From: Deltaproteobacteria bacterium
Lineage (GTDB): Bacteria > Desulfobacterota > GWC2-55-46
Assembly (NCBI GenBank): GCA_016234855.1
Contig: JACRNO010000006.1
Span: forward strand, 1 to 59,908
Direction of reading: 5' to 3'
DNA length: 59,908 nucleotides
The stretch's first letter is position 1. The number at the start of each line of letters is the position of its first letter. A program made the translations under genes and the position numbers. Below, in pieces: positions 1-59,908 of this stretch. Below the pieces are notes generated by a model. That model worked only from the letters and a program-made list of their open reading frames with translations, was not told the origin of the DNA and did no database searches.

Positions 1-150
1 TATGAATACGCGTATGCCGCGCCTTCCGCGCTCGTGTAGCTCGCCTTGTTGCCCGCGTTGTCATACGTATACGAATGCGTCTTTTGGAACGCGCCGTTGT
101 TGTAGCTGACCGTCTCGCTCAGCTTGCGGTTGAGCGCGATGGGCTTCGCA
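1..150 (-). pseudogene. RHS/YD-repeat fragment (orphan, cut by window edge)
   Basis: Reverse complement reads ...IALNRKLSETVSYNNGAFQKTHSYTYDNAGNKASYTSAEGAAYAYSY, typical YD repeats; no start codon visible; lies downstream of the main RHS gene on the same strand. Confidence 0.65.
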
Positions 151-171
151 AGCTCAGCCCATCTACGGCAC

Positions 172-378
172 TCACAAGAATGCCCATGTCAACAAAATTC
201 CTATCACCAATAATATCATGCCCAAATATAGTAATTTTTTCTCAAAAGGTTCGCCATAAATAAAAGCACCTCTCATCAAATTACCCATTCTACTGCATGT
301 CATCAAGTTCGCAGTAATTATGAGAATCAAACCTGCAAAAGAAACTATGATTACAAAAATGTCTACTATGCTAAGCAT
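172..378 (-). CDS. small membrane protein (68 aa, 2 predicted TM); candidate immunity protein for the RHS tip
   Basis: ORF starts 14 nt after the RHS stop; two hydrophobic segments (IVDIFVIIVSFAGLILIITANL and LLYLGMILLVIGILLTWAFL); AT-richer than flanks. Confidence 0.5.
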   Translation of the reverse strand: MLSIVDIFVIIVSFAGLILIITANLMTCSRMGNLMRGAFIYGEPFEKKLLYLGMILLVIGILLTWAFL

Positions 379-391
379 ATGGTAACCTTAT

Positions 392-3300
392 TTAGTTACG
401 ACCACATGGTTCTTCTTTAACGCCACCTATAATACGAGCGCGTCCTGCAAACCAATCCATACTCAAATCATATCCTGTAATACTTTCGAAACCTACCCCG
501 GTAAGATCGCCATATCCTTCTCCGATATACATACCACCAAGACTAACACCTGTACCAAAAGAGGCGGTGGCAGCTGCGTAGGTAACGTTGCCTGCGAGTC
601 TGCTTACATCTGGGCCTCCATTCACATGACGATCATCAATTTCTAATGAAAAAGCTGCAAAACCTACTGGCAATCCATAGGTTATTCCAGCAAGAGGTAT
701 AGCGAATTTAGCTGATTGTTTTTTCCCATTGAAACATTCGGAGGTTACGTCCAATTCAATAACACCACCACCAACACCACCTATACCACCAGATATATAT
801 TTGCCCTTACCTTGATAAGTATACAAACCAATTGAATCCGTATACCTCACCGGATTCTGTCCCACGTAAGAATACAGGTTCGTGTCTCCGCCATTGAACC
901 CTATCGGGTCTTCGGAGATGAAGCGGCCGGTTCTTGCGTCGTAGTAGCGGGCGCGGTAATAGTACAGGCCGGTTTCTTGGTCGAACTCGCGGCCGGTGAA
1001 TGTATACGGCTGCGCGAAGGACGCGTTCAGCGTAGCTGTGATATTCCCGAAGGCGTCATAGGTGTAGCTTTGCGCCGCCGCGCCGGTTGAGTCGGTCAAG
1101 GCCGTTATCGTGCCGAGGCCGTCCTTGTGGTAGTAATATATCGCGCCTGATTTTTCCATCGCAAGCGCGTCGTCTATGCCGAGGCCGTGCGTGTATTTTG
1201 TTTTGAGGTTATTGCTTACATCATACTCCGCGATGGCGTTCGCGCCGTCATACAGGTAACGGGTTGTAGAGATTGCTTCGCTTGCGCTCGCAATGACCGA
1301 AGGAGTTACTTTCTTCTCTATTCGTCTACCCAACGCATCGTATTTGTATTCCGCAACTGCGCCGTCCGGCATGGTCGCCTTGACGAGCTTGTTTTCGTAG
1401 TCGTACGCATAGGCCGTCGTGCCGGTTGCGCCGGTCTTGCTTACGATGTTGCCGTTGTTGTCGTGCGCGTATGTTTCTCCGTCGCTCGTCGCAATGCGGT
1501 TGCCCGCGGAGTAGGAGTACTGGATTCCCGCCTGCGCGGGAATGACGGAACCATCAGCAACGGCGGCAGCCCACACTGCGGCCTTTCTGTTCCCGACTTT
1601 ATCATAAACAAACGTCTCTGTCTCCTGATTCAGGTGACTGGCCTGCGTCAATTGATAAAGGCCGTCGTACTGATAAGTATGCGCGCCCGCGAGGTCGGTG
1701 TTGGTAAGCCGGTTGCCGACGGGGTCGTAGGTGTAGAGATTACTGGTCGCGTCCGCTGCGTTCAGTTTGTTTGTGAGACTCGTCAACTCGCTTGCCGCGT
1801 CGTATGCGTATGCCGCGTTGACGCCGTTCGGATATGCAAGGCCGGTTCTTCTGCCGAGTTGGTCGTATGCAAAGCTGAACCTTAGCCCCGCCGAATCCAT
1901 CGCGCTCAACAGGTTGCGGCCGTCGTATGAGTATGTCGTTACTCTTCCCTCTCCGTCCGTCATCTTCGTCCTGCGGCTGTTTTTGTCGTACTCGTATGCG
2001 ACGGTCTTGTTGAGGCCGCCGTCGGTGAATGCCGTTACTCTGCCGAATGTATCATAGGCAAACGTCAACGCGGTATTATTATTCGACGCCGTCAGGAGCC
2101 TGCCCAATGAGTCGTATGTAAAGGTCGCCGCAGTGTTGTCGGGATAGGTCTTTTGTAACAACCGCCCCGCCGCGTCATAAGCATAACTTATGACATTTCC
2201 GTTCCTGTCGGTTACGCTCGTTATCCTTTCGTTCTTATCAAATATAGTCTCCGTCGCGTTGCCGAGCGGGTCGATTATCCGCGACGGGCTTTCCGTGCTT
2301 CCGCCCGTTGCCGCGCACGCGGCGCAGGCGCCCGGGGCCGCGTACTCGTAGGCCGTGACGCTGCCCTCGGCGTCGGTTATCGAGAGAAGGCGGTTGGATG
2401 AGTCGTAGGCAAGCGTTGTTACCGCCCCCTCACCCCAACCCTCTCCCACAAGGGGAGAGGGAGTTTTCTGAGTCATCTTTGTCAGATTGCCTTCTCCGTC
2501 GTATCGATACTCCTTCCTGTTGCCGAGCGCGTCGACAGCGGCGGTGGTTCTGCCGCTGTAATCGGTCTCGACGCTCGTTACGCGGCCGAGCGGGTCGGTC
2601 ATTGACGCGGGTCTTCCGGCGGCGTTGTACGTCACAACGCTCGCGTTGGCGAGCGGGTCTGTCGCGCTGAGAAGCCTGCCGTCCGCGTCGTAGCTGAACT
2701 CGGTCCTGTTGCCGTTCGCGTCGATTGATGCAATGCGGTTGCCCGGCCCGTCATACTCGTATCTCGTCGCGTTGCCGAGCGGGTCGATAACTTTTATAAG
2801 ATTGCCTGATGCGTCGTATGAGTAGCTCGCGGTCGCCCCGGCCCTTGTCGCGCTTGTCAGTTGTCCGTAGTTGTCGTACGCAAACTCCGCAACCGACTGC
2901 TCCGGCTTTCCAACGGCGTTGACGGCCTTTAGCGCGAGCGTGCCGCTCGCGTCGTACTCGAAGCTGCTCGCGTTGCCGAGAGGGTCGGTCACGGACGCGG
3001 GCCTGCCTTCGGCGTTATACGTGATAGTCGTCAGGCCTCCCTCGCCGTCGTAGACCCTGACCGGGTTGTGCCACTGGTCCATCTGAACGAGCGTGATATT
3101 ACCGGCCGCGTCGATATGCCGCTCAAGGCCGCCCGGAAGGTACTCGGTCTTTTTCACGAGCACGTTGCCGTCGACCTCTTCCTCGGAGGTCAGCCTGCCC
3201 TTGTCGTTGAGGGTCTTCTTGAGCTTCCTCCCGTTCTTTCCGGTGACGTAGAAGGTCTTGTTGATGTAGTCGTAGCCGTAGACCGTCTCGTGCCCCGCGG

Positions 3301-4234
3301 ACGACCCGCCGGAGTCCCTGAGGGCGGAGCCGACCGGGTCGATCACCTTGCCCGTGACGCCCCTGTCCGCGTACGCATACTCTATCTGATAGGTCTCCGC
3401 GCCGGGGTTCGTCTTCGACGTCAGCCCGTGATACGAGTTATACGCGTACGAGTAAACGCCGCCCGCCGCGTCCGTGACCTTGACGAGGTTGCCGAAGCCG
3501 TCGTACCCGTACGCGACCTTCCGGCCGGACCGGTCGGCCGCGCTCGCGATGTGATGGTCGGCGCCGTGCGTAAAGACAAGCGCGTCCCGGCCGACGGGGT
3601 CTTTGACAGCCTCCTTGAGCTTGCCGTCAACGTCAAAGACGCGCAGACGCCCGCCCCGTTCCTTAAGTTCAAACCCGGAAAGGGTCTTCGTCAAAGTAAG
3701 GCCGTTCTCGTAATCCGCAAAGAACTTTCCGGCGGAGTCGGCCTTGAAGGTGATGTACCTCCCTTCCGAATCGACATACGTGTCGTTATTGACAATCTTC
3801 GTAAAATACGTCGAGTGCCAGCCAAAACCCAGCGGGCCGTCAACGGGAATATCGAAGACGGGCATGGGGTCTACGGCAGGCGGCATATTCAGATATTCGG
3901 CGCATAGAGGCACCATGCTGGATCCTCCGCCTCCGCCGCCGCCGCCCGCACTCATAGTCAATCTCGGTTTTAAAAGCGTCTGGAAATATGCCAACTGCTC
4001 CGACGTCATCGGGGTGCAGGTAGCGCGCTGCGTAGTCCCCTGCGAGGAATAAGAGCTGCCGGTCGACACCATGCCGCCGCCACCGCTTCCGCCGCCGCTG
4101 CTTGTTAACGTCGGGGCCGTTGTGTCCGTTGCCGTGACTTGCGTTGTCGCGGCGGCGGGGTCATCGGCTTTTTTACTCTTGACTATGTTGGAGCGATACG
4201 TTCTTTCAAGAATGATGGGCGCGGACGGGGTCAT
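392..4234 (-). CDS. RHS repeat protein, C-terminal part of a split giant protein, with RHS core and variable tip
   Basis: Dozens of YxYDxxGR/N repeats; core end motif GLYYYRARYYDARTGRFISEDPIGFNGGDTNLYSYVGQNPVRYTDSIGL followed by a unique 143-aa tip (392-823). Confidence 0.9.
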   Translation of the reverse strand: MTPSAPIILERTYRSNIVKSKKADDPAAATTQVTATDTTAPTLTSSGGGSGGGGMVSTGSSYSSQGTTQRATCTPMTSEQLAYFQTLLKPRLTMSAGGGGGGGGSSMVPLCAEYLNMPPAVDPMPVFDIPVDGPLGFGWHSTYFTKIVNNDTYVDSEGRYITFKADSAGKFFADYENGLTLTKTLSGFELKERGGRLRVFDVDGKLKEAVKDPVGRDALVFTHGADHHIASAADRSGRKVAYGYDGFGNLVKVTDAAGGVYSYAYNSYHGLTSKTNPGAETYQIEYAYADRGVTGKVIDPVGSALRDSGGSSAGHETVYGYDYINKTFYVTGKNGRKLKKTLNDKGRLTSEEEVDGNVLVKKTEYLPGGLERHIDAAGNITLVQMDQWHNPVRVYDGEGGLTTITYNAEGRPASVTDPLGNASSFEYDASGTLALKAVNAVGKPEQSVAEFAYDNYGQLTSATRAGATASYSYDASGNLIKVIDPLGNATRYEYDGPGNRIASIDANGNRTEFSYDADGRLLSATDPLANASVVTYNAAGRPASMTDPLGRVTSVETDYSGRTTAAVDALGNRKEYRYDGEGNLTKMTQKTPSPLVGEGWGEGAVTTLAYDSSNRLLSITDAEGSVTAYEYAAPGACAACAATGGSTESPSRIIDPLGNATETIFDKNERITSVTDRNGNVISYAYDAAGRLLQKTYPDNTAATFTYDSLGRLLTASNNNTALTFAYDTFGRVTAFTDGGLNKTVAYEYDKNSRRTKMTDGEGRVTTYSYDGRNLLSAMDSAGLRFSFAYDQLGRRTGLAYPNGVNAAYAYDAASELTSLTNKLNAADATSNLYTYDPVGNRLTNTDLAGAHTYQYDGLYQLTQASHLNQETETFVYDKVGNRKAAVWAAAVADGSVIPAQAGIQYSYSAGNRIATSDGETYAHDNNGNIVSKTGATGTTAYAYDYENKLVKATMPDGAVAEYKYDALGRRIEKKVTPSVIASASEAISTTRYLYDGANAIAEYDVSNNLKTKYTHGLGIDDALAMEKSGAIYYYHKDGLGTITALTDSTGAAAQSYTYDAFGNITATLNASFAQPYTFTGREFDQETGLYYYRARYYDARTGRFISEDPIGFNGGDTNLYSYVGQNPVRYTDSIGLYTYQGKGKYISGGIGGVGGGVIELDVTSECFNGKKQSAKFAIPLAGITYGLPVGFAAFSLEIDDRHVNGGPDVSRLAGNVTYAAATASFGTGVSLGGMYIGEGYGDLTGVGFESITGYDLSMDWFAGRARIIGGVKEEPCGRN

Positions 4235-4295
4235 CGGCTTTTTTACTCTTGACTATGTTGGAGCGATACGTTCTTTCAAGAATGATGGGCGCGGA
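4156..4295. repeat. Exact tandem duplication, 2 x 70 bp (4156-4225 and 4226-4295)
   Basis: cggggtcatcggcttttttactcttgactatgttggagcgatacgttctttcaagaatgatgggcgcgga occurs twice back to back. Confidence 0.97.
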
Positions 4296-7200
4296 AGGCG
4301 CCGGCGTCTTCAAGTCCGACGCGCTGAACTCGTACGTGCCGTTCGAAAGCAGCACGCTGCTGCCGGTGCAGTGCCTTAAATCCTTCTCGCACATACGATT
4401 TGTGCACGCCGGGCTGAAACACTGGTCTTTTCCTATGGTCGTCGGAACCGATCCCCCGCCGCCGCCAGACCCGCCCACCGGCGCGGGACCGAATGCATAA
4501 GACGTGGAAGCGCTGCCACCTCCGCCGCAGGACGATGCCCTGGATACGGTATGACTGCTGCTCCTGCCTACTCTTCTTTCATTCATCGAACCGGGGCAGA
4601 TGACCGCGCTCCCGGCCGTAATAATCGCAAAACCTGCATAGCAGGAACCGCCGCCGTAGCCGCTCACTTCATCGAAAAGACTGCCGTACCCGCCATGTTT
4701 GCGCGACGCATAACTTGCGCCGGATGAGCCGTCAAGATACGCCGCAATCTGCGCGCGCCTCGTGATGCGGTAGGGAACAGTTACCTTCTGCATGGCGGCA
4801 AGCGTCGCCGGTATGACGGACAAAACTTCGATATCATAATCGTCGAAGGCCGCCGGGAACTCCAGCCTGGCGTCGTCCAGGGCGATAAGGCCGTAATTGG
4901 TTACGGTAAACTCTCCGTTATATACGCCGCCCGGCTCAAGCGGCGGAAGCACGACGCCGGCCGGTTCGGTCACAAGCACCGGCGTCGGCACATTCGTCGC
5001 GAACGTCTGGCTTATCTTTATCTCATAACTGTCGACTATGGTCATAGGCACCACCGACCATTGTATGTCTACAAGCGTCGTCTCCATGGCCACGGGCACC
5101 ACGACCGTAAGGCCCGGAACGACCGAGAAAGAACCGGAATAAGACTTATGCCCCGGGGCGGTTATATTGAACGCGTACCTGCCTTCCGGTATGTCGAAGA
5201 GGCTCACCGTGCCGTCGGCCCCGGTCTTTACGGTGTACATCAGATCAAGGAGCATCTGGTGCTGTATCGTTATGGACGCCCCGGAAACGTCCTGTATAAG
5301 GTCGTCAAGCACGTCGAACATCGCGCCGCCCACGGCGTTCGACGTCACCGACACCTGAATGTTATACGTATACGGGACGTGGTTGGCCGAGGTTATGACG
5401 ATGCGGTCGTCGTAGATGGCCTGCGCGATCGCGGCGGACGGGCTTACGAGCACTCCCACGATGCGCGATTCTCCCGGCTTCAAATCCCCTATGGACGGCG
5501 CGGTGGTCAGCGTCATCCACGGCGTCGACGGCGGGGTGAGCACGGCGCCTCGCAGCGTGTCAAGCCCGGCGTTGGTTATCGTAAACTGCTCGATCTTCTG
5601 GCTGCCGCGCACGATGCCGCCGTCTATGTACGACGGAGACGCCGCTATGACCGGTTGGGCCTGCACGAGCGAGAGGTTGGTCGTAAGCGCCGCGCCGACG
5701 CCCTGCGCCGTATTCACGCTGAGGTTCGCAAACCCGTTGTCAGGCGCGTCGAGGGCCGCGGTGACGCGGTACGTTAAAACCCGCGTCTCTCCGGGGGCAA
5801 GCGCGGCTGCGCCGGGATTTACGACGGCCGCGCTTACGCCGGGGGAGACCTCCGGCGTAAACGCTACGGAGGTCATCTCGATATCGCCGAGGTTCTTGAC
5901 GGTGAACGGCAGATCGAAACTCGTGTTCTTGGCCATGCGCAGGTTGAGGACGCGCGGAGTCAGGTCGATTGCCGCTATCGAGAAGCGCGCCTGCGCGAAC
6001 TTGGTGGTGACGTCGGGGTGGCTGGCCCAGAGGTCGAACGTGCCTGCCTCGCTGACGCCGGGGGTGAACGTATAGCTGTAATTGCCGCTGGCGTCGGTAT
6101 TGACCGTGTAGAACCTGTCGAAACCCTTAATCGACAGACCTATCTTGACCGGCACGAGCGCGGCGGGCGCCCCGGTCAGGCTCGATATCGCCTGCCCGGT
6201 AATCACGACAGGCTCGCCCTGTTTGTAAACGTCCTTTGCAACGGAGGCCGTTGCGCCATAAGCCGCGTCGCTTATGCCCGTCTCCACGGTTGTCTTGAGT
6301 CCGGGCGCGGTTACAACGTCGGCCTGGCCGTAGTGGTAGTACGTGTTTTGTATCGAGGCCTCGATAAAGACCGTATACGGCGCGCCCGCGGGCACCGTAA
6401 ACGTTACCGGGTCGGTCAGGAAGCTCGTGCCCGGCGTAATCCGCGCGCCGGCGTAAGAGCCCGTATTCACCACGCTCCCCGTAACCTGAAAGAGGTTGCC
6501 GGAGGCGAGCAGGTTGCCGTCCTGGTCCTTTAATTTAACGGAGACCTGTTGCGTTGGGCCGCCCCCTTCGCTCGTCAGGAACTCCGTTCGCGCGCTGCCG
6601 AGGTTGTTGACCTTGAGCCTTACCCTGGCCTGAGCTCCGTGCATGAGCGGGTCGCTGTAGACCTCGAGCGCGGCCCCGGAGTTTAAGACATCCGCGGCGG
6701 TTGTCCTCGAAACCCTGACCGTTACGCCCCCCGCCGGCGTAATCACGGCGGTGGTGACAACGGCCGTCTGCGCCCCGGCGTTCGCGTCCGCAGCCGCGAC
6801 CTTTTGAACCTCCAGCCCGGCTCCGGCAATCAGGTTGAACGGCCCGGCCATGACGCTGACCGCGCTTGCGCCGACCTTAATCTCGATTGAAGACACGGTA
6901 ACGTCGGAACCGGATGTCATCACCACCGGAACCGTCTCTATCAGGCCGCGCCTGAGCGCCGTGCCTGGCTTTATGCCTAATGAAATATCGGGCAGAATAA
7001 CTTCCTTAATCGGGCTCTCCGCGCCCGTTGAGCCAACCTCGGATATGCCGTAACGGGCCGCGCCGCCGGAATAATACCCGTCTGTATAAGAGGCAACGGG
7101 GGTCGGGGACGCGGTTATCCTGCTGCCGTTCCTGTAAACGAAATATCCCTGTATGCCGGCCTCGGACGCCTCCCACGTAAGCATCGGCATGCCGTCGTCT

Positions 7201-10200
7201 ATCTTCGTAAGCACGAGATTCCTGACCGGCGCGACCGGGAAGACTATCTCCACGGAATCCGACGGGGCGCTCTCGTTGCCGAGCGAATCAAGCGCCGTCA
7301 CGGAGTAGTAACGCCTGGTGGACACGGGCGCCGCATCCACGGCCGCTGGCAGCGTTGCCTTCGCCACGGGCGTAAGCCCGGCGGTGGAGGTTATCGGAGA
7401 ACCCGACCTGTAGACGTTATACGACGCCGGGGTCTCCGTGGAAGGGGCGGAAGGCGCCGACCACGCGACATTGACGCCGCTGCCGCTGAGACCGAGCGTA
7501 AGGCCGGCGGGCACGGCAGGCGCGCTGCCGTCCGATGATACGCTTACCTCCGCCGACGGGGCGCTAACGCTGTTTAAAAGCCCGACGGACGCCACCGAGT
7601 AATAATAGACGCCGTCCGCTGGCGGCGCGTCGGCCGCCGAGGCCGCCGGGGAGGCGGCCGCGAACGAGGCGCTTGAGGCGCCCTCGGCCCTCCTGTAAAC
7701 GTTATAGGAGAGCGCGCCGTCGACCTTTGCCCACGTAAGAGATATTGCCCCGCCTTTCTTCGGCGCGGCAACAAGCCCGGCGGGCACAGGCGGAGGCGCA
7801 ACGGTATCTCTGTAAAGCATTATCGTCTTGCCGGAACCCACCGTCGAGGATACGTTGCCGAACGCGTCCTTCGCTTCCTTAAGGACAAACTCGGCATTGC
7901 CGTCCGAAAGGGACGACACGTCCGCGGACCCCGACCAATTAAGCGCCGTCACCGGAAGCAGGTTCGTTATCGGCGCGGATGAGCCGCTTGCGTCTTTTAT
8001 CTCCATGACCGGCGCTGAAGACGGGCCCTCGTCAAACGAGACGTTCACCTGAACCGGCGCGGAAGTTATCCGCCACAGCGTCGCAGGCGAGGTTATCGAC
8101 GCTGCCGGCCCATGAACGTCTATTGTCACGCCCGCGCCCTGTCCTGAACCGCGGTTGCCGAGCTGATCCTTTCCGGAAAACTTATATACGGTCGGGCCGT
8201 GCGGCGTTTGCGCGTTTACCGTAAACGTCCCCTGATAATGCGCGGCGTCTATCCTGCTCATTGTGAGAACTATCGGAGAGCCGCTTTGAGGCTCGATGCT
8301 CACAAACGGCAGTTCGATGAGCGGCTCCGTTACGGCCAATGAGACCTTGACGCTTCCGGGGCCCGCAACGGTTGCCTGGTCAACGGCGCCTCCGGCCTGA
8401 TTTGTATAGACGAACGACAGGGACGCAACCGACGGAGGCACCCTGTCGGACGACGCGGAAACAACGTTCGACAACTGGCTTTCGTTGCCGGCGCTGTCAA
8501 CGGCCGACAGCGCGTAATACATGCGGTTGTCGTTAGCCGGTATGTATTCCTTCAAAGAATACGTTATCAACGACGTATTTATCCGGGAGACGCCGGCATC
8601 CGTCCTTAAGGTGAACGGGGCGGCCGATGTGTAAATATTATATCCGGCGGGCGTCTCACCGGAGCCTGGCCCCCATGTAAACTGCACCGTGCCGCCGGCG
8701 CCGGGTTTGGCAGAGAGATTTACAGGCGAATTTGGCGCGCCGGTATCGACGATTATCCTGTAGTCGGCGCTAAATGCGCTCTCGCCGCCCCTGTGAACGG
8801 CCTTTACCGCGATGAAGTTGTCTCCCTCCGTCAGCGCCGCGCCGCTGTAGCCGAATGTCCCGGCAGTTGACGCCGCAACCTGCCCCACCGCAACTCCGTT
8901 CACCCTTATGGTTACGTTTGTAAAGAGCGGCGCAACGCCGTTTATATCCACAAGGTATTGCGGCGCGGTCCCGGCGACAATATGAGACGTTATCGACGGC
9001 ACAGCCGGCGGAGCAAGGCTGACTATCACCCCGATGGGCAGGGTCGTGACATTTCCGAGGCCGTCAACCGCCTTTATGGTAACGGTGTGGTTGCCATCCG
9101 TGACGTCAACCGTATTCCAGAAGTATGACGCGCCCGCGCCCGTCTGACTGCTTGCGAGGACGGAATCCACGTAAATCTCAACGCTGCCCATCGGACTTTC
9201 AGCGTCCTGAGCGGATGCCGTGACGGTTAACGGCGCCGTTATTATCTGCCCCTGCGTTACGTTCACGGCGGCTATTACCGGGCCTGTCTCGTCCTGTCTG
9301 GGCCTTGCGCTCACGCTCAGCACGTCGGTCATCTCGGCGCCCGACGTGTTCAAGACCGTAACCGCGTACTGATAGGTCGTCCCGTTGACGACTCCGGTGT
9401 CCGTAAACGACGTGCCTGTAAGGGCCTTCACCAACGACATCGCGCCGACACCGGTCTGCTGCGCGGCCGCCGCCTTCCTATAGACAACGTACTGCTTAAC
9501 GTAAGGGGAGTTCACCGCGTTCCATGTAAGCGCGACTTTGGCGTTACCCGGCGCGGCGGCCAAACCGGTTGGATTTGCAAGCCTTGTTACCGCGTCGGCA
9601 AACACGCCGGCGCTCTCGTGGCCGCTCATATCCATGGTCGTTATCCTGTATCTGTACCTCTTCGCGTCCGCCAGGCCGGACGCCGCGTATGAGACCGCAG
9701 TTGAACCGAGAGGCGTCCCTGCGTCGTAACCTGTGCCGCTGTCCACGTAGAGTATCTGACCGGCCAGATCGCCGGTTGAATTTACGCTGGCCGTCCAGTT
9801 GAGCGCGGCGTAATTCCCGTTGACGGCGCCGTAGCCGGCCGTTGCAGTCAGGCCGGTTACATCCTCCGGCGCCGCGGTATCCGCCGGCACGGCAAAAGCC
9901 GTATTCACCGCCGCGTTGAAGTTTCCGCTCGTATCTACCGGCACAATCGCAAAATAATACGGCGCTCCCTGCGTGAGCCCGGCGACCTTTAATGCCTTTG
10001 TGCCCTTGTTAACCGTCGAAACAGCCGTCATGCCGGACGACGTATTGAAATTCGAGGTCGCGTAGTAGAGTCTGTAATAGCCCAGGTCGGCCGGCTCTGC
10101 GTACGCCGGCCAGGAAAGAGCTGCTTCCGTGCCGCGTCCGCTGCCGTCGGCGCTCAGGACGCCGGCTGCAAGAGACGCCGGAGGGGCGGTGTCATAGAGG

Positions 10201-13200
10201 ATATCGATAGACTTCGTTACCGCGTTCCCAAGCGAATCCGAGACATTAAACGTAAGCCGGGTAGTCGCACCCTCTGTGAGCGCCACGCTGTAAGACCACG
10301 TCGAGCCTGCATCGGTTGCGTCTATAATCACGACATTATTGAGCATTACCGTAGACCCGGGCTCTTTAGTGCCGGATATGACCTGCACCTGCGTCGTCGA
10401 GGGATTCTGATACGGCGAGATGGTGAAAACCGGCGGCGTCGTATCCAGGGTTATCGCGGTGGTAACCGGAGCGGAACCGTTTCCGGCGGCATCTCTGGCT
10501 GTCGCTGAAATATTGTTTACCCCCTCCGCGAGAGGATAATTGTAACTCCACGAAGTCAGATCGCTTACAGCCACCCGCTGAACATTGTTTATGATTATCG
10601 CCGTATTCGCTTCCTTTGACCCGGTTAGCGCCTGGAACGGATTCTTCGTCGGCGTCGTTACCCGGCTTATCGCCGGCGCCGCGGGCGCCGCGGTATCAAG
10701 CTCGAACGTACCGGCATCCTGCGCGTTCAGCGCGTTCCCGGCCTTATCCTTTGCGTCTTTAACTTTTACCGTATACGTCCCGTCGCCGGTGGCGCCCGTA
10801 AACGTATATGACCCGCTCCAAGTCCTTGCGCCGGTCCACGCCCCGGTTATTTGATACGTGGTCGGGAAGAACCAGCCGCTGCCGATAGTTACGTTAAGCG
10901 GCGCATTCGTTGACATATCCTCGTTAAACGTAATGGTAAACGTCACCGTCTCGGCCCGATGCGGGCTTCCGGGGTTCATTGCAAGCGACTGCACCGCGGG
11001 CGGCGCGGTGTCCAGCGTGAAACCAAAGGAGACGGCGGCGCTGTTGCCGAGCGCGTCGGCCGGGTAGAGCGTAACGTTGTAGCTTGAGTCCGTAAATGCC
11101 GCAGACGGCGTAAATACCAGATGCCCCTGCGCAGTTGCCCACGCGCCCGCGACAACCGCTCCGGCGCCGTTTTTTACGATAGCGCCCGCGAGAGACGCCT
11201 GCAGGTCTATATCGGATGCATCAGTAAGGACTACGTCTATTGTCCCTGCCTGATTCGTAAACGAATTCACGGTCGGCGTAGAAGCCGCTATCTTCGGCGC
11301 CGTGGTGTCGCGCGCGACCGTAACGCTTACGGTCTGACTCTTGTTATCGGCCGCGTCCGCCGCGTATATCGTGAACGTGTTCGACCCTTCGCCGAGCGCG
11401 CCGGTATAACTCCACGCCGTATCGGCAAACGAGGAGACCAGCTTAAGGCTGTTTACGTAAACGTATGAATCCGCATCCTTGGCGCCTAGGAGCACAACGG
11501 AATTATCCCGCGTGGGCGACGTTACGCTGTTCGGGACCGGCGCGGCGGGCGGGACGGTATCGACCGTTATGACCGCCGAAGCCGGCGCGCTCCGGTTCCC
11601 GGCGGCGTCTTTAGCGTATACGAGTACGGTATTATTCCCGTCGATAAGACCGGAAACCCCCACACGCCAGGTGGTGGACGTCGGATATGAAACCGCTCCC
11701 GCGGCGCCGCTTGACAGGGAGACCGCAACCGAAGCGGTATCAAGGCTTCTTGCGCCTTGAATGGTTTGCGATGTAACGTTGGTGGGAGTGAGAACGGCGT
11801 TTATTACCGGCGGCAACGGCGCCGTGACGTCGTAGCCGAATGATATCTGCGCCAACGCCCGGTTGCCGAGGCCGTCCGTCGGATATATCTTTACGGTATA
11901 CGCGCCCTCTGTAAATGCGCTCGTTGGAGTAAATATTACGGCATCCGCGCCCGACGCCGTCCATGCGCCGGCCACGGCCTGCCCTGCGGCATCGGTGACG
12001 GATGCGCCGTTCAATGTCGCGTTGATATCGACCCCGGAATAGGCATCGGAAAGATTAACGGTTACGGACGTAATCAGTGTGTTATAAGCCCCGTTGTTCG
12101 CGGGGGAGGCGCTTACCACGGCGGGCGCGGCATTGTCCAGCGCAACCGTTACGAAGACCGGAAGACTCTCATTGCCCGCGGCGTCTTTGCCGGAGATACG
12201 GAGTTGATTTACGCCCTGCTGCGTCAGCGTGTAGGAGACCTGCCACGCCGTCAGGGCATCTACGGCCGTGGCCTGCGCGCCGTTTATCCATATTGACGAA
12301 TCGGCGTCTTTTGTGCCGCTGAGAGTTATAATTTGAGAAGTCGTCAACGACACAGCCTGAGTAACCGCGGGCGTTGCCGGCGGGGTGGTATCCATGAATG
12401 CGTTGATATAATGCTCAAGTATTTCCGCATCCGATAGCGCGCGGTTATAAATAACGATGTTGTCCAGAGAGCCGTTGAACTCCCTGCCCGGGATGGAGTA
12501 ATGTTTGCCTATCATTACGGGATTCGTGTTCTGCGCGATGCCGCGGGTCTCGGCCTTCGAGTTGTCGAGGACGCCGTCCACGTATAACTTCAGAACGCTT
12601 CCGTCATAGGTCCCCGCCAGATGATGCCATGCATTGTCGCGCATATCCGCCGTGGTGCTGATGACGCTCGTCCAATCGCTCCCGTTGCCGAAGCCCCAGT
12701 CTATCCTGCCGCTGCTTGCGCCCTGCATCAGCCATCCGGTTATGCCGCTTGTCCCATGCGATTTATCGATGACTAAAAAGTTCGATTTTTGGCTGACCGC
12801 CGCCTTGATCCAATATTCCACGGTAATGTTCTTCGTCATGCCGAAGGCGGCGTTGTGCGGCACGCGCGCGTAATCATCCACCCCGTCGAAACTCGCGGCA
12901 TGGCTTCCGACCTTGCCCGGCGCCGAGAAAGCCGCGCCGCTATACGGGGTGGCATTGTAGCCGTTCCCGGAAGCGTCGAACCAGTCGTTGTCCATGTAAT
13001 ATACGGCTACTATCTCCGGATAAACGGAACCGGCGGCAGTCGCCTTCACGCTCACGGGCCTGCCGTCCATCCTCCCCTGCATGTAAGACGGCAGCGAGAC
13101 GCTCACGGGCCTGCCGTCCATCCTCCCCTGCATGTAAGACGGCAGAGAGACGCTCACGGGCCTGCCGTCCATCCTCCCCTGCATGTAAGACGGCAGAGAG

Positions 13201-13361
13201 ACGCTCACGGGTTGCGACACCGTATTATCCGCGGCAGAGGCCGCGGATATAAACGCGAGCAATAGAGGCAGTATGTATGCTAAAAATCTCGTCTTCATAA
13301 TCCATTCCGTGAAAGCGAACCGTTTTAACGGCAAACTGCCGGGGCTTATCCGATTGAACAT
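4206..13361 (-). CDS. Giant secreted LamG / Ig-like / FN3-repeat protein, N-terminal part of the split RHS protein (likely start MKTRFLAYILPLLL at 13298)
   Basis: Signal peptide MKTRFLAYILPLLLAFISAASA; LamG domain (YYMDNDWFDASGNGYNATPYSGAAFS...LDNIVIYNRALSDAEI); many Ig-like and FN3 repeats; ends SAPIILERTYRSNIVKSKKADDP then VRAHHS* caused by the 70-bp duplication. Confidence 0.88.
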   Translation of the reverse strand: MFNRISPGSLPLKRFAFTEWIMKTRFLAYILPLLLAFISAASAADNTVSQPVSVSLPSYMQGRMDGRPVSVSLPSYMQGRMDGRPVSVSLPSYMQGRMDGRPVSVKATAAGSVYPEIVAVYYMDNDWFDASGNGYNATPYSGAAFSAPGKVGSHAASFDGVDDYARVPHNAAFGMTKNITVEYWIKAAVSQKSNFLVIDKSHGTSGITGWLMQGASSGRIDWGFGNGSDWTSVISTTADMRDNAWHHLAGTYDGSVLKLYVDGVLDNSKAETRGIAQNTNPVMIGKHYSIPGREFNGSLDNIVIYNRALSDAEILEHYINAFMDTTPPATPAVTQAVSLTTSQIITLSGTKDADSSIWINGAQATAVDALTAWQVSYTLTQQGVNQLRISGKDAAGNESLPVFVTVALDNAAPAVVSASPANNGAYNTLITSVTVNLSDAYSGVDINATLNGASVTDAAGQAVAGAWTASGADAVIFTPTSAFTEGAYTVKIYPTDGLGNRALAQISFGYDVTAPLPPVINAVLTPTNVTSQTIQGARSLDTASVAVSLSSGAAGAVSYPTSTTWRVGVSGLIDGNNTVLVYAKDAAGNRSAPASAVITVDTVPPAAPVPNSVTSPTRDNSVVLLGAKDADSYVYVNSLKLVSSFADTAWSYTGALGEGSNTFTIYAADAADNKSQTVSVTVARDTTAPKIAASTPTVNSFTNQAGTIDVVLTDASDIDLQASLAGAIVKNGAGAVVAGAWATAQGHLVFTPSAAFTDSSYNVTLYPADALGNSAAVSFGFTLDTAPPAVQSLAMNPGSPHRAETVTFTITFNEDMSTNAPLNVTIGSGWFFPTTYQITGAWTGARTWSGSYTFTGATGDGTYTVKVKDAKDKAGNALNAQDAGTFELDTAAPAAPAISRVTTPTKNPFQALTGSKEANTAIIINNVQRVAVSDLTSWSYNYPLAEGVNNISATARDAAGNGSAPVTTAITLDTTPPVFTISPYQNPSTTQVQVISGTKEPGSTVMLNNVVIIDATDAGSTWSYSVALTEGATTRLTFNVSDSLGNAVTKSIDILYDTAPPASLAAGVLSADGSGRGTEAALSWPAYAEPADLGYYRLYYATSNFNTSSGMTAVSTVNKGTKALKVAGLTQGAPYYFAIVPVDTSGNFNAAVNTAFAVPADTAAPEDVTGLTATAGYGAVNGNYAALNWTASVNSTGDLAGQILYVDSGTGYDAGTPLGSTAVSYAASGLADAKRYRYRITTMDMSGHESAGVFADAVTRLANPTGLAAAPGNAKVALTWNAVNSPYVKQYVVYRKAAAAQQTGVGAMSLVKALTGTSFTDTGVVNGTTYQYAVTVLNTSGAEMTDVLSVSARPRQDETGPVIAAVNVTQGQIITAPLTVTASAQDAESPMGSVEIYVDSVLASSQTGAGASYFWNTVDVTDGNHTVTIKAVDGLGNVTTLPIGVIVSLAPPAVPSITSHIVAGTAPQYLVDINGVAPLFTNVTIRVNGVAVGQVAASTAGTFGYSGAALTEGDNFIAVKAVHRGGESAFSADYRIIVDTGAPNSPVNLSAKPGAGGTVQFTWGPGSGETPAGYNIYTSAAPFTLRTDAGVSRINTSLITYSLKEYIPANDNRMYYALSAVDSAGNESQLSNVVSASSDRVPPSVASLSFVYTNQAGGAVDQATVAGPGSVKVSLAVTEPLIELPFVSIEPQSGSPIVLTMSRIDAAHYQGTFTVNAQTPHGPTVYKFSGKDQLGNRGSGQGAGVTIDVHGPAASITSPATLWRITSAPVQVNVSFDEGPSSAPVMEIKDASGSSAPITNLLPVTALNWSGSADVSSLSDGNAEFVLKEAKDAFGNVSSTVGSGKTIMLYRDTVAPPPVPAGLVAAPKKGGAISLTWAKVDGALSYNVYRRAEGASSASFAAASPAASAADAPPADGVYYYSVASVGLLNSVSAPSAEVSVSSDGSAPAVPAGLTLGLSGSGVNVAWSAPSAPSTETPASYNVYRSGSPITSTAGLTPVAKATLPAAVDAAPVSTRRYYSVTALDSLGNESAPSDSVEIVFPVAPVRNLVLTKIDDGMPMLTWEASEAGIQGYFVYRNGSRITASPTPVASYTDGYYSGGAARYGISEVGSTGAESPIKEVILPDISLGIKPGTALRRGLIETVPVVMTSGSDVTVSSIEIKVGASAVSVMAGPFNLIAGAGLEVQKVAAADANAGAQTAVVTTAVITPAGGVTVRVSRTTAADVLNSGAALEVYSDPLMHGAQARVRLKVNNLGSARTEFLTSEGGGPTQQVSVKLKDQDGNLLASGNLFQVTGSVVNTGSYAGARITPGTSFLTDPVTFTVPAGAPYTVFIEASIQNTYYHYGQADVVTAPGLKTTVETGISDAAYGATASVAKDVYKQGEPVVITGQAISSLTGAPAALVPVKIGLSIKGFDRFYTVNTDASGNYSYTFTPGVSEAGTFDLWASHPDVTTKFAQARFSIAAIDLTPRVLNLRMAKNTSFDLPFTVKNLGDIEMTSVAFTPEVSPGVSAAVVNPGAAALAPGETRVLTYRVTAALDAPDNGFANLSVNTAQGVGAALTTNLSLVQAQPVIAASPSYIDGGIVRGSQKIEQFTITNAGLDTLRGAVLTPPSTPWMTLTTAPSIGDLKPGESRIVGVLVSPSAAIAQAIYDDRIVITSANHVPYTYNIQVSVTSNAVGGAMFDVLDDLIQDVSGASITIQHQMLLDLMYTVKTGADGTVSLFDIPEGRYAFNITAPGHKSYSGSFSVVPGLTVVVPVAMETTLVDIQWSVVPMTIVDSYEIKISQTFATNVPTPVLVTEPAGVVLPPLEPGGVYNGEFTVTNYGLIALDDARLEFPAAFDDYDIEVLSVIPATLAAMQKVTVPYRITRRAQIAAYLDGSSGASYASRKHGGYGSLFDEVSGYGGGSCYAGFAIITAGSAVICPGSMNERRVGRSSSHTVSRASSCGGGGSASTSYAFGPAPVGGSGGGGGSVPTTIGKDQCFSPACTNRMCEKDLRHCTGSSVLLSNGTYEFSASDLKTPAPSAPIILERTYRSNIVKSKKADDPVRAHHS
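13048..13211 (-). repeat. Tandem repeat, 3 x 51 bp plus partial (17-aa unit RPVSVSLPSYMQGRMDG)
   Basis: acgctcacgggcctgccgtccatcctcccctgcatgtaagacggcag(c/a)gag repeated at 13048, 13099 and 13150; in frame. Confidence 0.95.
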
Positions 13362-13474
13362 TGACAGCCCAATAGCAGCGCGGGCAATGCCCGCCGTTTA
13401 CAGGAGCGAGTAGATACCCGTTTAAAACAGACGCAGGGACGGGTATTTTGGCGGGCCGCGCCCGCCCTGCTCCG

Positions 13475-13559
13475 TCATTCCCGCATGTTCTTAGCGGAAA
13501 TCCAATTCTTTTGTCTCACAACCAAATATGGATTCCCGACTAAAACCTCGGGAATGACG
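13475..13559. repeat. Dispersed palindromic repeat (GTCATTCCCG...CGGGAATGAC family)
   Basis: gtcattcccgcatgttcttagcggaaatcc...ggattcccgactaaaacctcgggaatgac; related sequences at 1519-1548 and 42428-42514. Confidence 0.75.
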
Positions 13560-13638
13560 CTTCTGCGGGTAAATTCAGCTTGACAACCAAGACAGTATTC
13601 CACGAAACTTATTTACCCCGTCAACGCCCGCTCGCGCC

Positions 13639-15015
13639 TTATACGCCGGCGGGTATCTCCTTGCCGCTTTCGGTTATGTAAATCACGCTCGAACCGCCGC
13701 CCATGACCGAAGAGACCCGCACCCTCTCCACCTTCTCGCCGTTGACGTAGAACGGCGCTCCGTTCGACGCGGTAAGAACGAACGTCGTTGAAATCGAGAT
13801 TATGGACGGGTATGCCTTTGAGAGCGTCAATTGCACGGCAGCGGTAGACGCCGCATCCGTCCCGCTCAGCGTGCCCGTTGCCGTGGTAACGGCGCCGACC
13901 TCTGGAGCAACAACGGCAGTAACGGTTGTCCCGACCGGTATGTTGGCTCCGCTGATCTCAATTGAGACCGGATTTACGGTATTAAAAGGCAGCGTGACGT
14001 CAAGACTGCCATACGTCCCGGATGGAACCGCGGGCACTGCAATGCCGCCGACCTTTGTTATGGAAAGTACCGGCATATTGGGCGGTGTTACAGAGGTCGG
14101 AAGCGCAAACGAATATACCGGCGTTGTAGTTGCTGTCCTGGTCATCGTGAACGTTTCAAGCCTTACGCGGCCATCCCCGCCTTTTCCGGCGGAGCCGCTA
14201 GCATATCCGCCAACGGCGCTTATCGTGCCATTCCCTGAGATGGTATTTGCTATCAAACGAATAGCGCCGCCGCTCCCGCCGCCGCCATACATAATGTAAG
14301 AAGAAGTCCCATTACCTCCCTTTGCAAATATTTGCCCTGCGACATTAATGGTCCCTGAAGACGCGATAAGTATTGCCCCGCCGCCGCCGCCGCCCGCTGG
14401 CCCGACATAGCTTATATTGCTCCCGCCCGCGCCCCCGCCGGAGCCTCCCAGCAGAGGCAATAACGTCAGGTTCCCGTAAGTGCTGCCTCCGGCGCCCCCG
14501 GGAAAACTTGTATTATTGGTTGACCCGGCATTGCCTGCTATCCAAAAGCTCCCGCCGCCGCCGCCGCCGGCATAACCATTGGCAGTGCCGTCAGATGTCC
14601 CTGGCTCGCCTCCGCCGATCCCCTGCCCCCTTCCGCTGGCGCTGCCTAAGGCGCCGCCCCTTCCGCCTTCAAATCCGCCCGGCCCGCCCTTTCCAGGGAT
14701 GAGTTGAGTGCCTATCGAGCCGCTTACGTCTATAGTTCCCCCTATAGTCACGTCTCCGGTTGCGAGTATCGTAACCGGGGTGTTGGCCGAATTCTTGCTA
14801 AAGGTGACTATCGCGCCATATGGGATATTAACGGTAGTGTAATTAAAGACCCCGCTTTCAGGGATCTGCAGGACGATACTCGCCGTAGGCGATAACGCCC
14901 CGTCAGCGCCCGTGCTGCCGCTTGAGAAAGCTGCTTGCGCGGAAGACGGCGCGGCAAGAAGCAATATTGACGACAAAAGACCGAACGTCAGAGCGATTAT
15001 CTTTCTTCCATTCAT
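13639..15015 (-). CDS. Secreted glycine-rich surface protein (458 aa)
   Basis: Signal peptide MNGRKIIALTFGLLSSILLLAAPSSAQA; VTILATGDVTIGGTIDVSGS followed by GG-rich tracts; atypical C-terminal domain. Confidence 0.75.
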   Translation of the reverse strand: MNGRKIIALTFGLLSSILLLAAPSSAQAAFSSGSTGADGALSPTASIVLQIPESGVFNYTTVNIPYGAIVTFSKNSANTPVTILATGDVTIGGTIDVSGSIGTQLIPGKGGPGGFEGGRGGALGSASGRGQGIGGGEPGTSDGTANGYAGGGGGGSFWIAGNAGSTNNTSFPGGAGGSTYGNLTLLPLLGGSGGGAGGSNISYVGPAGGGGGGAILIASSGTINVAGQIFAKGGNGTSSYIMYGGGGSGGAIRLIANTISGNGTISAVGGYASGSAGKGGDGRVRLETFTMTRTATTTPVYSFALPTSVTPPNMPVLSITKVGGIAVPAVPSGTYGSLDVTLPFNTVNPVSIEISGANIPVGTTVTAVVAPEVGAVTTATGTLSGTDAASTAAVQLTLSKAYPSIISISTTFVLTASNGAPFYVNGEKVERVRVSSVMGGGSSVIYITESGKEIPAGV

Positions 15016-15060
15016 ATTCTACCCCCTTGTTTATTCTCGGATGTTCAGGTTTAAACTCCC

Positions 15061-18000
15061 CTACTTCGCGTCCTCGAGGTACCGCATCTCCCCGAGTATG
15101 CCGAGCAGCCTGTCCATATCCAGCCTTGCTCCGCGCGCCTCAACGGATTCCATGCCGCCTATCGCCTCTATAGCGTCAAGCACGCTTGTGATATCCTTTT
15201 CCAACTTCACCTTGCCGCCGGCCGCCTTGTCTCTTATGCCCTCCATGAGCTTCACCATTGCCGCGGCATCTTCCCCGCCTTTGGCCCCTGCAAGGACGTT
15301 TAGCCTGTTGATGACCCCGTTTATCACGTCCTTCGCGCTTCCGGCGACGTTTATATCGATTGAAGCGGCCTGATAGCTCTTGACCGCGCCTTTATCCGCG
15401 TATGAAACAGACGTCGTAAGCGTATACGCGCCCGCGGCATCCGGCGTAAGCGCGAAGAAATTAACAAACTGCGTGCCGCCGGCCTTGCTAATCTCCTTAA
15501 CCCACGGATTATCCTTTATCCACGTGCCTGTGAACGTATCCACCAACCTGAAACCGGCCGGATAATTTTGCGTCACCGTGTAGTCCTGAACGCCCTGGAC
15601 GCCATTAACGTCGAGCTTTACCGGCACAAGGTCATACGGCAGATACGGCCCGCCGGCCGGCCTCGGCTTATGGATATATGCAAGCGACGATTTGACGGCG
15701 TTCTTGAACCTTTCGTCCTTGCTGAGCGACAGCCCGAGGTCAAAGGCCATGTACACGGCCTTACCCTCGCCGTAACTCTTTGCGAGCGCGCCGGGATACG
15801 CCCTGCCCTTGCCATCGCCCGGCATACTGGCGAGCAAGACGGCGCCCTGTCCCTCATCCGCCTTCACCGCGCTGCCGTAGGATTGCATGACGCCTGCGCC
15901 AGGGAAGGCTTCCGCAAATTCGACCTTATTGTCGGTTGTCGAAAGCGCTTCAAGCTTGTCTATGCCGAAGAGGCCGAAGAGGGACGGCTCGTTCAACAAG
16001 GATGCCGCCACGCCTCCTCCGGCGTTAACCCTTTCTTTCAGTTCACGCGCTGACTGTAAGCCCAACTGCTCCCTGCCGCCGAGGATCATATAATCGGTAT
16101 AGTAAATATTCCTCAGCTCCAGTTCGAACTCCGGCGCGCCCTTGACTATATAGTAGGCCGCGCCCGCGTCCGTCAGCGCCTTTTCAACCGAGGCCGTGTC
16201 AACGCATTTGTCCGCGGGGACCGAGCCGCGGCCATGCGTCTCGTCCTGCGCATCGTCCTGAGCGCATTCGTTCAGCCATACGAGAACCCTGACAAAATCC
16301 GGGACGCTGTTTGTTACCGTGACGCCGCCTTCCAACACGTCGAACGAGGACGATGCCAGGGTTTTATCGCCGACGCGCAGCGCCGCGCCGTAAGTCCCTG
16401 CGACGATATCCGCCGTGGTGGAAAGGTTTTGCGCCGCGCTCACGCCTGCGGCAACGCTTACAACCGACCTGAGCGTCTTCACGACGGTCTGTTTCGCGTC
16501 AGTGATGGTTATCGTAAGGGCTGCGCCGTCTATGCCGCGCTCCCCTGAATTCCTGAGATTGACGTTGAACTTCACCGCGCCTCCGCGCAGCACGCCCGAC
16601 GGAGAGACGTCCATCTCTCCATTCAGTCCTTCAAAGGACGCCGCCTTAGCCGTCCCGCCCGCCGGCTGCCCGGCGCCGGCCGCCGCGGTTTGCCCGGAGG
16701 CATCGGACTTCCCGCCTGCCGCCTCGGCCTCTGCGGCGGAATGCTCACTCTCCGACACGCCGTCGTCTTCTTTCTCTTTGCCGGCGTCCTGCGCCATGAA
16801 GTACTTAGCCTCCATGATCCTCAGGTATTCATCAAGCAGCGCCCGTATTGAATTCGTGTCAAATTCGAGTTTTTCGACGTTGAATATCACCTGAACCACG
16901 CCGCGGACGACCTTATTCAAGTCGTCCCTCGTGACAGACGGCCTGGACTCGGCCTCGGCAAACCCGGCAAGTATCCCGCCTATCTCCTCAGCCGAACCCG
17001 GGTGCAGCGCAATCTGTTCTTGCAGCAGGGTCTTCACCTTTTCGGCAAGGCTTGCCGAATCATCCGCGACGGTTATCGTATACGTATAACTGCCGATCGG
17101 CCTTGCCTGACCGCCCGCCATCAGATACGCATCAGTCGTCTTTGTGTAATTCCGCGCATGGTCGCCGGGTCTCACGAAGTACCTATACGACCCGCTCTGA
17201 CCGTTCTCCAAGTGCACCGCAAACTCAAGACTGCCCATATCGAGATCGAATAACGGCGTATACGCAAGCCCGTCGCTCAGAGTATCTTTCAACGTCACGT
17301 CGGCTTCAACGCCGTTGAGCGCGAGCACCGTCTCAAGCAGCATGACAGAGGCTGCGCCGCTGTCGGGGATTTCAGGCGCCATATAAAACGCGGCGTTCCT
17401 TAAAAGGTCAGCATATTGTCCGGTGCCTGATGCAAGCGCGGACCCGATGATATCGAACGCCATAAAGAGCGCCTTGCCTCTTCCGAACCCGTTCAGTATC
17501 GCCCCTGGCGCGGCCTCGGTCGCATTCCCGTGCTCTCGCTGAAGCGTCAGAGTCCCTATTGCCGTGCCGCCGTCAACCTCGACTATCGAGATATCTCCGT
17601 AGACCGCAACGGTTTCACCCCCGGATATCGCGCTGCTTGCAAGGGTCAACGTTCCGGACGGCTTATCTTCGCCTTGATTAGCCTTGTTTTCAACTTGGGC
17701 GCTCTTATCTTCGCCGTGACTACCCTTGCCTTTAATCCCGAATACGTCGGCAAGCGCCGGGTGCTCGCCGTCCTTCCATCCGGAGACTATGATACCCATC
17801 CCTCTCCTTACACCTTCCCTCAATTCCCGCAATATGATTGCGTCCTCAGGCACATCCTCCCCTAATATCGCGGCTATGTTATACACCCCGGAACGGAATG
17901 CCTTTACGAACTCATTCTTGTCCGCCACCATCGTGTAATAAGCGTCAGTCCCCGCAAACGCATCCCTGAGGAATGCGCCTGCGGAAGCGGCATCATACTC

Positions 18001-20466
18001 GGTATGCTTATTGCTTTCGCTCCAGACGAGCACCCTTGGCGCATTGAGCGTATCCGTCTTGACGTCGAATCCCACAAAAATCATCTCAGCGGCCTTTACG
18101 GCTTCCTTGTTGCCTACGTTGTCTATGCCATAATACTGTAGCGTATGTCTGCCGTACGCAAGGGTTGAAAGATTAAACGCCCCGCCATACGCGACCCAGG
18201 TCGATGAGTCGTCGAACCTGTAATAAATAGCATTTATCCCTGAGAGATTGTCCGTGGCCGAAAGCGTGACGCTCGTTCTCGCTGAAACCATATCCCCATG
18301 CACGCCGTCGCTCACCGTCATCCGCGTCAACGGCGCGGTATCGTCAACCGTCACGCTCAGGGTCTTGTCAGCCTCGACGTTGCCCACGTTGTCCATGCTG
18401 CGGTAATCTATCGTGTGAGCGCCCTCACCAGTCACCTTGAACGGCCCGGCGTATGCAACCCACGCGCCGCCGTCTATACGGTACTCGGTCGCCTTAACGC
18501 CCGATAGGCCGTCCGCGGCGCTCAGCGTAAAGAGAGCATCCGCCCCAACATACGTCTTACCGTCAGCCGCCGTAAATTTCGCGCCCCCGATATCCATCCG
18601 CGTCAGCGGCGCGGTATCGTCAACCGTCACGCTCAAGGTCTTGTCAGCCTCGACGTTGCCCACGTTGTCCGCTGCGCGGTAATCTATCGTGTGAGCGCCC
18701 TCGCCAGTCACCTTGAACGGCCCGGCGTATGCAACCCACGCGCCGCCGTCTATACGGTACTCCTGAAGCCTTATCCCTGAAGTAACCACTCCTGAGTCAG
18801 CAACGCTCAGAGTGAAGGACGTTGTCCCCGACACAAAGAACCCTGCGCCTGTAATCGGCACGGCCGGGGTTCCCACAGTCAGATTGCTTGTGGGCGCGCT
18901 TTTGTCTATATAGAACGCATACGTGTCGGTTGCGCTGTTGCCGGCCTTATCCGCTGCGGATATTGTAAGCTCGTACGCGCCTTCAGCAGTCACCGCCGCG
19001 CCTGCATACGCGGTTCCGTTCAACAAAGACGCGGTCGAACTTAAATTCGCGTCAGTCACGTTTATAACGGGCAAAACGTCATTATTGTAATAGTTCCCTT
19101 TTGTCACACCGGCAACGTTTATAGAAGGCGGAGTTTTGTCTATAATAAAATTGACGGTGTTACGGGCGGTATTACCGGCGGCATCGGTCGCCGTGACAGC
19201 CAGCGTATAACTGCCATCGGCGGTTATGGCTCCGCCCAGGTACGGCAGCCCGTTAAGGGCCATCGTTATCGTAACACCTCCCGCATCAGTCGCCGTAATC
19301 GAAGGCACGATATCAAGGAGCGTGAGCAAGCCGTCCAGAAGCCCGCCGTTATTTATTACGGGAGGCACGTCGTCCAGCGGCGTGACGGATAGGCTTGCAC
19401 CCTGGCTTACGTTGCCGAAGACATCATATGCCGCCACCATCAGCTGCGCGGGCACGCCGTTTTCCAAACCGCTTATCTCAACTCCGGCTGCCGTCGGATC
19501 GGCTAAATCCTTTAAAACAGCGGCGCCGGAGTAAATCCTGTAGCCGGCCGCGTCAGCGGACAGTGACGGCTCCCATGAAAGCGCCACGGCGCCCTTATCG
19601 TCACCGGACTTATCGACGCCGGCAACACCGGCGACATCAAGAGGAGGCGTATTTACGGCCATGTCGACCATGCTGCCGCAAATCACCTGCTGACCCGCTG
19701 CCGAGGACTGCACCAGCACCTTCCCCAGCTGATAAACGCCGTTCCAATTATCTACTTCGTAGACGCTGCCAACCGCCAGTTTCGCCCTCTGAAGCGCGGC
19801 CGCGGCGTCCTGATACGTAAGGCCTCTCAACTCCGGCACTTTCGCATAACATTTCAAGTCAACCGCTGCGCCGATATTGCTGTCAAGCGCGTATGCAACG
19901 CCATCTTCCATTAACATCGCATCGGTAAGCGTTATATCTATCTTATCGGCCGCGACCAGGCTTCCAACCTTTACCATGAACCTGGCAATCGAGCCGCCGC
20001 CGGAAGACAAGGCGGCCCCGTTGGTATGCGCGAACGTATACAACCCCGTCCCGCCTGAAAGAGTTTCGTTATCCATAACCAGCACGCCGTTCGCCCCTTT
20101 CCCGGCCCAAAAAAAGTCTCCGAGACCCGAACGGGCCTCGGTAAAAGCCCCGACAAGCAGCGGCGTCGCCACCGATACGTCATCGGGTTTGGCCTGTGAG
20201 AGGTCGGTCAGGCCGCCGACGTTAGACCCAGCCGCCCCGACGTTCAGCCTGAACTGAAATGCCCCCAGCCCGGTCTGCGGCACGTTATCGGCAACTATGT
20301 CTACGTAAAATAAATCGCCCGGCGCGACCTTGGACGTTGACGGCACAGCCCTTATCCCGGCGGCATATGAAACGCCGGCGAGGGCAAGCAGCGCCAATAT
20401 GAGCGCCGCAGCCGCGCTTATCGCGCCGCATCTATGCCTTATATGTCTTAATGGATTTCCGCGCAT
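15061..20466 (-). CDS. Large secreted protein with cohesin-like, PASTA, FN3 and Ig-like domains (1801 aa)
   Basis: Hydrophobic N-terminus; cohesin-like VAPGDLFYVDIVADNVPQTGLGAFQFRLNV; PASTA-like VPELRGLTYQDAAAALQRAKLAVGSVYEV; repeated YRIDGGAWVAYAGPFKVTGEGAHTIDYR modules. Confidence 0.75.
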   Translation of the reverse strand: MRGNPLRHIRHRCGAISAAAALILALLALAGVSYAAGIRAVPSTSKVAPGDLFYVDIVADNVPQTGLGAFQFRLNVGAAGSNVGGLTDLSQAKPDDVSVATPLLVGAFTEARSGLGDFFWAGKGANGVLVMDNETLSGGTGLYTFAHTNGAALSSGGGSIARFMVKVGSLVAADKIDITLTDAMLMEDGVAYALDSNIGAAVDLKCYAKVPELRGLTYQDAAAALQRAKLAVGSVYEVDNWNGVYQLGKVLVQSSAAGQQVICGSMVDMAVNTPPLDVAGVAGVDKSGDDKGAVALSWEPSLSADAAGYRIYSGAAVLKDLADPTAAGVEISGLENGVPAQLMVAAYDVFGNVSQGASLSVTPLDDVPPVINNGGLLDGLLTLLDIVPSITATDAGGVTITMALNGLPYLGGAITADGSYTLAVTATDAAGNTARNTVNFIIDKTPPSINVAGVTKGNYYNNDVLPVINVTDANLSSTASLLNGTAYAGAAVTAEGAYELTISAADKAGNSATDTYAFYIDKSAPTSNLTVGTPAVPITGAGFFVSGTTSFTLSVADSGVVTSGIRLQEYRIDGGAWVAYAGPFKVTGEGAHTIDYRAADNVGNVEADKTLSVTVDDTAPLTRMDIGGAKFTAADGKTYVGADALFTLSAADGLSGVKATEYRIDGGAWVAYAGPFKVTGEGAHTIDYRSMDNVGNVEADKTLSVTVDDTAPLTRMTVSDGVHGDMVSARTSVTLSATDNLSGINAIYYRFDDSSTWVAYGGAFNLSTLAYGRHTLQYYGIDNVGNKEAVKAAEMIFVGFDVKTDTLNAPRVLVWSESNKHTEYDAASAGAFLRDAFAGTDAYYTMVADKNEFVKAFRSGVYNIAAILGEDVPEDAIILRELREGVRRGMGIIVSGWKDGEHPALADVFGIKGKGSHGEDKSAQVENKANQGEDKPSGTLTLASSAISGGETVAVYGDISIVEVDGGTAIGTLTLQREHGNATEAAPGAILNGFGRGKALFMAFDIIGSALASGTGQYADLLRNAAFYMAPEIPDSGAASVMLLETVLALNGVEADVTLKDTLSDGLAYTPLFDLDMGSLEFAVHLENGQSGSYRYFVRPGDHARNYTKTTDAYLMAGGQARPIGSYTYTITVADDSASLAEKVKTLLQEQIALHPGSAEEIGGILAGFAEAESRPSVTRDDLNKVVRGVVQVIFNVEKLEFDTNSIRALLDEYLRIMEAKYFMAQDAGKEKEDDGVSESEHSAAEAEAAGGKSDASGQTAAAGAGQPAGGTAKAASFEGLNGEMDVSPSGVLRGGAVKFNVNLRNSGERGIDGAALTITITDAKQTVVKTLRSVVSVAAGVSAAQNLSTTADIVAGTYGAALRVGDKTLASSSFDVLEGGVTVTNSVPDFVRVLVWLNECAQDDAQDETHGRGSVPADKCVDTASVEKALTDAGAAYYIVKGAPEFELELRNIYYTDYMILGGREQLGLQSARELKERVNAGGGVAASLLNEPSLFGLFGIDKLEALSTTDNKVEFAEAFPGAGVMQSYGSAVKADEGQGAVLLASMPGDGKGRAYPGALAKSYGEGKAVYMAFDLGLSLSKDERFKNAVKSSLAYIHKPRPAGGPYLPYDLVPVKLDVNGVQGVQDYTVTQNYPAGFRLVDTFTGTWIKDNPWVKEISKAGGTQFVNFFALTPDAAGAYTLTTSVSYADKGAVKSYQAASIDINVAGSAKDVINGVINRLNVLAGAKGGEDAAAMVKLMEGIRDKAAGGKVKLEKDITSVLDAIEAIGGMESVEARGARLDMDRLLGILGEMRYLEDAK
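18320..18762 (-). repeat. Near-identical internal duplication (~167 bp copies at 18320-18486 and 18596-18762, period 276 bp)
   Basis: Both copies encode TEYRIDGGAWVAYAGPFKVTGEGAHTIDYR..DNVGNVEADKTLSVTVDDTAPLTRM with only a few nucleotide differences. Confidence 0.85.
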
Positions 20467-20497
20467 CTATTACTATCCCATGCCGCTGTCCGGCTTG

Positions 20498-21493
20498 TTA
20501 ATGTATCCCTGTCCTGCCGTATTCGTTGGCAAATCTTGAAAACTCCCTCGCATCCACCTTGCCGCCGGCGTCGTCCACAAAGTTGTAATCAGGGTTATAG
20601 CTTCCATCCGCGGGCATCGTCCTGTATTGCCCCTTAAAAAGTATGAAATCGTCGTCATTGACGCTGCCGTCAAGGTTTATATCAGCGAAGAACCCGGTTA
20701 CCGGTTCCGAGGCTTTCAGCGCGGTATCTTTGACGGCTACTTTCCGGTAATGGAGCAACGTTGAAAGAAGCGTTCCTCTGTATGCCCTCAAAACCGCCTT
20801 CTCACCTCCAATCGCTTCCGCGCTCAAGCCGTCGTTACCAAAGATGTTATTAAGGTCTATGATCCCTTCCGGCGCATTGCTTCCGCTGCGCGCAAACGCG
20901 CTTATCGGATATCTCGACGCGGGTGACTCAAACACAACGATGTCGCCGAGCCCGGGTTTTATGTCTGCGTCCTGCGGCTGTAGATATATTCTGAAAGAGA
21001 CTATGTCATTAAAAAAGCCCGTCAGGCTGCCGTTTGCGTATTTGTATGGGATTACCGCGCTCGCGGTAATAACCTCGTAGACGGCGGAATAGCCGACGTT
21101 TGACGCGTTGGCAGGGTCTGCGGTTACTGCCCGCGCGAAGTATGAGGCGGAAGGTTTAAGCCCGCTCACCATTACCTTCATCACCCCTTTTTTCTTTGCC
21201 GCCGAAACGGTTTCATGGTCGGCGCCGGGCATGGGAGTTATGCGGACATTATCCGTAATCCTATTGGTCATGGCCGCGTCCGTGTATACATCCACCGATG
21301 GAGTTGCTTCGACATCAGTCATCCAGATAACGGAAAATGACGACGTGGTCACGTCCGTCAGCCGCACGGCGGACACCTCCGGCACGGCGTACGCATCATC
21401 AGGGGCAAAAGCCGCACCCGCCGCCAGCAAACCGGCCGTCAGAAAAAGACTTAAAAGACGCGGCCATGCTCTGAGCGCTGAAGTATTTTTCAT
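20498..21493 (-). CDS. Secreted FN3-like protein with C-terminal dockerin-like module (331 aa)
   Basis: Signal peptide; C-terminus FFADINLDGSVNDDDFILFKGQYR...YNFVDDAGGKVDAREFSRFANEYGR resembles dockerin duplicated Ca-binding loops. Confidence 0.7.
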   Translation of the reverse strand: MKNTSALRAWPRLLSLFLTAGLLAAGAAFAPDDAYAVPEVSAVRLTDVTTSSFSVIWMTDVEATPSVDVYTDAAMTNRITDNVRITPMPGADHETVSAAKKKGVMKVMVSGLKPSASYFARAVTADPANASNVGYSAVYEVITASAVIPYKYANGSLTGFFNDIVSFRIYLQPQDADIKPGLGDIVVFESPASRYPISAFARSGSNAPEGIIDLNNIFGNDGLSAEAIGGEKAVLRAYRGTLLSTLLHYRKVAVKDTALKASEPVTGFFADINLDGSVNDDDFILFKGQYRTMPADGSYNPDYNFVDDAGGKVDAREFSRFANEYGRTGIH

Positions 21494-22317
21494 CTCTGCT
21501 TACCGCCCTTTCCCGGGTTGGGACACGATGGGCACTCGCCCACCGTCTTTTTACCCGGCTTCGCATCCATCGCCGCCCACGCCTCATAACCGCCGATGAG
21601 ATACCTGACATCCAGACCTTTTCTTGCGACAGCGTCCGTAATCTGAGCCGCGTTGTCCGGCGCTGAGAATACCAATATGACACTGCTGGCTTTATCGAGT
21701 CTTTTGGCAAGAGTCTTGTGCTCGGGCTTCTGCACTGTCTCTTTGAATTTTACGACCCGTTCCGGCAGGTCCCTGCCTTTTATCCAAACCGCGCCTTTTA
21801 CGGTATTTTTTTTGAAATCTTTCTCGCTCCGCAGGTCATAAATCCTGAGCGCCGCCCCGTTATCGGCGGCCCATTTGAGTTCCGCCGCGGTGACGCCGCG
21901 CGACGACGCGTTAAAACCGGTGATTGGATATCCTTCTCTCTCCCATGCGGCAATGCCGCCTTCCATGATAAAAATTCTCTTAATCCCTTTTGCATTAAGT
22001 TTGGAGACGGCCTCCTTTGCCATTCTGAGGCCGAGAGTGTCATCAACTATAACAAACGTCTTATTTACGGGCAGCCGCTTTACGGCAATCTCTTCCGTGG
22101 TGATGTTGACTGCGCCTTCAATATGCCCATTATTGAACTTCACGGAATCCCTGACGTCCACAAGCCACAGGGCCGACCCCTCCTTCAACATGGCGCCCAC
22201 CTTTTCCGGCATTATCCAGCCGGGTTCGGACGAAAAGGCTGCGTTGACAAGCATCAGCAGCGCGCCTAATGCCGTCAGCGCAATAAACAACGGCCTTTTT
22301 CCGTTCAAGGCTTCCAT
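21490..22317 (-). CDS. Exported tandem rhodanese-domain protein (275 aa)
   Basis: Two rhodanese modules: WLVDVRDSVKFNNGHIEGAVNI...GGIAAWEREGYPI and RIYDLRSEKDFKKNTVKGAVWI...IGGYEAWAAM; N-terminal hydrophobic segment. Confidence 0.8.
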   Translation of the reverse strand: MEALNGKRPLFIALTALGALLMLVNAAFSSEPGWIMPEKVGAMLKEGSALWLVDVRDSVKFNNGHIEGAVNITTEEIAVKRLPVNKTFVIVDDTLGLRMAKEAVSKLNAKGIKRIFIMEGGIAAWEREGYPITGFNASSRGVTAAELKWAADNGAALRIYDLRSEKDFKKNTVKGAVWIKGRDLPERVVKFKETVQKPEHKTLAKRLDKASSVILVFSAPDNAAQITDAVARKGLDVRYLIGGYEAWAAMDAKPGKKTVGECPSCPNPGKGGKQR

Positions 22318-25300
22318 CCGTCAACCCTCTTTTTCATCGTTATTATGAGTCCGTCCCCGGCAGTTATGGGGAAATTGACCCCGACCAATTCTTTTACGCC
22401 TGCATTATCCCTTACGACGGCTGTCTGCCACGCCCCTGTCGAAATATCGAACCTCCTTACGCCCTGAATATTATCGACACCGACCGAGTTCACGAGGCTC
22501 TGCGCCCTATAGTCCGCCGGCGCTTTCAAAATGCCTATCTGATTTTCACCCTGCAGGAGCGTATATAGGACCGTATCACCGGCGTCAGCCACTTTTAACG
22601 TCCGTGCCTGTCTGGCGTATATCACAAGCCCCATGCCCTTCGATATGCTGAAGTTGCCGCCCGCGTTTGAGGCATCCATGTACGTGCCATGCAGGCTGTC
22701 GTAGGACAAGACCTTCTCGATGTCACCGCCGGAGGCCAACAGGTCGGATGCATTTGGATATGCCGCCGCAAGCGCCGCTCCGGCCGCCACAAGATTAAAG
22801 CCCGGCGCCAATTCGACTTCAAGCGGGGCTGCTTCGATTTTGAACGCCGCCTTGTATATCTGATACACGCCGTCTCTATTGTCCTGCCACAAAACGTGAC
22901 TGGAGGATATCGCAGGCTCTTCCTGCCTGGCCGGATCGGCGCTGAGTTTGCCTCCTACGCCGGTTTGCAGGTCATAGAACGAAAGGTCAGGGTCCGCCGG
23001 CCCCTTCTCGTAATCAACATACACGACGGTATCATTAAAAATCGCGGCATCCGACTCGTCATAAGACCCGTAGGTGACGCGCGTCTCACCCGTTGCAGGG
23101 GTGTTTGCATAAATATCCTTCTGGCTGCCGCCGTTTCTCTGATCCGTCCATACCAATGCCTGTCCGGATACCCCGGGTTTGATCTGATTGTTTATATCCA
23201 CAGTCACGCGCGTCTCGGTCCCTGACACGACCTCGTACTTGAATATTTCGCCAAGACCGTTTCTATAATCCTCCCAAACTATCGCATTGCCGGATATCGC
23301 AGGATTTATCTGATCCCTTTCATGCGAGGTAATCCGAACTTTTTCGCCGGTCGTAAGATTCCCCGCATATATGTCCCAATTCGCGCTCTGGTCGCTCTGC
23401 CAAACCACCCAATTACCGGATATTGCAGGATGAACCTGATTCCCCGGGCCGGTTGCGATTGAGAACTCCCTGTTCGTCGGAAGATCATATCCGTAAATAT
23501 CCCAATCCCCGCTCCTGTTGTCCTGCCATACCACGATATTGCCGTCGATATCAGGCATTGTTTGTTCAAAGCCGTTTGTAACTACCGCCCTGGAAACGCC
23601 GCCGCTCAAATCCTTCACATAAACGTCCCAATTGCCGCCTCTATTGTCCTGCCATACTACTGTTGCGCCCGAAACCTTCGGATACATCTGAGCGCCCGAA
23701 GGATTTGGGTCCACCGGCGCTCCGGTAAACCATTCCAACGCCTCTACCGTTGCAGTTGCCGTCGCCGTATGCGATACGGCGCCGGTATTGACCGCATCGT
23801 TCAAACCGTCGCTTACGCGCAGTTCAGCGGTATATGTTCCGGTAGCGGCGAGTTTGCCGGAGTTGTCCCTGCCGTCCCACTCAGCCGTAAAAATCTCCCC
23901 GCTCAGGGCGGTGCCTGTCAGTGTCCTCACAACCTTTGGAGCCGCACCGGAGTCCTTAATGTTTATTGTCACAGGCAACTCCGTCACGTTATCCGATATC
24001 ACGGCCGTAAACGTCACGCTGTGCGCGGCGGCAACCCCCTTTGGCGCGTACGGCACGAACCCGGCAGGAGAAACGCCGAACGATTGTATCTGTGGCGGCG
24101 CATCGTCAACAACGATAACAAGCGTTTTAGCCGCCTCCGTATTACCCGACCTGTCAACGCTGTAATACTCCATCGCATACTGCTTCGGCGAGGTTAACCT
24201 GAACGGGTAAAAAGGTTCGAAACCGGCATCCACTCCAACGACTTTGTCGAACATCTGGTCAACGCCGCTGCCCCCGTCATTGTCTGTCGAGGTAAGGATT
24301 ACCCTCGTAAGCGGCGTGATGTAGACCCTATCCGCGGCGGAAACCGCCGGGCCATCAAAAACGACACGCGACGACGGCGGCGCGAGGTCCGCGTCCGGCT
24401 GCGTAAATTGAAGCGTGTATGCGCCTGTAACGGATGAATCGCCCCTGTAATCAACGAACTGAAGCGTAAATTGAGTCTGATAGTCTCTGTCAAGTCCTCT
24501 TTCGACCCAAAAGTTGTTCGAATCAAGGTGTACGCCGTCGCCCCTTACCACATCAAGCAGCTTCAGCATCCCCTGCGATGGGTCGGGCAGCTTCACGTAT
24601 ACCCAGCCGGTATTGACGGTAGTGACGGTCATGGACACGGCTGAAGACTGCGGGGTCGGCCTTGACGGCGTTGACACGGGCGTCTCCACATGCACGGGCG
24701 CGCGCGCGTCGTCCCTGTTCTTCGAGCCATTCGGTATTTCAGATTCATAAATTGCATCCGGCAGATGTTCGGCATCCTTGTCGGTATCAGCGAGATAATC
24801 CAGTTTGTTGTCCCTGCCGGGGAGATTCACCTTTATGCGCCGCGCCAGATAATACGCGTTCGTCTCTTTTATCAGCGACGTCAGTTCCCCTCCTAATTCG
24901 GACGAATGCGAGAATGACACATCGAACTTCTCGAATCTGCCGCTTAAGGTGGATATCATCTCCCAATAAGCCGTGCCCGCCTTTTTGCTGCCGAGGTCTC
25001 CAAACTGAACCGTAAGGGCAGGACTGACCGAACTATCATTTACCTGGGAACCCAGAAGCTTAAAATCGACAAGCAGCCCCTGGTCGTTGCTGGTTATCTT
25101 TGGCTGCGCCGAATCTATCTTGAAGTTCAAAGCGGCGCCGTAGCCGTCGTTTAAAACGCGCACGGCCAGCGGGAACGGCACCGGCGCCTCGACCTGCGGC
25201 GTAAACGGATTGTCCCCCAACACATTGAACGGCATGAAGTAATCGAGTATAATCTGCGGCATCGGTTTTACGGTTATCTTGTCGGGATTAACCGGCACCA

Positions 25301-25820
25301 CTTCCTGCTTGCCTGCGATTGCGTATGTAATCGTGGCGCCCACCCAGTACGGCAACCCGATTGCAGTCTGCCCTCCGGCGCCTGGAGACGGGATGATCAG
25401 CCAGTGCGCCTCCGCTGCAGTGCCGGCCTTTACGATACCGGTGCCGTCCACCCCGCTTATATTCTGCATCGCTGAGGTCTTTATAAAAAACACATCGTTA
25501 CGAATGTTGCCGTCCGCGTCTTTTATCGAAACGTCGACCCTGAGTTCCGCAAGGTCTTTATCGGGCATATTATTCGTAAGAACCAGCTTCGCATCGAAGG
25601 CCACCCGCTCAACGGTAGCTTCCTGCAGTATCTCAAGACTAACCTTTGAACAGGCCGTCTCGGCCCGCGAAACAGGCGCAACGGCAAAAAAAACAACCTG
25701 CAGAAGAAACATCGCCGCGGCGATGGCAATCGCGTAAAACCGCCGCCGACACGCGCCCGCGGCCGCATCCGTGACTGAATTTTCTCCGCGCTCTACAATA
25801 CCCGTATCAATCATTAGCAA
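22305..25820 (-). CDS. Secreted protein with FlgD/Ig-like and TolB-type beta-propeller repeats (1171 aa)
   Basis: Repeated VVWQDNRxGxWDIYxYDL blades; FlgD-like EWDGRDNSGKLAATGTYTAELRV; N-terminal TM/signal; overlaps 3' neighbour start. Confidence 0.78.
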   Translation of the reverse strand: MLMIDTGIVERGENSVTDAAAGACRRRFYAIAIAAAMFLLQVVFFAVAPVSRAETACSKVSLEILQEATVERVAFDAKLVLTNNMPDKDLAELRVDVSIKDADGNIRNDVFFIKTSAMQNISGVDGTGIVKAGTAAEAHWLIIPSPGAGGQTAIGLPYWVGATITYAIAGKQEVVPVNPDKITVKPMPQIILDYFMPFNVLGDNPFTPQVEAPVPFPLAVRVLNDGYGAALNFKIDSAQPKITSNDQGLLVDFKLLGSQVNDSSVSPALTVQFGDLGSKKAGTAYWEMISTLSGRFEKFDVSFSHSSELGGELTSLIKETNAYYLARRIKVNLPGRDNKLDYLADTDKDAEHLPDAIYESEIPNGSKNRDDARAPVHVETPVSTPSRPTPQSSAVSMTVTTVNTGWVYVKLPDPSQGMLKLLDVVRGDGVHLDSNNFWVERGLDRDYQTQFTLQFVDYRGDSSVTGAYTLQFTQPDADLAPPSSRVVFDGPAVSAADRVYITPLTRVILTSTDNDGGSGVDQMFDKVVGVDAGFEPFYPFRLTSPKQYAMEYYSVDRSGNTEAAKTLVIVVDDAPPQIQSFGVSPAGFVPYAPKGVAAAHSVTFTAVISDNVTELPVTINIKDSGAAPKVVRTLTGTALSGEIFTAEWDGRDNSGKLAATGTYTAELRVSDGLNDAVNTGAVSHTATATATVEALEWFTGAPVDPNPSGAQMYPKVSGATVVWQDNRGGNWDVYVKDLSGGVSRAVVTNGFEQTMPDIDGNIVVWQDNRSGDWDIYGYDLPTNREFSIATGPGNQVHPAISGNWVVWQSDQSANWDIYAGNLTTGEKVRITSHERDQINPAISGNAIVWEDYRNGLGEIFKYEVVSGTETRVTVDINNQIKPGVSGQALVWTDQRNGGSQKDIYANTPATGETRVTYGSYDESDAAIFNDTVVYVDYEKGPADPDLSFYDLQTGVGGKLSADPARQEEPAISSSHVLWQDNRDGVYQIYKAAFKIEAAPLEVELAPGFNLVAAGAALAAAYPNASDLLASGGDIEKVLSYDSLHGTYMDASNAGGNFSISKGMGLVIYARQARTLKVADAGDTVLYTLLQGENQIGILKAPADYRAQSLVNSVGVDNIQGVRRFDISTGAWQTAVVRDNAGVKELVGVNFPITAGDGLIITMKKRVDGWKP

Positions 25821-27240
25821 GCTTCCTCAGGACCTCGACCCCGACCCCAGTTACCGCCGGATGGTCGGCGCCGTGCGTGTTGACCATGAACGCAAAAGCG
25901 GTTAAACGGTCTTTTTTATCCCTGACATACCCGGCAACCGCGTATGCGTCCTCGAGTTGTCCGGTCTTTACCTTGATATCGCGCGATACAAATCCGATAT
26001 CGCTCAGCGTCCCTTCACCCGGAGACGAAAGGCTGTTGTAAAAATCCTTATACCATGGCGCGTGGACAACGCTTTGCAAAAACCGCACTACACCCGCAGC
26101 GCTGACCATATTGTCATTTGATATCCCGGAGCCGTCCGAGATTCTTAAAGCCGCCGCATCCAGTCCAAACCCGCTCAAAAACTCCTCGACGTATCTGACG
26201 CTCTTGGCATACGTGGCCGGCGCCCCATAAGCGGCCGCCCCGAGAGAGAACAACAGATTGTCGGCTAACAGGTTTACGCTTTTTTTATTCAGCGCGTCCG
26301 CAAGAACACCTGCCGGCGGGGACGGCAAAGCTGCCATCGTTCGCGAACCTTCCGGAGCGCGGCCCTTGCGCGCCGTGCCGGCAACCTTTATTCCGGCTTC
26401 CGTCAACGCCGAATAAAACGCGCCGGCGGCATAGAGGGCGGGGTCTTTCAGTGAAAACCTTTTATGCAGCGGCGCAGAGCTTGCCGGAATATTCCCTGAG
26501 ACCTCGTATGCAAGGTCATCTATCTGCCTTATTGCTATTCCTGTCTTGTCAAGCGATGATGTCCTGGCCGTTAAGGCTATTCTGACGAAACCATTGGGAG
26601 GGGATATCTCTATGAGAGGAGGCATGCCGGCTTCCGCCGGAGCTACTTTTATGGAAACCGTATGAAGGTCGATCCCAAGCGCCCCCGGAAAAGAGAAGGC
26701 CGGCGAGTCAGTATCCAAAGCCGGTCTGTTTATCCCGCGGACGTCAAAATACGAATCGTCGGCCGCGACGTCACCCCGGACTTCCTTGATACCGGCCTCC
26801 GAAAGCCTCTTTGCCGCGGTCTTCAAGTCCGCGACGGAGAGCAGCGCATTGCCTTTTCCTATTAAAAACAAGCTGCCGTTCAAGACCCCGTCGGATATTT
26901 TGCCGTCGACAGCCGCATATGTCGTAAAATCAGGCCTCACCACGGCATCAAAAAGAGCGCCTGCGGTAAACAACTTCACCAGCGAACCGGGCTTTAACGG
27001 CTCATCACCGCCGATATCAATTACCGCTTCACCGCTTTCGCAATCCACGGCAACTAACGACCACCTTGCCTGCGCTGGCAGTCTTTGCATAATGACGGCT
27101 TCAAAATCTGAATTGGCTTTGGGAAGAGAGCCCCGGCCGGAGGCATCGGATGGATATGCGTTATTGCATGGGATTAAAGAAGTGACCGCAGCCGCCAACA
27201 TCATGATGAGTCCTCTCAGGATGAACGTTGTTTTTCTCAC
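25807..27240 (-). CDS. dacB: D-alanyl-D-alanine carboxypeptidase/endopeptidase, PBP4 (S13) family
   Basis: SxxK (KPGSLVKLF), SxN-type (RISDGSGISNDNMVS) and KTG (KVKTGQLEDAYAVAGY) motifs in S13 order. Confidence 0.88.
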   Translation of the reverse strand: MRKTTFILRGLIMMLAAAVTSLIPCNNAYPSDASGRGSLPKANSDFEAVIMQRLPAQARWSLVAVDCESGEAVIDIGGDEPLKPGSLVKLFTAGALFDAVVRPDFTTYAAVDGKISDGVLNGSLFLIGKGNALLSVADLKTAAKRLSEAGIKEVRGDVAADDSYFDVRGINRPALDTDSPAFSFPGALGIDLHTVSIKVAPAEAGMPPLIEISPPNGFVRIALTARTSSLDKTGIAIRQIDDLAYEVSGNIPASSAPLHKRFSLKDPALYAAGAFYSALTEAGIKVAGTARKGRAPEGSRTMAALPSPPAGVLADALNKKSVNLLADNLLFSLGAAAYGAPATYAKSVRYVEEFLSGFGLDAAALRISDGSGISNDNMVSAAGVVRFLQSVVHAPWYKDFYNSLSSPGEGTLSDIGFVSRDIKVKTGQLEDAYAVAGYVRDKKDRLTAFAFMVNTHGADHPAVTGVGVEVLRKLAND

Positions 27241-27256
27241 GCGCTGTTAGTTGGAC

Positions 27257-27298
27257 AAAAAAAGACCTGCAGCCGCATCAAAATGCGGCTGCAGGTCT
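27257..27298 (-). terminator. Intrinsic terminator between riboswitch and dacB
   Basis: Minus strand AGACCTGCAGCCGCA-TTTTGA-TGCGGCTGCAGGTCT-TTTTTT; perfect 15-bp stem and U tract, just upstream of the dacB start (27240). Confidence 0.92.
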
Positions 27299-27321
27299 AA
27301 AATTAATAAAAGATATCGGCC

Positions 27322-27435
27322 GGATGCCTTTCCAGTTGCAAACCATTTCGACAACCCCTTTGTCCCTAATCATCAGGGCTCGGTGGCTTTGCCCCCCCGG
27401 ATTCATACGGGGTAGCCTTTTCGATAGTTGCTATG
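27322..27435 (-). promoter_or_regulatory. Candidate GEMM-I class riboswitch aptamer (c-di-GMP or cGAMP)
   Basis: Minus strand ...CGAAAAGGCTACCCCGTATGAATCCGGGGGGGCAAAGCCACCGAGCCCTGATGATTAGGGACAAAGGGGTTGTCGAAATGG...: GEMM-like GCAAAGCC-ACCGaGCC core, second hairpin and closing GGGGUUGUCGAAAUGG; P1-like pairing of GCAACUAU with AUGGUUUGC. Confidence 0.72.
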
Positions 27436-27592
27436 TAAAATATATCTGAATAAACCGATTGTAAAATATTTTTACGGCCTGGGAATATCACCGTCCCAAG
27501 AATTTGTCAAACGTTTTTTTTAAGCCGGCAATTAGACATTGCCTCAAATAAAAAAAACCGGGTATCCGACTTTTTAAATATAAGGATTGTGC

Positions 27593-29995
27593 TTAGTTTT
27601 CATCGGATGTAGCACGCAATAATTCCTTAAGTCCCTTAAGCTTATTTTTCATTTCCTCCGTCACGGAAAGGGCTTGCGCCGAGGTGCCGATTATCTTCGG
27701 CGTGATAAGTATGACAAGTTCTGTTTTACCGATTGTGTGAGTGGTATATTTAAACAAGTACCCAAGAAACGGTATATCGCTCAAAAAAGGTATGCCTGAC
27801 GAGGAATCATCCTTCTTCTCCTGGATCAGTCCGCCTATCACAAGCGTTTCGCCGTCTTTAGCCACTACCGAGGTTTCCGCCTCTCTTTTTGTAAACGACG
27901 GATACAACGAACTGCCTACGGTTCTGTCCGTGGATTTATCGCTGACCTCCTGACGCACGCTCATGGCTACCACCCCATCTTCAGTTATATTCGGCGTCAC
28001 GGTAAGCAAAACACCCGTCTTCCTGTATTCTATGTTCTGGACAAGTCCGGCCGTACCCGTTACCGGCGTCTGCGTGCTCTGGGTCGCTATCGGCTCATCG
28101 CTTCCTATATTAATGGAGGCTTTCTCATAATTTTTAACGACTATGTGCGGATTACTCAATACATTAAGCTTTCCAGTGGACGCCATCGCCTGAATGATGC
28201 CGAAAAACCGTGAGGCATCGGTCGCAAAAACGGTCAAACCCGCGGGGGATGCAGTGCCGATTGGCGGCGTAGGCGATATCGAACCTGCAGGGTCTTTTAG
28301 CGCCGCGGCAGCAATCCCTGTATTTTGCTGGATATTCGTATTTCCCGATAACAATGACCATTGGATGCCGAACTTCGTGGTCTCGTCAAGCTTGACCTCC
28401 GCTATCAAGGCGTCTATCAGTACCTGCTTGGACGGGTGGTCCAGGTCCTTTAGCGTGTTTAATACATTCTGATAATCAGCCTGCGATGCCTGGATAATAA
28501 GCGCATTGGACGGCTCATAAAGGAATATCCTGACATTACCGCCGACAGCGTCCTGTTTGGCGGCTTGTGACTGCCCCTGTGCGCCGGAAGAAGCCTGGCG
28601 CGAGCCCCCGGCTTCAGAGGATGGCTGTTTCACCGGCTCTCCGGCCGCGGAAGCCGTCTTCCCGCCGTATATCTGGTCGAGAATGGCCTTAAGAGTGGAA
28701 GCCTTGTCGTTTTTTACATAATATATCCTGCTCGACATGCCTGACGTAGTGGTAAGGTCAAGCTTTTTTATCCATTCTTTCACCTGATTCAATAACGCCT
28801 CATTCGTTGCGAACATGACAAGGCTGTTAAGACGCTCAATCGGTATAATAGCCAATTGCCCAGGCTCCTTACCGATACCGAGAGCGGAGAGTATCTCGGT
28901 TAGTTCCTTATGGAGGGTTTTTACATCCACGTTGACGGGCTCAATCGAGATATTCATCCTCTTGAACGCATCGGTATCGAGCACCTTTATTATATCAAGT
29001 ATTTTCTTTATGCCGGAAGCTATGTCGGTGACAACCAGTGTGTTTGCCTTGGCGTAATTCTGCACGCTTCCGGCGGGAGAGACCAAAGGCTGAAGCACGG
29101 GTATCAACTCTCCGACGGAAATAAATTCTATCGGGACTATCTGCGTTATAACCCTGTCCCCAGGCGGAACCGCGTCAATGTCCCTGTCACTCCTTACATC
29201 GACCGAGCGCTGTTTCGCCGTTGCCGCTTGGACTATCTTATAGTAATCACCGGTTTTTACAGCCGACAGCCCCTGCACGTCAAGAATGGATTCGAATATC
29301 CCGAAAACGTCCTTCTTTGGAACCGGCTTTGCAGTCTGAATGGTGATCCGTGCCGATATGCCGGGGCCTACTATGAAATTCTCTCCTGTTATCTCGCCGA
29401 CAACTCGCACAATGTCCATAAGATTAGCGTCAACGAAGTTCAATACTGCCGTATCAGGCTTTTTTTGATCTGCCGGATGCGAAGCAATTACGGGTTTTTC
29501 AGTCTTTATGTTTTCAATGGCTGTGTTTTCAGCCGGCTTAATCTCGACAGGCATAACCTCAGCGGATTTAGACCCGGCAGCCTTGGCCTCGACAGGCTTA
29601 ACCTCAGCGGGCTTAGACCCGGCAGGTCTGGCTTTAACCGGCTTGGCCTTAACCGGTTTGATTCCGGCTGATTTATTATTCTCCGGCCTGGCTTTCTGAC
29701 TAACCGCAGGTGAAGCGGCATGAGGCGTTTTTATCTCCGCGAAGTTGAAATCCTGAGCCTCCTGCCCAGCCGCAAGGCAAAGAGATGACGTCGTAATGCC
29801 CGTCATCAATAAAAACGATGTCAGCCATATGCAGCGCCGTTTAAAGGGCGGCATCGCATTGTTCAACCACTTTAAAGCCTGTTGTTGTCTCATAGCCATC
29901 CAATCTTCCATAAATTGAGCCCCATAAATTGAGCCCCATGAAAAATATGAGAAATTATCAATCTTACGCAACCTTAAGACAATTGGCTCCTTCAC
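27593..29995 (-). CDS. gspD: Type II secretion system secretin
   Basis: N-domains (VDANLMDIVRVVGEITGENFIVGP) and secretin domain (VLIDALIAEVKLDETTKFGIQW...IPFLSDIPFLGYLFKYTTHTIGKTELVILITPKII). Confidence 0.95.
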   Translation of the reverse strand: MKEPIVLRLRKIDNFSYFSWGSIYGAQFMEDWMAMRQQQALKWLNNAMPPFKRRCIWLTSFLLMTGITTSSLCLAAGQEAQDFNFAEIKTPHAASPAVSQKARPENNKSAGIKPVKAKPVKARPAGSKPAEVKPVEAKAAGSKSAEVMPVEIKPAENTAIENIKTEKPVIASHPADQKKPDTAVLNFVDANLMDIVRVVGEITGENFIVGPGISARITIQTAKPVPKKDVFGIFESILDVQGLSAVKTGDYYKIVQAATAKQRSVDVRSDRDIDAVPPGDRVITQIVPIEFISVGELIPVLQPLVSPAGSVQNYAKANTLVVTDIASGIKKILDIIKVLDTDAFKRMNISIEPVNVDVKTLHKELTEILSALGIGKEPGQLAIIPIERLNSLVMFATNEALLNQVKEWIKKLDLTTTSGMSSRIYYVKNDKASTLKAILDQIYGGKTASAAGEPVKQPSSEAGGSRQASSGAQGQSQAAKQDAVGGNVRIFLYEPSNALIIQASQADYQNVLNTLKDLDHPSKQVLIDALIAEVKLDETTKFGIQWSLLSGNTNIQQNTGIAAAALKDPAGSISPTPPIGTASPAGLTVFATDASRFFGIIQAMASTGKLNVLSNPHIVVKNYEKASINIGSDEPIATQSTQTPVTGTAGLVQNIEYRKTGVLLTVTPNITEDGVVAMSVRQEVSDKSTDRTVGSSLYPSFTKREAETSVVAKDGETLVIGGLIQEKKDDSSSGIPFLSDIPFLGYLFKYTTHTIGKTELVILITPKIIGTSAQALSVTEEMKNKLKGLKELLRATSDEN

Positions 29996-29997
29996 CT

Positions 29998-30621
29998 CTA
30001 CGGCTGAGTCATGCCGTCAGACGTCCTCTGGTTTACAGGTATTACAGGCCTGCCCGCGGGGATTTGGGGGTCTGGCGGCAAATTTGCCGCCGGCATTTGA
30101 GACTGCGCCTGCGGATGCGCCCCTTTCGCAGAAACCGTTATTATAATATTACCGTCTCCTTCCAACAACACCTCATCAGCCCGTATCTCCTTAACTACAA
30201 ACCCGCCAATGCCGTCTCCGATGCCGTACATAGACGTCCCCTTTTCCGGCGCATCTACGTTTATCATCGCCTTACTCGCGTCCCCCATCATCATCGTCCC
30301 CACCAGTGTCAGCTTTGGCATTGGTTTCTGCGGTAAATGAGGCCTCGCGGCATACGCCTCAGGGACCTTTCCCATGGAACCGCGGGTTATGCTAAAAATG
30401 TTCTTTCTCGATATAACGTCAAATGATGCCTGAGGAGGAACGATATCGTCCGTATCTCTCTGAAACGCCTTTTTGCCGCCGGCAGACGGCGGCGCCGGCA
30501 CGACACCCCGGCCAAGCCATATCTTTGCAAACCAAATCAGCAATAGAACACAAACCGCCGCAAGACAGATATTAATCATTTTATGCCAATTCGCCATTTT
30601 ACCCGCGGCCCGCAATCCCAA
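29998..30621 (-). CDS. gspC: Type II secretion GspC-like protein
   Basis: Single N-terminal TM, homology region with LVGTMMMGDASKAMINVDAPEKGTSMYGIGDGIGGFVVKEIRADEVLLEGDG; adjacent to gspD. Confidence 0.82.
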   Translation of the reverse strand: MGLRAAGKMANWHKMINICLAAVCVLLLIWFAKIWLGRGVVPAPPSAGGKKAFQRDTDDIVPPQASFDVISRKNIFSITRGSMGKVPEAYAARPHLPQKPMPKLTLVGTMMMGDASKAMINVDAPEKGTSMYGIGDGIGGFVVKEIRADEVLLEGDGNIIITVSAKGAHPQAQSQMPAANLPPDPQIPAGRPVIPVNQRTSDGMTQP

Positions 30622-30635
30622 AATACATATCCGGC

Positions 30636-31226
30636 TTACCGCCTGTAGGAATCCTCTGCAATGCCCTTTTTCATAGCCCCTTCAACCGTCATCACCACAT
30701 CCAGCATTATCGGGTTCCTCGAGTCCTCGGGCCTGAGCTTCAAACGCCTTACGCCGATGACCATCGGCGAAGAGATGATATCGTACATCATGTCCTTTAC
30801 CTGATACATCTCTGCCCTAAACTGAAATTCAACGGGTATTTTCAGGTAAACCCCTTCTTCCGAAAAAGGGAGCATCCTTTCGGACGAGACGACAACCCCT
30901 CTCTTTTTTGAGATTTCCCTGAATGCCTTCTGCAATTTTGCCGCTGCCACCGGCGGCCTTTCGGCGGCAAGAAGCCCCTTTTCAAACGTGTCCGCCTTCT
31001 TTTCGGCTGACCTAAGCAATTCTTCGACGCCGGAACTGTCGGAGAGGAAAGCAGCTGATATGGAATAAAGCTCGGCCTTTGTTTCTATCTCCTGCCTTAC
31101 GGACAGATGATACCTGTAACCGGCGCGGATAAGTATAAGTGAAGCCAGTATGATAATCAGCGCAATCCCGGCGGATAAACGCCTGTTTTTTTCAAACAGC
31201 CTCGAAACCGTTCGCATTGTTATCAC
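30636..31226 (-). CDS. gspM: Type II secretion GspM-like protein
   Basis: N-terminal TM plus coiled coil, position between gspL and gspC. Confidence 0.7.
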   Translation of the reverse strand: MITMRTVSRLFEKNRRLSAGIALIIILASLILIRAGYRYHLSVRQEIETKAELYSISAAFLSDSSGVEELLRSAEKKADTFEKGLLAAERPPVAAAKLQKAFREISKKRGVVVSSERMLPFSEEGVYLKIPVEFQFRAEMYQVKDMMYDIISSPMVIGVRRLKLRPEDSRNPIMLDVVMTVEGAMKKGIAEDSYRR

Positions 31227-32608
31227 AACCGCGCTCCGTCCGCACCGCCGTTCTTGCCCTTTATCCCGGCCTTAATTCTGAATCGCTCCATACCTTCGGA
31301 AGTTTTTGTGATAGGCCCTACGAATTCAACGTCCTTCAAAAACTCGGACTGTTCCAGTGATAAAACAAGTGAAGAGGCCTGTCCTGAAAGTCCTTCCACG
31401 AAGATAGCATCACCGGAATATTCATAGGCCGTAAACCGCGTGCCGCCTGGCAGCAATTGCGACAACTCTTTTAAAACCGCAAGGCAATCCAAGGTACCGT
31501 TATCGATGTTTCTTAGTATCTTTATACGTTCATCCGCAGTTTGAAGACCTATCTTCAATTTTCTGACGTTGCCGGTCTCCCCTTCCGTGCTTGCTATCGC
31601 GGACTCGACTCTCATCAAGGAAATCTTGTCTTGCGTCAAATACGAAACTCCAACCAAAAAAAGCAGCGCGAGCGCCGCGCCTGCAAGCTTAAAGGTGAGC
31701 GCCGCCTGCCCTCCCTTATTTTCTGCGGCGTCAGGAAATACGTTGACATTAAATGCCCCCAAACCAAGCGCGCCGAGCGCAAGGCCGAGAGAACAGGAAT
31801 CAGCCGTCTTCCCGAAAATCTTGTCATCGGCGGCGCCGGTATCTATTTCGACGCCGGTATTCGCCGCGCGTTTCATAACGGTGAGCAGTTCCTCGTCAAA
31901 TTGCTCCTCCGAGGCTGCGACCACCGCATAACGCCCATCGCCGACCGCGCATTTATGCAGCGAAGCGCCTGAAAACTTGAGCGCCCTTTTCAGCGAATCC
32001 GTCCATCTCCCGTCCGGATCGATTTTAACGCTTCTCGAATCCACCGGGATCAATTTGTTGAACGCGTCTATATATACGTCACCGCGCGACACCCATACAC
32101 GGCAAACGCCCTTATCCCGCAATATTTTCTTTTGATGGGAAAGGGTATTATAATAGGCCACCCTTGTTGAAGCGCAGTATGCCGGCTTTATCCCCGCGCC
32201 GCCTAACAATCCCACGGCCCCGTCAACCACATCCTTCCTGACGGCCTCAAAAAATACGGAGTATAACCCGTTAGTTTTACCAAGGACTTTATAGCCGTAA
32301 TAAACGTCAGTTACCGGCAGAGGAATGTGCTTCTCAATCTCGAACTTGACTACGCCGCGCAGCGCCTCCAGGCCCGGAGCGGGAAGTTCAACGACTTTAG
32401 ACATTGAGTGCACTCTCTGTATTCCAATGGCCGTCCTTGCAGCCCTTCCTCCCGGCGCCGAGATCAGACGCATAAGCTCTTCAACCTTCTCCGTGTCGGA
32501 GCCTGCCCGAAGAGAATATGACCCCTTCACTTTAATGCCGAAGATATTTTTTTCGACATGCGTGACCTTCCATGCGTCTTCGCGCATCTCTATTCCGTAT
32601 GCGTTCAT
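31223..32608 (-). CDS. gspL: Type II secretion GspL / PilM-like protein
   Basis: Actin-like fold region (VVKFEIEKHIPLPVTDVYYGYKV), central TM, periplasmic LPGGTRFTAYEYSGDAIFVEGLS; overlaps gspM start. Confidence 0.82.
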   Translation of the reverse strand: MNAYGIEMREDAWKVTHVEKNIFGIKVKGSYSLRAGSDTEKVEELMRLISAPGGRAARTAIGIQRVHSMSKVVELPAPGLEALRGVVKFEIEKHIPLPVTDVYYGYKVLGKTNGLYSVFFEAVRKDVVDGAVGLLGGAGIKPAYCASTRVAYYNTLSHQKKILRDKGVCRVWVSRGDVYIDAFNKLIPVDSRSVKIDPDGRWTDSLKRALKFSGASLHKCAVGDGRYAVVAASEEQFDEELLTVMKRAANTGVEIDTGAADDKIFGKTADSCSLGLALGALGLGAFNVNVFPDAAENKGGQAALTFKLAGAALALLFLVGVSYLTQDKISLMRVESAIASTEGETGNVRKLKIGLQTADERIKILRNIDNGTLDCLAVLKELSQLLPGGTRFTAYEYSGDAIFVEGLSGQASSLVLSLEQSEFLKDVEFVGPITKTSEGMERFRIKAGIKGKNGGADGARL

Positions 32609-32743
32609 ATACCGTTATATATCGTCTGATGATGCAAAAGCCGCATCCTCGGCGACATTCGAAGATTAAACGCCGGTCTGATATCCATGCCGCCCAAGAT
32701 GCCGCAAGAGAATACAAACGTCACGGCCTCCTGAGAATTACAC

Positions 32744-33766
32744 TCAGTGCGGCGCATGTTCCCCTTCCTTCCAGTAGATAAGTTTTACTTCATTCGCAGC
32801 CGTTTTTTCTGCTATTGCCTTAACGGATATCATTATCTTCTCGGATTCACCCGTGGACTCTATCAAGAAAACGTTGGACGTTACGGCGCCGCCGTATATA
32901 GGCTGTTCAAAAAATCCCTCCGTCTCGCGTCTGGCCAAAATCTCATTCGTCCGGCCTTTTCCAAAAACGGACTCCAGGACGGGTTCCGCCGCGGTATTGA
33001 TATTTACGCTTCCGCCTCCCTTCGCAGTGACAAACCGCGCAATGCCCATGTAATCCTCTCCAACGGCATTTTTACCGGTATTATCTTCGATATCAATATC
33101 GCCACCCAGCGGCACGTTACCGCTCCCGTAAAAAACCGCCGGCGTCATGCCTTTAACAAGCAGCATATCCTCCACGCTCTCAAACCGGCCGTTCCTTGCC
33201 GCGTATGGCGATGGAAGAGACATGTAATACTCGCTCTCCGCGCCGTTCAGGCGATAATCGCTGTCTGCATCGCGCCAGTCGAGCATTGCATCCGCTATGA
33301 CGTCAAGTTCCGATCCGCTCACGCCGGTTTTCCTTAAAAGCGCCGCGATCATATCGCGCGAAGAGGTATTTATATCGAGTCTTCCGTTTTCATCGGTAAT
33401 TGAATATTTAACCGTGCCCTGTTCAAGCGTAACCGCTCTATCACCGGCAGGCGTCTTGATGACGCCTGCTTTTCTTCCGGCAAAGGCGACATTCCCGTCA
33501 TTATCGAGGTATACGATACGGTAGCCGCTCATTATTTCGCCAAGCGCAAGATTTATCCCCGCCTTGGCGAGATACAGAGCCCTTGTCTCATTTTTGAAAT
33601 TCCGTACCGCCAGCGTCTCGACCTTCATCGAATAAGCAAATTCGGCGGCCAGCACCGCAAGGAGCGTCATTACCCACAAGACCATCACCAGGGCAACGCC
33701 GCGCTCTCCCGATAATGTTTTGCGCCATTCGGGCTTTTTCCTTCCGCCGCACTCATTCATCTCCAC
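32744..33766 (-). CDS. gspK: Type II secretion minor pseudopilin GspK
   Basis: ERGVALVMVLWVMTLLAVLAAEFAYSMKVE prepilin-like N-terminus and GspK SAM-like region (DENGRLDINTSSRDMIAALLRKTG, SVEDMLLVKGMTPAVFYG). Confidence 0.9.
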   Translation of the reverse strand: MEMNECGGRKKPEWRKTLSGERGVALVMVLWVMTLLAVLAAEFAYSMKVETLAVRNFKNETRALYLAKAGINLALGEIMSGYRIVYLDNDGNVAFAGRKAGVIKTPAGDRAVTLEQGTVKYSITDENGRLDINTSSRDMIAALLRKTGVSGSELDVIADAMLDWRDADSDYRLNGAESEYYMSLPSPYAARNGRFESVEDMLLVKGMTPAVFYGSGNVPLGGDIDIEDNTGKNAVGEDYMGIARFVTAKGGGSVNINTAAEPVLESVFGKGRTNEILARRETEGFFEQPIYGGAVTSNVFLIESTGESEKIMISVKAIAEKTAANEVKLIYWKEGEHAPH

Positions 33767-33836
33767 TCACATGATTCAACCCGGCCTATAACGCGCGGCT
33801 TGAACGCCTGAACTGTGTAAAAACGATTTCGACACC

Positions 33837-34502
33837 TCAGCTCGACACGCCTACGGCGCTCAAAACCGTAAGCGCCGGGGCGCCGCCCTTAAAATTGACG
33901 ACGACCCTTACCGCGCGCGGCAGACCTTTTTTCACACCGGCATCCCAACTCTCTTCCCACTTACCGTCAGGCGACGCATACTCGAAAGCGACATCCCGCA
34001 CCCCCGGCTCCAGTTGCACCACCATGCCCCCCCCGTCATCCGCAAGCGTGTCTGACGTGACGGCTTTCTCTCTAACCGTAAGCACATCATCCTTAACGGA
34101 ATAATAAACCCATTTAAAGCCGAAATAAGGGAGATTGTTTCCCTGCCCGGTAAAAGACGTCACAAAGCCCACGCTGTCGCGCATACCGGTAAAAACCAAT
34201 TCCCTTGATCTGCCATTGACGGCGGTATACGGATACATAGAGGCAACCTCCCTGGAAAATCTGGAAAAGATGCCTCTTTCGACCCTGCCAGCCTCTGTAA
34301 CCGCCTCGCCTTTTTCCTTCGACCTTATACCGAGCCTTAATGCGGAAAGCGTCATAGCCAGCACAATCCCAAGAATCGTGATCGCCATGACCGTCTCTAT
34401 CAGCGTAAACCCGTTCTGCGGCCCAAGGCCCGCGGTCTTCTCAGGCCAGAACCGGCTTTGCGCCCGCATACCTTTCTTGTTTAAGAGTCCGGCTAAATAC
34501 AT
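33837..34502 (-). CDS. gspJ: Type II secretion minor pseudopilin GspJ
   Basis: Prepilin motif NGFTLIETVMAITILGIVLAMTLSALRLG; position in cluster. Confidence 0.85.
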   Translation of the reverse strand: MYLAGLLNKKGMRAQSRFWPEKTAGLGPQNGFTLIETVMAITILGIVLAMTLSALRLGIRSKEKGEAVTEAGRVERGIFSRFSREVASMYPYTAVNGRSRELVFTGMRDSVGFVTSFTGQGNNLPYFGFKWVYYSVKDDVLTVREKAVTSDTLADDGGGMVVQLEPGVRDVAFEYASPDGKWEESWDAGVKKGLPRAVRVVVNFKGGAPALTVLSAVGVSS

Positions 34503-34504
34503 GA

Positions 34505-34939
34505 CTATAATTTTCGGCGAACTTCTTTTCCGTATACTTTCAGAGTCTCCAACGCGTATTCCTTCCGGCCTTCCGGATTCCTGACTTTGACGGCCACCCT
34601 GTATATGATTATGCCTCGGTCATAGGCAAGGGCTCCGGTATCATATCTGTCAACCGCCACCGTCCATTCATAACCGTCCGCGGCTGCGCCGCTCCTGACG
34701 CCTTCCTCTGGCGCATCGTTGAGAAGCGCCTCATTCATCTTCTCTTCAGCGTGCAAAACAGCCGCTGTATAGTCCCGAGCGGCCTTTGCCGAATTCAGCC
34801 CGCCTGAGAACAGCTGCAAAGCCATCAGCACGCCGAAGCCCGCAATCGCAAGCGCCGCCATTACCTCAAGCAAAGTGAACCCGCCTTGCGCTTCACCCGT
34901 AAACCGCGGGCCAGGTCTTTTAAAGATCTCGGGTTTCAT
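34505..34939 (-). CDS. gspI: Type II secretion minor pseudopilin GspI
   Basis: Prepilin motif GGFTLLEVMAALAIAGFGVLMALQLFSGG; position. Confidence 0.85.
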   Translation of the reverse strand: MKPEIFKRPGPRFTGEAQGGFTLLEVMAALAIAGFGVLMALQLFSGGLNSAKAARDYTAAVLHAEEKMNEALLNDAPEEGVRSGAAADGYEWTVAVDRYDTGALAYDRGIIIYRVAVKVRNPEGRKEYALETLKVYGKEVRRKL

Positions 34940-35516
34940 TAGCTTGTTCCGTCAGCAAGACCCTGCCCGACATCCGCTCGACCTTCACGATGTAAGCAAT
35001 CTTGCTTCTGTTGTTCCGCACCTCAAAGACGCCGCCGCTGGAATCCCCTCCGGGATAAAACAATAAAACTTCCTTTTCCGCGCAGATTATCCTGTTTTCT
35101 TGATCTGTTTTCACTTCGCGCCGCACTATCCCGGCGCCGCCAAAGCCGGCTGAGACCGTCAACCTGTCTTTGTAGAATTTTACCGCATAAGGTTTTCCAT
35201 CGCTGACGGATAACTCCCTTGCGTTTTTCAAAGTAGCCGCAAGCATCCTGGCAACGGACCTGTGCCTTGCGGAGGAAAGTCCCGACATTACCGCCGGAGA
35301 GACCAGCGCCGTTGACAACCCAAGGATGACAATCACCAGCAAAAGCTCAAAAAGCGTAAAGCCGTTTGCCATGCATGCCCATGTGCCGTCAAATGCGCGC
35401 TTCATGCAAGACGTTACGGCGTCTTTCAAAACGCCGGCAACGCGCGCCATTCTCATTAACGATAAACGGCTGCCGGATTGACCCTCGACCCTATACGTCA
35501 CCGGATGGATCTCCAA
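34920..35516 (-). CDS. gspH: Type II secretion minor pseudopilin GspH
   Basis: Prepilin motif NGFTLFELLLVIVILGLSTALVSPAVMSGL; overlaps gspG and gspI. Confidence 0.83.
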   Translation of the reverse strand: MEIHPVTYRVEGQSGSRLSLMRMARVAGVLKDAVTSCMKRAFDGTWACMANGFTLFELLLVIVILGLSTALVSPAVMSGLSSARHRSVARMLAATLKNARELSVSDGKPYAVKFYKDRLTVSAGFGGAGIVRREVKTDQENRIICAEKEVLLFYPGGDSSGGVFEVRNNRSKIAYIVKVERMSGRVLLTEQANETRDL

Positions 35517-35974
35517 CTGACAATGTCCTGATTATCGCCCTCGCCCCCCGGCGCCCCGTCGTCACCATATGAAATGATATCGTAATCACCGTGCGACCCC
35601 GGCGCGGTATATACGTAAGGGTGTCCCCACTGGTCTTTAGGTATCTCCTTTTTAAGATACGGTCCGTCCCATCTTTCGACGCCGCCCGGTCTTGTCCTCA
35701 GCGCTTCCAGCCCCTCGGTTGAAGACGGATATCTTCCGGTGTCCAATCTGAACTGATCAAGCGCGGCTCCGAAAAGCTCTATCTGCGCCGCGGCGGCCTG
35801 CTGCTTTGATTTCTCCACCTTGCCGAACAATCTCGGCACAACCAAAGCGGCGAGGAGGCCTATAATGATTACCACCACGACCAATTCTATCAACGTGAAC
35901 CCGCTGTTAGCGCGCCACGGCGGCATCAACCGCCCCTTTTCTTCAGTCCCGGCGTCTGCGTTATTTTCTGACAT
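35498..35974 (-). CDS. gspG: Type II secretion major pseudopilin GspG
   Basis: SGFTLIELVVVVIIIGLLAALVVPRLFGKVEKSKQQAAAAQIELFGAALDQFRLDTGRYPSSTEGLEAL...DQWGHPYVYTAPGSHGDYDIISYGDDGAPGGEGDNQDI. Confidence 0.97.
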   Translation of the reverse strand: MSENNADAGTEEKGRLMPPWRANSGFTLIELVVVVIIIGLLAALVVPRLFGKVEKSKQQAAAAQIELFGAALDQFRLDTGRYPSSTEGLEALRTRPGGVERWDGPYLKKEIPKDQWGHPYVYTAPGSHGDYDIISYGDDGAPGGEGDNQDIVSWRSIR

Positions 35975-35983
35975 TTTATACCC

Positions 35984-37210
35984 CTATAGCGGCATCTCGT
36001 TAAGGCTGAATATCGCCATAAGAAGCGATATGACTATAAACCCCACAATAACGGCCATGACGAGTATCAAACCCGGCTCAAGCAGCGTTATCAACCTTTT
36101 TGCCGACGTTCTTATCTCAAGGTCATATTTGTCCGCCAGTTTAAGAAGCATTTCATCAAGCTTTCCCGTCTCCTCGCCAACCGTCAGCATGTGTACGGCT
36201 ATAGCCGAAAACCTGCCGGTCTCTTTGAGCGGCGCAGCGATGCCCCTGCCGGTGCGCACGCCCTCGACTACCGGGATGATGCTTTCCTCAAGGATGACGT
36301 TACCCATCGTGCCGGCGGAAATCCTCAAAGCTTCAATAATCGGCAGTCCGCTTTGCAGCAAGACCCCGAGTGTGCGCGAGAATCTGGAAACGGCGCTCTT
36401 GTGATTAACCGGCCCTATCAACGGCAACCGGCACTTAAATACATCGAAAGACCTTTTGCCTTTCCCGGTCTTAACGTAATGTCTCAACCCTGCCGCGGCC
36501 GCGGCCGCAAAGACCGCCATACCCCACCAGTACCTCCCCATCACGCCGCTTGCGGCGAGCAGTATCCTCGTAGGCAGCGGAAGCGCGGCGCCCATGCCCT
36601 CGAATATGCCCGAAAACTTTGGCACCACGAAAAAAAGCATCACGATGACCGAGCTGCCGCCGGCCAGCGTCAAAAAGAGCGGATAGACCAGCGCCGACTT
36701 TATTTCTTCACGCAATCTGCGGCTGTCTTCCAGAAATCCGTTGAGACGTTCAAGTACGGAATCAAGAGCGCCGGCTGCTTCGCCGGCGCGAATCATGCTT
36801 ATATATACCTTATCAAATATATCGGGGAACTGCTCCAAACATTCCGCCATAGACTTGCCGCCGTGAATGCCTTTATATAACCCTTTTATGACGCCCTTAA
36901 ATGCCGGGTTGTCTTCGAGGTCGGCAAGCAGCGCCAGGGCGTTGTCCAAGGCAAGGCCTGCGTCCAGCAAACTGTGTAGTTCCTGAGTAAAACCGGCAAC
37001 GCAGCCGGACGGAACCCCTTTTGAAAAGTAGCTGCCTATGGCTGCGGCGCTGAGCCCATCGGCATGCCTTTCCCTGCCCTGCCAGACCTTGACGGGGTAA
37101 TACCCCATCTCCTGGAGCCTGTCGACGAGGCTATTCTCATCCGGGGCCTCCAGCGAGCCGCTAACGAGCTTGCCGGATGAATTCGAGGCTTGATAATCAA
37201 ACAAAGCCAT
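35984..37210 (-). CDS. gspF: Type II secretion inner-membrane protein GspF
   Basis: Two T2SSF domains; FTQELHSLLDAGLALDNALALL and SRFSRTLGVLLQSGLPIIEALRIS. Confidence 0.96.
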   Translation of the reverse strand: MALFDYQASNSSGKLVSGSLEAPDENSLVDRLQEMGYYPVKVWQGRERHADGLSAAAIGSYFSKGVPSGCVAGFTQELHSLLDAGLALDNALALLADLEDNPAFKGVIKGLYKGIHGGKSMAECLEQFPDIFDKVYISMIRAGEAAGALDSVLERLNGFLEDSRRLREEIKSALVYPLFLTLAGGSSVIVMLFFVVPKFSGIFEGMGAALPLPTRILLAASGVMGRYWWGMAVFAAAAAAGLRHYVKTGKGKRSFDVFKCRLPLIGPVNHKSAVSRFSRTLGVLLQSGLPIIEALRISAGTMGNVILEESIIPVVEGVRTGRGIAAPLKETGRFSAIAVHMLTVGEETGKLDEMLLKLADKYDLEIRTSAKRLITLLEPGLILVMAVIVGFIVISLLMAIFSLNEMPL

Positions 37211-37561
37211 ATTCGCGACCTCCGTTGATCATCCGCGTGTTTTCGGTTAAACCAAAAACACGGATAATTTTATCACGGACTAACCAGCCTTGGATTGTGG
37301 AGTTGCAGTATAAATGCCGTATACAGTATGACTATATAGGTTGGCGCGAAAATCACAACGTTCGCGCACGTGATGAAGGACAATTGGAAGTGCTTTCCCC
37401 CGATAACGGCCTGTGCTCGCCGTAATGATGCCCGGCGCGGCGCATATATAAACGTTTCGATTATATTCCCGATATTAGCCTTGATTCCAACAGATGATAG
37501 CTTTTTTCCAAAGTATAGTCTATTAAAAAACCGGACGTCGCACGGCGTTTTTTCAACTCCC

Positions 37562-39388
37562 TCACTCTTCTATCGTTACTCTTGCCAATTCCTCCATAGT
37601 AGTAAGGCCGGCCCTGACCTTCTCGAGCCCGTCCAGCCGCAGCGATACCATGCCTAATTCAACGGCTTTTTGCCTCAGTACGCTCGCGCTCGTCTTTTCA
37701 ACTATCAACTGTCTCAGTTCGTCGTTGATTACCATCAGTTCGAATATTGCAATCCTGCCGCTGTATCCGGTATTGGAGCACTTCTCGCACCCCATGCCTT
37801 TATAAAACAGGGTATCCGCTTCAACCGCGGCGGCTGCGGGCTCGAGTTCCGCGGAAAACTTTTTAACGGCCTCGGCGTCCGCTTTGTAAGAAACCTTGCA
37901 GCCGTTGCAGATAACCCTGACCAACCGCTGCGCTATAACGCCTATCAGGCTCGAAGAGACCAGATAACTTTCCATTCCTATATCAATAAGCCTGGTTACG
38001 GCGCTCGGCGCATCGTTAGTATGAAGCGTCGAAAGGACCAAATGCCCTGTCAGGGCGGCATGGATGGCTATGCCGGCGGTGTCGGAATCCCTTATCTCTC
38101 CGACCATTATCACGTCAGGGTCCTGTCGCAGCACCGAGCGCAGACCGTTTGCGAACGTAAGACCTATCTTGGACTTGACGGGTATCTGATTTACTCCCTC
38201 GAGGTTATACTCCACAGGGTCCTCGATGGTAATCACCTTCTTTACGCTGTTATCTATCTTTGTAAGCGCGGCGTAGAGCGTGGTGGTCTTGCCGCTTCCG
38301 GTCGGGCCCGTTACCAGCACCATGCCGTGAGGTTGTCTTGTAAGACCTTCGAACGTCTTCTTGTTCCTGTCGGAAAAACCGATGGTCTCAAGCGATATGA
38401 TCCCGCTCGTGTCGAGAAGACGCATGACTATCGACTCTCCGTAGAGAGTTGGCACGGTGGAGACCCTGATGTCTATGTCCTTGCCTGCAAGCTTGGTTTT
38501 TATCCTGCCGTCCTGCGGCACCCTGCGTTCGGCTATGTTGAGTTTTGCCATTATCTTTATCCTCGATGCAATAGCCGGATGAAGCCCTCTCGGCGGCGAC
38601 TCTACGAGGTGCAATATGCCGTCTACCCTGTAGCGAACGTGCAACTTGTCCTCATACGGCTCTATGTGTATATCGCTGGCCCTTCGTTCCACGGCCCTTG
38701 TCATGATGAGGTTTACAAGGTTTATTATCGGCGCCTCCTGCGCCAGGTCTTTCAACTGCTCCACGTCGGTCGACTCCCACTCGACGCCCCCGTCCCTGTC
38801 TCTCAACTCTTCTATAAGTTTCCCGACCGTGACTTCGCCGCCGTAATATGCGCTTATGGCTGCACGGATGTCCTTTTCACTGCCCAATACGGACTCTACA
38901 TCCAGCCCGGTAGCGGCCTTAAGCGCCTGTGCGGGGTACGCGTCTCCCGGGTCGGCCGTGACGACCTTGATGCTGCCGCCGTTCCTTTCTACCGGCACTA
39001 CGGCATATTGTTTGAGAAATTTAATGGTTGGCTGCGGCTCTATATCAGGAGGGGTTGCGGGAAAGTCCTTGAAACTCAGACAGGGGATGCCGAATTGTAA
39101 GCCGAGAACGCGGAACTTATTCTCTTCGGAAAGAAAACCTATCTTAACGAGTGTTTCGACTAGCCGCTCTCCGGTTTTGCGCTGCTCCACAAGTCCGGCG
39201 GCAAGCTTAACATCGTCAATCAGGCCGTTTTCAAGCAGTATCTCGCCGATAAGTCTGTTTTTCACAAACACCCCATCATGAAAGATGTCCGTCCACGGGG
39301 CCGCCGTCAGGCGCTCGCGAACATACAGCGCCGGGCGGGTGCGGCACACGCTTACATATCCGTCCGGCAAAGGCTTTATCGCAAGCAA
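37562..39388 (-). CDS. gspE: Type II secretion ATPase GspE
   Basis: Walker A GPTGSGKTTTLYAAL, Asp box, Walker B VGEIRDSDTAGIAIHAALTGHLVLSTLHTN, tetra-Cys CNGC/CEKC. Confidence 0.97.
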   Translation of the reverse strand: MLAIKPLPDGYVSVCRTRPALYVRERLTAAPWTDIFHDGVFVKNRLIGEILLENGLIDDVKLAAGLVEQRKTGERLVETLVKIGFLSEENKFRVLGLQFGIPCLSFKDFPATPPDIEPQPTIKFLKQYAVVPVERNGGSIKVVTADPGDAYPAQALKAATGLDVESVLGSEKDIRAAISAYYGGEVTVGKLIEELRDRDGGVEWESTDVEQLKDLAQEAPIINLVNLIMTRAVERRASDIHIEPYEDKLHVRYRVDGILHLVESPPRGLHPAIASRIKIMAKLNIAERRVPQDGRIKTKLAGKDIDIRVSTVPTLYGESIVMRLLDTSGIISLETIGFSDRNKKTFEGLTRQPHGMVLVTGPTGSGKTTTLYAALTKIDNSVKKVITIEDPVEYNLEGVNQIPVKSKIGLTFANGLRSVLRQDPDVIMVGEIRDSDTAGIAIHAALTGHLVLSTLHTNDAPSAVTRLIDIGMESYLVSSSLIGVIAQRLVRVICNGCKVSYKADAEAVKKFSAELEPAAAAVEADTLFYKGMGCEKCSNTGYSGRIAIFELMVINDELRQLIVEKTSASVLRQKAVELGMVSLRLDGLEKVRAGLTTMEELARVTIEE

Positions 39389-39392
39389 CCGG

Positions 39393-39632
39393 TTACATGC
39401 GTATCCTTTTATTTTTATTCTTCAGCTCGTATAATATGACGCCGGCCTCGTTCGACGAGAAGTTCAAGACGTATAGGGCGGTCACGTGCTCATTAAGGTC
39501 TTCCAGCCTGTAAACAATACCAGCCCTGTTCAATTCAGTAACCAAAGACGCCCTCAAAGAGGGCGGAAAGACTCCAACCTTTTGGAATTCATCAAGTTCA
39601 TTCAGTTCGTCGTTGTCCATATACAGAGACAT
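39393..39632 (-). CDS. Small hypothetical protein immediately upstream of gspE
   Basis: 79-aa ORF ending 5 bp upstream of the gspE ORF on the same strand. Confidence 0.55.
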   Translation of the reverse strand: MSLYMDNDELNELDEFQKVGVFPPSLRASLVTELNRAGIVYRLEDLNEHVTALYVLNFSSNEAGVILYELKNKNKRIRM

Positions 39633-40030
39633 AACCTTTCCCCAAAATGATTATCAGAGGCTGCTCGATCCGGCAATATAGGCATGCGCAGCAACATATA
39701 CCTTTAGAATAAATTTGTCAAGGTGAAGCGCCTTACTTCCGTTTTCGAGAAAAAGAAAGTAAGCAAAGAAAAAACACCGTAAGACGCGCGCCAGGCAACG
39801 TCCAAACCTCGCTTGCCCCTTCTTAACGGCTAACTTCAATGCCTGGAATCTTTAAGCCTCATTCCTTCCAAGCCATTTACCCGCGATTTTCACTTGAGCA
39901 ATGAGCCTCATAAGGCGTAAACTCAAAAAAAGACCACAACTCCTCGCTTATCCGCAGGCAAACCACAAAAGATCCCACGGTTTTGATACTACCTCATGTT
40001 GCTTTGTCCTGCTTCGCCCGAAATAAAAAA

Positions 40031-40079
40031 AGAGCCTTGAAACCATGATTCCGTTAGAAATCCTTGATTTTAAGGCTCT
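40031..40079 (-). terminator. Putative terminator downstream of tRNA-Asp
   Basis: Minus strand AGAGCCTT...AAGGCTCT followed by T7. Confidence 0.5.
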
Positions 40080-40106
40080 TATGGGGGTTGACCCGCGCAT
40101 CTAAAA

Positions 40107-40183
40107 TGGCGGGGCCGACGGGACTCGAACCCGCGCCCTCTGGCTTGACAGGCCAGCGTTATAACCGACTTAACTACGGCCCC
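40107..40183 (-). tRNA. tRNA-Asp(GTC)
   Basis: Minus strand GGGGCCGTAGTTAAGTCGGTTATAACGCTGGCCTGTCAAGCCAGAGGGCGCGGGTTCGAGTCCCGTCGGCCCCGCCA; cloverleaf, anticodon GTC, encoded CCA. Confidence 0.97.
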
Positions 40184-40316
40184 GTGAAAAAGACCCTTTG
40201 CTGCCGGCGGCATATTGATTGCGTCTGCTTACGCCGGAGATTGGGCCTGAATATATTGGTAAAACCCGTCCCTGCGCCCCATACCGGCCCTGCACCGGGG
40301 AGCCGACGATAAATCA

Positions 40317-40392
40317 TGGTGGGCGGAACAGGGATCGAACCTGTGACATCAGCCTTGTAAGGGCTGCGCTCTACCTACTGAGCTATCCGCCC
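40317..40392 (-). tRNA. tRNA-Val(TAC)
   Basis: Minus strand GGGCGGATAGCTCAGTAGGTAGAGCGCAGCCCTTACAAGGCTGATGTCACAGGTTCGATCCCTGTTCCGCCCACCA; anticodon TAC. Confidence 0.97.
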
Positions 40393-40742
40393 GTGTAACC
40401 CCTGAAAAAAAACGCGTATGACCGGGCCATTTCTCAATACAACGGCATGACGGCGTCCGCCGTTAAAAATAAACCCGCCAGCGTGACCGGGATTATTCAA
40501 TATAACGACTTGTCTGATAGTTGTCAAGGTATTTCAACAACCGGCCGATGTGCCTGAAAGAACCGCCATAGCGCCGCAAACAGGCCTAAACGGCCCGTCC
40601 AGGGCAAGCACCCGGCGCAACCTCACTTGCCTCTTGTGCCTGACAAAAGGCTCTGATATACTCACCAAGGCAGACGAGCGAAATCTCGGCGTCGTAAATA
40701 ACGCCGCACCCAATGGGCGCAATCAAACCGGTATATAACCCA

Positions 40743-41417
40743 ATGTCATCGGAAAAAGACCCTGTAAAGACCGTCAAGGCGGCGATTACCGCCTGCGGTC
40801 ACATCGACCCGCGAAAGACCCCGGTTGACGTGCGCATGGACAACGGCGCCGTGGTCATCGAGGGCATGGTGGAAAGGATATCCCAGAAGAAGCGGGTCAT
40901 GCTCGCGGCCATGATTGCCGAAGGCGTAACCGGCGTCGTCGACAGGCTCCTGGTAAGGCCCGCGTCCCGGATGAGCGACGCCGAGATAAGAGACCACGTC
41001 TACACGGCATTTCTCGAAGAGCCGGTCATCAACCTGAGAGAGGCCGGGATAATAGTCGAGGTGGAGCGCGGCATAGTGGACATAGAAGGCAGGGTCGGCT
41101 CTCTCAGCCACAAGAGGCTCGCAGGGGCGCTGGCATGGTGGGTGCCCGGCGTTACCGACGTCATAAACAGCCTTGAAGTCGCGCCCACGGAAGAAGACAA
41201 CGCCGACGAGATAAAAGACGCGCTCCAACTGATACTTGAAAAAGACCGCATGGTCGACGCAAGCTCCATTACCATCGGCGTAACCGCATGGACCGTCACC
41301 CTCGACGGCACGGCGCAAAGCGCGGCCGAGCGCGAGGCCGCTGAAGACGACGCATGGTATGTCTGGGGCGTAAACGAGGTAATCAACAGGATTACCGTCA
41401 TCACAACGGCGCGCTGA
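40743..41417 (+). CDS. BON-domain protein
   Basis: Three BON-like modules (VDVRMDNGAVVIEGMVERISQKKRVMLAAMIAEGVTGVVDRLLV; IIVEVERGIVDIEGRVGSLSHKRLAGALAWWVPGVTDVINSLEV; ITIGVTAWTVTLDGTAQSAAEREAAEDDAWYVWGVNEVINRITV). Confidence 0.82.
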   Translation: MSSEKDPVKTVKAAITACGHIDPRKTPVDVRMDNGAVVIEGMVERISQKKRVMLAAMIAEGVTGVVDRLLVRPASRMSDAEIRDHVYTAFLEEPVINLREAGIIVEVERGIVDIEGRVGSLSHKRLAGALAWWVPGVTDVINSLEVAPTEEDNADEIKDALQLILEKDRMVDASSITIGVTAWTVTLDGTAQSAAEREAAEDDAWYVWGVNEVINRITVITTAR

Positions 41418-41510
41418 CGGGCCGTTACGGGCTTACCGGCCGCTTCAGGCCATTCAAAGAGCCGCAACTGGATTCCTGATAGAGACACGCTGGAATGACG
41501 TATATCTTCT

Positions 41511-41615
41511 GTAGCTCAGGCCTTCAGGCCTGATACTGCGCGTCCAGCGCCAGTTATTCAGGGCTAAAGCCCTGAGCTACGGGCAACGGCTTTGTAGCGC
41601 AGACCTTCAGGTCTG
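41511..41615. repeat. Cluster of dispersed palindromic repeats
   Basis: tgtagctcaggccttcaggcctgatac...cagggctaaagccctg...tagcgcagaccttcaggtctgc; the ...cgtcc.gc..c..ttattcagggc part recurs near 54151-54189. Confidence 0.7.
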
Positions 41616-41775
41616 CATCTTCGCAATGACTGATTAAGGGATTAATCAGAAGTTCCCTAAGGATTATCAGCCGCACCAGTCCTTTCAAAAAAGGCCGGAT
41701 ACAATATCGCTGCGATAGTAAACCGGGCCTTTACAACAGCCCGATTAAATCACCCACGGAGGCCGCAAACAGGAT

Positions 41776-42351
41776 ATGCCCGCCAAATCAGCCAGGAAGA
41801 CCGCAAGAAAGTCCCGCAGTTTAAAGATAGCCATCACTTCAATAGACCCGGCCTGCCACGACCATAACGGCCTGTACGACGAGGGCTGTTACGGCTGCGG
41901 CTGCAACGACGACTGCTGCCAGTGGGGGTGCGACATAGACATCGCCACCTTGAAACTCATCTTCAAGAACAGGAAGCTCATAGAGCCTCTCATCAAGGCG
42001 AAGCTCGAAGACTGTTTCCAGACCGGGCTTAAAGAGGACGACGACTACGCAGGAGGCGCATACAGGGAGACGGCTGTCCGCAAGAAAGACACCCGGTGTT
42101 TCTTCCATCTCCATGAGCCGCGCGGATGTTCGCTCTTCTACCTCTGGGCGAAGAAGGGACTGCCCAAGCGCATCGTCCCGACCATCTGCCGCGTCTACCC
42201 GATAACGTGGCACAGGGGCAGGCTCTTCGTGGATACCCCGCTCAGAAAGCTCTGCAAGGCAAAGGAAAAGACCCCGAAGGGCATACAGGTGCCGTCGATT
42301 TTCGAGACGCAACGCAAGGAGATACGGGCGCTCTTCGATATAAAGAAATAG
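41776..42351 (+). CDS. Cysteine-rich putative metal/Fe-S-binding protein (YkgJ-like)
   Basis: CHDHNGLYDEGCYGCGCNDDCCQWGCDID...RCFFHLHEPRGCSLFYLW...ICRVYPITWHRGRLFVD...LCKA. Confidence 0.55.
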   Translation: MPAKSARKTARKSRSLKIAITSIDPACHDHNGLYDEGCYGCGCNDDCCQWGCDIDIATLKLIFKNRKLIEPLIKAKLEDCFQTGLKEDDDYAGGAYRETAVRKKDTRCFFHLHEPRGCSLFYLWAKKGLPKRIVPTICRVYPITWHRGRLFVDTPLRKLCKAKEKTPKGIQVPSIFETQRKEIRALFDIKK

Positions 42352-42363
42352 AGGGTTTGAACT

Positions 42364-42551
42364 CCCCCCTTTAGAAAAGGAGACCTTTGCATAACCGCAT
42401 CTAAGCGCATGGCAATCAGCTTTTAGGGACTGGATTCCCGCCAAAAACACGCGGGAATGACAACTTTTAGTGTTTTTGTCTGTCATTCCCGAGGCTTTAG
42501 TCGGGAATCCAGTCTATAAGGAAGTTATGCAAAGGTCTCTTGCTAAAGGGG
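42364..42551. mobile_element. Nested-palindrome MITE-like element (~188 bp)
   Basis: Outer inverted repeats CCCCCCTTTAGAAAAGGAGACCTTTGCATAAC / GTTATGCAAAGGTCTCTTGCTAAAGGGG enclose inner inverted repeat GACTGGATTCCCG...CGGGAATCCAGTC. Confidence 0.7.
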
Positions 42552-42583
42552 AAGGTTAAGAAAAAAAACGTCATTAACAAAAA

Positions 42584-42618
42584 AGTCCCGCCGTCCTTTC
42601 GGACGGCGGGACTTTTTA
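42584..42618 (-). terminator. Intrinsic terminator (bidirectional potential)
   Basis: agtcccgccgtcc-tttc-ggacggcgggact flanked by A and T tracts; downstream of 42677-43273. Confidence 0.88.
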
Positions 42619-42676
42619 TTGTATCGCAAAAAAACTCAAGATTCGTTCAACCTGCCCATCAACCGGCAAAAGACGC

Positions 42677-43273
42677 CTACTCCACAATCTTCACCGTCAT
42701 CTCAACGCGCTCGTTCGGCAGGTCGCGGCGGTCGCGCGGGAGCTTGACAATCTTGTCCGCCACGTCCATCCCCTTCACCACCTCTCCGAAGACCGTATAC
42801 TTTCCGTCCAGAAAAGTGGAGTCGGCAACTACGATGAAAAACTGCGAGCCCGCGCTGTTCGGGTCGTTCGACCGCGCCATGGAGACTATGCCCCTCTTGT
42901 GCGAGACCTTGTTGAACTCGGCTTTTATTTGGTACCCCGGCCCGCCCTGGCCATAGGCGGCCGCATTCGACCCCTTGGTGTTCGGGTCTCCGCCCTGTAT
43001 CATAAAGCCGGGGATGACCCTGTGGAAAATGGTCTTGTCGTAAAAACCCTTTTTGGCGAGCGCGATAAAGTTCTCGACGTGCTTCGGCGCGATGTCTGAA
43101 CGGAACTTTATGACTATATCGCCATACTTCGTGGATATTATCGCGGTCGGCTCTTTTGGCGTTACGCCTGCGTCCTCCGAGTTCGAGACGCCGGGCGCGG
43201 CCATTAAAAACACGGCCAGCATAAAGGATACACAAACGTATTTGAAGATGTTCATCGGTACCTCCGCATACAT
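42677..43273 (-). CDS. Peptidyl-prolyl cis-trans isomerase, cyclophilin type, exported
   Basis: Signal peptide; FHRVIPGFMIQGGDPNTKG, GIVSMARSNDPNSAGSQFFI. Confidence 0.95.
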   Translation of the reverse strand: MYAEVPMNIFKYVCVSFMLAVFLMAAPGVSNSEDAGVTPKEPTAIISTKYGDIVIKFRSDIAPKHVENFIALAKKGFYDKTIFHRVIPGFMIQGGDPNTKGSNAAAYGQGGPGYQIKAEFNKVSHKRGIVSMARSNDPNSAGSQFFIVVADSTFLDGKYTVFGEVVKGMDVADKIVKLPRDRRDLPNERVEMTVKIVE

Positions 43274-43354
43274 AAGAATTTCATTAGAATGTATCCGCTC
43301 CCATGCCCCAAGTCAATATCATTTTTAACGGCGCGTCCGCCCCTTTCACCATAA

Positions 43355-43384
43355 AAAAACCGCCGTCTCCAAAGAGACGGCGGG
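43355..43384 (-). terminator. Intrinsic terminator
   Basis: Minus strand CCGCCGTCTC-TTTG-GAGACGGCGG-TTTTTTT. Confidence 0.85.
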
Positions 43385-43410
43385 GCATAAGGACGGATAT
43401 AACGCTCGCG

Positions 43411-43902
43411 CTACTCGGAGACGGTCACCTTCATCTCAACGCGCTCGTTCGGCAGGTCGCGCGGATTACGCGGAAGCTCGACTATCTTATCGACCGCTTC
43501 CATGCCTGAAGTGACCTCGCCGAAGACCGTATACTGCTTGTCAAGGAACCTTGAAGCGGCCACGACGATAAAGAACTGCGAGCCCGCGCTGTGCGGGTCC
43601 TGCGACCTCGCCATCGAGACTATGCCCCTTGTGTGGGATACGCCGCTGAACTCGGCCATGACCGTATGCCCCGGCCCGCCCGTGCCGTAAAGGCGCGTAT
43701 CCTGCCCCTTGGTGTTCGGGTCTCCGCCCTGAATCATGAAGCCGGGGATGACCCTGTGGAATATCGTCCCGTCGTAGAACCCTTTTTTTGCAAGCGTGAT
43801 AAAGTTCTCAACGTGCTTCGGGGCCACGTCCGGACGGAATTTTATCACGATATCGCCGTACTTCGTTGATATAGTCGCCGTTGGTATCTTCTTTTCAGTC
43901 AC
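43411..43902 (-). CDS. ppiB: Peptidyl-prolyl cis-trans isomerase, cyclophilin type, cytoplasmic
   Basis: FHRVIPGFMIQGGDPNTKGQD, GIVSMARSQDPHSAGSQFFIV; no signal peptide. Confidence 0.95.
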   Translation of the reverse strand: MTEKKIPTATISTKYGDIVIKFRPDVAPKHVENFITLAKKGFYDGTIFHRVIPGFMIQGGDPNTKGQDTRLYGTGGPGHTVMAEFSGVSHTRGIVSMARSQDPHSAGSQFFIVVAASRFLDKQYTVFGEVTSGMEAVDKIVELPRNPRDLPNERVEMKVTVSE

Positions 43903-44100
43903 TTTCTCTTCTCCTTATGCTGTAATTAAGAATACGCCCGCCTGCGGCGCATCCATAATAATTTAACCGCTGAGCAGCCTCAAGTCAACCATTCTTTTGC
44001 TCGTAAAACAACGAAAGGCGCAATAATGACAGGACGTAACCACCGCCTTGCGGCAACGTTACCCCTCTGATATACTCTAAAAAAGCTATTCTGGAGACCC

Positions 44101-45447
44101 ATGCCGACCTCATACCTCAACTTCATAGACGGCAAGCCCTGCCCTGCGGCATCCGGCAAGACGCTTGCGAGCACGAACCCGGCCGATACGACCGACGTCA
44201 TAGGCACGGTCCCGGCGTCAGGGCGCGCTGACGTGGATGCGGCGGTTGACGCGGCCCGCCGCGCATTTGCATCATGGCGGCTCGTGCCCGCGCCGAAACG
44301 TGGCGAGATGCTCTTCAGAGCGGCAGAACTCCTCCTGAAGAAAAAGGAAGAACTCGGCAGGCTCGTTACGCAGGAGATGGGCAAGGTCCTTGCCGAGGGG
44401 CTCGGCGACGTGCAGGAGGCCATTGACATGGCCTTTTACATGGCCGGAGAAGGCAGAAGGCTCACCGGCGAGACCGTGCCGTCCGAACTGCCGTTCAAGG
44501 ACTGCAAGTCCGCGCGCGTGCCCATCGGCGCGTTCAGCCTCATAACGCCGTGGAACTTTCCGGTTGCCATACCCGCCTGGAAGATATTTCCGGCCATAAT
44601 AGCGGGTCGCGGCCGCAGGGGTGCCGCCAGGGGTCGTCAATATCGTGCACGGCACGGGCGCTGATACCGGCGAATACCTCGCCACGCATCCGGGCATGGA
44701 CGGCATATCGTTTACAGGCTCGTCTGTTGTGGGCGAGAGGCTGGCGACGCTCTGCAACGGTCTTGGCAAGGAGATGTCCTGCGAGATGGGCGGCAAGAAC
44801 CCGATAATCGTCATGGACGACGCTAACCTCGAACTCGCGGTCGAAGGCGCGCTCTGGGGCGGCTTCGGCACTACCGGCCAGCGCTGCACAGCGGCCTCGC
44901 GCCTTATCGTGCATACGAAGGTCTATGACAGGTTCCTCGATATGTTCGCGACCGCCGCCGGCAAGATATCGACGTCGGCAAAGAAGAAGGCGCCCGGCTC
45001 GTCATCGGCGGCAACGCGGCAAAGCAAGGCCCGCTCAAGAACGGATGGTTCGTCGAGCCGACGATATTCGCGGACGTCACGCCCCGGATGCGTATAGCAC
45101 GGGAAGAGATATTCGGCCCGGTCGTCTCGGTCATCCGGGTGAACGGCCTTGACGAAGCCGTCGCCGTTGCAAACGGCGCGGACTACGGCCTGTCGGCGTC
45201 CATCTACACGCAGGACGTAAACAGAAGCGCGCTGGCAGAGCGCGACCTTGAGGCGGGCATCGTCTACATAAACGCTCCGACCATCGGCGCGGAGATACAA
45301 CTGCCCTTCGGCGGCGTGAAAAAGAGCGGGCTTGGCCGTAAGGAGGCCGGTGGAAGGGGCGGGGCGCTCGACATGTTCACGCGCTGGAAGGTCGTGTACA
45401 GGGATTTTAGCGGCAGACTCCAACGGGCGCAGATAGACAGGGACTGA
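44101..45447 (+). pseudogene. Aldehyde dehydrogenase (NAD-dependent), disrupted by two internal deletions/frameshifts
   Basis: ORFs 44101-44664, 44621-45097 and 45088-45447 carry consecutive ALDH segments (ITPWNFPVAIPAWKIFPAIIAG / PPGVVNIVHG...GGKNPIIVMDDAN...GQRCTAASRLIV / EEIFGPVVSVIRV...PFGGVKKSGLGRKEAG) but expected connecting segments are missing. Confidence 0.85.
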
Positions 45448-45575
45448 AGCGCGCCTTTTCCTTTTCAAGGGGGCAGCTTTTTTCTTGTCGCTCCCGGTTT
45501 CTTTCTGTTATAATCCGACTCTCGGCAGATGAGACGGGCCATCGGCAACCACTCATACCAATTCAGGAGGCTTCA

Positions 45576-46073
45576 ATGAACCCGGTGTATTTCACAGGAA
45601 AGGAAGTGCTCGACATGGCCGTCAAGATAGAGGAAAACGGCCTTCGTTACTATACGGACGCGGCTGCCGCGGCAAAGGCCGCGCCGCTAAAGGAACTCTT
45701 CGGCTATCTCGCAGACCAGGAGAAAGACCATATCAAGGTCTTCTCAGGACTGCGTAAGCTGATTGCCGATACTGGCTCGGAAAGCAGCCAGGCCGACTAC
45801 GGCGAAGAGGCCGCGCTCTATCTCAACGCCCTTGCCGACTCCGAGGTCTTCACCAACGCCAACGAGGGCGCACGGCTTGCAAAGACCGTCAAGGGCGAGC
45901 GCGAGGCCGTGGAGATGGCCATCGGCATGGAAAAGGATTCTCTGCTGTTCTACTACGAGATACAGAAGATGATACGCCCCCAGGACGCAAGCGTGCTCGA
46001 ACACCTCATAGGACAGGAGAAAGACCACGTCAGGAGGCTGACGGCCTACCTTAAGACGATGGGGAAAAAGTAA
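45576..46073 (+). CDS. Rubrerythrin/ferritin-like domain protein
   Basis: Two ExxH-type helices: EENGLRYYTDAAAAAKAAPLKELFGYLADQEKDHIKVF and EKDSLLFYYEIQKMIRPQDASVLEHLIGQEKDHVRRL. Confidence 0.82.
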   Translation: MNPVYFTGKEVLDMAVKIEENGLRYYTDAAAAAKAAPLKELFGYLADQEKDHIKVFSGLRKLIADTGSESSQADYGEEAALYLNALADSEVFTNANEGARLAKTVKGEREAVEMAIGMEKDSLLFYYEIQKMIRPQDASVLEHLIGQEKDHVRRLTAYLKTMGKK

Positions 46074-46292
46074 GGAATACCGTTGCGGGTTCTATTGCGG
46101 GTTCAAGTTTGTAGTTTGCAGGTTGGGTTAAGCGCGGCAGACCCAACATGATTCGTGGCGGGAAGTTGGAGGTAGGGGGTGGTGGAGTCTTTACCACCTC
46201 CTGCTCCCCGCCTCCCACCTCCTGTCCTTACTGTTAACTCGCGGTATAAAGCAATTTATCGCGTTCGCATCATTAAAAGGAGCAACCATATT

Positions 46293-46535
46293 ATGACCAT
46301 TAAAACTTACCCCTGCCCGACTTGTAAGGCTCAGGCCAGCGGCAGAGGCCACCTGTGCCACCCGGACAAGACCGAGACCCCGTTCAAGTGCGAGTTCTGC
46401 GGCAAGCAGACCAACGACCCGCGCCACGTCTGCGCTAAGATACTTGACAACCTTGAGTACTACTGCAAGAAGTGCGGCCGCCTCGCGGTCTACGACACGC
46501 AGTTGTGCGAGCCTGAATTGATTATAGGCGAGTAG
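46293..46535 (+). CDS. Small zinc-ribbon-like protein
   Basis: MTIKTYPCPTCKAQASGRGHLCHP...CEFCGKQTNDPRHVCAKI...YYCKKCGRLAVYDTQLC. Confidence 0.65.
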   Translation: MTIKTYPCPTCKAQASGRGHLCHPDKTETPFKCEFCGKQTNDPRHVCAKILDNLEYYCKKCGRLAVYDTQLCEPELIIGE

Positions 46536-46544
46536 ATGCAGTTG

Positions 46545-46616
46545 CGTAGGAAGGGCTGCGCCCACCTTTCACATGAGTCATCATCCGGCATTTTGGCGGG
46601 CGCAGCCCTTCCTACG
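46545..46616. repeat. Inverted repeat, 19-bp perfect arms
   Basis: cgtaggaagggctgcgccc ... gggcgcagcccttcctacg. Confidence 0.9.
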
Positions 46617-46708
46617 GGACTGGAAAGTTATTGCTCATGCGGCGCCCGGCAGGACGGGCGCGCCGCATAATAACACCCCCATATACCTCACTGTACCGTA
46701 CATGACCC

Positions 46709-47995
46709 ATGCCTGAGACAAACTCAACCGATATAATAACAAGGGCAAAGGCGCATCTGACCCCTGCCCTCGTCTTTCACACGGATATCGTCGCTGTGGA
46801 GGCCGAGGGCCTATACGTCTGGGGCGGGGACGGTAGGCGCTACATGGACTTCTCATCCGGCCTTGCAACGGTCAATCTCGGCCATTGCCCGCCGACCGTC
46901 ACGGCGGCGGCAAAAGACCAGATGGAGCGGCTCATCCACTCCGGCTGCATCTTTTACTATCAATCCGAGGTCGAGCTTGCGGAAAGGCTCGCCCGCGTCA
47001 CCCCGGCGTCCATCGAGATGTTCTTCTTCTCCAACTCCGGAGCAGAGGCCGTGGAAGGCGCGCTGAAACTTGCGCGCTTCGTAACAGGCAGGCAGGGCAT
47101 CATCGCCTTTACCGGCGGGTTTCACGGCAGGACCCTGGGCGCGGTCTCGCTCACCACGTCGAACGTGAAATACAGGAACCGCTACCATCCGCTCCTGCCG
47201 TCGGTCTATCACGCGCCGTACCCGTACTGTTACCGCTGTCCCATGGGCAAGGAGCGCGCCACGTGCCATACCGACTGTTTCGAGCAGCTCAAGCGGATAC
47301 TCCGCCATCAGATCAACCCGCAGGAAGTCGCCTGCATGGTCTTCGAGCCTATACTGGGCGAAGGCGGCTACGTGGTGCCGCCGGACGACTACGTTATGAA
47401 ACTGCGCGAGCTGTGCACGAAGGAAGGCATACTCCTTGTGGCCGACGAGGTGCAGACCGGGTTCGGCCGCGCGGGGAAATGGTTTGCATGCGAACACTGG
47501 GGCCTGCAACCCGATATCATCACCATGGCAAAGGGCATTGCCTCCGGGTTTCCGTTGAGCGCGGTCGGGGCATCAAGGGAGATTATGACAAGATGGACGC
47601 CGGGCGCGCACGGCACGACCTTCGGCGGCAATCCGGTCGCATGTGCTGCCGCATGCGCGACCATAGACGCCATAGAAAACGGCTCGCTCCTCGAACGCAG
47701 CGCCGAGGTCTCGGCTTACGCCATGACGCGCATACGCGATCTGCAAAGGCGCTGCCCATCGCTCGGGGACGTGCGCGGAAAGGGCATGATGATAGGCATG
47801 GAGTTCATAAACCCGGACAAGACCCCGGCAAAGACGTTCCTTGAAAAGACGCAATTGAAGTGCCTTGAGGCCGGGCTCATCATCGTCGAGTGCGGCATCG
47901 ACAAGAACATAGCGCGCCTCATGCCGCCGCTCGTAACGACAAAAGACCAGATGCAAGAGGCCCTTGATATCTTCGAGGAGGCCCTTCTTGTCTGA
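46709..47995 (+). CDS. Class-III aminotransferase (4-aminobutyrate/acetylornithine type)
   Basis: PLP-dependent class III signatures: FSNSGAEAVEGALKLAR, GGFHGRTLGAVSLT, LLVADEVQTGFGRAGKWFACEHWGLQPDIITMAKGIASGFPLSAV. Confidence 0.92.
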   Translation: MPETNSTDIITRAKAHLTPALVFHTDIVAVEAEGLYVWGGDGRRYMDFSSGLATVNLGHCPPTVTAAAKDQMERLIHSGCIFYYQSEVELAERLARVTPASIEMFFFSNSGAEAVEGALKLARFVTGRQGIIAFTGGFHGRTLGAVSLTTSNVKYRNRYHPLLPSVYHAPYPYCYRCPMGKERATCHTDCFEQLKRILRHQINPQEVACMVFEPILGEGGYVVPPDDYVMKLRELCTKEGILLVADEVQTGFGRAGKWFACEHWGLQPDIITMAKGIASGFPLSAVGASREIMTRWTPGAHGTTFGGNPVACAAACATIDAIENGSLLERSAEVSAYAMTRIRDLQRRCPSLGDVRGKGMMIGMEFINPDKTPAKTFLEKTQLKCLEAGLIIVECGIDKNIARLMPPLVTTKDQMQEALDIFEEALLV

Positions 47996-50150
47996 CAGGC
48001 GTCTGACCGTGGTCTTCGCGCTCGTTGCATGCGCGGCCGTAGTCGTCTCCTTTCTATCCGACGGCATGGCCGGTCACGTGCCGCAATCTGTTGCCGCAAG
48101 CGCGCTCGCCAACGCAGGGAGCGTCATCGGCAACGGCGTCTTCCTCGGCATACTCTCCGTTGGACTCTATCTCATCGGCAGATACTCCGGCAAAGAGAGT
48201 TTCAAAGACCTCGGGAAATGGGCCCTTGTCTCGGTAATCGCGAGCGGCGCAATCGTCCATATCCTCAAGACCGCGTTTGAAAGGCCGCGCCCCTCGCATG
48301 CTGTCAGGGACATTGGCGCGTTTCTCAGCAACCCGTCTCTCTTCGACTTTACCGGCAGGTTCAACTCCATGCCGTCCGGCCACACCGTGGCGGCCTTCGC
48401 CTTCGCTTACGTGGCAGGCAGACGTTTTCCGAGGCTTGCCCCGCTATTCTACGTCCTGGCCGCGTTTGTCGCGGGCTCGCGCGTATATCTCGGCTCGCAC
48501 TATCCGTCCGACGTCGTCATAGGCGGCCTCGTGGGCCTCGGCATAGGCTGGGTCGTGACGGACAAGATACAATTCAAGAAGCGCTGGCTCATCGGCGCCC
48601 TTATATGCCTTACCGTCTTCATCTCGTTCTTCAAGAGCGGGAGCTTCATCCTCTTTGACGTGGACGAGGCGGTCTTCTCGGAAGCGGCCAGAGAGATGGT
48701 CGAGACCGGCGACTATATAACGCCGACCTACAACTACGAGCCGCGCTATGACAAACCCATACTCTACTACTGGTTCTCGTCTGCCGCCTACAGGCTCGGC
48801 GGCGTTAACGAGGCGAGCGCGCGGGCGACCTCCGGGGTCTTCGGCGTCCTCCTTACCCTGATGACCTTCGCCTTCGTGCGGCGGATTCGAGGAGAATTGG
48901 CCGCGTATCTTGCGGCCGTAGCGCTTCTTCTGAATATCGAGTTCTTCGCATACTCGCACTCGGCCGTAACCGACATGACGCTCGCGTTCTTCATCGCGGC
49001 GGCCGTCTACGCCTTCTATCTCGCAGAGCACGAGGGCGACCGGCGCTGGAGGGCCGTCTTCTGGGCGGCCGCCGCCCTTGCCGTGCTGACCAAGGGGATA
49101 ATCGGTATCCTCTTCCCGGTAGGCGCGGCATTCTTCTATCTCGCCGCGTTGAGACAGCCCGGCCGGATTAAAGAGCTTTTCAAACCGGCCTATATCGCCC
49201 TCTTTCTCATCATCGCCGCGCCGTGGTTTATTGCCGAGTACAGCGTAAACGGCCGCGAGTTCTTCGACGCCTTCATCATCAAGCACCACTTCCAGCGCTA
49301 CAGCGGCGTAATCTCAAGCCACTCAGGGCCGGTATACTTCTACGTCGGCATCATGCTCCTCGGATTTTTCCCGTGGGTGGCCTTTCTGCCGGGCGCGCTC
49401 TGGCGCTCTGTCAAAGACCGCCTCAACCCTGAATCCGGGCTTGAGCTTCTGGCCGCAGTCTGGCTCGTCTTCGTCTTTGTCTTCTTCACCATCTCCAGAA
49501 CGAAGCTGCCGAACTACATATTCCCTCTCTTTGCGCCTGCCGCCATATTAGCTAGCGACCAGGCCGCCTCCATGATAAAAGGCGGCAACTCCTCAAAAAA
49601 AGGCGCGCTCTGGTTCCTTATCATAATCTCCGTTGCCTTCGGCGTAGCGCTCTTCGCCCTGCCGCATCTTAACGTCAGGATGGATATCAAACTGCCTCTG
49701 ACGGTCTTCTACTCGGCAGGCGCGGTCTTCCTTTTGACCGCATCATGCGCCGCCTATGCGATGAAGAACGCCCGTATCGGCCTCACAGGCATCGGGTTGC
49801 TTGCCGCGGGCCTCATAATAATCCTCCGGCTCTATGCCCTGCCGCCGGTCAATATCGCGCTTCAAAAAGACCTCTACGACCTGTCAAGCTACGCAAGCGG
49901 ATGCGACAAAGAAACACGTCTTGCGACTTATGAGATAAACAAACCGAGCATCCCGTTCTACGCAAGGCGCGGGATTGTAAAACTGGAGCGCACCGGGGCC
50001 AATGACATCACAAATGCCGCATCAGCCGGCCCGCTTCTCCTCATCACCGAGGGCTCGCGCATGGAAGAGCTTGGCGCACAAACAGGGTTGCGCACGATAA
50101 TGACCCGCGGCAGATACGTCCTTCTTGGGAATACGGAGTGCGGCGGGTAA
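47964..50150 (+). CDS. PAP2-family phosphatase fused to ArnT/PMT-like glycosyltransferase
   Basis: PAP2 motifs KTAFERPRPS, MPSGHT, SRVYLGSHYPSDV followed by PMT/ArnT-type FDVDEAVFSEAAREMVETGDYITPTYNYEPRYDKPILYYWFSSAAYRLGGVNE and multiple TM segments. Confidence 0.85.
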   Translation: MISSRRPFLSDRRLTVVFALVACAAVVVSFLSDGMAGHVPQSVAASALANAGSVIGNGVFLGILSVGLYLIGRYSGKESFKDLGKWALVSVIASGAIVHILKTAFERPRPSHAVRDIGAFLSNPSLFDFTGRFNSMPSGHTVAAFAFAYVAGRRFPRLAPLFYVLAAFVAGSRVYLGSHYPSDVVIGGLVGLGIGWVVTDKIQFKKRWLIGALICLTVFISFFKSGSFILFDVDEAVFSEAAREMVETGDYITPTYNYEPRYDKPILYYWFSSAAYRLGGVNEASARATSGVFGVLLTLMTFAFVRRIRGELAAYLAAVALLLNIEFFAYSHSAVTDMTLAFFIAAAVYAFYLAEHEGDRRWRAVFWAAAALAVLTKGIIGILFPVGAAFFYLAALRQPGRIKELFKPAYIALFLIIAAPWFIAEYSVNGREFFDAFIIKHHFQRYSGVISSHSGPVYFYVGIMLLGFFPWVAFLPGALWRSVKDRLNPESGLELLAAVWLVFVFVFFTISRTKLPNYIFPLFAPAAILASDQAASMIKGGNSSKKGALWFLIIISVAFGVALFALPHLNVRMDIKLPLTVFYSAGAVFLLTASCAAYAMKNARIGLTGIGLLAAGLIIILRLYALPPVNIALQKDLYDLSSYASGCDKETRLATYEINKPSIPFYARRGIVKLERTGANDITNAASAGPLLLITEGSRMEELGAQTGLRTIMTRGRYVLLGNTECGG

Positions 50151-50169
50151 GGGGTCTTTCTCCTCCCCT

Positions 50170-50277
50170 TTTTAAAGGGGAGGTTGGTAGGGGTTACTCT
50201 AACGCGCTCAAACCATAACTCCCCGCGACCCACGCCGCTTGGCGTGGGTGCCCCCCTCTTTAAAAAGAGGGGGTTTA
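50170..50277. repeat. Composite palindromic repeat cluster, including an uninterrupted copy of the repeat found at 59531-59700
   Basis: ccccgcgacccacgccgcttggcgtgggtgcccccctctttaaaaagaggggg matches (reverse complement) the flanks of the 59546-59661 array. Confidence 0.8.
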
Positions 50278-50388
50278 TTGTTTTTGTCCATTTGAAAAGA
50301 TAAGACTATAAGAAGAGTACCAACCCCTCCCTACGGATATCCTATCTCTCTATGCGATTGATTAAGCGGATTGAAATGGCGGAAAAAC

Positions 50389-50464
50389 TGGAGGCGGCGA
50401 GCGGATTCGAACCGCTGAATGGCAGTTTTGCAGACTGCTCCATTAACCACTTGGGTACGCCGCC
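50389..50464 (-). tRNA. tRNA-Cys(GCA)
   Basis: Minus strand GGCGGCGTACCCAAGTGGTTAATGGAGCAGTCTGCAAAACTGCCATTCAGCGGTTCGAATCCGCTCGCCGCCTCCA; anticodon GCA. Confidence 0.96.
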
Positions 50465-50652
50465 GGGGCGGAAGTAAGACAGATACTATAACGGACGACG
50501 GTCAATATTGTCAAGACAAATAGGGTGTTTTAAGACCTTGCAACAGAGAACAAACAGGGTATCCGGCACGATTGATTGTTGGGTTACGCTACGCTAACCC
50601 AACCTACGGACTAACTTAACAAGCAACTTCACGGATGGGCTCAGCTCTTTAT

Positions 50653-50683
50653 CGTTCCCACGCTCCTGCGTGGGAACGCATCC
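50653..50683. repeat. Dispersed palindrome CGTTCCCACGCTCCTGCGTGGGAACG
   Basis: Perfect-arm palindrome; family common in environmental bacterial genomes. Confidence 0.7.
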
Positions 50684-50762
50684 AGTGACGCTCCAGCGTC
50701 CCGGTCAATTGCTAATCCCCCTCATCCCTTCCTTCTCCCCAAGGGGAGAAGGAGTCTCAAAT

Positions 50763-51731
50763 CTATCCCTCTTTCGGCGGGGCAACATCATACAGGCTCT
50801 TCAGTATCTCATAAGCCCCGGCCTTGAGCAGCCGCTCGGCAAGCTCGGCGCCCATCTGCTCGGCATTAGCCTTGTCTCCTGAGATTACGTCCCTTACGAA
50901 CTTTTTGCCGTCGACCGAGGCGACGAGACCGGTAAGTTTCAGGGTATCTCCTGAGAGCTGGCCGTAGGCCGCGATAGGCACCTGGCAGCCGCCTTCGAGC
51001 CTCTTCAGGAGCGCGCGCTCGGCGCGCACGCAACACGAGGTAACCGGGTCGTCGAAAAAGGCCACAAGGTCGTTCACATATTTATCGTCGATGCGAGTCT
51101 CTATGCCGAGCGCGCCCTGGCCTATGGCCGGAAGGCTCGTCTCGACGGAAAGGAGCTCTGTAATCCTTTCTTCCCACCCGAGCCTCTTTACGCCCGCGCC
51201 GGCGAGTATGATGGCGTCGAAGAGGCCATCGTCGAGCTTTTGCATACGCGAGTTGAGGTTGCCGCGAAGCGGCATGATTTTAAAGTCGGGCCTTAAGCCG
51301 AGTATCTGCGCCTGTCTCCTGAGGCTCGACGTGCCTATCTTCGCGCCCTTTGGCAGGTCCATGAGCTTGAGGCCGTTCTTTGAGAAGACCGCGTCGCGAG
51401 GGTCTTCCCTCTTCGTGATGCAGCGCAGGTGCAGGCCCGCGGGGAAAACCGTGGGCACGTCTTTCATGGAATGGACGGCAAGATGCACCCTTTGGTCAAC
51501 GAGCGCCTCTTCGATCTCCTTGACAAAAAGCCCCTTGCCGCCGACCATGGCCAGGGGGACGTCGAGTATCTTATCGCCGGTCGTCTTTATCTTGTCGAGC
51601 GAGACTTCGATATCAGGATATCTCTTCTCAAGCTCGCCCTTTACCCAGTTCGCCTGCCACAGCGCAAGCTGACTGCCGCGCGTGCCGATGATTATCTTCT
51701 TCTTCAAAATAGGCTCCCTTCCTTTTTTCAC
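50763..51731 (-). CDS. hemC: Porphobilinogen deaminase (hydroxymethylbilane synthase)
   Basis: IIIGTRGSQLALWQ, GKGLFVKEIEEALVDQRVHLAVHSMKDVPT, EGGCQVPIAAYGQ. Confidence 0.97.
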   Translation of the reverse strand: MKKGREPILKKKIIIGTRGSQLALWQANWVKGELEKRYPDIEVSLDKIKTTGDKILDVPLAMVGGKGLFVKEIEEALVDQRVHLAVHSMKDVPTVFPAGLHLRCITKREDPRDAVFSKNGLKLMDLPKGAKIGTSSLRRQAQILGLRPDFKIMPLRGNLNSRMQKLDDGLFDAIILAGAGVKRLGWEERITELLSVETSLPAIGQGALGIETRIDDKYVNDLVAFFDDPVTSCCVRAERALLKRLEGGCQVPIAAYGQLSGDTLKLTGLVASVDGKKFVRDVISGDKANAEQMGAELAERLLKAGAYEILKSLYDVAPPKEG

Positions 51732-53038
51732 TCGTCCCCGTTGCGTACCTTCTTTACGGCCTCCGCGTCCATGTCGAGATCAAATAGTTTTATTATCGAG
51801 TCCACGTAGAGGTCGCCCTCGACCTTGTTGGCCTCTTTCTTCAGGTGCGTGACCGGGTGATGGAGTATCTTGTTGACGATGGCCGAGGTCATGGCATCGA
51901 GCACCTTCTTCTGCTTCTCGGTCAGCTCGCCCGCTGCCGAGATGCCCTTTTCAAGCTCGGCCTTGCGTATGGCGTCGCACGTCTGCCGGAGCGCTATGAT
52001 GGCCGGCACCACGTCGAGCGACTTTACCCAGCGGTAGAACCTCTCAATCTCCTCCGAGATTATCTCCTCGGCCTTGGCAGCCTCGGCCTTGCGCTCGCCG
52101 AGGTTGGATACGACCACGCCCTGAAGGTCGTCGACGTCGTAGACATAGGCGTTGTCGATGGTGTTGACGAGAGGGTCGATGTTGCGCGGAACGGATATGT
52201 CGATGAAGAACATGGGCCGCTGCTTGCGCTCGCGCATGACCTCGTTTATCTGGTCGGGCTTTATGATGAACGAGGTCGCGCCTGTGGAGGCGATGACGAT
52301 ATCGACGTGTTTGAGATAATGCTGGAACTCGCGGAACATGATGGGCGCGGCCGTGCCACCGAGCGCCCTGGTGAACTCCACCGCCCGCTCATACGTCCTG
52401 TTGGCCACGAGCAGCTCGCGTATGCCGGTATTGAGGAGGTGCTTTGCCGCAAGCTCGGCCATCTCGCCAGCGCCAAGGAGCATTACCGCCTTGCCGGACA
52501 GGTCGCCGAATATCTTCTTGGCAAGCTCTACGGCGGCGTAACTTATGGAGACGGCGGACTCGCCTATGCGCGTCTCCGTGCGCACGCGCTTGGCCACCTG
52601 AAAGGCCTTGTGGTAGAGCTTATTGACGATGACGCCGGCGGTATTGTGCTGGACGGCGTAGCCGTACGAGTCCTTTACCTGCCCGAGTATCTGCGGCTCG
52701 CCCATGACCATCGAATCGAGGCCGGAGCAGACCCTGAACAGGTGCTTTACGGCCTCTTCACCGGTATGCGAATAGAGGTGCTCGTCAAGCCTGTCGATCT
52801 CGATGTTGTGATAGTCGGCCAGGAACCTCTTTATCTGCCAGACCCCCTTCTCGATGTCAGGCGCAACCGCCAGCGCCTCGACCCTGTTGCAGGTCGAGAG
52901 GATTACGCCCTCGTTAAGCCCGTACGAGCGCGTGAGCTTCGCAAGAGGCTCTCCGATGGTATCGGCAGGGAAGGAGAGCTTCTCGCGTATCTCCACCGGA
53001 GAGGTCTTATGGTTGAGTCCGACTATTATCAGGTTCAT
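51728..53038 (-). CDS. hemA: Glutamyl-tRNA reductase
   Basis: VGLNHKTSPVEIREKLSF, LSTCNRVEALAV, SGLDSMVMGEPQILGQVKDSY; 4-bp overlap with hemC. Confidence 0.97.
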   Translation of the reverse strand: MNLIIVGLNHKTSPVEIREKLSFPADTIGEPLAKLTRSYGLNEGVILSTCNRVEALAVAPDIEKGVWQIKRFLADYHNIEIDRLDEHLYSHTGEEAVKHLFRVCSGLDSMVMGEPQILGQVKDSYGYAVQHNTAGVIVNKLYHKAFQVAKRVRTETRIGESAVSISYAAVELAKKIFGDLSGKAVMLLGAGEMAELAAKHLLNTGIRELLVANRTYERAVEFTRALGGTAAPIMFREFQHYLKHVDIVIASTGATSFIIKPDQINEVMRERKQRPMFFIDISVPRNIDPLVNTIDNAYVYDVDDLQGVVVSNLGERKAEAAKAEEIISEEIERFYRWVKSLDVVPAIIALRQTCDAIRKAELEKGISAAGELTEKQKKVLDAMTSAIVNKILHHPVTHLKKEANKVEGDLYVDSIIKLFDLDMDAEAVKKVRNGDE

Positions 53039-53079
53039 TGTTTTATCCGCATGAACGCAAAACGTTCATTCAAGGACGC

Positions 53080-53898
53080 TCATTTCAAGAGCCCGTGAGA
53101 GCCTCCCGATACCAGATTGATGATGATAAAGGAGCCTACAAGCACTGCAAAGGCGACCCCTGAGAATATAGCGGCCTTCCGTCCGCGCCATCCGGTCGTA
53201 AGCCTGCCGTGCAGGAGCGCGGCGTAGAGGAACCACGTTATGAGCGACCATATCTGGCGCGGCTTCCAGTCCCAGTAACTGCCGAGCGCGGCCTCCGACC
53301 ATATCGCGCCGGTTATTATCGCGAGCGTCAGGAGCGGGAAGCCGTACTGCAGACACTTGTAATTAAGCTCGTCGAGGATATCGAGCGGCGGCATGATAAA
53401 GTACATCCCCTTGAACTTACGGTTCTTGAGGTAATAGTCCTGAATGATATACATGATGCCGAGAAAGAAGGCGATGGCGAAGAAGGCGTTGCCGAGAAAG
53501 GCCATTATCACGTGCACCGGAAGCCAGTAACTCGCCAGCACAGGCGGAAGCTCCATGACGCGATTGGTCATGAACGAGGCGGTAATAAGCAGGACAAGGG
53601 CGAACGGCGCGACAAAGACGCCCAGTACGCGCAGCCTGTACCTGAAGAGCACGGCAAGATAGAGGGCGGCGGTTATCCACGAGAAGAAAAAGAGCGACTC
53701 GTGGAGCGTCGTAACCGGGGTGCGCCCGGCCACGGCCCACCTGACGACGATACCGAGCGTATGCAGGGCGACCCCCACCATAAGTATGCGCCCGGCGGCC
53801 ACGATGACCCTGTCCTTACGCGCAAAGAGATATGCGGTATAGACGCAAGTGGCGGCCAGATAGGCCAGGGCAATCAGATAAAATAATATGTCCTGCAA
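53080..53898 (-). CDS. ccsA: Cytochrome c assembly protein, CcsA/HemX family
   Basis: Multi-TM with WSEAALGSYWDWKPRQIWSLITWFLYAALLH tryptophan-rich motif; upstream of hemA. Confidence 0.88.
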   Translation of the reverse strand: MQDILFYLIALAYLAATCVYTAYLFARKDRVIVAAGRILMVGVALHTLGIVVRWAVAGRTPVTTLHESLFFFSWITAALYLAVLFRYRLRVLGVFVAPFALVLLITASFMTNRVMELPPVLASYWLPVHVIMAFLGNAFFAIAFFLGIMYIIQDYYLKNRKFKGMYFIMPPLDILDELNYKCLQYGFPLLTLAIITGAIWSEAALGSYWDWKPRQIWSLITWFLYAALLHGRLTTGWRGRKAAIFSGVAFAVLVGSFIIINLVSGGSHGLLK

Positions 53899-53993
53899 TC
53901 CCTTCCCCTTAAAGTGAGGCTTACGGCCTCTTATCCGTTTAATACGCCGTTAAACAACAACCAAACTGTCAGACACCAAAGCCGCGCCGCAGT

Positions 53994-54155
53994 TCAGACC
54001 CTTAGGGAAGCTCTGATTAATTGTGTGTTATTGTCATTTCGAGGAGCGAAGCGACCGAGAAATCTTGTAACTTGCTGAATTATCAACAAACAAGATTTCT
54101 CGCTGCGCTCGAAATGACAGTTATAATGAATTAATCAGAGCTTCCTTAGGTCTGA
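53994..54155. mobile_element. Nested-palindrome MITE-like element (~162 bp)
   Basis: Outer arms TCAGACCCTTAGGGAAGCTCTGATTAATT / AATTAATCAGAGCTTCCTTAGGTCTGA enclose inner arms TGTCATTTCGAGGAGCGAAGCGACCGAGAAATCTTGT / ACAAGATTTCTCGCTGCGCTCGAAATGACA. Confidence 0.75.
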
Positions 54156-54204
54156 TATCGTGCGTCCCGCATCCGTTTATTCAGGGCAAATCCCCCAACC
54201 CCCC

Positions 54205-54262
54205 GTGTGCGCTAACATTGTGTCGTGTGCGCTGACGTTATGTCTTTAGCGCCTTTAGCGCC
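54205..54262 (-). repeat. 29-bp GCGC-hairpin repeat, locus A, inside a CCCCCC...GGGGGG palindrome
   Basis: gtgtgcgctaacattgtgtc-gtgtgcgctgacgttatgtctttagcgcc-tttagcgcc between aatcccccaacccccc and tttttcaaaggggggag. Confidence 0.75.
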
Positions 54263-54303
54263 TTTTTCAAAGGGGGGAGTAGCTACTCAAAACGTGGCAT
54301 AAC

Positions 54304-54993
54304 TTACTTAACCGGCCTCCGGCCTTTGGCCTTCAACCTCACACCGAGGGCGGCCAGCGTGTATCCAGCGCCCACAGACGACCTGAGTATGGCGTCTATG
54401 CCAACGCAATCATTACCCCGTATAAAGGCAGGAATTTCAGAGGCCGCCAACTGCCTGATAACTCTTTCTTTTTTATCACGTCTCATCCGGCTTTTCAACA
54501 ACTTCCGTCTTACCGCCCCAAGGATCTCAAGAAAAACCGCATACTCCGGGCCGTATACGGCCTCTATCTCGGAGCGCAACCTTGCCGCAAGGGCCGGAGC
54601 CGCCCCTGAAGTGGAAACGGCTATCACAAGGTCGTCCCTATCGACAACGGCAGGCACGATGAACGTGCAGTATTGCGGGGCGTCAACGCAGTTTACGGGT
54701 ATGCCGAGGCTTACGGCCTCGTCATAGACCGCCTTGTTTACTGCAGCGGAGTCAGTGGCGGATACAACAAGATACGCCCCTTTGAGGTCGCCCGGCTTGT
54801 ATCTGCGCCTTATAAGATTAACGCGCCCGGCGCGGGCAAACGTTGCCATCGCACGGCTCGCAACCGCTCCGACAACGGTCACCACGGCCCCTGCCTTCAA
54901 CAACCCCTCGGCCTTGCGCACGGCAACCACCCCTGCGCCGATAATGACGCAAGGCCTTCCTTTTATATCGAGAAAGACGGGATAGTAGCGCAT
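54304..54993 (-). CDS. Precorrin-2 dehydrogenase / sirohydrochlorin ferrochelatase-type siroheme synthase
   Basis: YPVFLDIKGRPCVIIGAGVVAVRKAEGLLKAGAVVTVV, VSATDSAAVNKAVYDEA, NCVDAPQYCTFIVPAVVDRDDLVIAVSTSGAAPALAARLR. Confidence 0.93.
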   Translation of the reverse strand: MRYYPVFLDIKGRPCVIIGAGVVAVRKAEGLLKAGAVVTVVGAVASRAMATFARAGRVNLIRRRYKPGDLKGAYLVVSATDSAAVNKAVYDEAVSLGIPVNCVDAPQYCTFIVPAVVDRDDLVIAVSTSGAAPALAARLRSEIEAVYGPEYAVFLEILGAVRRKLLKSRMRRDKKERVIRQLAASEIPAFIRGNDCVGIDAILRSSVGAGYTLAALGVRLKAKGRRPVK

Positions 54994-55272
54994 ACAGGGG
55001 ATTATTACCCGAAAAGATTAAAATTCCAAGAAGGTTTTCTTTAAAAGATTGTAATGGAAGGCGCAAGACAGACAGAACCGGGACACCGCGTCGACAATGG
55101 CCGCAAAAAACCTCTCTTGCATGGTACGATGCGCAAGACCGCCTGAGCGCGGCCCGCTTTTTATTTTGCCGCATAAAACACCAGACTTTTGTCTGGTGAT
55201 GAAGCGGCTTTCCGAATTACTCAAGCCGAAGGCTTGTGCTGTAAGAAACCGCCGACTCCTGCCGGCGGAGAT

Positions 55273-55869
55273 TCACTGTAAGGTCTTTCCGTCGTCGAAG
55301 ACAGGCCCTTCAAGACTTCCGGTCAGCTTCTCGCGCTCCGAGCACGCGGCCGTGTAACCCATTGAGCAGGCCTTGCCAAAATCGTCTATGGCCTTGTTCA
55401 CCTCGCCGGACTTGACGTAGACCTCGGCGCGGCTGAAGTAGGCCTTGACATAGTCCGGGTTGATATCCGCGGTCATGGAAAAGTCTTCGGCGGCGCGCTC
55501 ATAGTCGCCGCCGGAGTCGTACGCGAGGCCGCGGTAGTAGTATGCGTCCGCCAGCCCCGGGTCGATTGCAATGGCCTTTGTAAAGGCGTCAATGGCCGCC
55601 GTATGGTCGCCCATGGCGAGTTGCTGCTTGCCGCTGACGACAAGCCCCAGCGACTCGTCTGGCGTGCGCGCCACGGGCCTGCCGAATTCATCGTACTCCA
55701 TACCCGGCTCATCGCCCGGAAAGAGCGGCTGCACGCTCGGCGGGTCGTCCGTCCGCTCAAAGCCCTTGTCTTCCTCCTGATCGTTGAGCAGTTCATGCAT
55801 GCTCACGCACGAAGAGACAAATCCCGCAAGAAAACAGCAGACGATAAACGCGAAAAGAGGCCGCCTCAT
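55273..55869 (-). CDS. TPR-repeat lipoprotein
   Basis: Lipobox-like AGFVSSC; TPRs AIDAFTKAIAIDPGLADAYYYRGLAYDSGGDYERAAEDFSMTADINPDYVKAYFSRAEVYVKSG. Confidence 0.85.
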   Translation of the reverse strand: MRRPLFAFIVCCFLAGFVSSCVSMHELLNDQEEDKGFERTDDPPSVQPLFPGDEPGMEYDEFGRPVARTPDESLGLVVSGKQQLAMGDHTAAIDAFTKAIAIDPGLADAYYYRGLAYDSGGDYERAAEDFSMTADINPDYVKAYFSRAEVYVKSGEVNKAIDDFGKACSMGYTAACSEREKLTGSLEGPVFDDGKTLQ

Positions 55870-56210
55870 TTTTTACCTCCGCCGTGACGGTATGCAATAA
55901 CCTTCACCTTCTCAAGGGTTATCAACCCCTCGCCCACCATCTCGTCTATCTGCGGCAATATGCGGGCTATTCTGTCCGCGGCGTCTACTATCTCCACGAC
56001 CATGGGCAGGTCCTCGGACAGGCGCAGTATCTTGGCCGTGTGTATCCGGCTGTGCACGCCATAACTGAGCACGCCGCGCAGCACTGTGGCGCCGGCGATG
56101 CCCTCGGCCCGCGCCTTCTCCACTATGGCCTGATAGAGCGGCACGGCGCCGTGCATATCGCTCTCTCCTATGAATATTCGCAGGATTTCGGCTTCCTCGG
56201 GCAGTTTCAT
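55866..56210 (-). CDS. DUF190 family protein
   Basis: LRIFIGESDMHGAVPLYQAIVEKARAEGIAGATVLRGVLSYGVHSRIHTAKILRLSEDLPMVVEIVD; next to crcB. Confidence 0.93.
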   Translation of the reverse strand: MKLPEEAEILRIFIGESDMHGAVPLYQAIVEKARAEGIAGATVLRGVLSYGVHSRIHTAKILRLSEDLPMVVEIVDAADRIARILPQIDEMVGEGLITLEKVKVIAYRHGGGKK

Positions 56211-56238
56211 GTTCCCTCCGATTTATATCTTAGCAGAT

Positions 56239-56610
56239 TTATACGGCCCTGCCAGCGACAAAGCCCAGGGCAATAAAGATTATGCCGGTGATATTCTGCA
56301 GGGCAATGTTGCCAAAGGCGTATAGCCACTGAGACTCGCGCATCAGGCTCGCCGTCTCGAACATATAGCTCGAAAAGGTCGTAAACGCGCCCATGAACCC
56401 CGATAGTATGACAATGCGGGCAAGCGGGCCTATGAGCATGCGCTCCTCTGCCGCGGACCATACCGCCCCGAAGAGGAAACACCCTGCCATGTTCACGGCG
56501 AAGGTGCCCCACGGGAACGCGCCTCCGGCGGAGTTCTGCACGTAACCAGCAAGCCACCAGCGCGCCAGAGTGCCCAACGCGCCTGCAAGGGCAATTAATA
56601 TTATTTTCAT
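56239..56610 (-). CDS. crcB: Fluoride ion channel CrcB/Fluc
   Basis: GALGTLARWWLAGYVQ, FPWGTFAVNMAGCFLFG, GFMGAFTTFSSYMFET. Confidence 0.95.
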   Translation of the reverse strand: MKIILIALAGALGTLARWWLAGYVQNSAGGAFPWGTFAVNMAGCFLFGAVWSAAEERMLIGPLARIVILSGFMGAFTTFSSYMFETASLMRESQWLYAFGNIALQNITGIIFIALGFVAGRAV

Positions 56611-56724
56611 ATCTGCCCCCCTTATTTAGCAAAATGAAAATTCGGCAAACGCTTTTTATTCCCTGTAGGGGCGAAGCAGGCTTCATCTGCATCGACCGCC
56701 TTAACGTCCCCTCTCCCTGCCCTC

Positions 56725-56776
56725 GTGTGCGCTAACGAACGTTATGTCTTTGGCGCAACATCATGTCGTTAGCGCC
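56725..56776 (-). repeat. 29-bp GCGC-hairpin repeat, locus B, inside a CCCTCTCC...GGGAGAGGG palindrome
   Basis: gtgtgcgctaacgaacgttatgtctttggcgcaacatcatgtcgttagcgcc between cccctctccctgccctc and tcccacaaggggagaggg. Confidence 0.75.
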
Positions 56777-56934
56777 TCCCACAAGGGGAGAGGGGCAATC
56801 TCCCCTCCCTTTATGGGAGGGGAGTGTGAAATGTTGGCGTCCCATACCGCCCATTCGGCCTATGCTTTCACACGCATACTGCCCTTTGCAACGCCCCCTC
56901 TCCCTGCCCTTTGCCTCGAATCGCGTCCGCGCCC

Positions 56935-57100
56935 CGCGGACAGGCTCTTCAAAGCTCACAACGCGCCGTCTGGTTACGCCGAAGACGTTGAAAAACTCGT
57001 TCCAGAAAGTCTGGGCCTCGGCGCGCTCGGCGCGCGCCCCCTCCCACTCGCGCGAAAAAGCGAGCGCCCGGTCCTTGATTTCGTTTAATGATAATGGCAT
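56935..57100 (-). pseudogene. N-terminal remnant of an MmeI/type IIL-like restriction-modification or class I DNA methyltransferase
   Basis: MPLSLNEIKDRALAFSREWEGARAERAEAQTFWNEFFNVFGVTRRRVVSFEEPV resembles the N-terminus of this large-enzyme family, then degenerates into repeat sequence. Confidence 0.6.
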
Positions 57101-57410
57101 GTATGGTATTTGCCTTTAATTATACTATTAATTATGTCCACTTCTCCTGTGCATCTTATAAAACAAAACCGCTCGAAGCAAACCTTTTCGCTCTCGTTCC
57201 CAAGCTGAAGCTTGGGAGCGAGAGGTTGCCGGAAGCGGCACAGGCACTTTTCTGTGCCGTCAGGAGTTTCCTCCTGACGGCGTAAACCTCATAGCCGGCA
57301 GGAGGAAACTCCTGCCGACACTACAATCCTTCCCAAGACCTTCTATTGACTACCCCGCGCCAATAGTGTTAAATTTCATATCATGAACGTTGCTAAAAGG
57401 GGGCGCCCAA

Positions 57411-58115
57411 TTGGACGCTAGTATCGTCAACACAACGCCGGGCATCTGGGAGATGATAGCCGGGGCCGGGGGCATGGTCAAATTCGTGCTCTTCATCCTT
57501 TTTCTCTTCTCGGTGGTCTCGTGGGCTATCATAGTATATAAGATACGGCTCCTGCGCAGGATGGAGCGGGAGACCGCGGCCTTCTACGACCTCTTCTGGA
57601 AGAATCGCCAATTCGCTCAAATATACTCGTCTACGAAGAATTACGATAAGACGCCGCTGGCCGCGATATTCAAGGCCGTCTACTCCGAGATAACCAGCAC
57701 CGTGAAGACGGGCGGCAACGATGCGGGCGCGCCCAGCCTTCAGAAAGACGATATCGACAGGCTAAACAGGGTGCTCAGGAAGGCCGTCGCAACCGAGTCG
57801 GCGCGGCTCGAGCACGCCGTCGGCTTTCTGGCCACCACCGGAAACACAGCGCCTTTCATCGGCCTATTCGGCACGGTCTGGGGCATCATGACCTCATTTC
57901 AAAGCATTGGCGCCAGAGGCGCGGCCAACCTTGCGATAGTGGCCCCGGGCATCTCCGAGGCCCTCGTGGCCACGGCCATGGGGCTTGCCGCCGCCATACC
58001 GGCCGTGGTCGGATACAACCATATCGTATCGAGGATAAACCGCTTGAACGTCGAGATGGACAACTTCTCGGCCGACCTGCTCAATATCATCGAGCGGCAG
58101 ATACCGAGACAATAA
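57411..58115 (+). CDS. tolQ: TolQ (MotA/TolQ/ExbB proton channel family)
   Basis: Three TMs; HAVGFLATTGNTAPFIGLFGTVWGIMTSFQSIGARGAANLAIVAPGISEALVATAMGLAAAIPAVVGYNHI. Confidence 0.95.
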   Translation: MDASIVNTTPGIWEMIAGAGGMVKFVLFILFLFSVVSWAIIVYKIRLLRRMERETAAFYDLFWKNRQFAQIYSSTKNYDKTPLAAIFKAVYSEITSTVKTGGNDAGAPSLQKDDIDRLNRVLRKAVATESARLEHAVGFLATTGNTAPFIGLFGTVWGIMTSFQSIGARGAANLAIVAPGISEALVATAMGLAAAIPAVVGYNHIVSRINRLNVEMDNFSADLLNIIERQIPRQ

Positions 58116-58174
58116 ACCAGTTTATTGCCCTCCGGCCTTCCGCCGGAAAGACGCAATACGGAAGGACGGCTATA

Positions 58175-58597
58175 TTGCAGACCTCCGACACCCGCAGACA
58201 GACATCCAGAAGACAGATGAGCCAAATAAACGTCACGCCGCTCGTGGACGTTATGCTGGTACTTCTGATTATCTTCATGATATCGGCCCCCATGATGCAG
58301 GAGGGCATCGACGTAAGACTGCCTCGCGTGGCGGCGAGCGCCGTAACCCGCGAGGAAGAACCTCTTGTCGTAACCATCACCGCGAACGGGACGGTATATA
58401 TCGGTTCCAGACGCATGATGCAGACCGGCGTGAAGACCGCCCTTGAAAAGGCACACAAGGCCAATCCCGGAGGCACGGTGCTGCTGAAAGCCGACGAGAC
58501 CGTGCCTTACGGCCGCGTCATGGAGGCCATGAGCACGGTGCGCAAGGCCGGTTTTGAAAAGATAGGCATGCTCACCGAGCCAGTGGAGGAGAGATAG
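58175..58597 (+). CDS. tolR: TolR (ExbD/TolR family)
   Basis: MSQINVTPLVDVMLVLLIIFMISAPMMQEGIDVRLP; KADETVPYGRVMEAMSTVRKAGFEKIGMLTEP. Confidence 0.95.
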   Translation: MQTSDTRRQTSRRQMSQINVTPLVDVMLVLLIIFMISAPMMQEGIDVRLPRVAASAVTREEEPLVVTITANGTVYIGSRRMMQTGVKTALEKAHKANPGGTVLLKADETVPYGRVMEAMSTVRKAGFEKIGMLTEPVEER

Positions 58598-59515
58598 ATG
58601 CAGGCCGGGTTGCGCGATCCGGGCGGCCTTACAAAAGCCCTTGGCGTCTCCATCATCGCTCACATAGCAATCATAGCGGCCGTAGCAGTCCTGCACAGGC
58701 CGGATAACCGCCGCTTCATCACCCCGGTCTATACCATGGTCAGCATCGTTGAACCGGCCCGCACTGGCGGTGTGCCCGCGTCCCCGGCCGCAACAGCCGC
58801 GCCATTGCCTGTAAAGACCGCCGTTGAAAGGCCGCAAACCAAACCAAAAACGCATGAACAGGCCGCCAGACCGCAAAAATCAAAGACGGCGGCAAAGGCA
58901 ATTGTAAAGAACACTCCTCCATCAAAGGCCGCGAAGATAAAGGCCCCTGCGGCTCAAAAGGCGGACGTTGACCTTGCGCTCAAGAAGATCAAGGAAAATG
59001 TCAAAAAGAAGGCCGACGAGAGCCTCGTAGCCTCGCGCATCGAAGACATCAAAAAAGGGCGCGAGGGCGAGGCGGCACAGAAGACGTCGGCGGCAGTGGA
59101 GGATATCCGAAAGCGCATCGCCACGGGCGAGACCCGGCCCGGTCCGGTGAATGAGACCGGCGGCGCGGGAACCCAGGGTACGAGCCCAGTCGTCGCAGGC
59201 AACGGCCCGAACGCCTCACGCGAGGCGCTTGAGACCCGCTACCACGCCTACTACGCCCTCATACGCGACAACGTCCAGGAGAACTGGCGCTATCCGTACA
59301 AGGACGACAAGGTAATGATAATCGTCTCCGTAAAGATTTTCAAGGACGGCAGGCTCATCTCCTCGGAGATAGAAAAATCATCCGGCAACGCGCTCTTTGA
59401 CGAATCGCTCCTGAGCGCGATAAAGAAGGCCTCGCCCTTCGCCCCGCTGCCGCAGGGCTTTCCCAACGACTACCTTGAGGCTGAGTTGAGGTTCTGCCCC
59501 GGATGCGCCCAATAG
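58598..59515 (+). CDS. TolA/TonB C-terminal domain energy transducer
   Basis: N-terminal TM, Lys/Ala/Pro-rich linker, TonB-type C-terminus VQENWRYPYKDDKVMIIVSVKIFKDGRLISSEIEKSSGNALFDESLLSAIKKASPFAPLP. Confidence 0.9.
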   Translation: MQAGLRDPGGLTKALGVSIIAHIAIIAAVAVLHRPDNRRFITPVYTMVSIVEPARTGGVPASPAATAAPLPVKTAVERPQTKPKTHEQAARPQKSKTAAKAIVKNTPPSKAAKIKAPAAQKADVDLALKKIKENVKKKADESLVASRIEDIKKGREGEAAQKTSAAVEDIRKRIATGETRPGPVNETGGAGTQGTSPVVAGNGPNASREALETRYHAYYALIRDNVQENWRYPYKDDKVMIIVSVKIFKDGRLISSEIEKSSGNALFDESLLSAIKKASPFAPLPQGFPNDYLEAELRFCPGCAQ

Positions 59516-59545
59516 TTACGGGAGCTTGCTTCCCCCTTTGTAAAA

Positions 59546-59661
59546 GGCGCCAAATAGATAACGATAGCGCACAAGGCGCCAAATAGATAACGATAGCGCA
59601 CAAGGCGCCAAATAGATAACGATAGCGCACAAGGCGCCAAATACATAATGTTGGCGCACAA
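59546..59661 (+). repeat. 29-bp GCGC-hairpin repeat array, locus C: 4 tandem units (59546, 59575, 59604, 59633)
   Basis: ggcgccaaatagataacgatagcgcacaa x3 identical plus ggcgccaaatacataatgttggcgcacaa; flanked by tccccctttgtaaaa and ggggggcaccc. Confidence 0.97.
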
Positions 59662-59789
59662 GGGGGGCACCCGCGCCAAGTGGCGTGGGTCGCGGGGATT
59701 TTTTATATGGGTCTTCTACAATTTTTCTTCAGCCTCTTGAAGTCGCACCACCTTTTTCAAAGCCCCCCTCGCCCCCCCTTTTTCTAAGG

Positions 59790-59908
59790 GTCTTAGGAAG
59801 CAAACCATATTAAGAAATGTGGTAAGCTTCCGATATGCAAAGGAAAAACAGGTATTACAAACGTTCAAGAATCACAGAGGCCAAATTCAGGGCGATAGTT
59901 CGTTGTTT
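59790..59908 (+). mobile_element. Left end of an IS1595-like (ISXO2-type) insertion sequence, truncated by window edge
   Basis: Partial CDS from 59835: MQRKNRYYKRSRITEAKFRAIVRCF, characteristic of ISXO2-type transposase N-termini; element boundary approximate. Confidence 0.65.

What the first reader, a model, noticed from the sequence alone, without database searches (positions are those of the whole stretch)
27250..27440. GEMM-I-like (c-di-GMP/cGAMP) riboswitch with terminator in front of a PBP4-plus-surface-protein operon
Seen: the minus strand between gspD and dacB carries GCAAAGCC-ACCGAGCC...GGGACAAAGGGGUUGUCGAAAUGG with an upstream GGCUACCCCG hairpin, then a perfect 15-bp GC-rich hairpin with U tract, then the dacB start. 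Established: GEMM-I riboswitches bind c-di-GMP (some Geobacter-type variants bind 3',3'-cGAMP) and often control secreted or surface functions through a terminator. Inference: second-messenger state gates transcription of about 27 kb of PBP4, cohesin/dockerin-like, Gly-rich and RHS surface genes separately from the T2SS genes upstream.
Basis: partly seen in the sequence, partly recalled or inferred. Interest (0 to 1): 0.82.

Follow-up and report, generated by a model that had tools for sequence, protein, structure and literature searches.

The report
Divergent GEMM-I riboswitch before PBP4 operon
In front of a cell-wall-enzyme and surface-protein operon lies an RNA switch descended from the known family that senses cyclic dinucleotide signals, but it has lost several normally fixed bases and carries a changed ligand-contact base that it shares with a small, poorly described subgroup, so what it senses is an open and testable question.

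Summary
Minus strand 27431-27338 folds as the three-helix GEMM-I aptamer. A 16-bp terminator with a U tract (27298-27256) follows, then dacB/PBP4 (27240-25807). Rfam finds it only below threshold (RF01051 31.1 bits, cut-off 35; RF03168 31.4, cut-off 65.9). A model I built from 19 other GEMM-I RNAs, with the window left out, finds it at 51.1 bits (E about 1e-15), and it is the genome's only hit. Homology is therefore secure.

It is not a canonical c-di-GMP or Geobacter-type cGAMP aptamer. It has G20 and A47 but U92 (normally C). The otherwise universal C44-G83 pair is G/A, and the GNRA loop is an 8-nt loop. Its seven nearest relatives, mostly from Geobacterales, are all G20/U92 RNAs, often before large secreted proteins. 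U92 would pair with adenine, so 3',3'-cGAMP is a plausible ligand; the genome has three GGDEF enzymes with the Ser typical of cGAMP synthases. c-di-GMP remains possible.

The leader folds as an OFF-type attenuator: the 3' strand of P1 can pair with P1 or with the terminator's 5' arm (the latter p=0.07). A riboswitch of this lineage is likely; ligand and direction are inferred.

The parts
27552..27575 (-). terminator-like hairpin just after gspD, separating the T2SS genes from the leader
   Evidence: pattern scan, 10 pairs then T run
27437..27465 (-). promoter-like site TTTACA-17-TATTTT that would start the RNA a few bases before P1
   Evidence: consensus match 9 of 12 only
27338..27431 (-). 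GEMM-I-lineage aptamer including extended P1 (GCAACUAUCGA with UCGAAAUGGUUUGC)
   Evidence: held-out model 51.1 bits, E 1.1e-15, match 27339-27435; minimum-energy fold
27344..27351 (-). 3' strand of P1, UCGAAAUG, shared between P1 and the proposed antiterminator; its first base is U92
   Evidence: position read from the alignment; alternative fold
27278..27285 (-). CAUUUUGA in the terminator loop, complementary to UCGAAAUG
   Evidence: duplex of the wider region p 0.07
27256..27298 (-). 16-bp intrinsic terminator hairpin and U tract
25807..27240 (-). dacB, PBP4-type D-Ala-D-Ala carboxypeptidase (GTG start)
   Evidence: Pfam PF02113 E 5.6e-67; TIGR00666 above cut-off
22305..25820 (-). surface protein with beta-propeller repeats and FlgD-Ig domain, overlaps dacB end
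21490..22317 (-). rhodanese-domain protein, overlapping start
20498..21493 (-). protein of unknown family, overlapping start
15061..20466 (-). large surface protein, Ig-like, PASTA and OmpL47 domains
13639..15015 (-). protein of unknown family
4206..13361 (-). 3051-residue LamG and Ig-like surface protein, after a 277-bp gap
392..4234 (-). RHS-repeat protein

Best explanation
It is a transcription-attenuating riboswitch that descends from the GEMM-I (c-di-GMP-I) lineage and belongs with a minor G20/A47/U92 subgroup. When a cyclic dinucleotide is bound, the aptamer closes P1 (GCAACUAUCGA with UCGAAAUGGUUUGC), the terminator 5' arm stays free, the 16-bp terminator forms, and dacB and the surface genes are not transcribed. 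Without ligand, the 3' strand of P1 and the linker can pair with the terminator 5' arm and loop during transcription and let RNA polymerase pass: an OFF switch with the strand topology of C. difficile Cd1. Shown by computation: lineage, fold, U92, terminator, alternative pairing. Inferred: ligand binding, ligand identity (3',3'-cGAMP or c-di-GMP), OFF direction, extent of the operon.
For: Held-out covariance model E 1.1e-15 in the window and 4.2e-14 in the genome. The fold of the leader reproduces P1, P2 and P3. The seven nearest relatives over 49 core positions are all G20/U92 GEMM-I RNAs, several with a terminator close downstream. Alternative pairing is best at 158-161 nt and is replaced by P1 plus terminator when the 3' arm is made, as described for Cd1 (PMC9262584). 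Eleven GGDEF genes, so the genome can make cyclic dinucleotides.
Against: Below both Rfam cut-offs. C44-G83, called universal among GEMM-I RNAs (PMC4744006), is G/A here; GNRA loop, A23 and C92 are changed. The antiterminator duplex in the window is only p 0.07, and four of eight U92 RNAs tested show no significant complementarity. No orthologous leader exists in relatives to test conservation.
Confidence: 0.63

Rival explanations
1. The specific ligand is 3',3'-cGAMP: U92 pairs with the adenine and G20 with the guanine, the reverse assignment of the A20/C92 (GEMM-Ib) cGAMP riboswitches.
For: U92 with G20 in 15 RNAs, no convincing A20/U92 among about 140. The own genome has three GGDEF proteins with Ser at the base-recognition position and GGDE[F/Y], two of which also lack the cross-dimer Arg, the marks of Hypr cGAMP synthases (PMC6456294). 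Ser-type enzymes also in G441 and G442; Geobacterales U92 genomes carry many A20/C92 RNAs.
Against: The discovery pattern required G20, so the missing A20/U92 combination is partly built in. No Ser-type GGDEF was recognised among those read in the two alphaproteobacterial U92 genomes. Some U92 RNAs precede a PilZ gene and a flagellin gene, typical c-di-GMP targets.
Confidence: 0.3
2. The ligand is still c-di-GMP, held through a U92-G wobble with lower affinity, tuned to high c-di-GMP levels.
For: Eight of eleven GGDEF genes in the genome are not Ser-type. PilZ and flagellin neighbours of U92 RNAs. C92U Vc2 has been crystallised (3MUR; PMC10671752; PMC9049102).
Against: Modelling reports weaker c-di-GMP binding for the G20 and C92 mutants of Vc2 (PMC9049102). 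A stable group that keeps U92 is not explained by drift alone.
Confidence: 0.3
3. A decayed GEMM-I aptamer that no longer binds ligand; the leader now works as an ordinary constitutive terminator or attenuator in front of dacB.
For: Loss of C44-G83, GNRA loop, A23 and C92 together; sub-threshold Rfam scores; only copy in the genome; a 16-bp terminator strong enough to act alone.
Against: All three helices, extended P1, G20, A47 and the P3 base pairs are intact, and sequence outside the changed sites stays close to living U92 RNAs.
Confidence: 0.28
4. Chance resemblance; not related to GEMM-I at all.
For: Rfam scores below cut-offs.
Against: E 1.1e-15 with a model that did not contain it; E 3e-4 with RF01051 in the whole genome, only hit.
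Confidence: 0.02

Closest known systems
G20/U92 GEMM-I RNAs of Geobacterales and others
   Same: G20, A47, U92, CGAAAxGGC and GGGGUUGUCGAAGUGG ends; most have a terminator downstream; several stand before large secreted proteins
   Different: They keep C44-G83 and mostly a GNRA loop, and they pass Rfam cut-offs
c-di-GMP-I riboswitch (GEMM-I, Rfam RF01051; Vc2, Cd1)
   Same: Three-helix fold, G20, A47, P3 base; predicted strand exchange like the Cd1 OFF switch
   Different: U92 for C92, G44/A83 for C44-G83, 8-nt loop for GNRA, 31.1 bits against a cut-off of 35
GEMM-Ib 3',3'-cGAMP riboswitch (Geobacter, Gs1761 and pilM type)
   Same: Same fold family; possible same ligand
   Different: GEMM-Ib has A20 and C92; here G20 and U92
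c-di-GMP-I-UAU (Rfam RF03168)
   Same: U92 and A47 as in its consensus; best Rfam match by a hair (31.4 bits)
   Different: Consensus has U at position 20, here G; score far under the cut-off of 65.9

Membership tests
c-di-GMP-I riboswitch (RF01051) | score at or above the curated cut-off (35 bits) | tested here: not met
   31.1 bits
c-di-GMP-I riboswitch (RF01051) | homology to GEMM-I by an independent model | tested here: met
   51.1 bits, E 1.1e-15, window not in the model
c-di-GMP-I riboswitch (RF01051) | P1, P2, P3 three-way fold | tested here: met
   minimum-energy fold
c-di-GMP-I riboswitch (RF01051) | ligand contacts G20 and A47 | tested here: met
   alignment
c-di-GMP-I riboswitch (RF01051) | ligand contact C92 | tested here: not met
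   U in the window
c-di-GMP-I riboswitch (RF01051) | interhelical C44-G83 pair | tested here: not met
   G and A in the window; C and G in other U92 RNAs
c-di-GMP-I riboswitch (RF01051) | GNRA loop on P2 docking into P3 | tested here: not met
   8-nt loop UAUGAAUC
c-di-GMP-I riboswitch (RF01051) | binds c-di-GMP | not testable with these tools
   needs in-line probing or ITC
GEMM-Ib cGAMP riboswitch | A20 with C92 | tested here: not met
   G20 with U92
c-di-GMP-I-UAU (RF03168) | score at or above cut-off (65.9) and U20 | tested here: not met
   31.4 bits; G at position 20
G20/U92 GEMM-I subgroup (defined here) | G20, A47, U92, and nearest neighbours within the group | tested here: met
Cd1-type OFF attenuator | 3' strand of P1 pairs with the terminator 5' arm as antiterminator | tested here: inconclusive
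   best predicted fold at 158-161 nt but duplex p 0.07

The most novel reading that the evidence does not exclude
G20/U92 GEMM-I RNAs are a third specificity group that reads 3',3'-cGAMP the opposite way round from the A20/C92 (GEMM-Ib) riboswitches, so cGAMP sensing evolved at least twice in one RNA fold; the window's copy uses it, with a rebuilt tertiary contact in place of C44-G83 and the GNRA loop, to control a PBP4 and surface-protein operon.
Probability: 0.27. Interest if true: 0.75.

Novelty: new variant of a known kind. Interest (0 to 1): 0.52.

Why it matters
Changes at positions 20 and 92 decide which cyclic dinucleotide a GEMM-I RNA reads. A natural G20/U92 group in several bacterial lineages, with one member that has also lost the supposedly universal C44-G83 pair, is a ready test of how such specificity evolves and whether cGAMP sensing arose twice in one fold. 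It would also link a peptidoglycan enzyme (PBP4) and giant surface proteins to second-messenger control.

Tried and rejected
DNA search of the leader in 59 genomes (own and relatives): outside the window only short chance matches. dacB in named genomes: no relative found; among the relatives only G046 has it (42% identity), at a contig end, so its leader cannot be read. The relaxed phylum pattern meant to count A20/U92 matched the P2 loop instead of position 20, so it was used only to find one more U92 RNA (G123). A nominal A20/U92 case (L081) is a truncated match whose 3' half does not fit and was set aside. Loop-loop pairing AAUC/GAUU between the P2 and P3 loops could replace the GNRA dock, but a four-base match between such loops is expected in roughly 8% of cases by simple count, so it is only a suggestion. 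Cohesin/dockerin content: no Pfam or NCBIfam hit. Downstream of gspD in G003, G006 and G034 no such leader was seen.

Full report
WHAT IS THERE. On the minus strand between gspD (stop 27593) and dacB (start 27240) the sequence holds, in order: a terminator-like hairpin right after gspD (27575-27552), a promoter-like site (27465-27437), an aptamer-like segment (27431-27338), a linker, a 16-bp perfect terminator with a U tract (27298-27256), and dacB. dacB is a PBP4-type enzyme (Pfam Peptidase_S13; TIGR00666 above its cut-off). Seven more genes follow in the same direction down to 392. The first four genes overlap end to start, the next gaps are 31 and 45 bp, then comes one gap of 277 bp. No strong minus-strand terminator was found in the gaps scanned. 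The products carry beta-propeller, FlgD-Ig, OmpL47, Ig-like, PASTA, LamG and RHS domains. No cohesin or dockerin was found.

IS IT GEMM-I. Rfam names it only below threshold: RF01051 31.1 bits (cut-off 35, E 3e-4 in the genome, only hit) and RF03168 31.4 bits (cut-off 65.9). Its relatives are rich in clear GEMM-I RNAs: 25 of 59 genomes have hits above cut-off. I aligned 19 GEMM-I RNAs without the window (11 with U92, 8 with C92), fixed the GEMM-I structure on them (95.5% of cells paired, 36 double changes against 11.7 in shuffles), built a model and searched the window: 51.1 bits, E 1.1e-15, next hit 15.1 bits. In the whole genome E was 4.2e-14, again the only hit. E-values of this model are rough, but the margin is large. 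I regard homology as settled.

HOW IT DIFFERS. Vc2 numbering was set by the G21-C46 and C22-G45 pairs. Position 20 is G, 47 is A, 92 is U. Positions 44 and 83 are G and A, where other GEMM-I RNAs have C and G; that pair is called universally conserved (PMC4744006; also PMC3764141). The P2 loop is UAUGAAUC instead of GNRA. So several defining features of canonical c-di-GMP-I aptamers were tested and not met, and the A20 of GEMM-Ib cGAMP aptamers is absent too. I therefore do not file it as a c-di-GMP-I or GEMM-Ib riboswitch, but as a divergent variant of that lineage.

THE U92 SUBGROUP. A pattern with U92 over the GTDB species genomes found nine stretches. Eight look like GEMM-I RNAs: Citrifermentans bremense, Geobacter argillaceus, Geotalea toluenoxydans, a Geobacteraceae MAG, a Nitrospirae MAG, an unclassified Proteobacteria MAG and two Alphaproteobacteria MAGs. 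One is a chance match in Stenotrophomonas coding DNA. I then took the RF01051 hits of those genomes and of the window's class and tabulated positions 20 and 92: A20/C92 83, G20/C92 42, G20/U92 14 (the window included), no convincing A20/U92. One more G20/U92 RNA came from G123. Caution: the discovery patterns required G20 for most of these; the window, L115, L127, L129, L132 and G123 were not selected by their own base at position 20. Over 49 core positions the seven nearest relatives of the window element are all G20/U92 RNAs; position 92 itself is only one of the 49. Among the fourteen other G20/U92 RNAs in the terminator scan seven have a terminator within 130 nt, against three of about 80 A20/C92 RNAs. 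Their neighbours include large secreted proteins with transglutaminase, TIG or Ig-like domains, but also one PilZ gene and one flagellin gene. In Rfam these RNAs fall under RF01051, RF03168 or RF03167, so the group is not outside the known family; what is not described in what I could read is G20/U92 as a set.

HOW IT MAY WORK. With the transcript ending in the terminator loop (158-161 nt from 27435) the best predicted fold pairs UCGAAAUGG and the following linker with the terminator 5' arm and loop (-42.8 kcal/mol), against -40.1 for the P1 state. Once the terminator 3' arm is made, P1 plus terminator is best (-70.5). This is the strand exchange described for C. difficile Cd1, an OFF switch (PMC9262584). 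The duplex is better than shuffles at p = 0.07 in the window, and at p = 0.016, 0.023 and 0.007 in three Geobacterales U92 RNAs, but not significant in four others. The mechanism is plausible and partly shared, not proven. The three Geobacterales RNAs are related, so their p-values are not independent.

LIGAND. U92 would pair with adenine and G20 with guanine, which suggests 3',3'-cGAMP. The genome has 11 GGDEF genes. Three (L060, L064, L065) have Ser at the base-recognition position with GGDE[F/Y]; L060 and L065 have also lost the cross-dimer Arg. These are the marks of cGAMP-making Hypr enzymes in PMC6456294. Ser-type enzymes were also seen in G441 and G442 but were not recognised among the GGDEF genes read in the alphaproteobacterial U92 genomes G447 and G448. 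c-di-GMP through a U-G wobble therefore stays about equally likely. From memory, C92U Vc2 was crystallised with linear G-A dinucleotides (3UD3, 3UD4); those entries are listed as C92U mutants in PMC10671752, but their ligands were not checked here.

ORIGIN. The dacB gene was found in only one of the 58 relatives searched (G046, 42% identity), and the leader is absent after gspD in G003, G006 and G034. Together with the fact that its nearest aptamers are in Geobacterales rather than in its own class, this hints that leader and operon came by gene transfer. This was not tested further. Because no orthologous leader was found, conservation of the altered bases cannot be checked, and a single MAG contig is the only source.

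VERDICT. A real, divergent GEMM-I-lineage riboswitch leader, likely an OFF attenuator of a PBP4 and surface-protein operon; ligand open; functional decay not excluded.

Noticed in passing
L104-L107, L099, L101-L103, L115, L127, L129, L132, L174, L240: A scattered set of G20/U92 GEMM-I RNAs, often before large secreted proteins, that deserves its own ligand test whatever the window's element does.
   Followed up: partly
L060, L064, L065 (G000 contigs C53, C71, C50): Three GGDEF proteins in the window's genome with Ser in place of the base-recognition Asp plus GGDE[F/Y], candidate cGAMP synthases.
   Followed up: partly
L006, L011-L013, L016, L017, L019, L020, L023-L025: Family-wide GEMM-I RNAs of about 125-135 nt with a long P3 (CTTTGCTCAGRGCAAACC ... 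GAGCCGCCAAA), G20 or A20 at position 20, before secreted proteins that look alike; position 20 seems to flip between close relatives.
   Followed up: no
L110, L118, L126, L134 (G443:C18:76666-77711): Four GEMM-I RNAs (G20/C92) in tandem within about 1 kb in the Citrifermentans bremense genome.
   Followed up: no
G047:C149 and C204; G045:C31; G046:C57: Pairs or triples of GEMM-I RNAs close together in several order-level relatives.
   Followed up: no
window 57252-57323: Long near-perfect inverted repeat (GGAGUUUCCUCC ... GGAGGAAACUCC) that scores against an unrelated microRNA model below its cut-off; probably a terminator or a repeat.
   Followed up: no
G003:C16 and C24; G034:C142 and C56: Two close homologs of the window's gspD in each of these genomes (55-63% identity), suggesting duplicated T2SS loci; a GEMM-I RNA lies about 7 kb beyond one of them (G034:C56).
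   Followed up: partly
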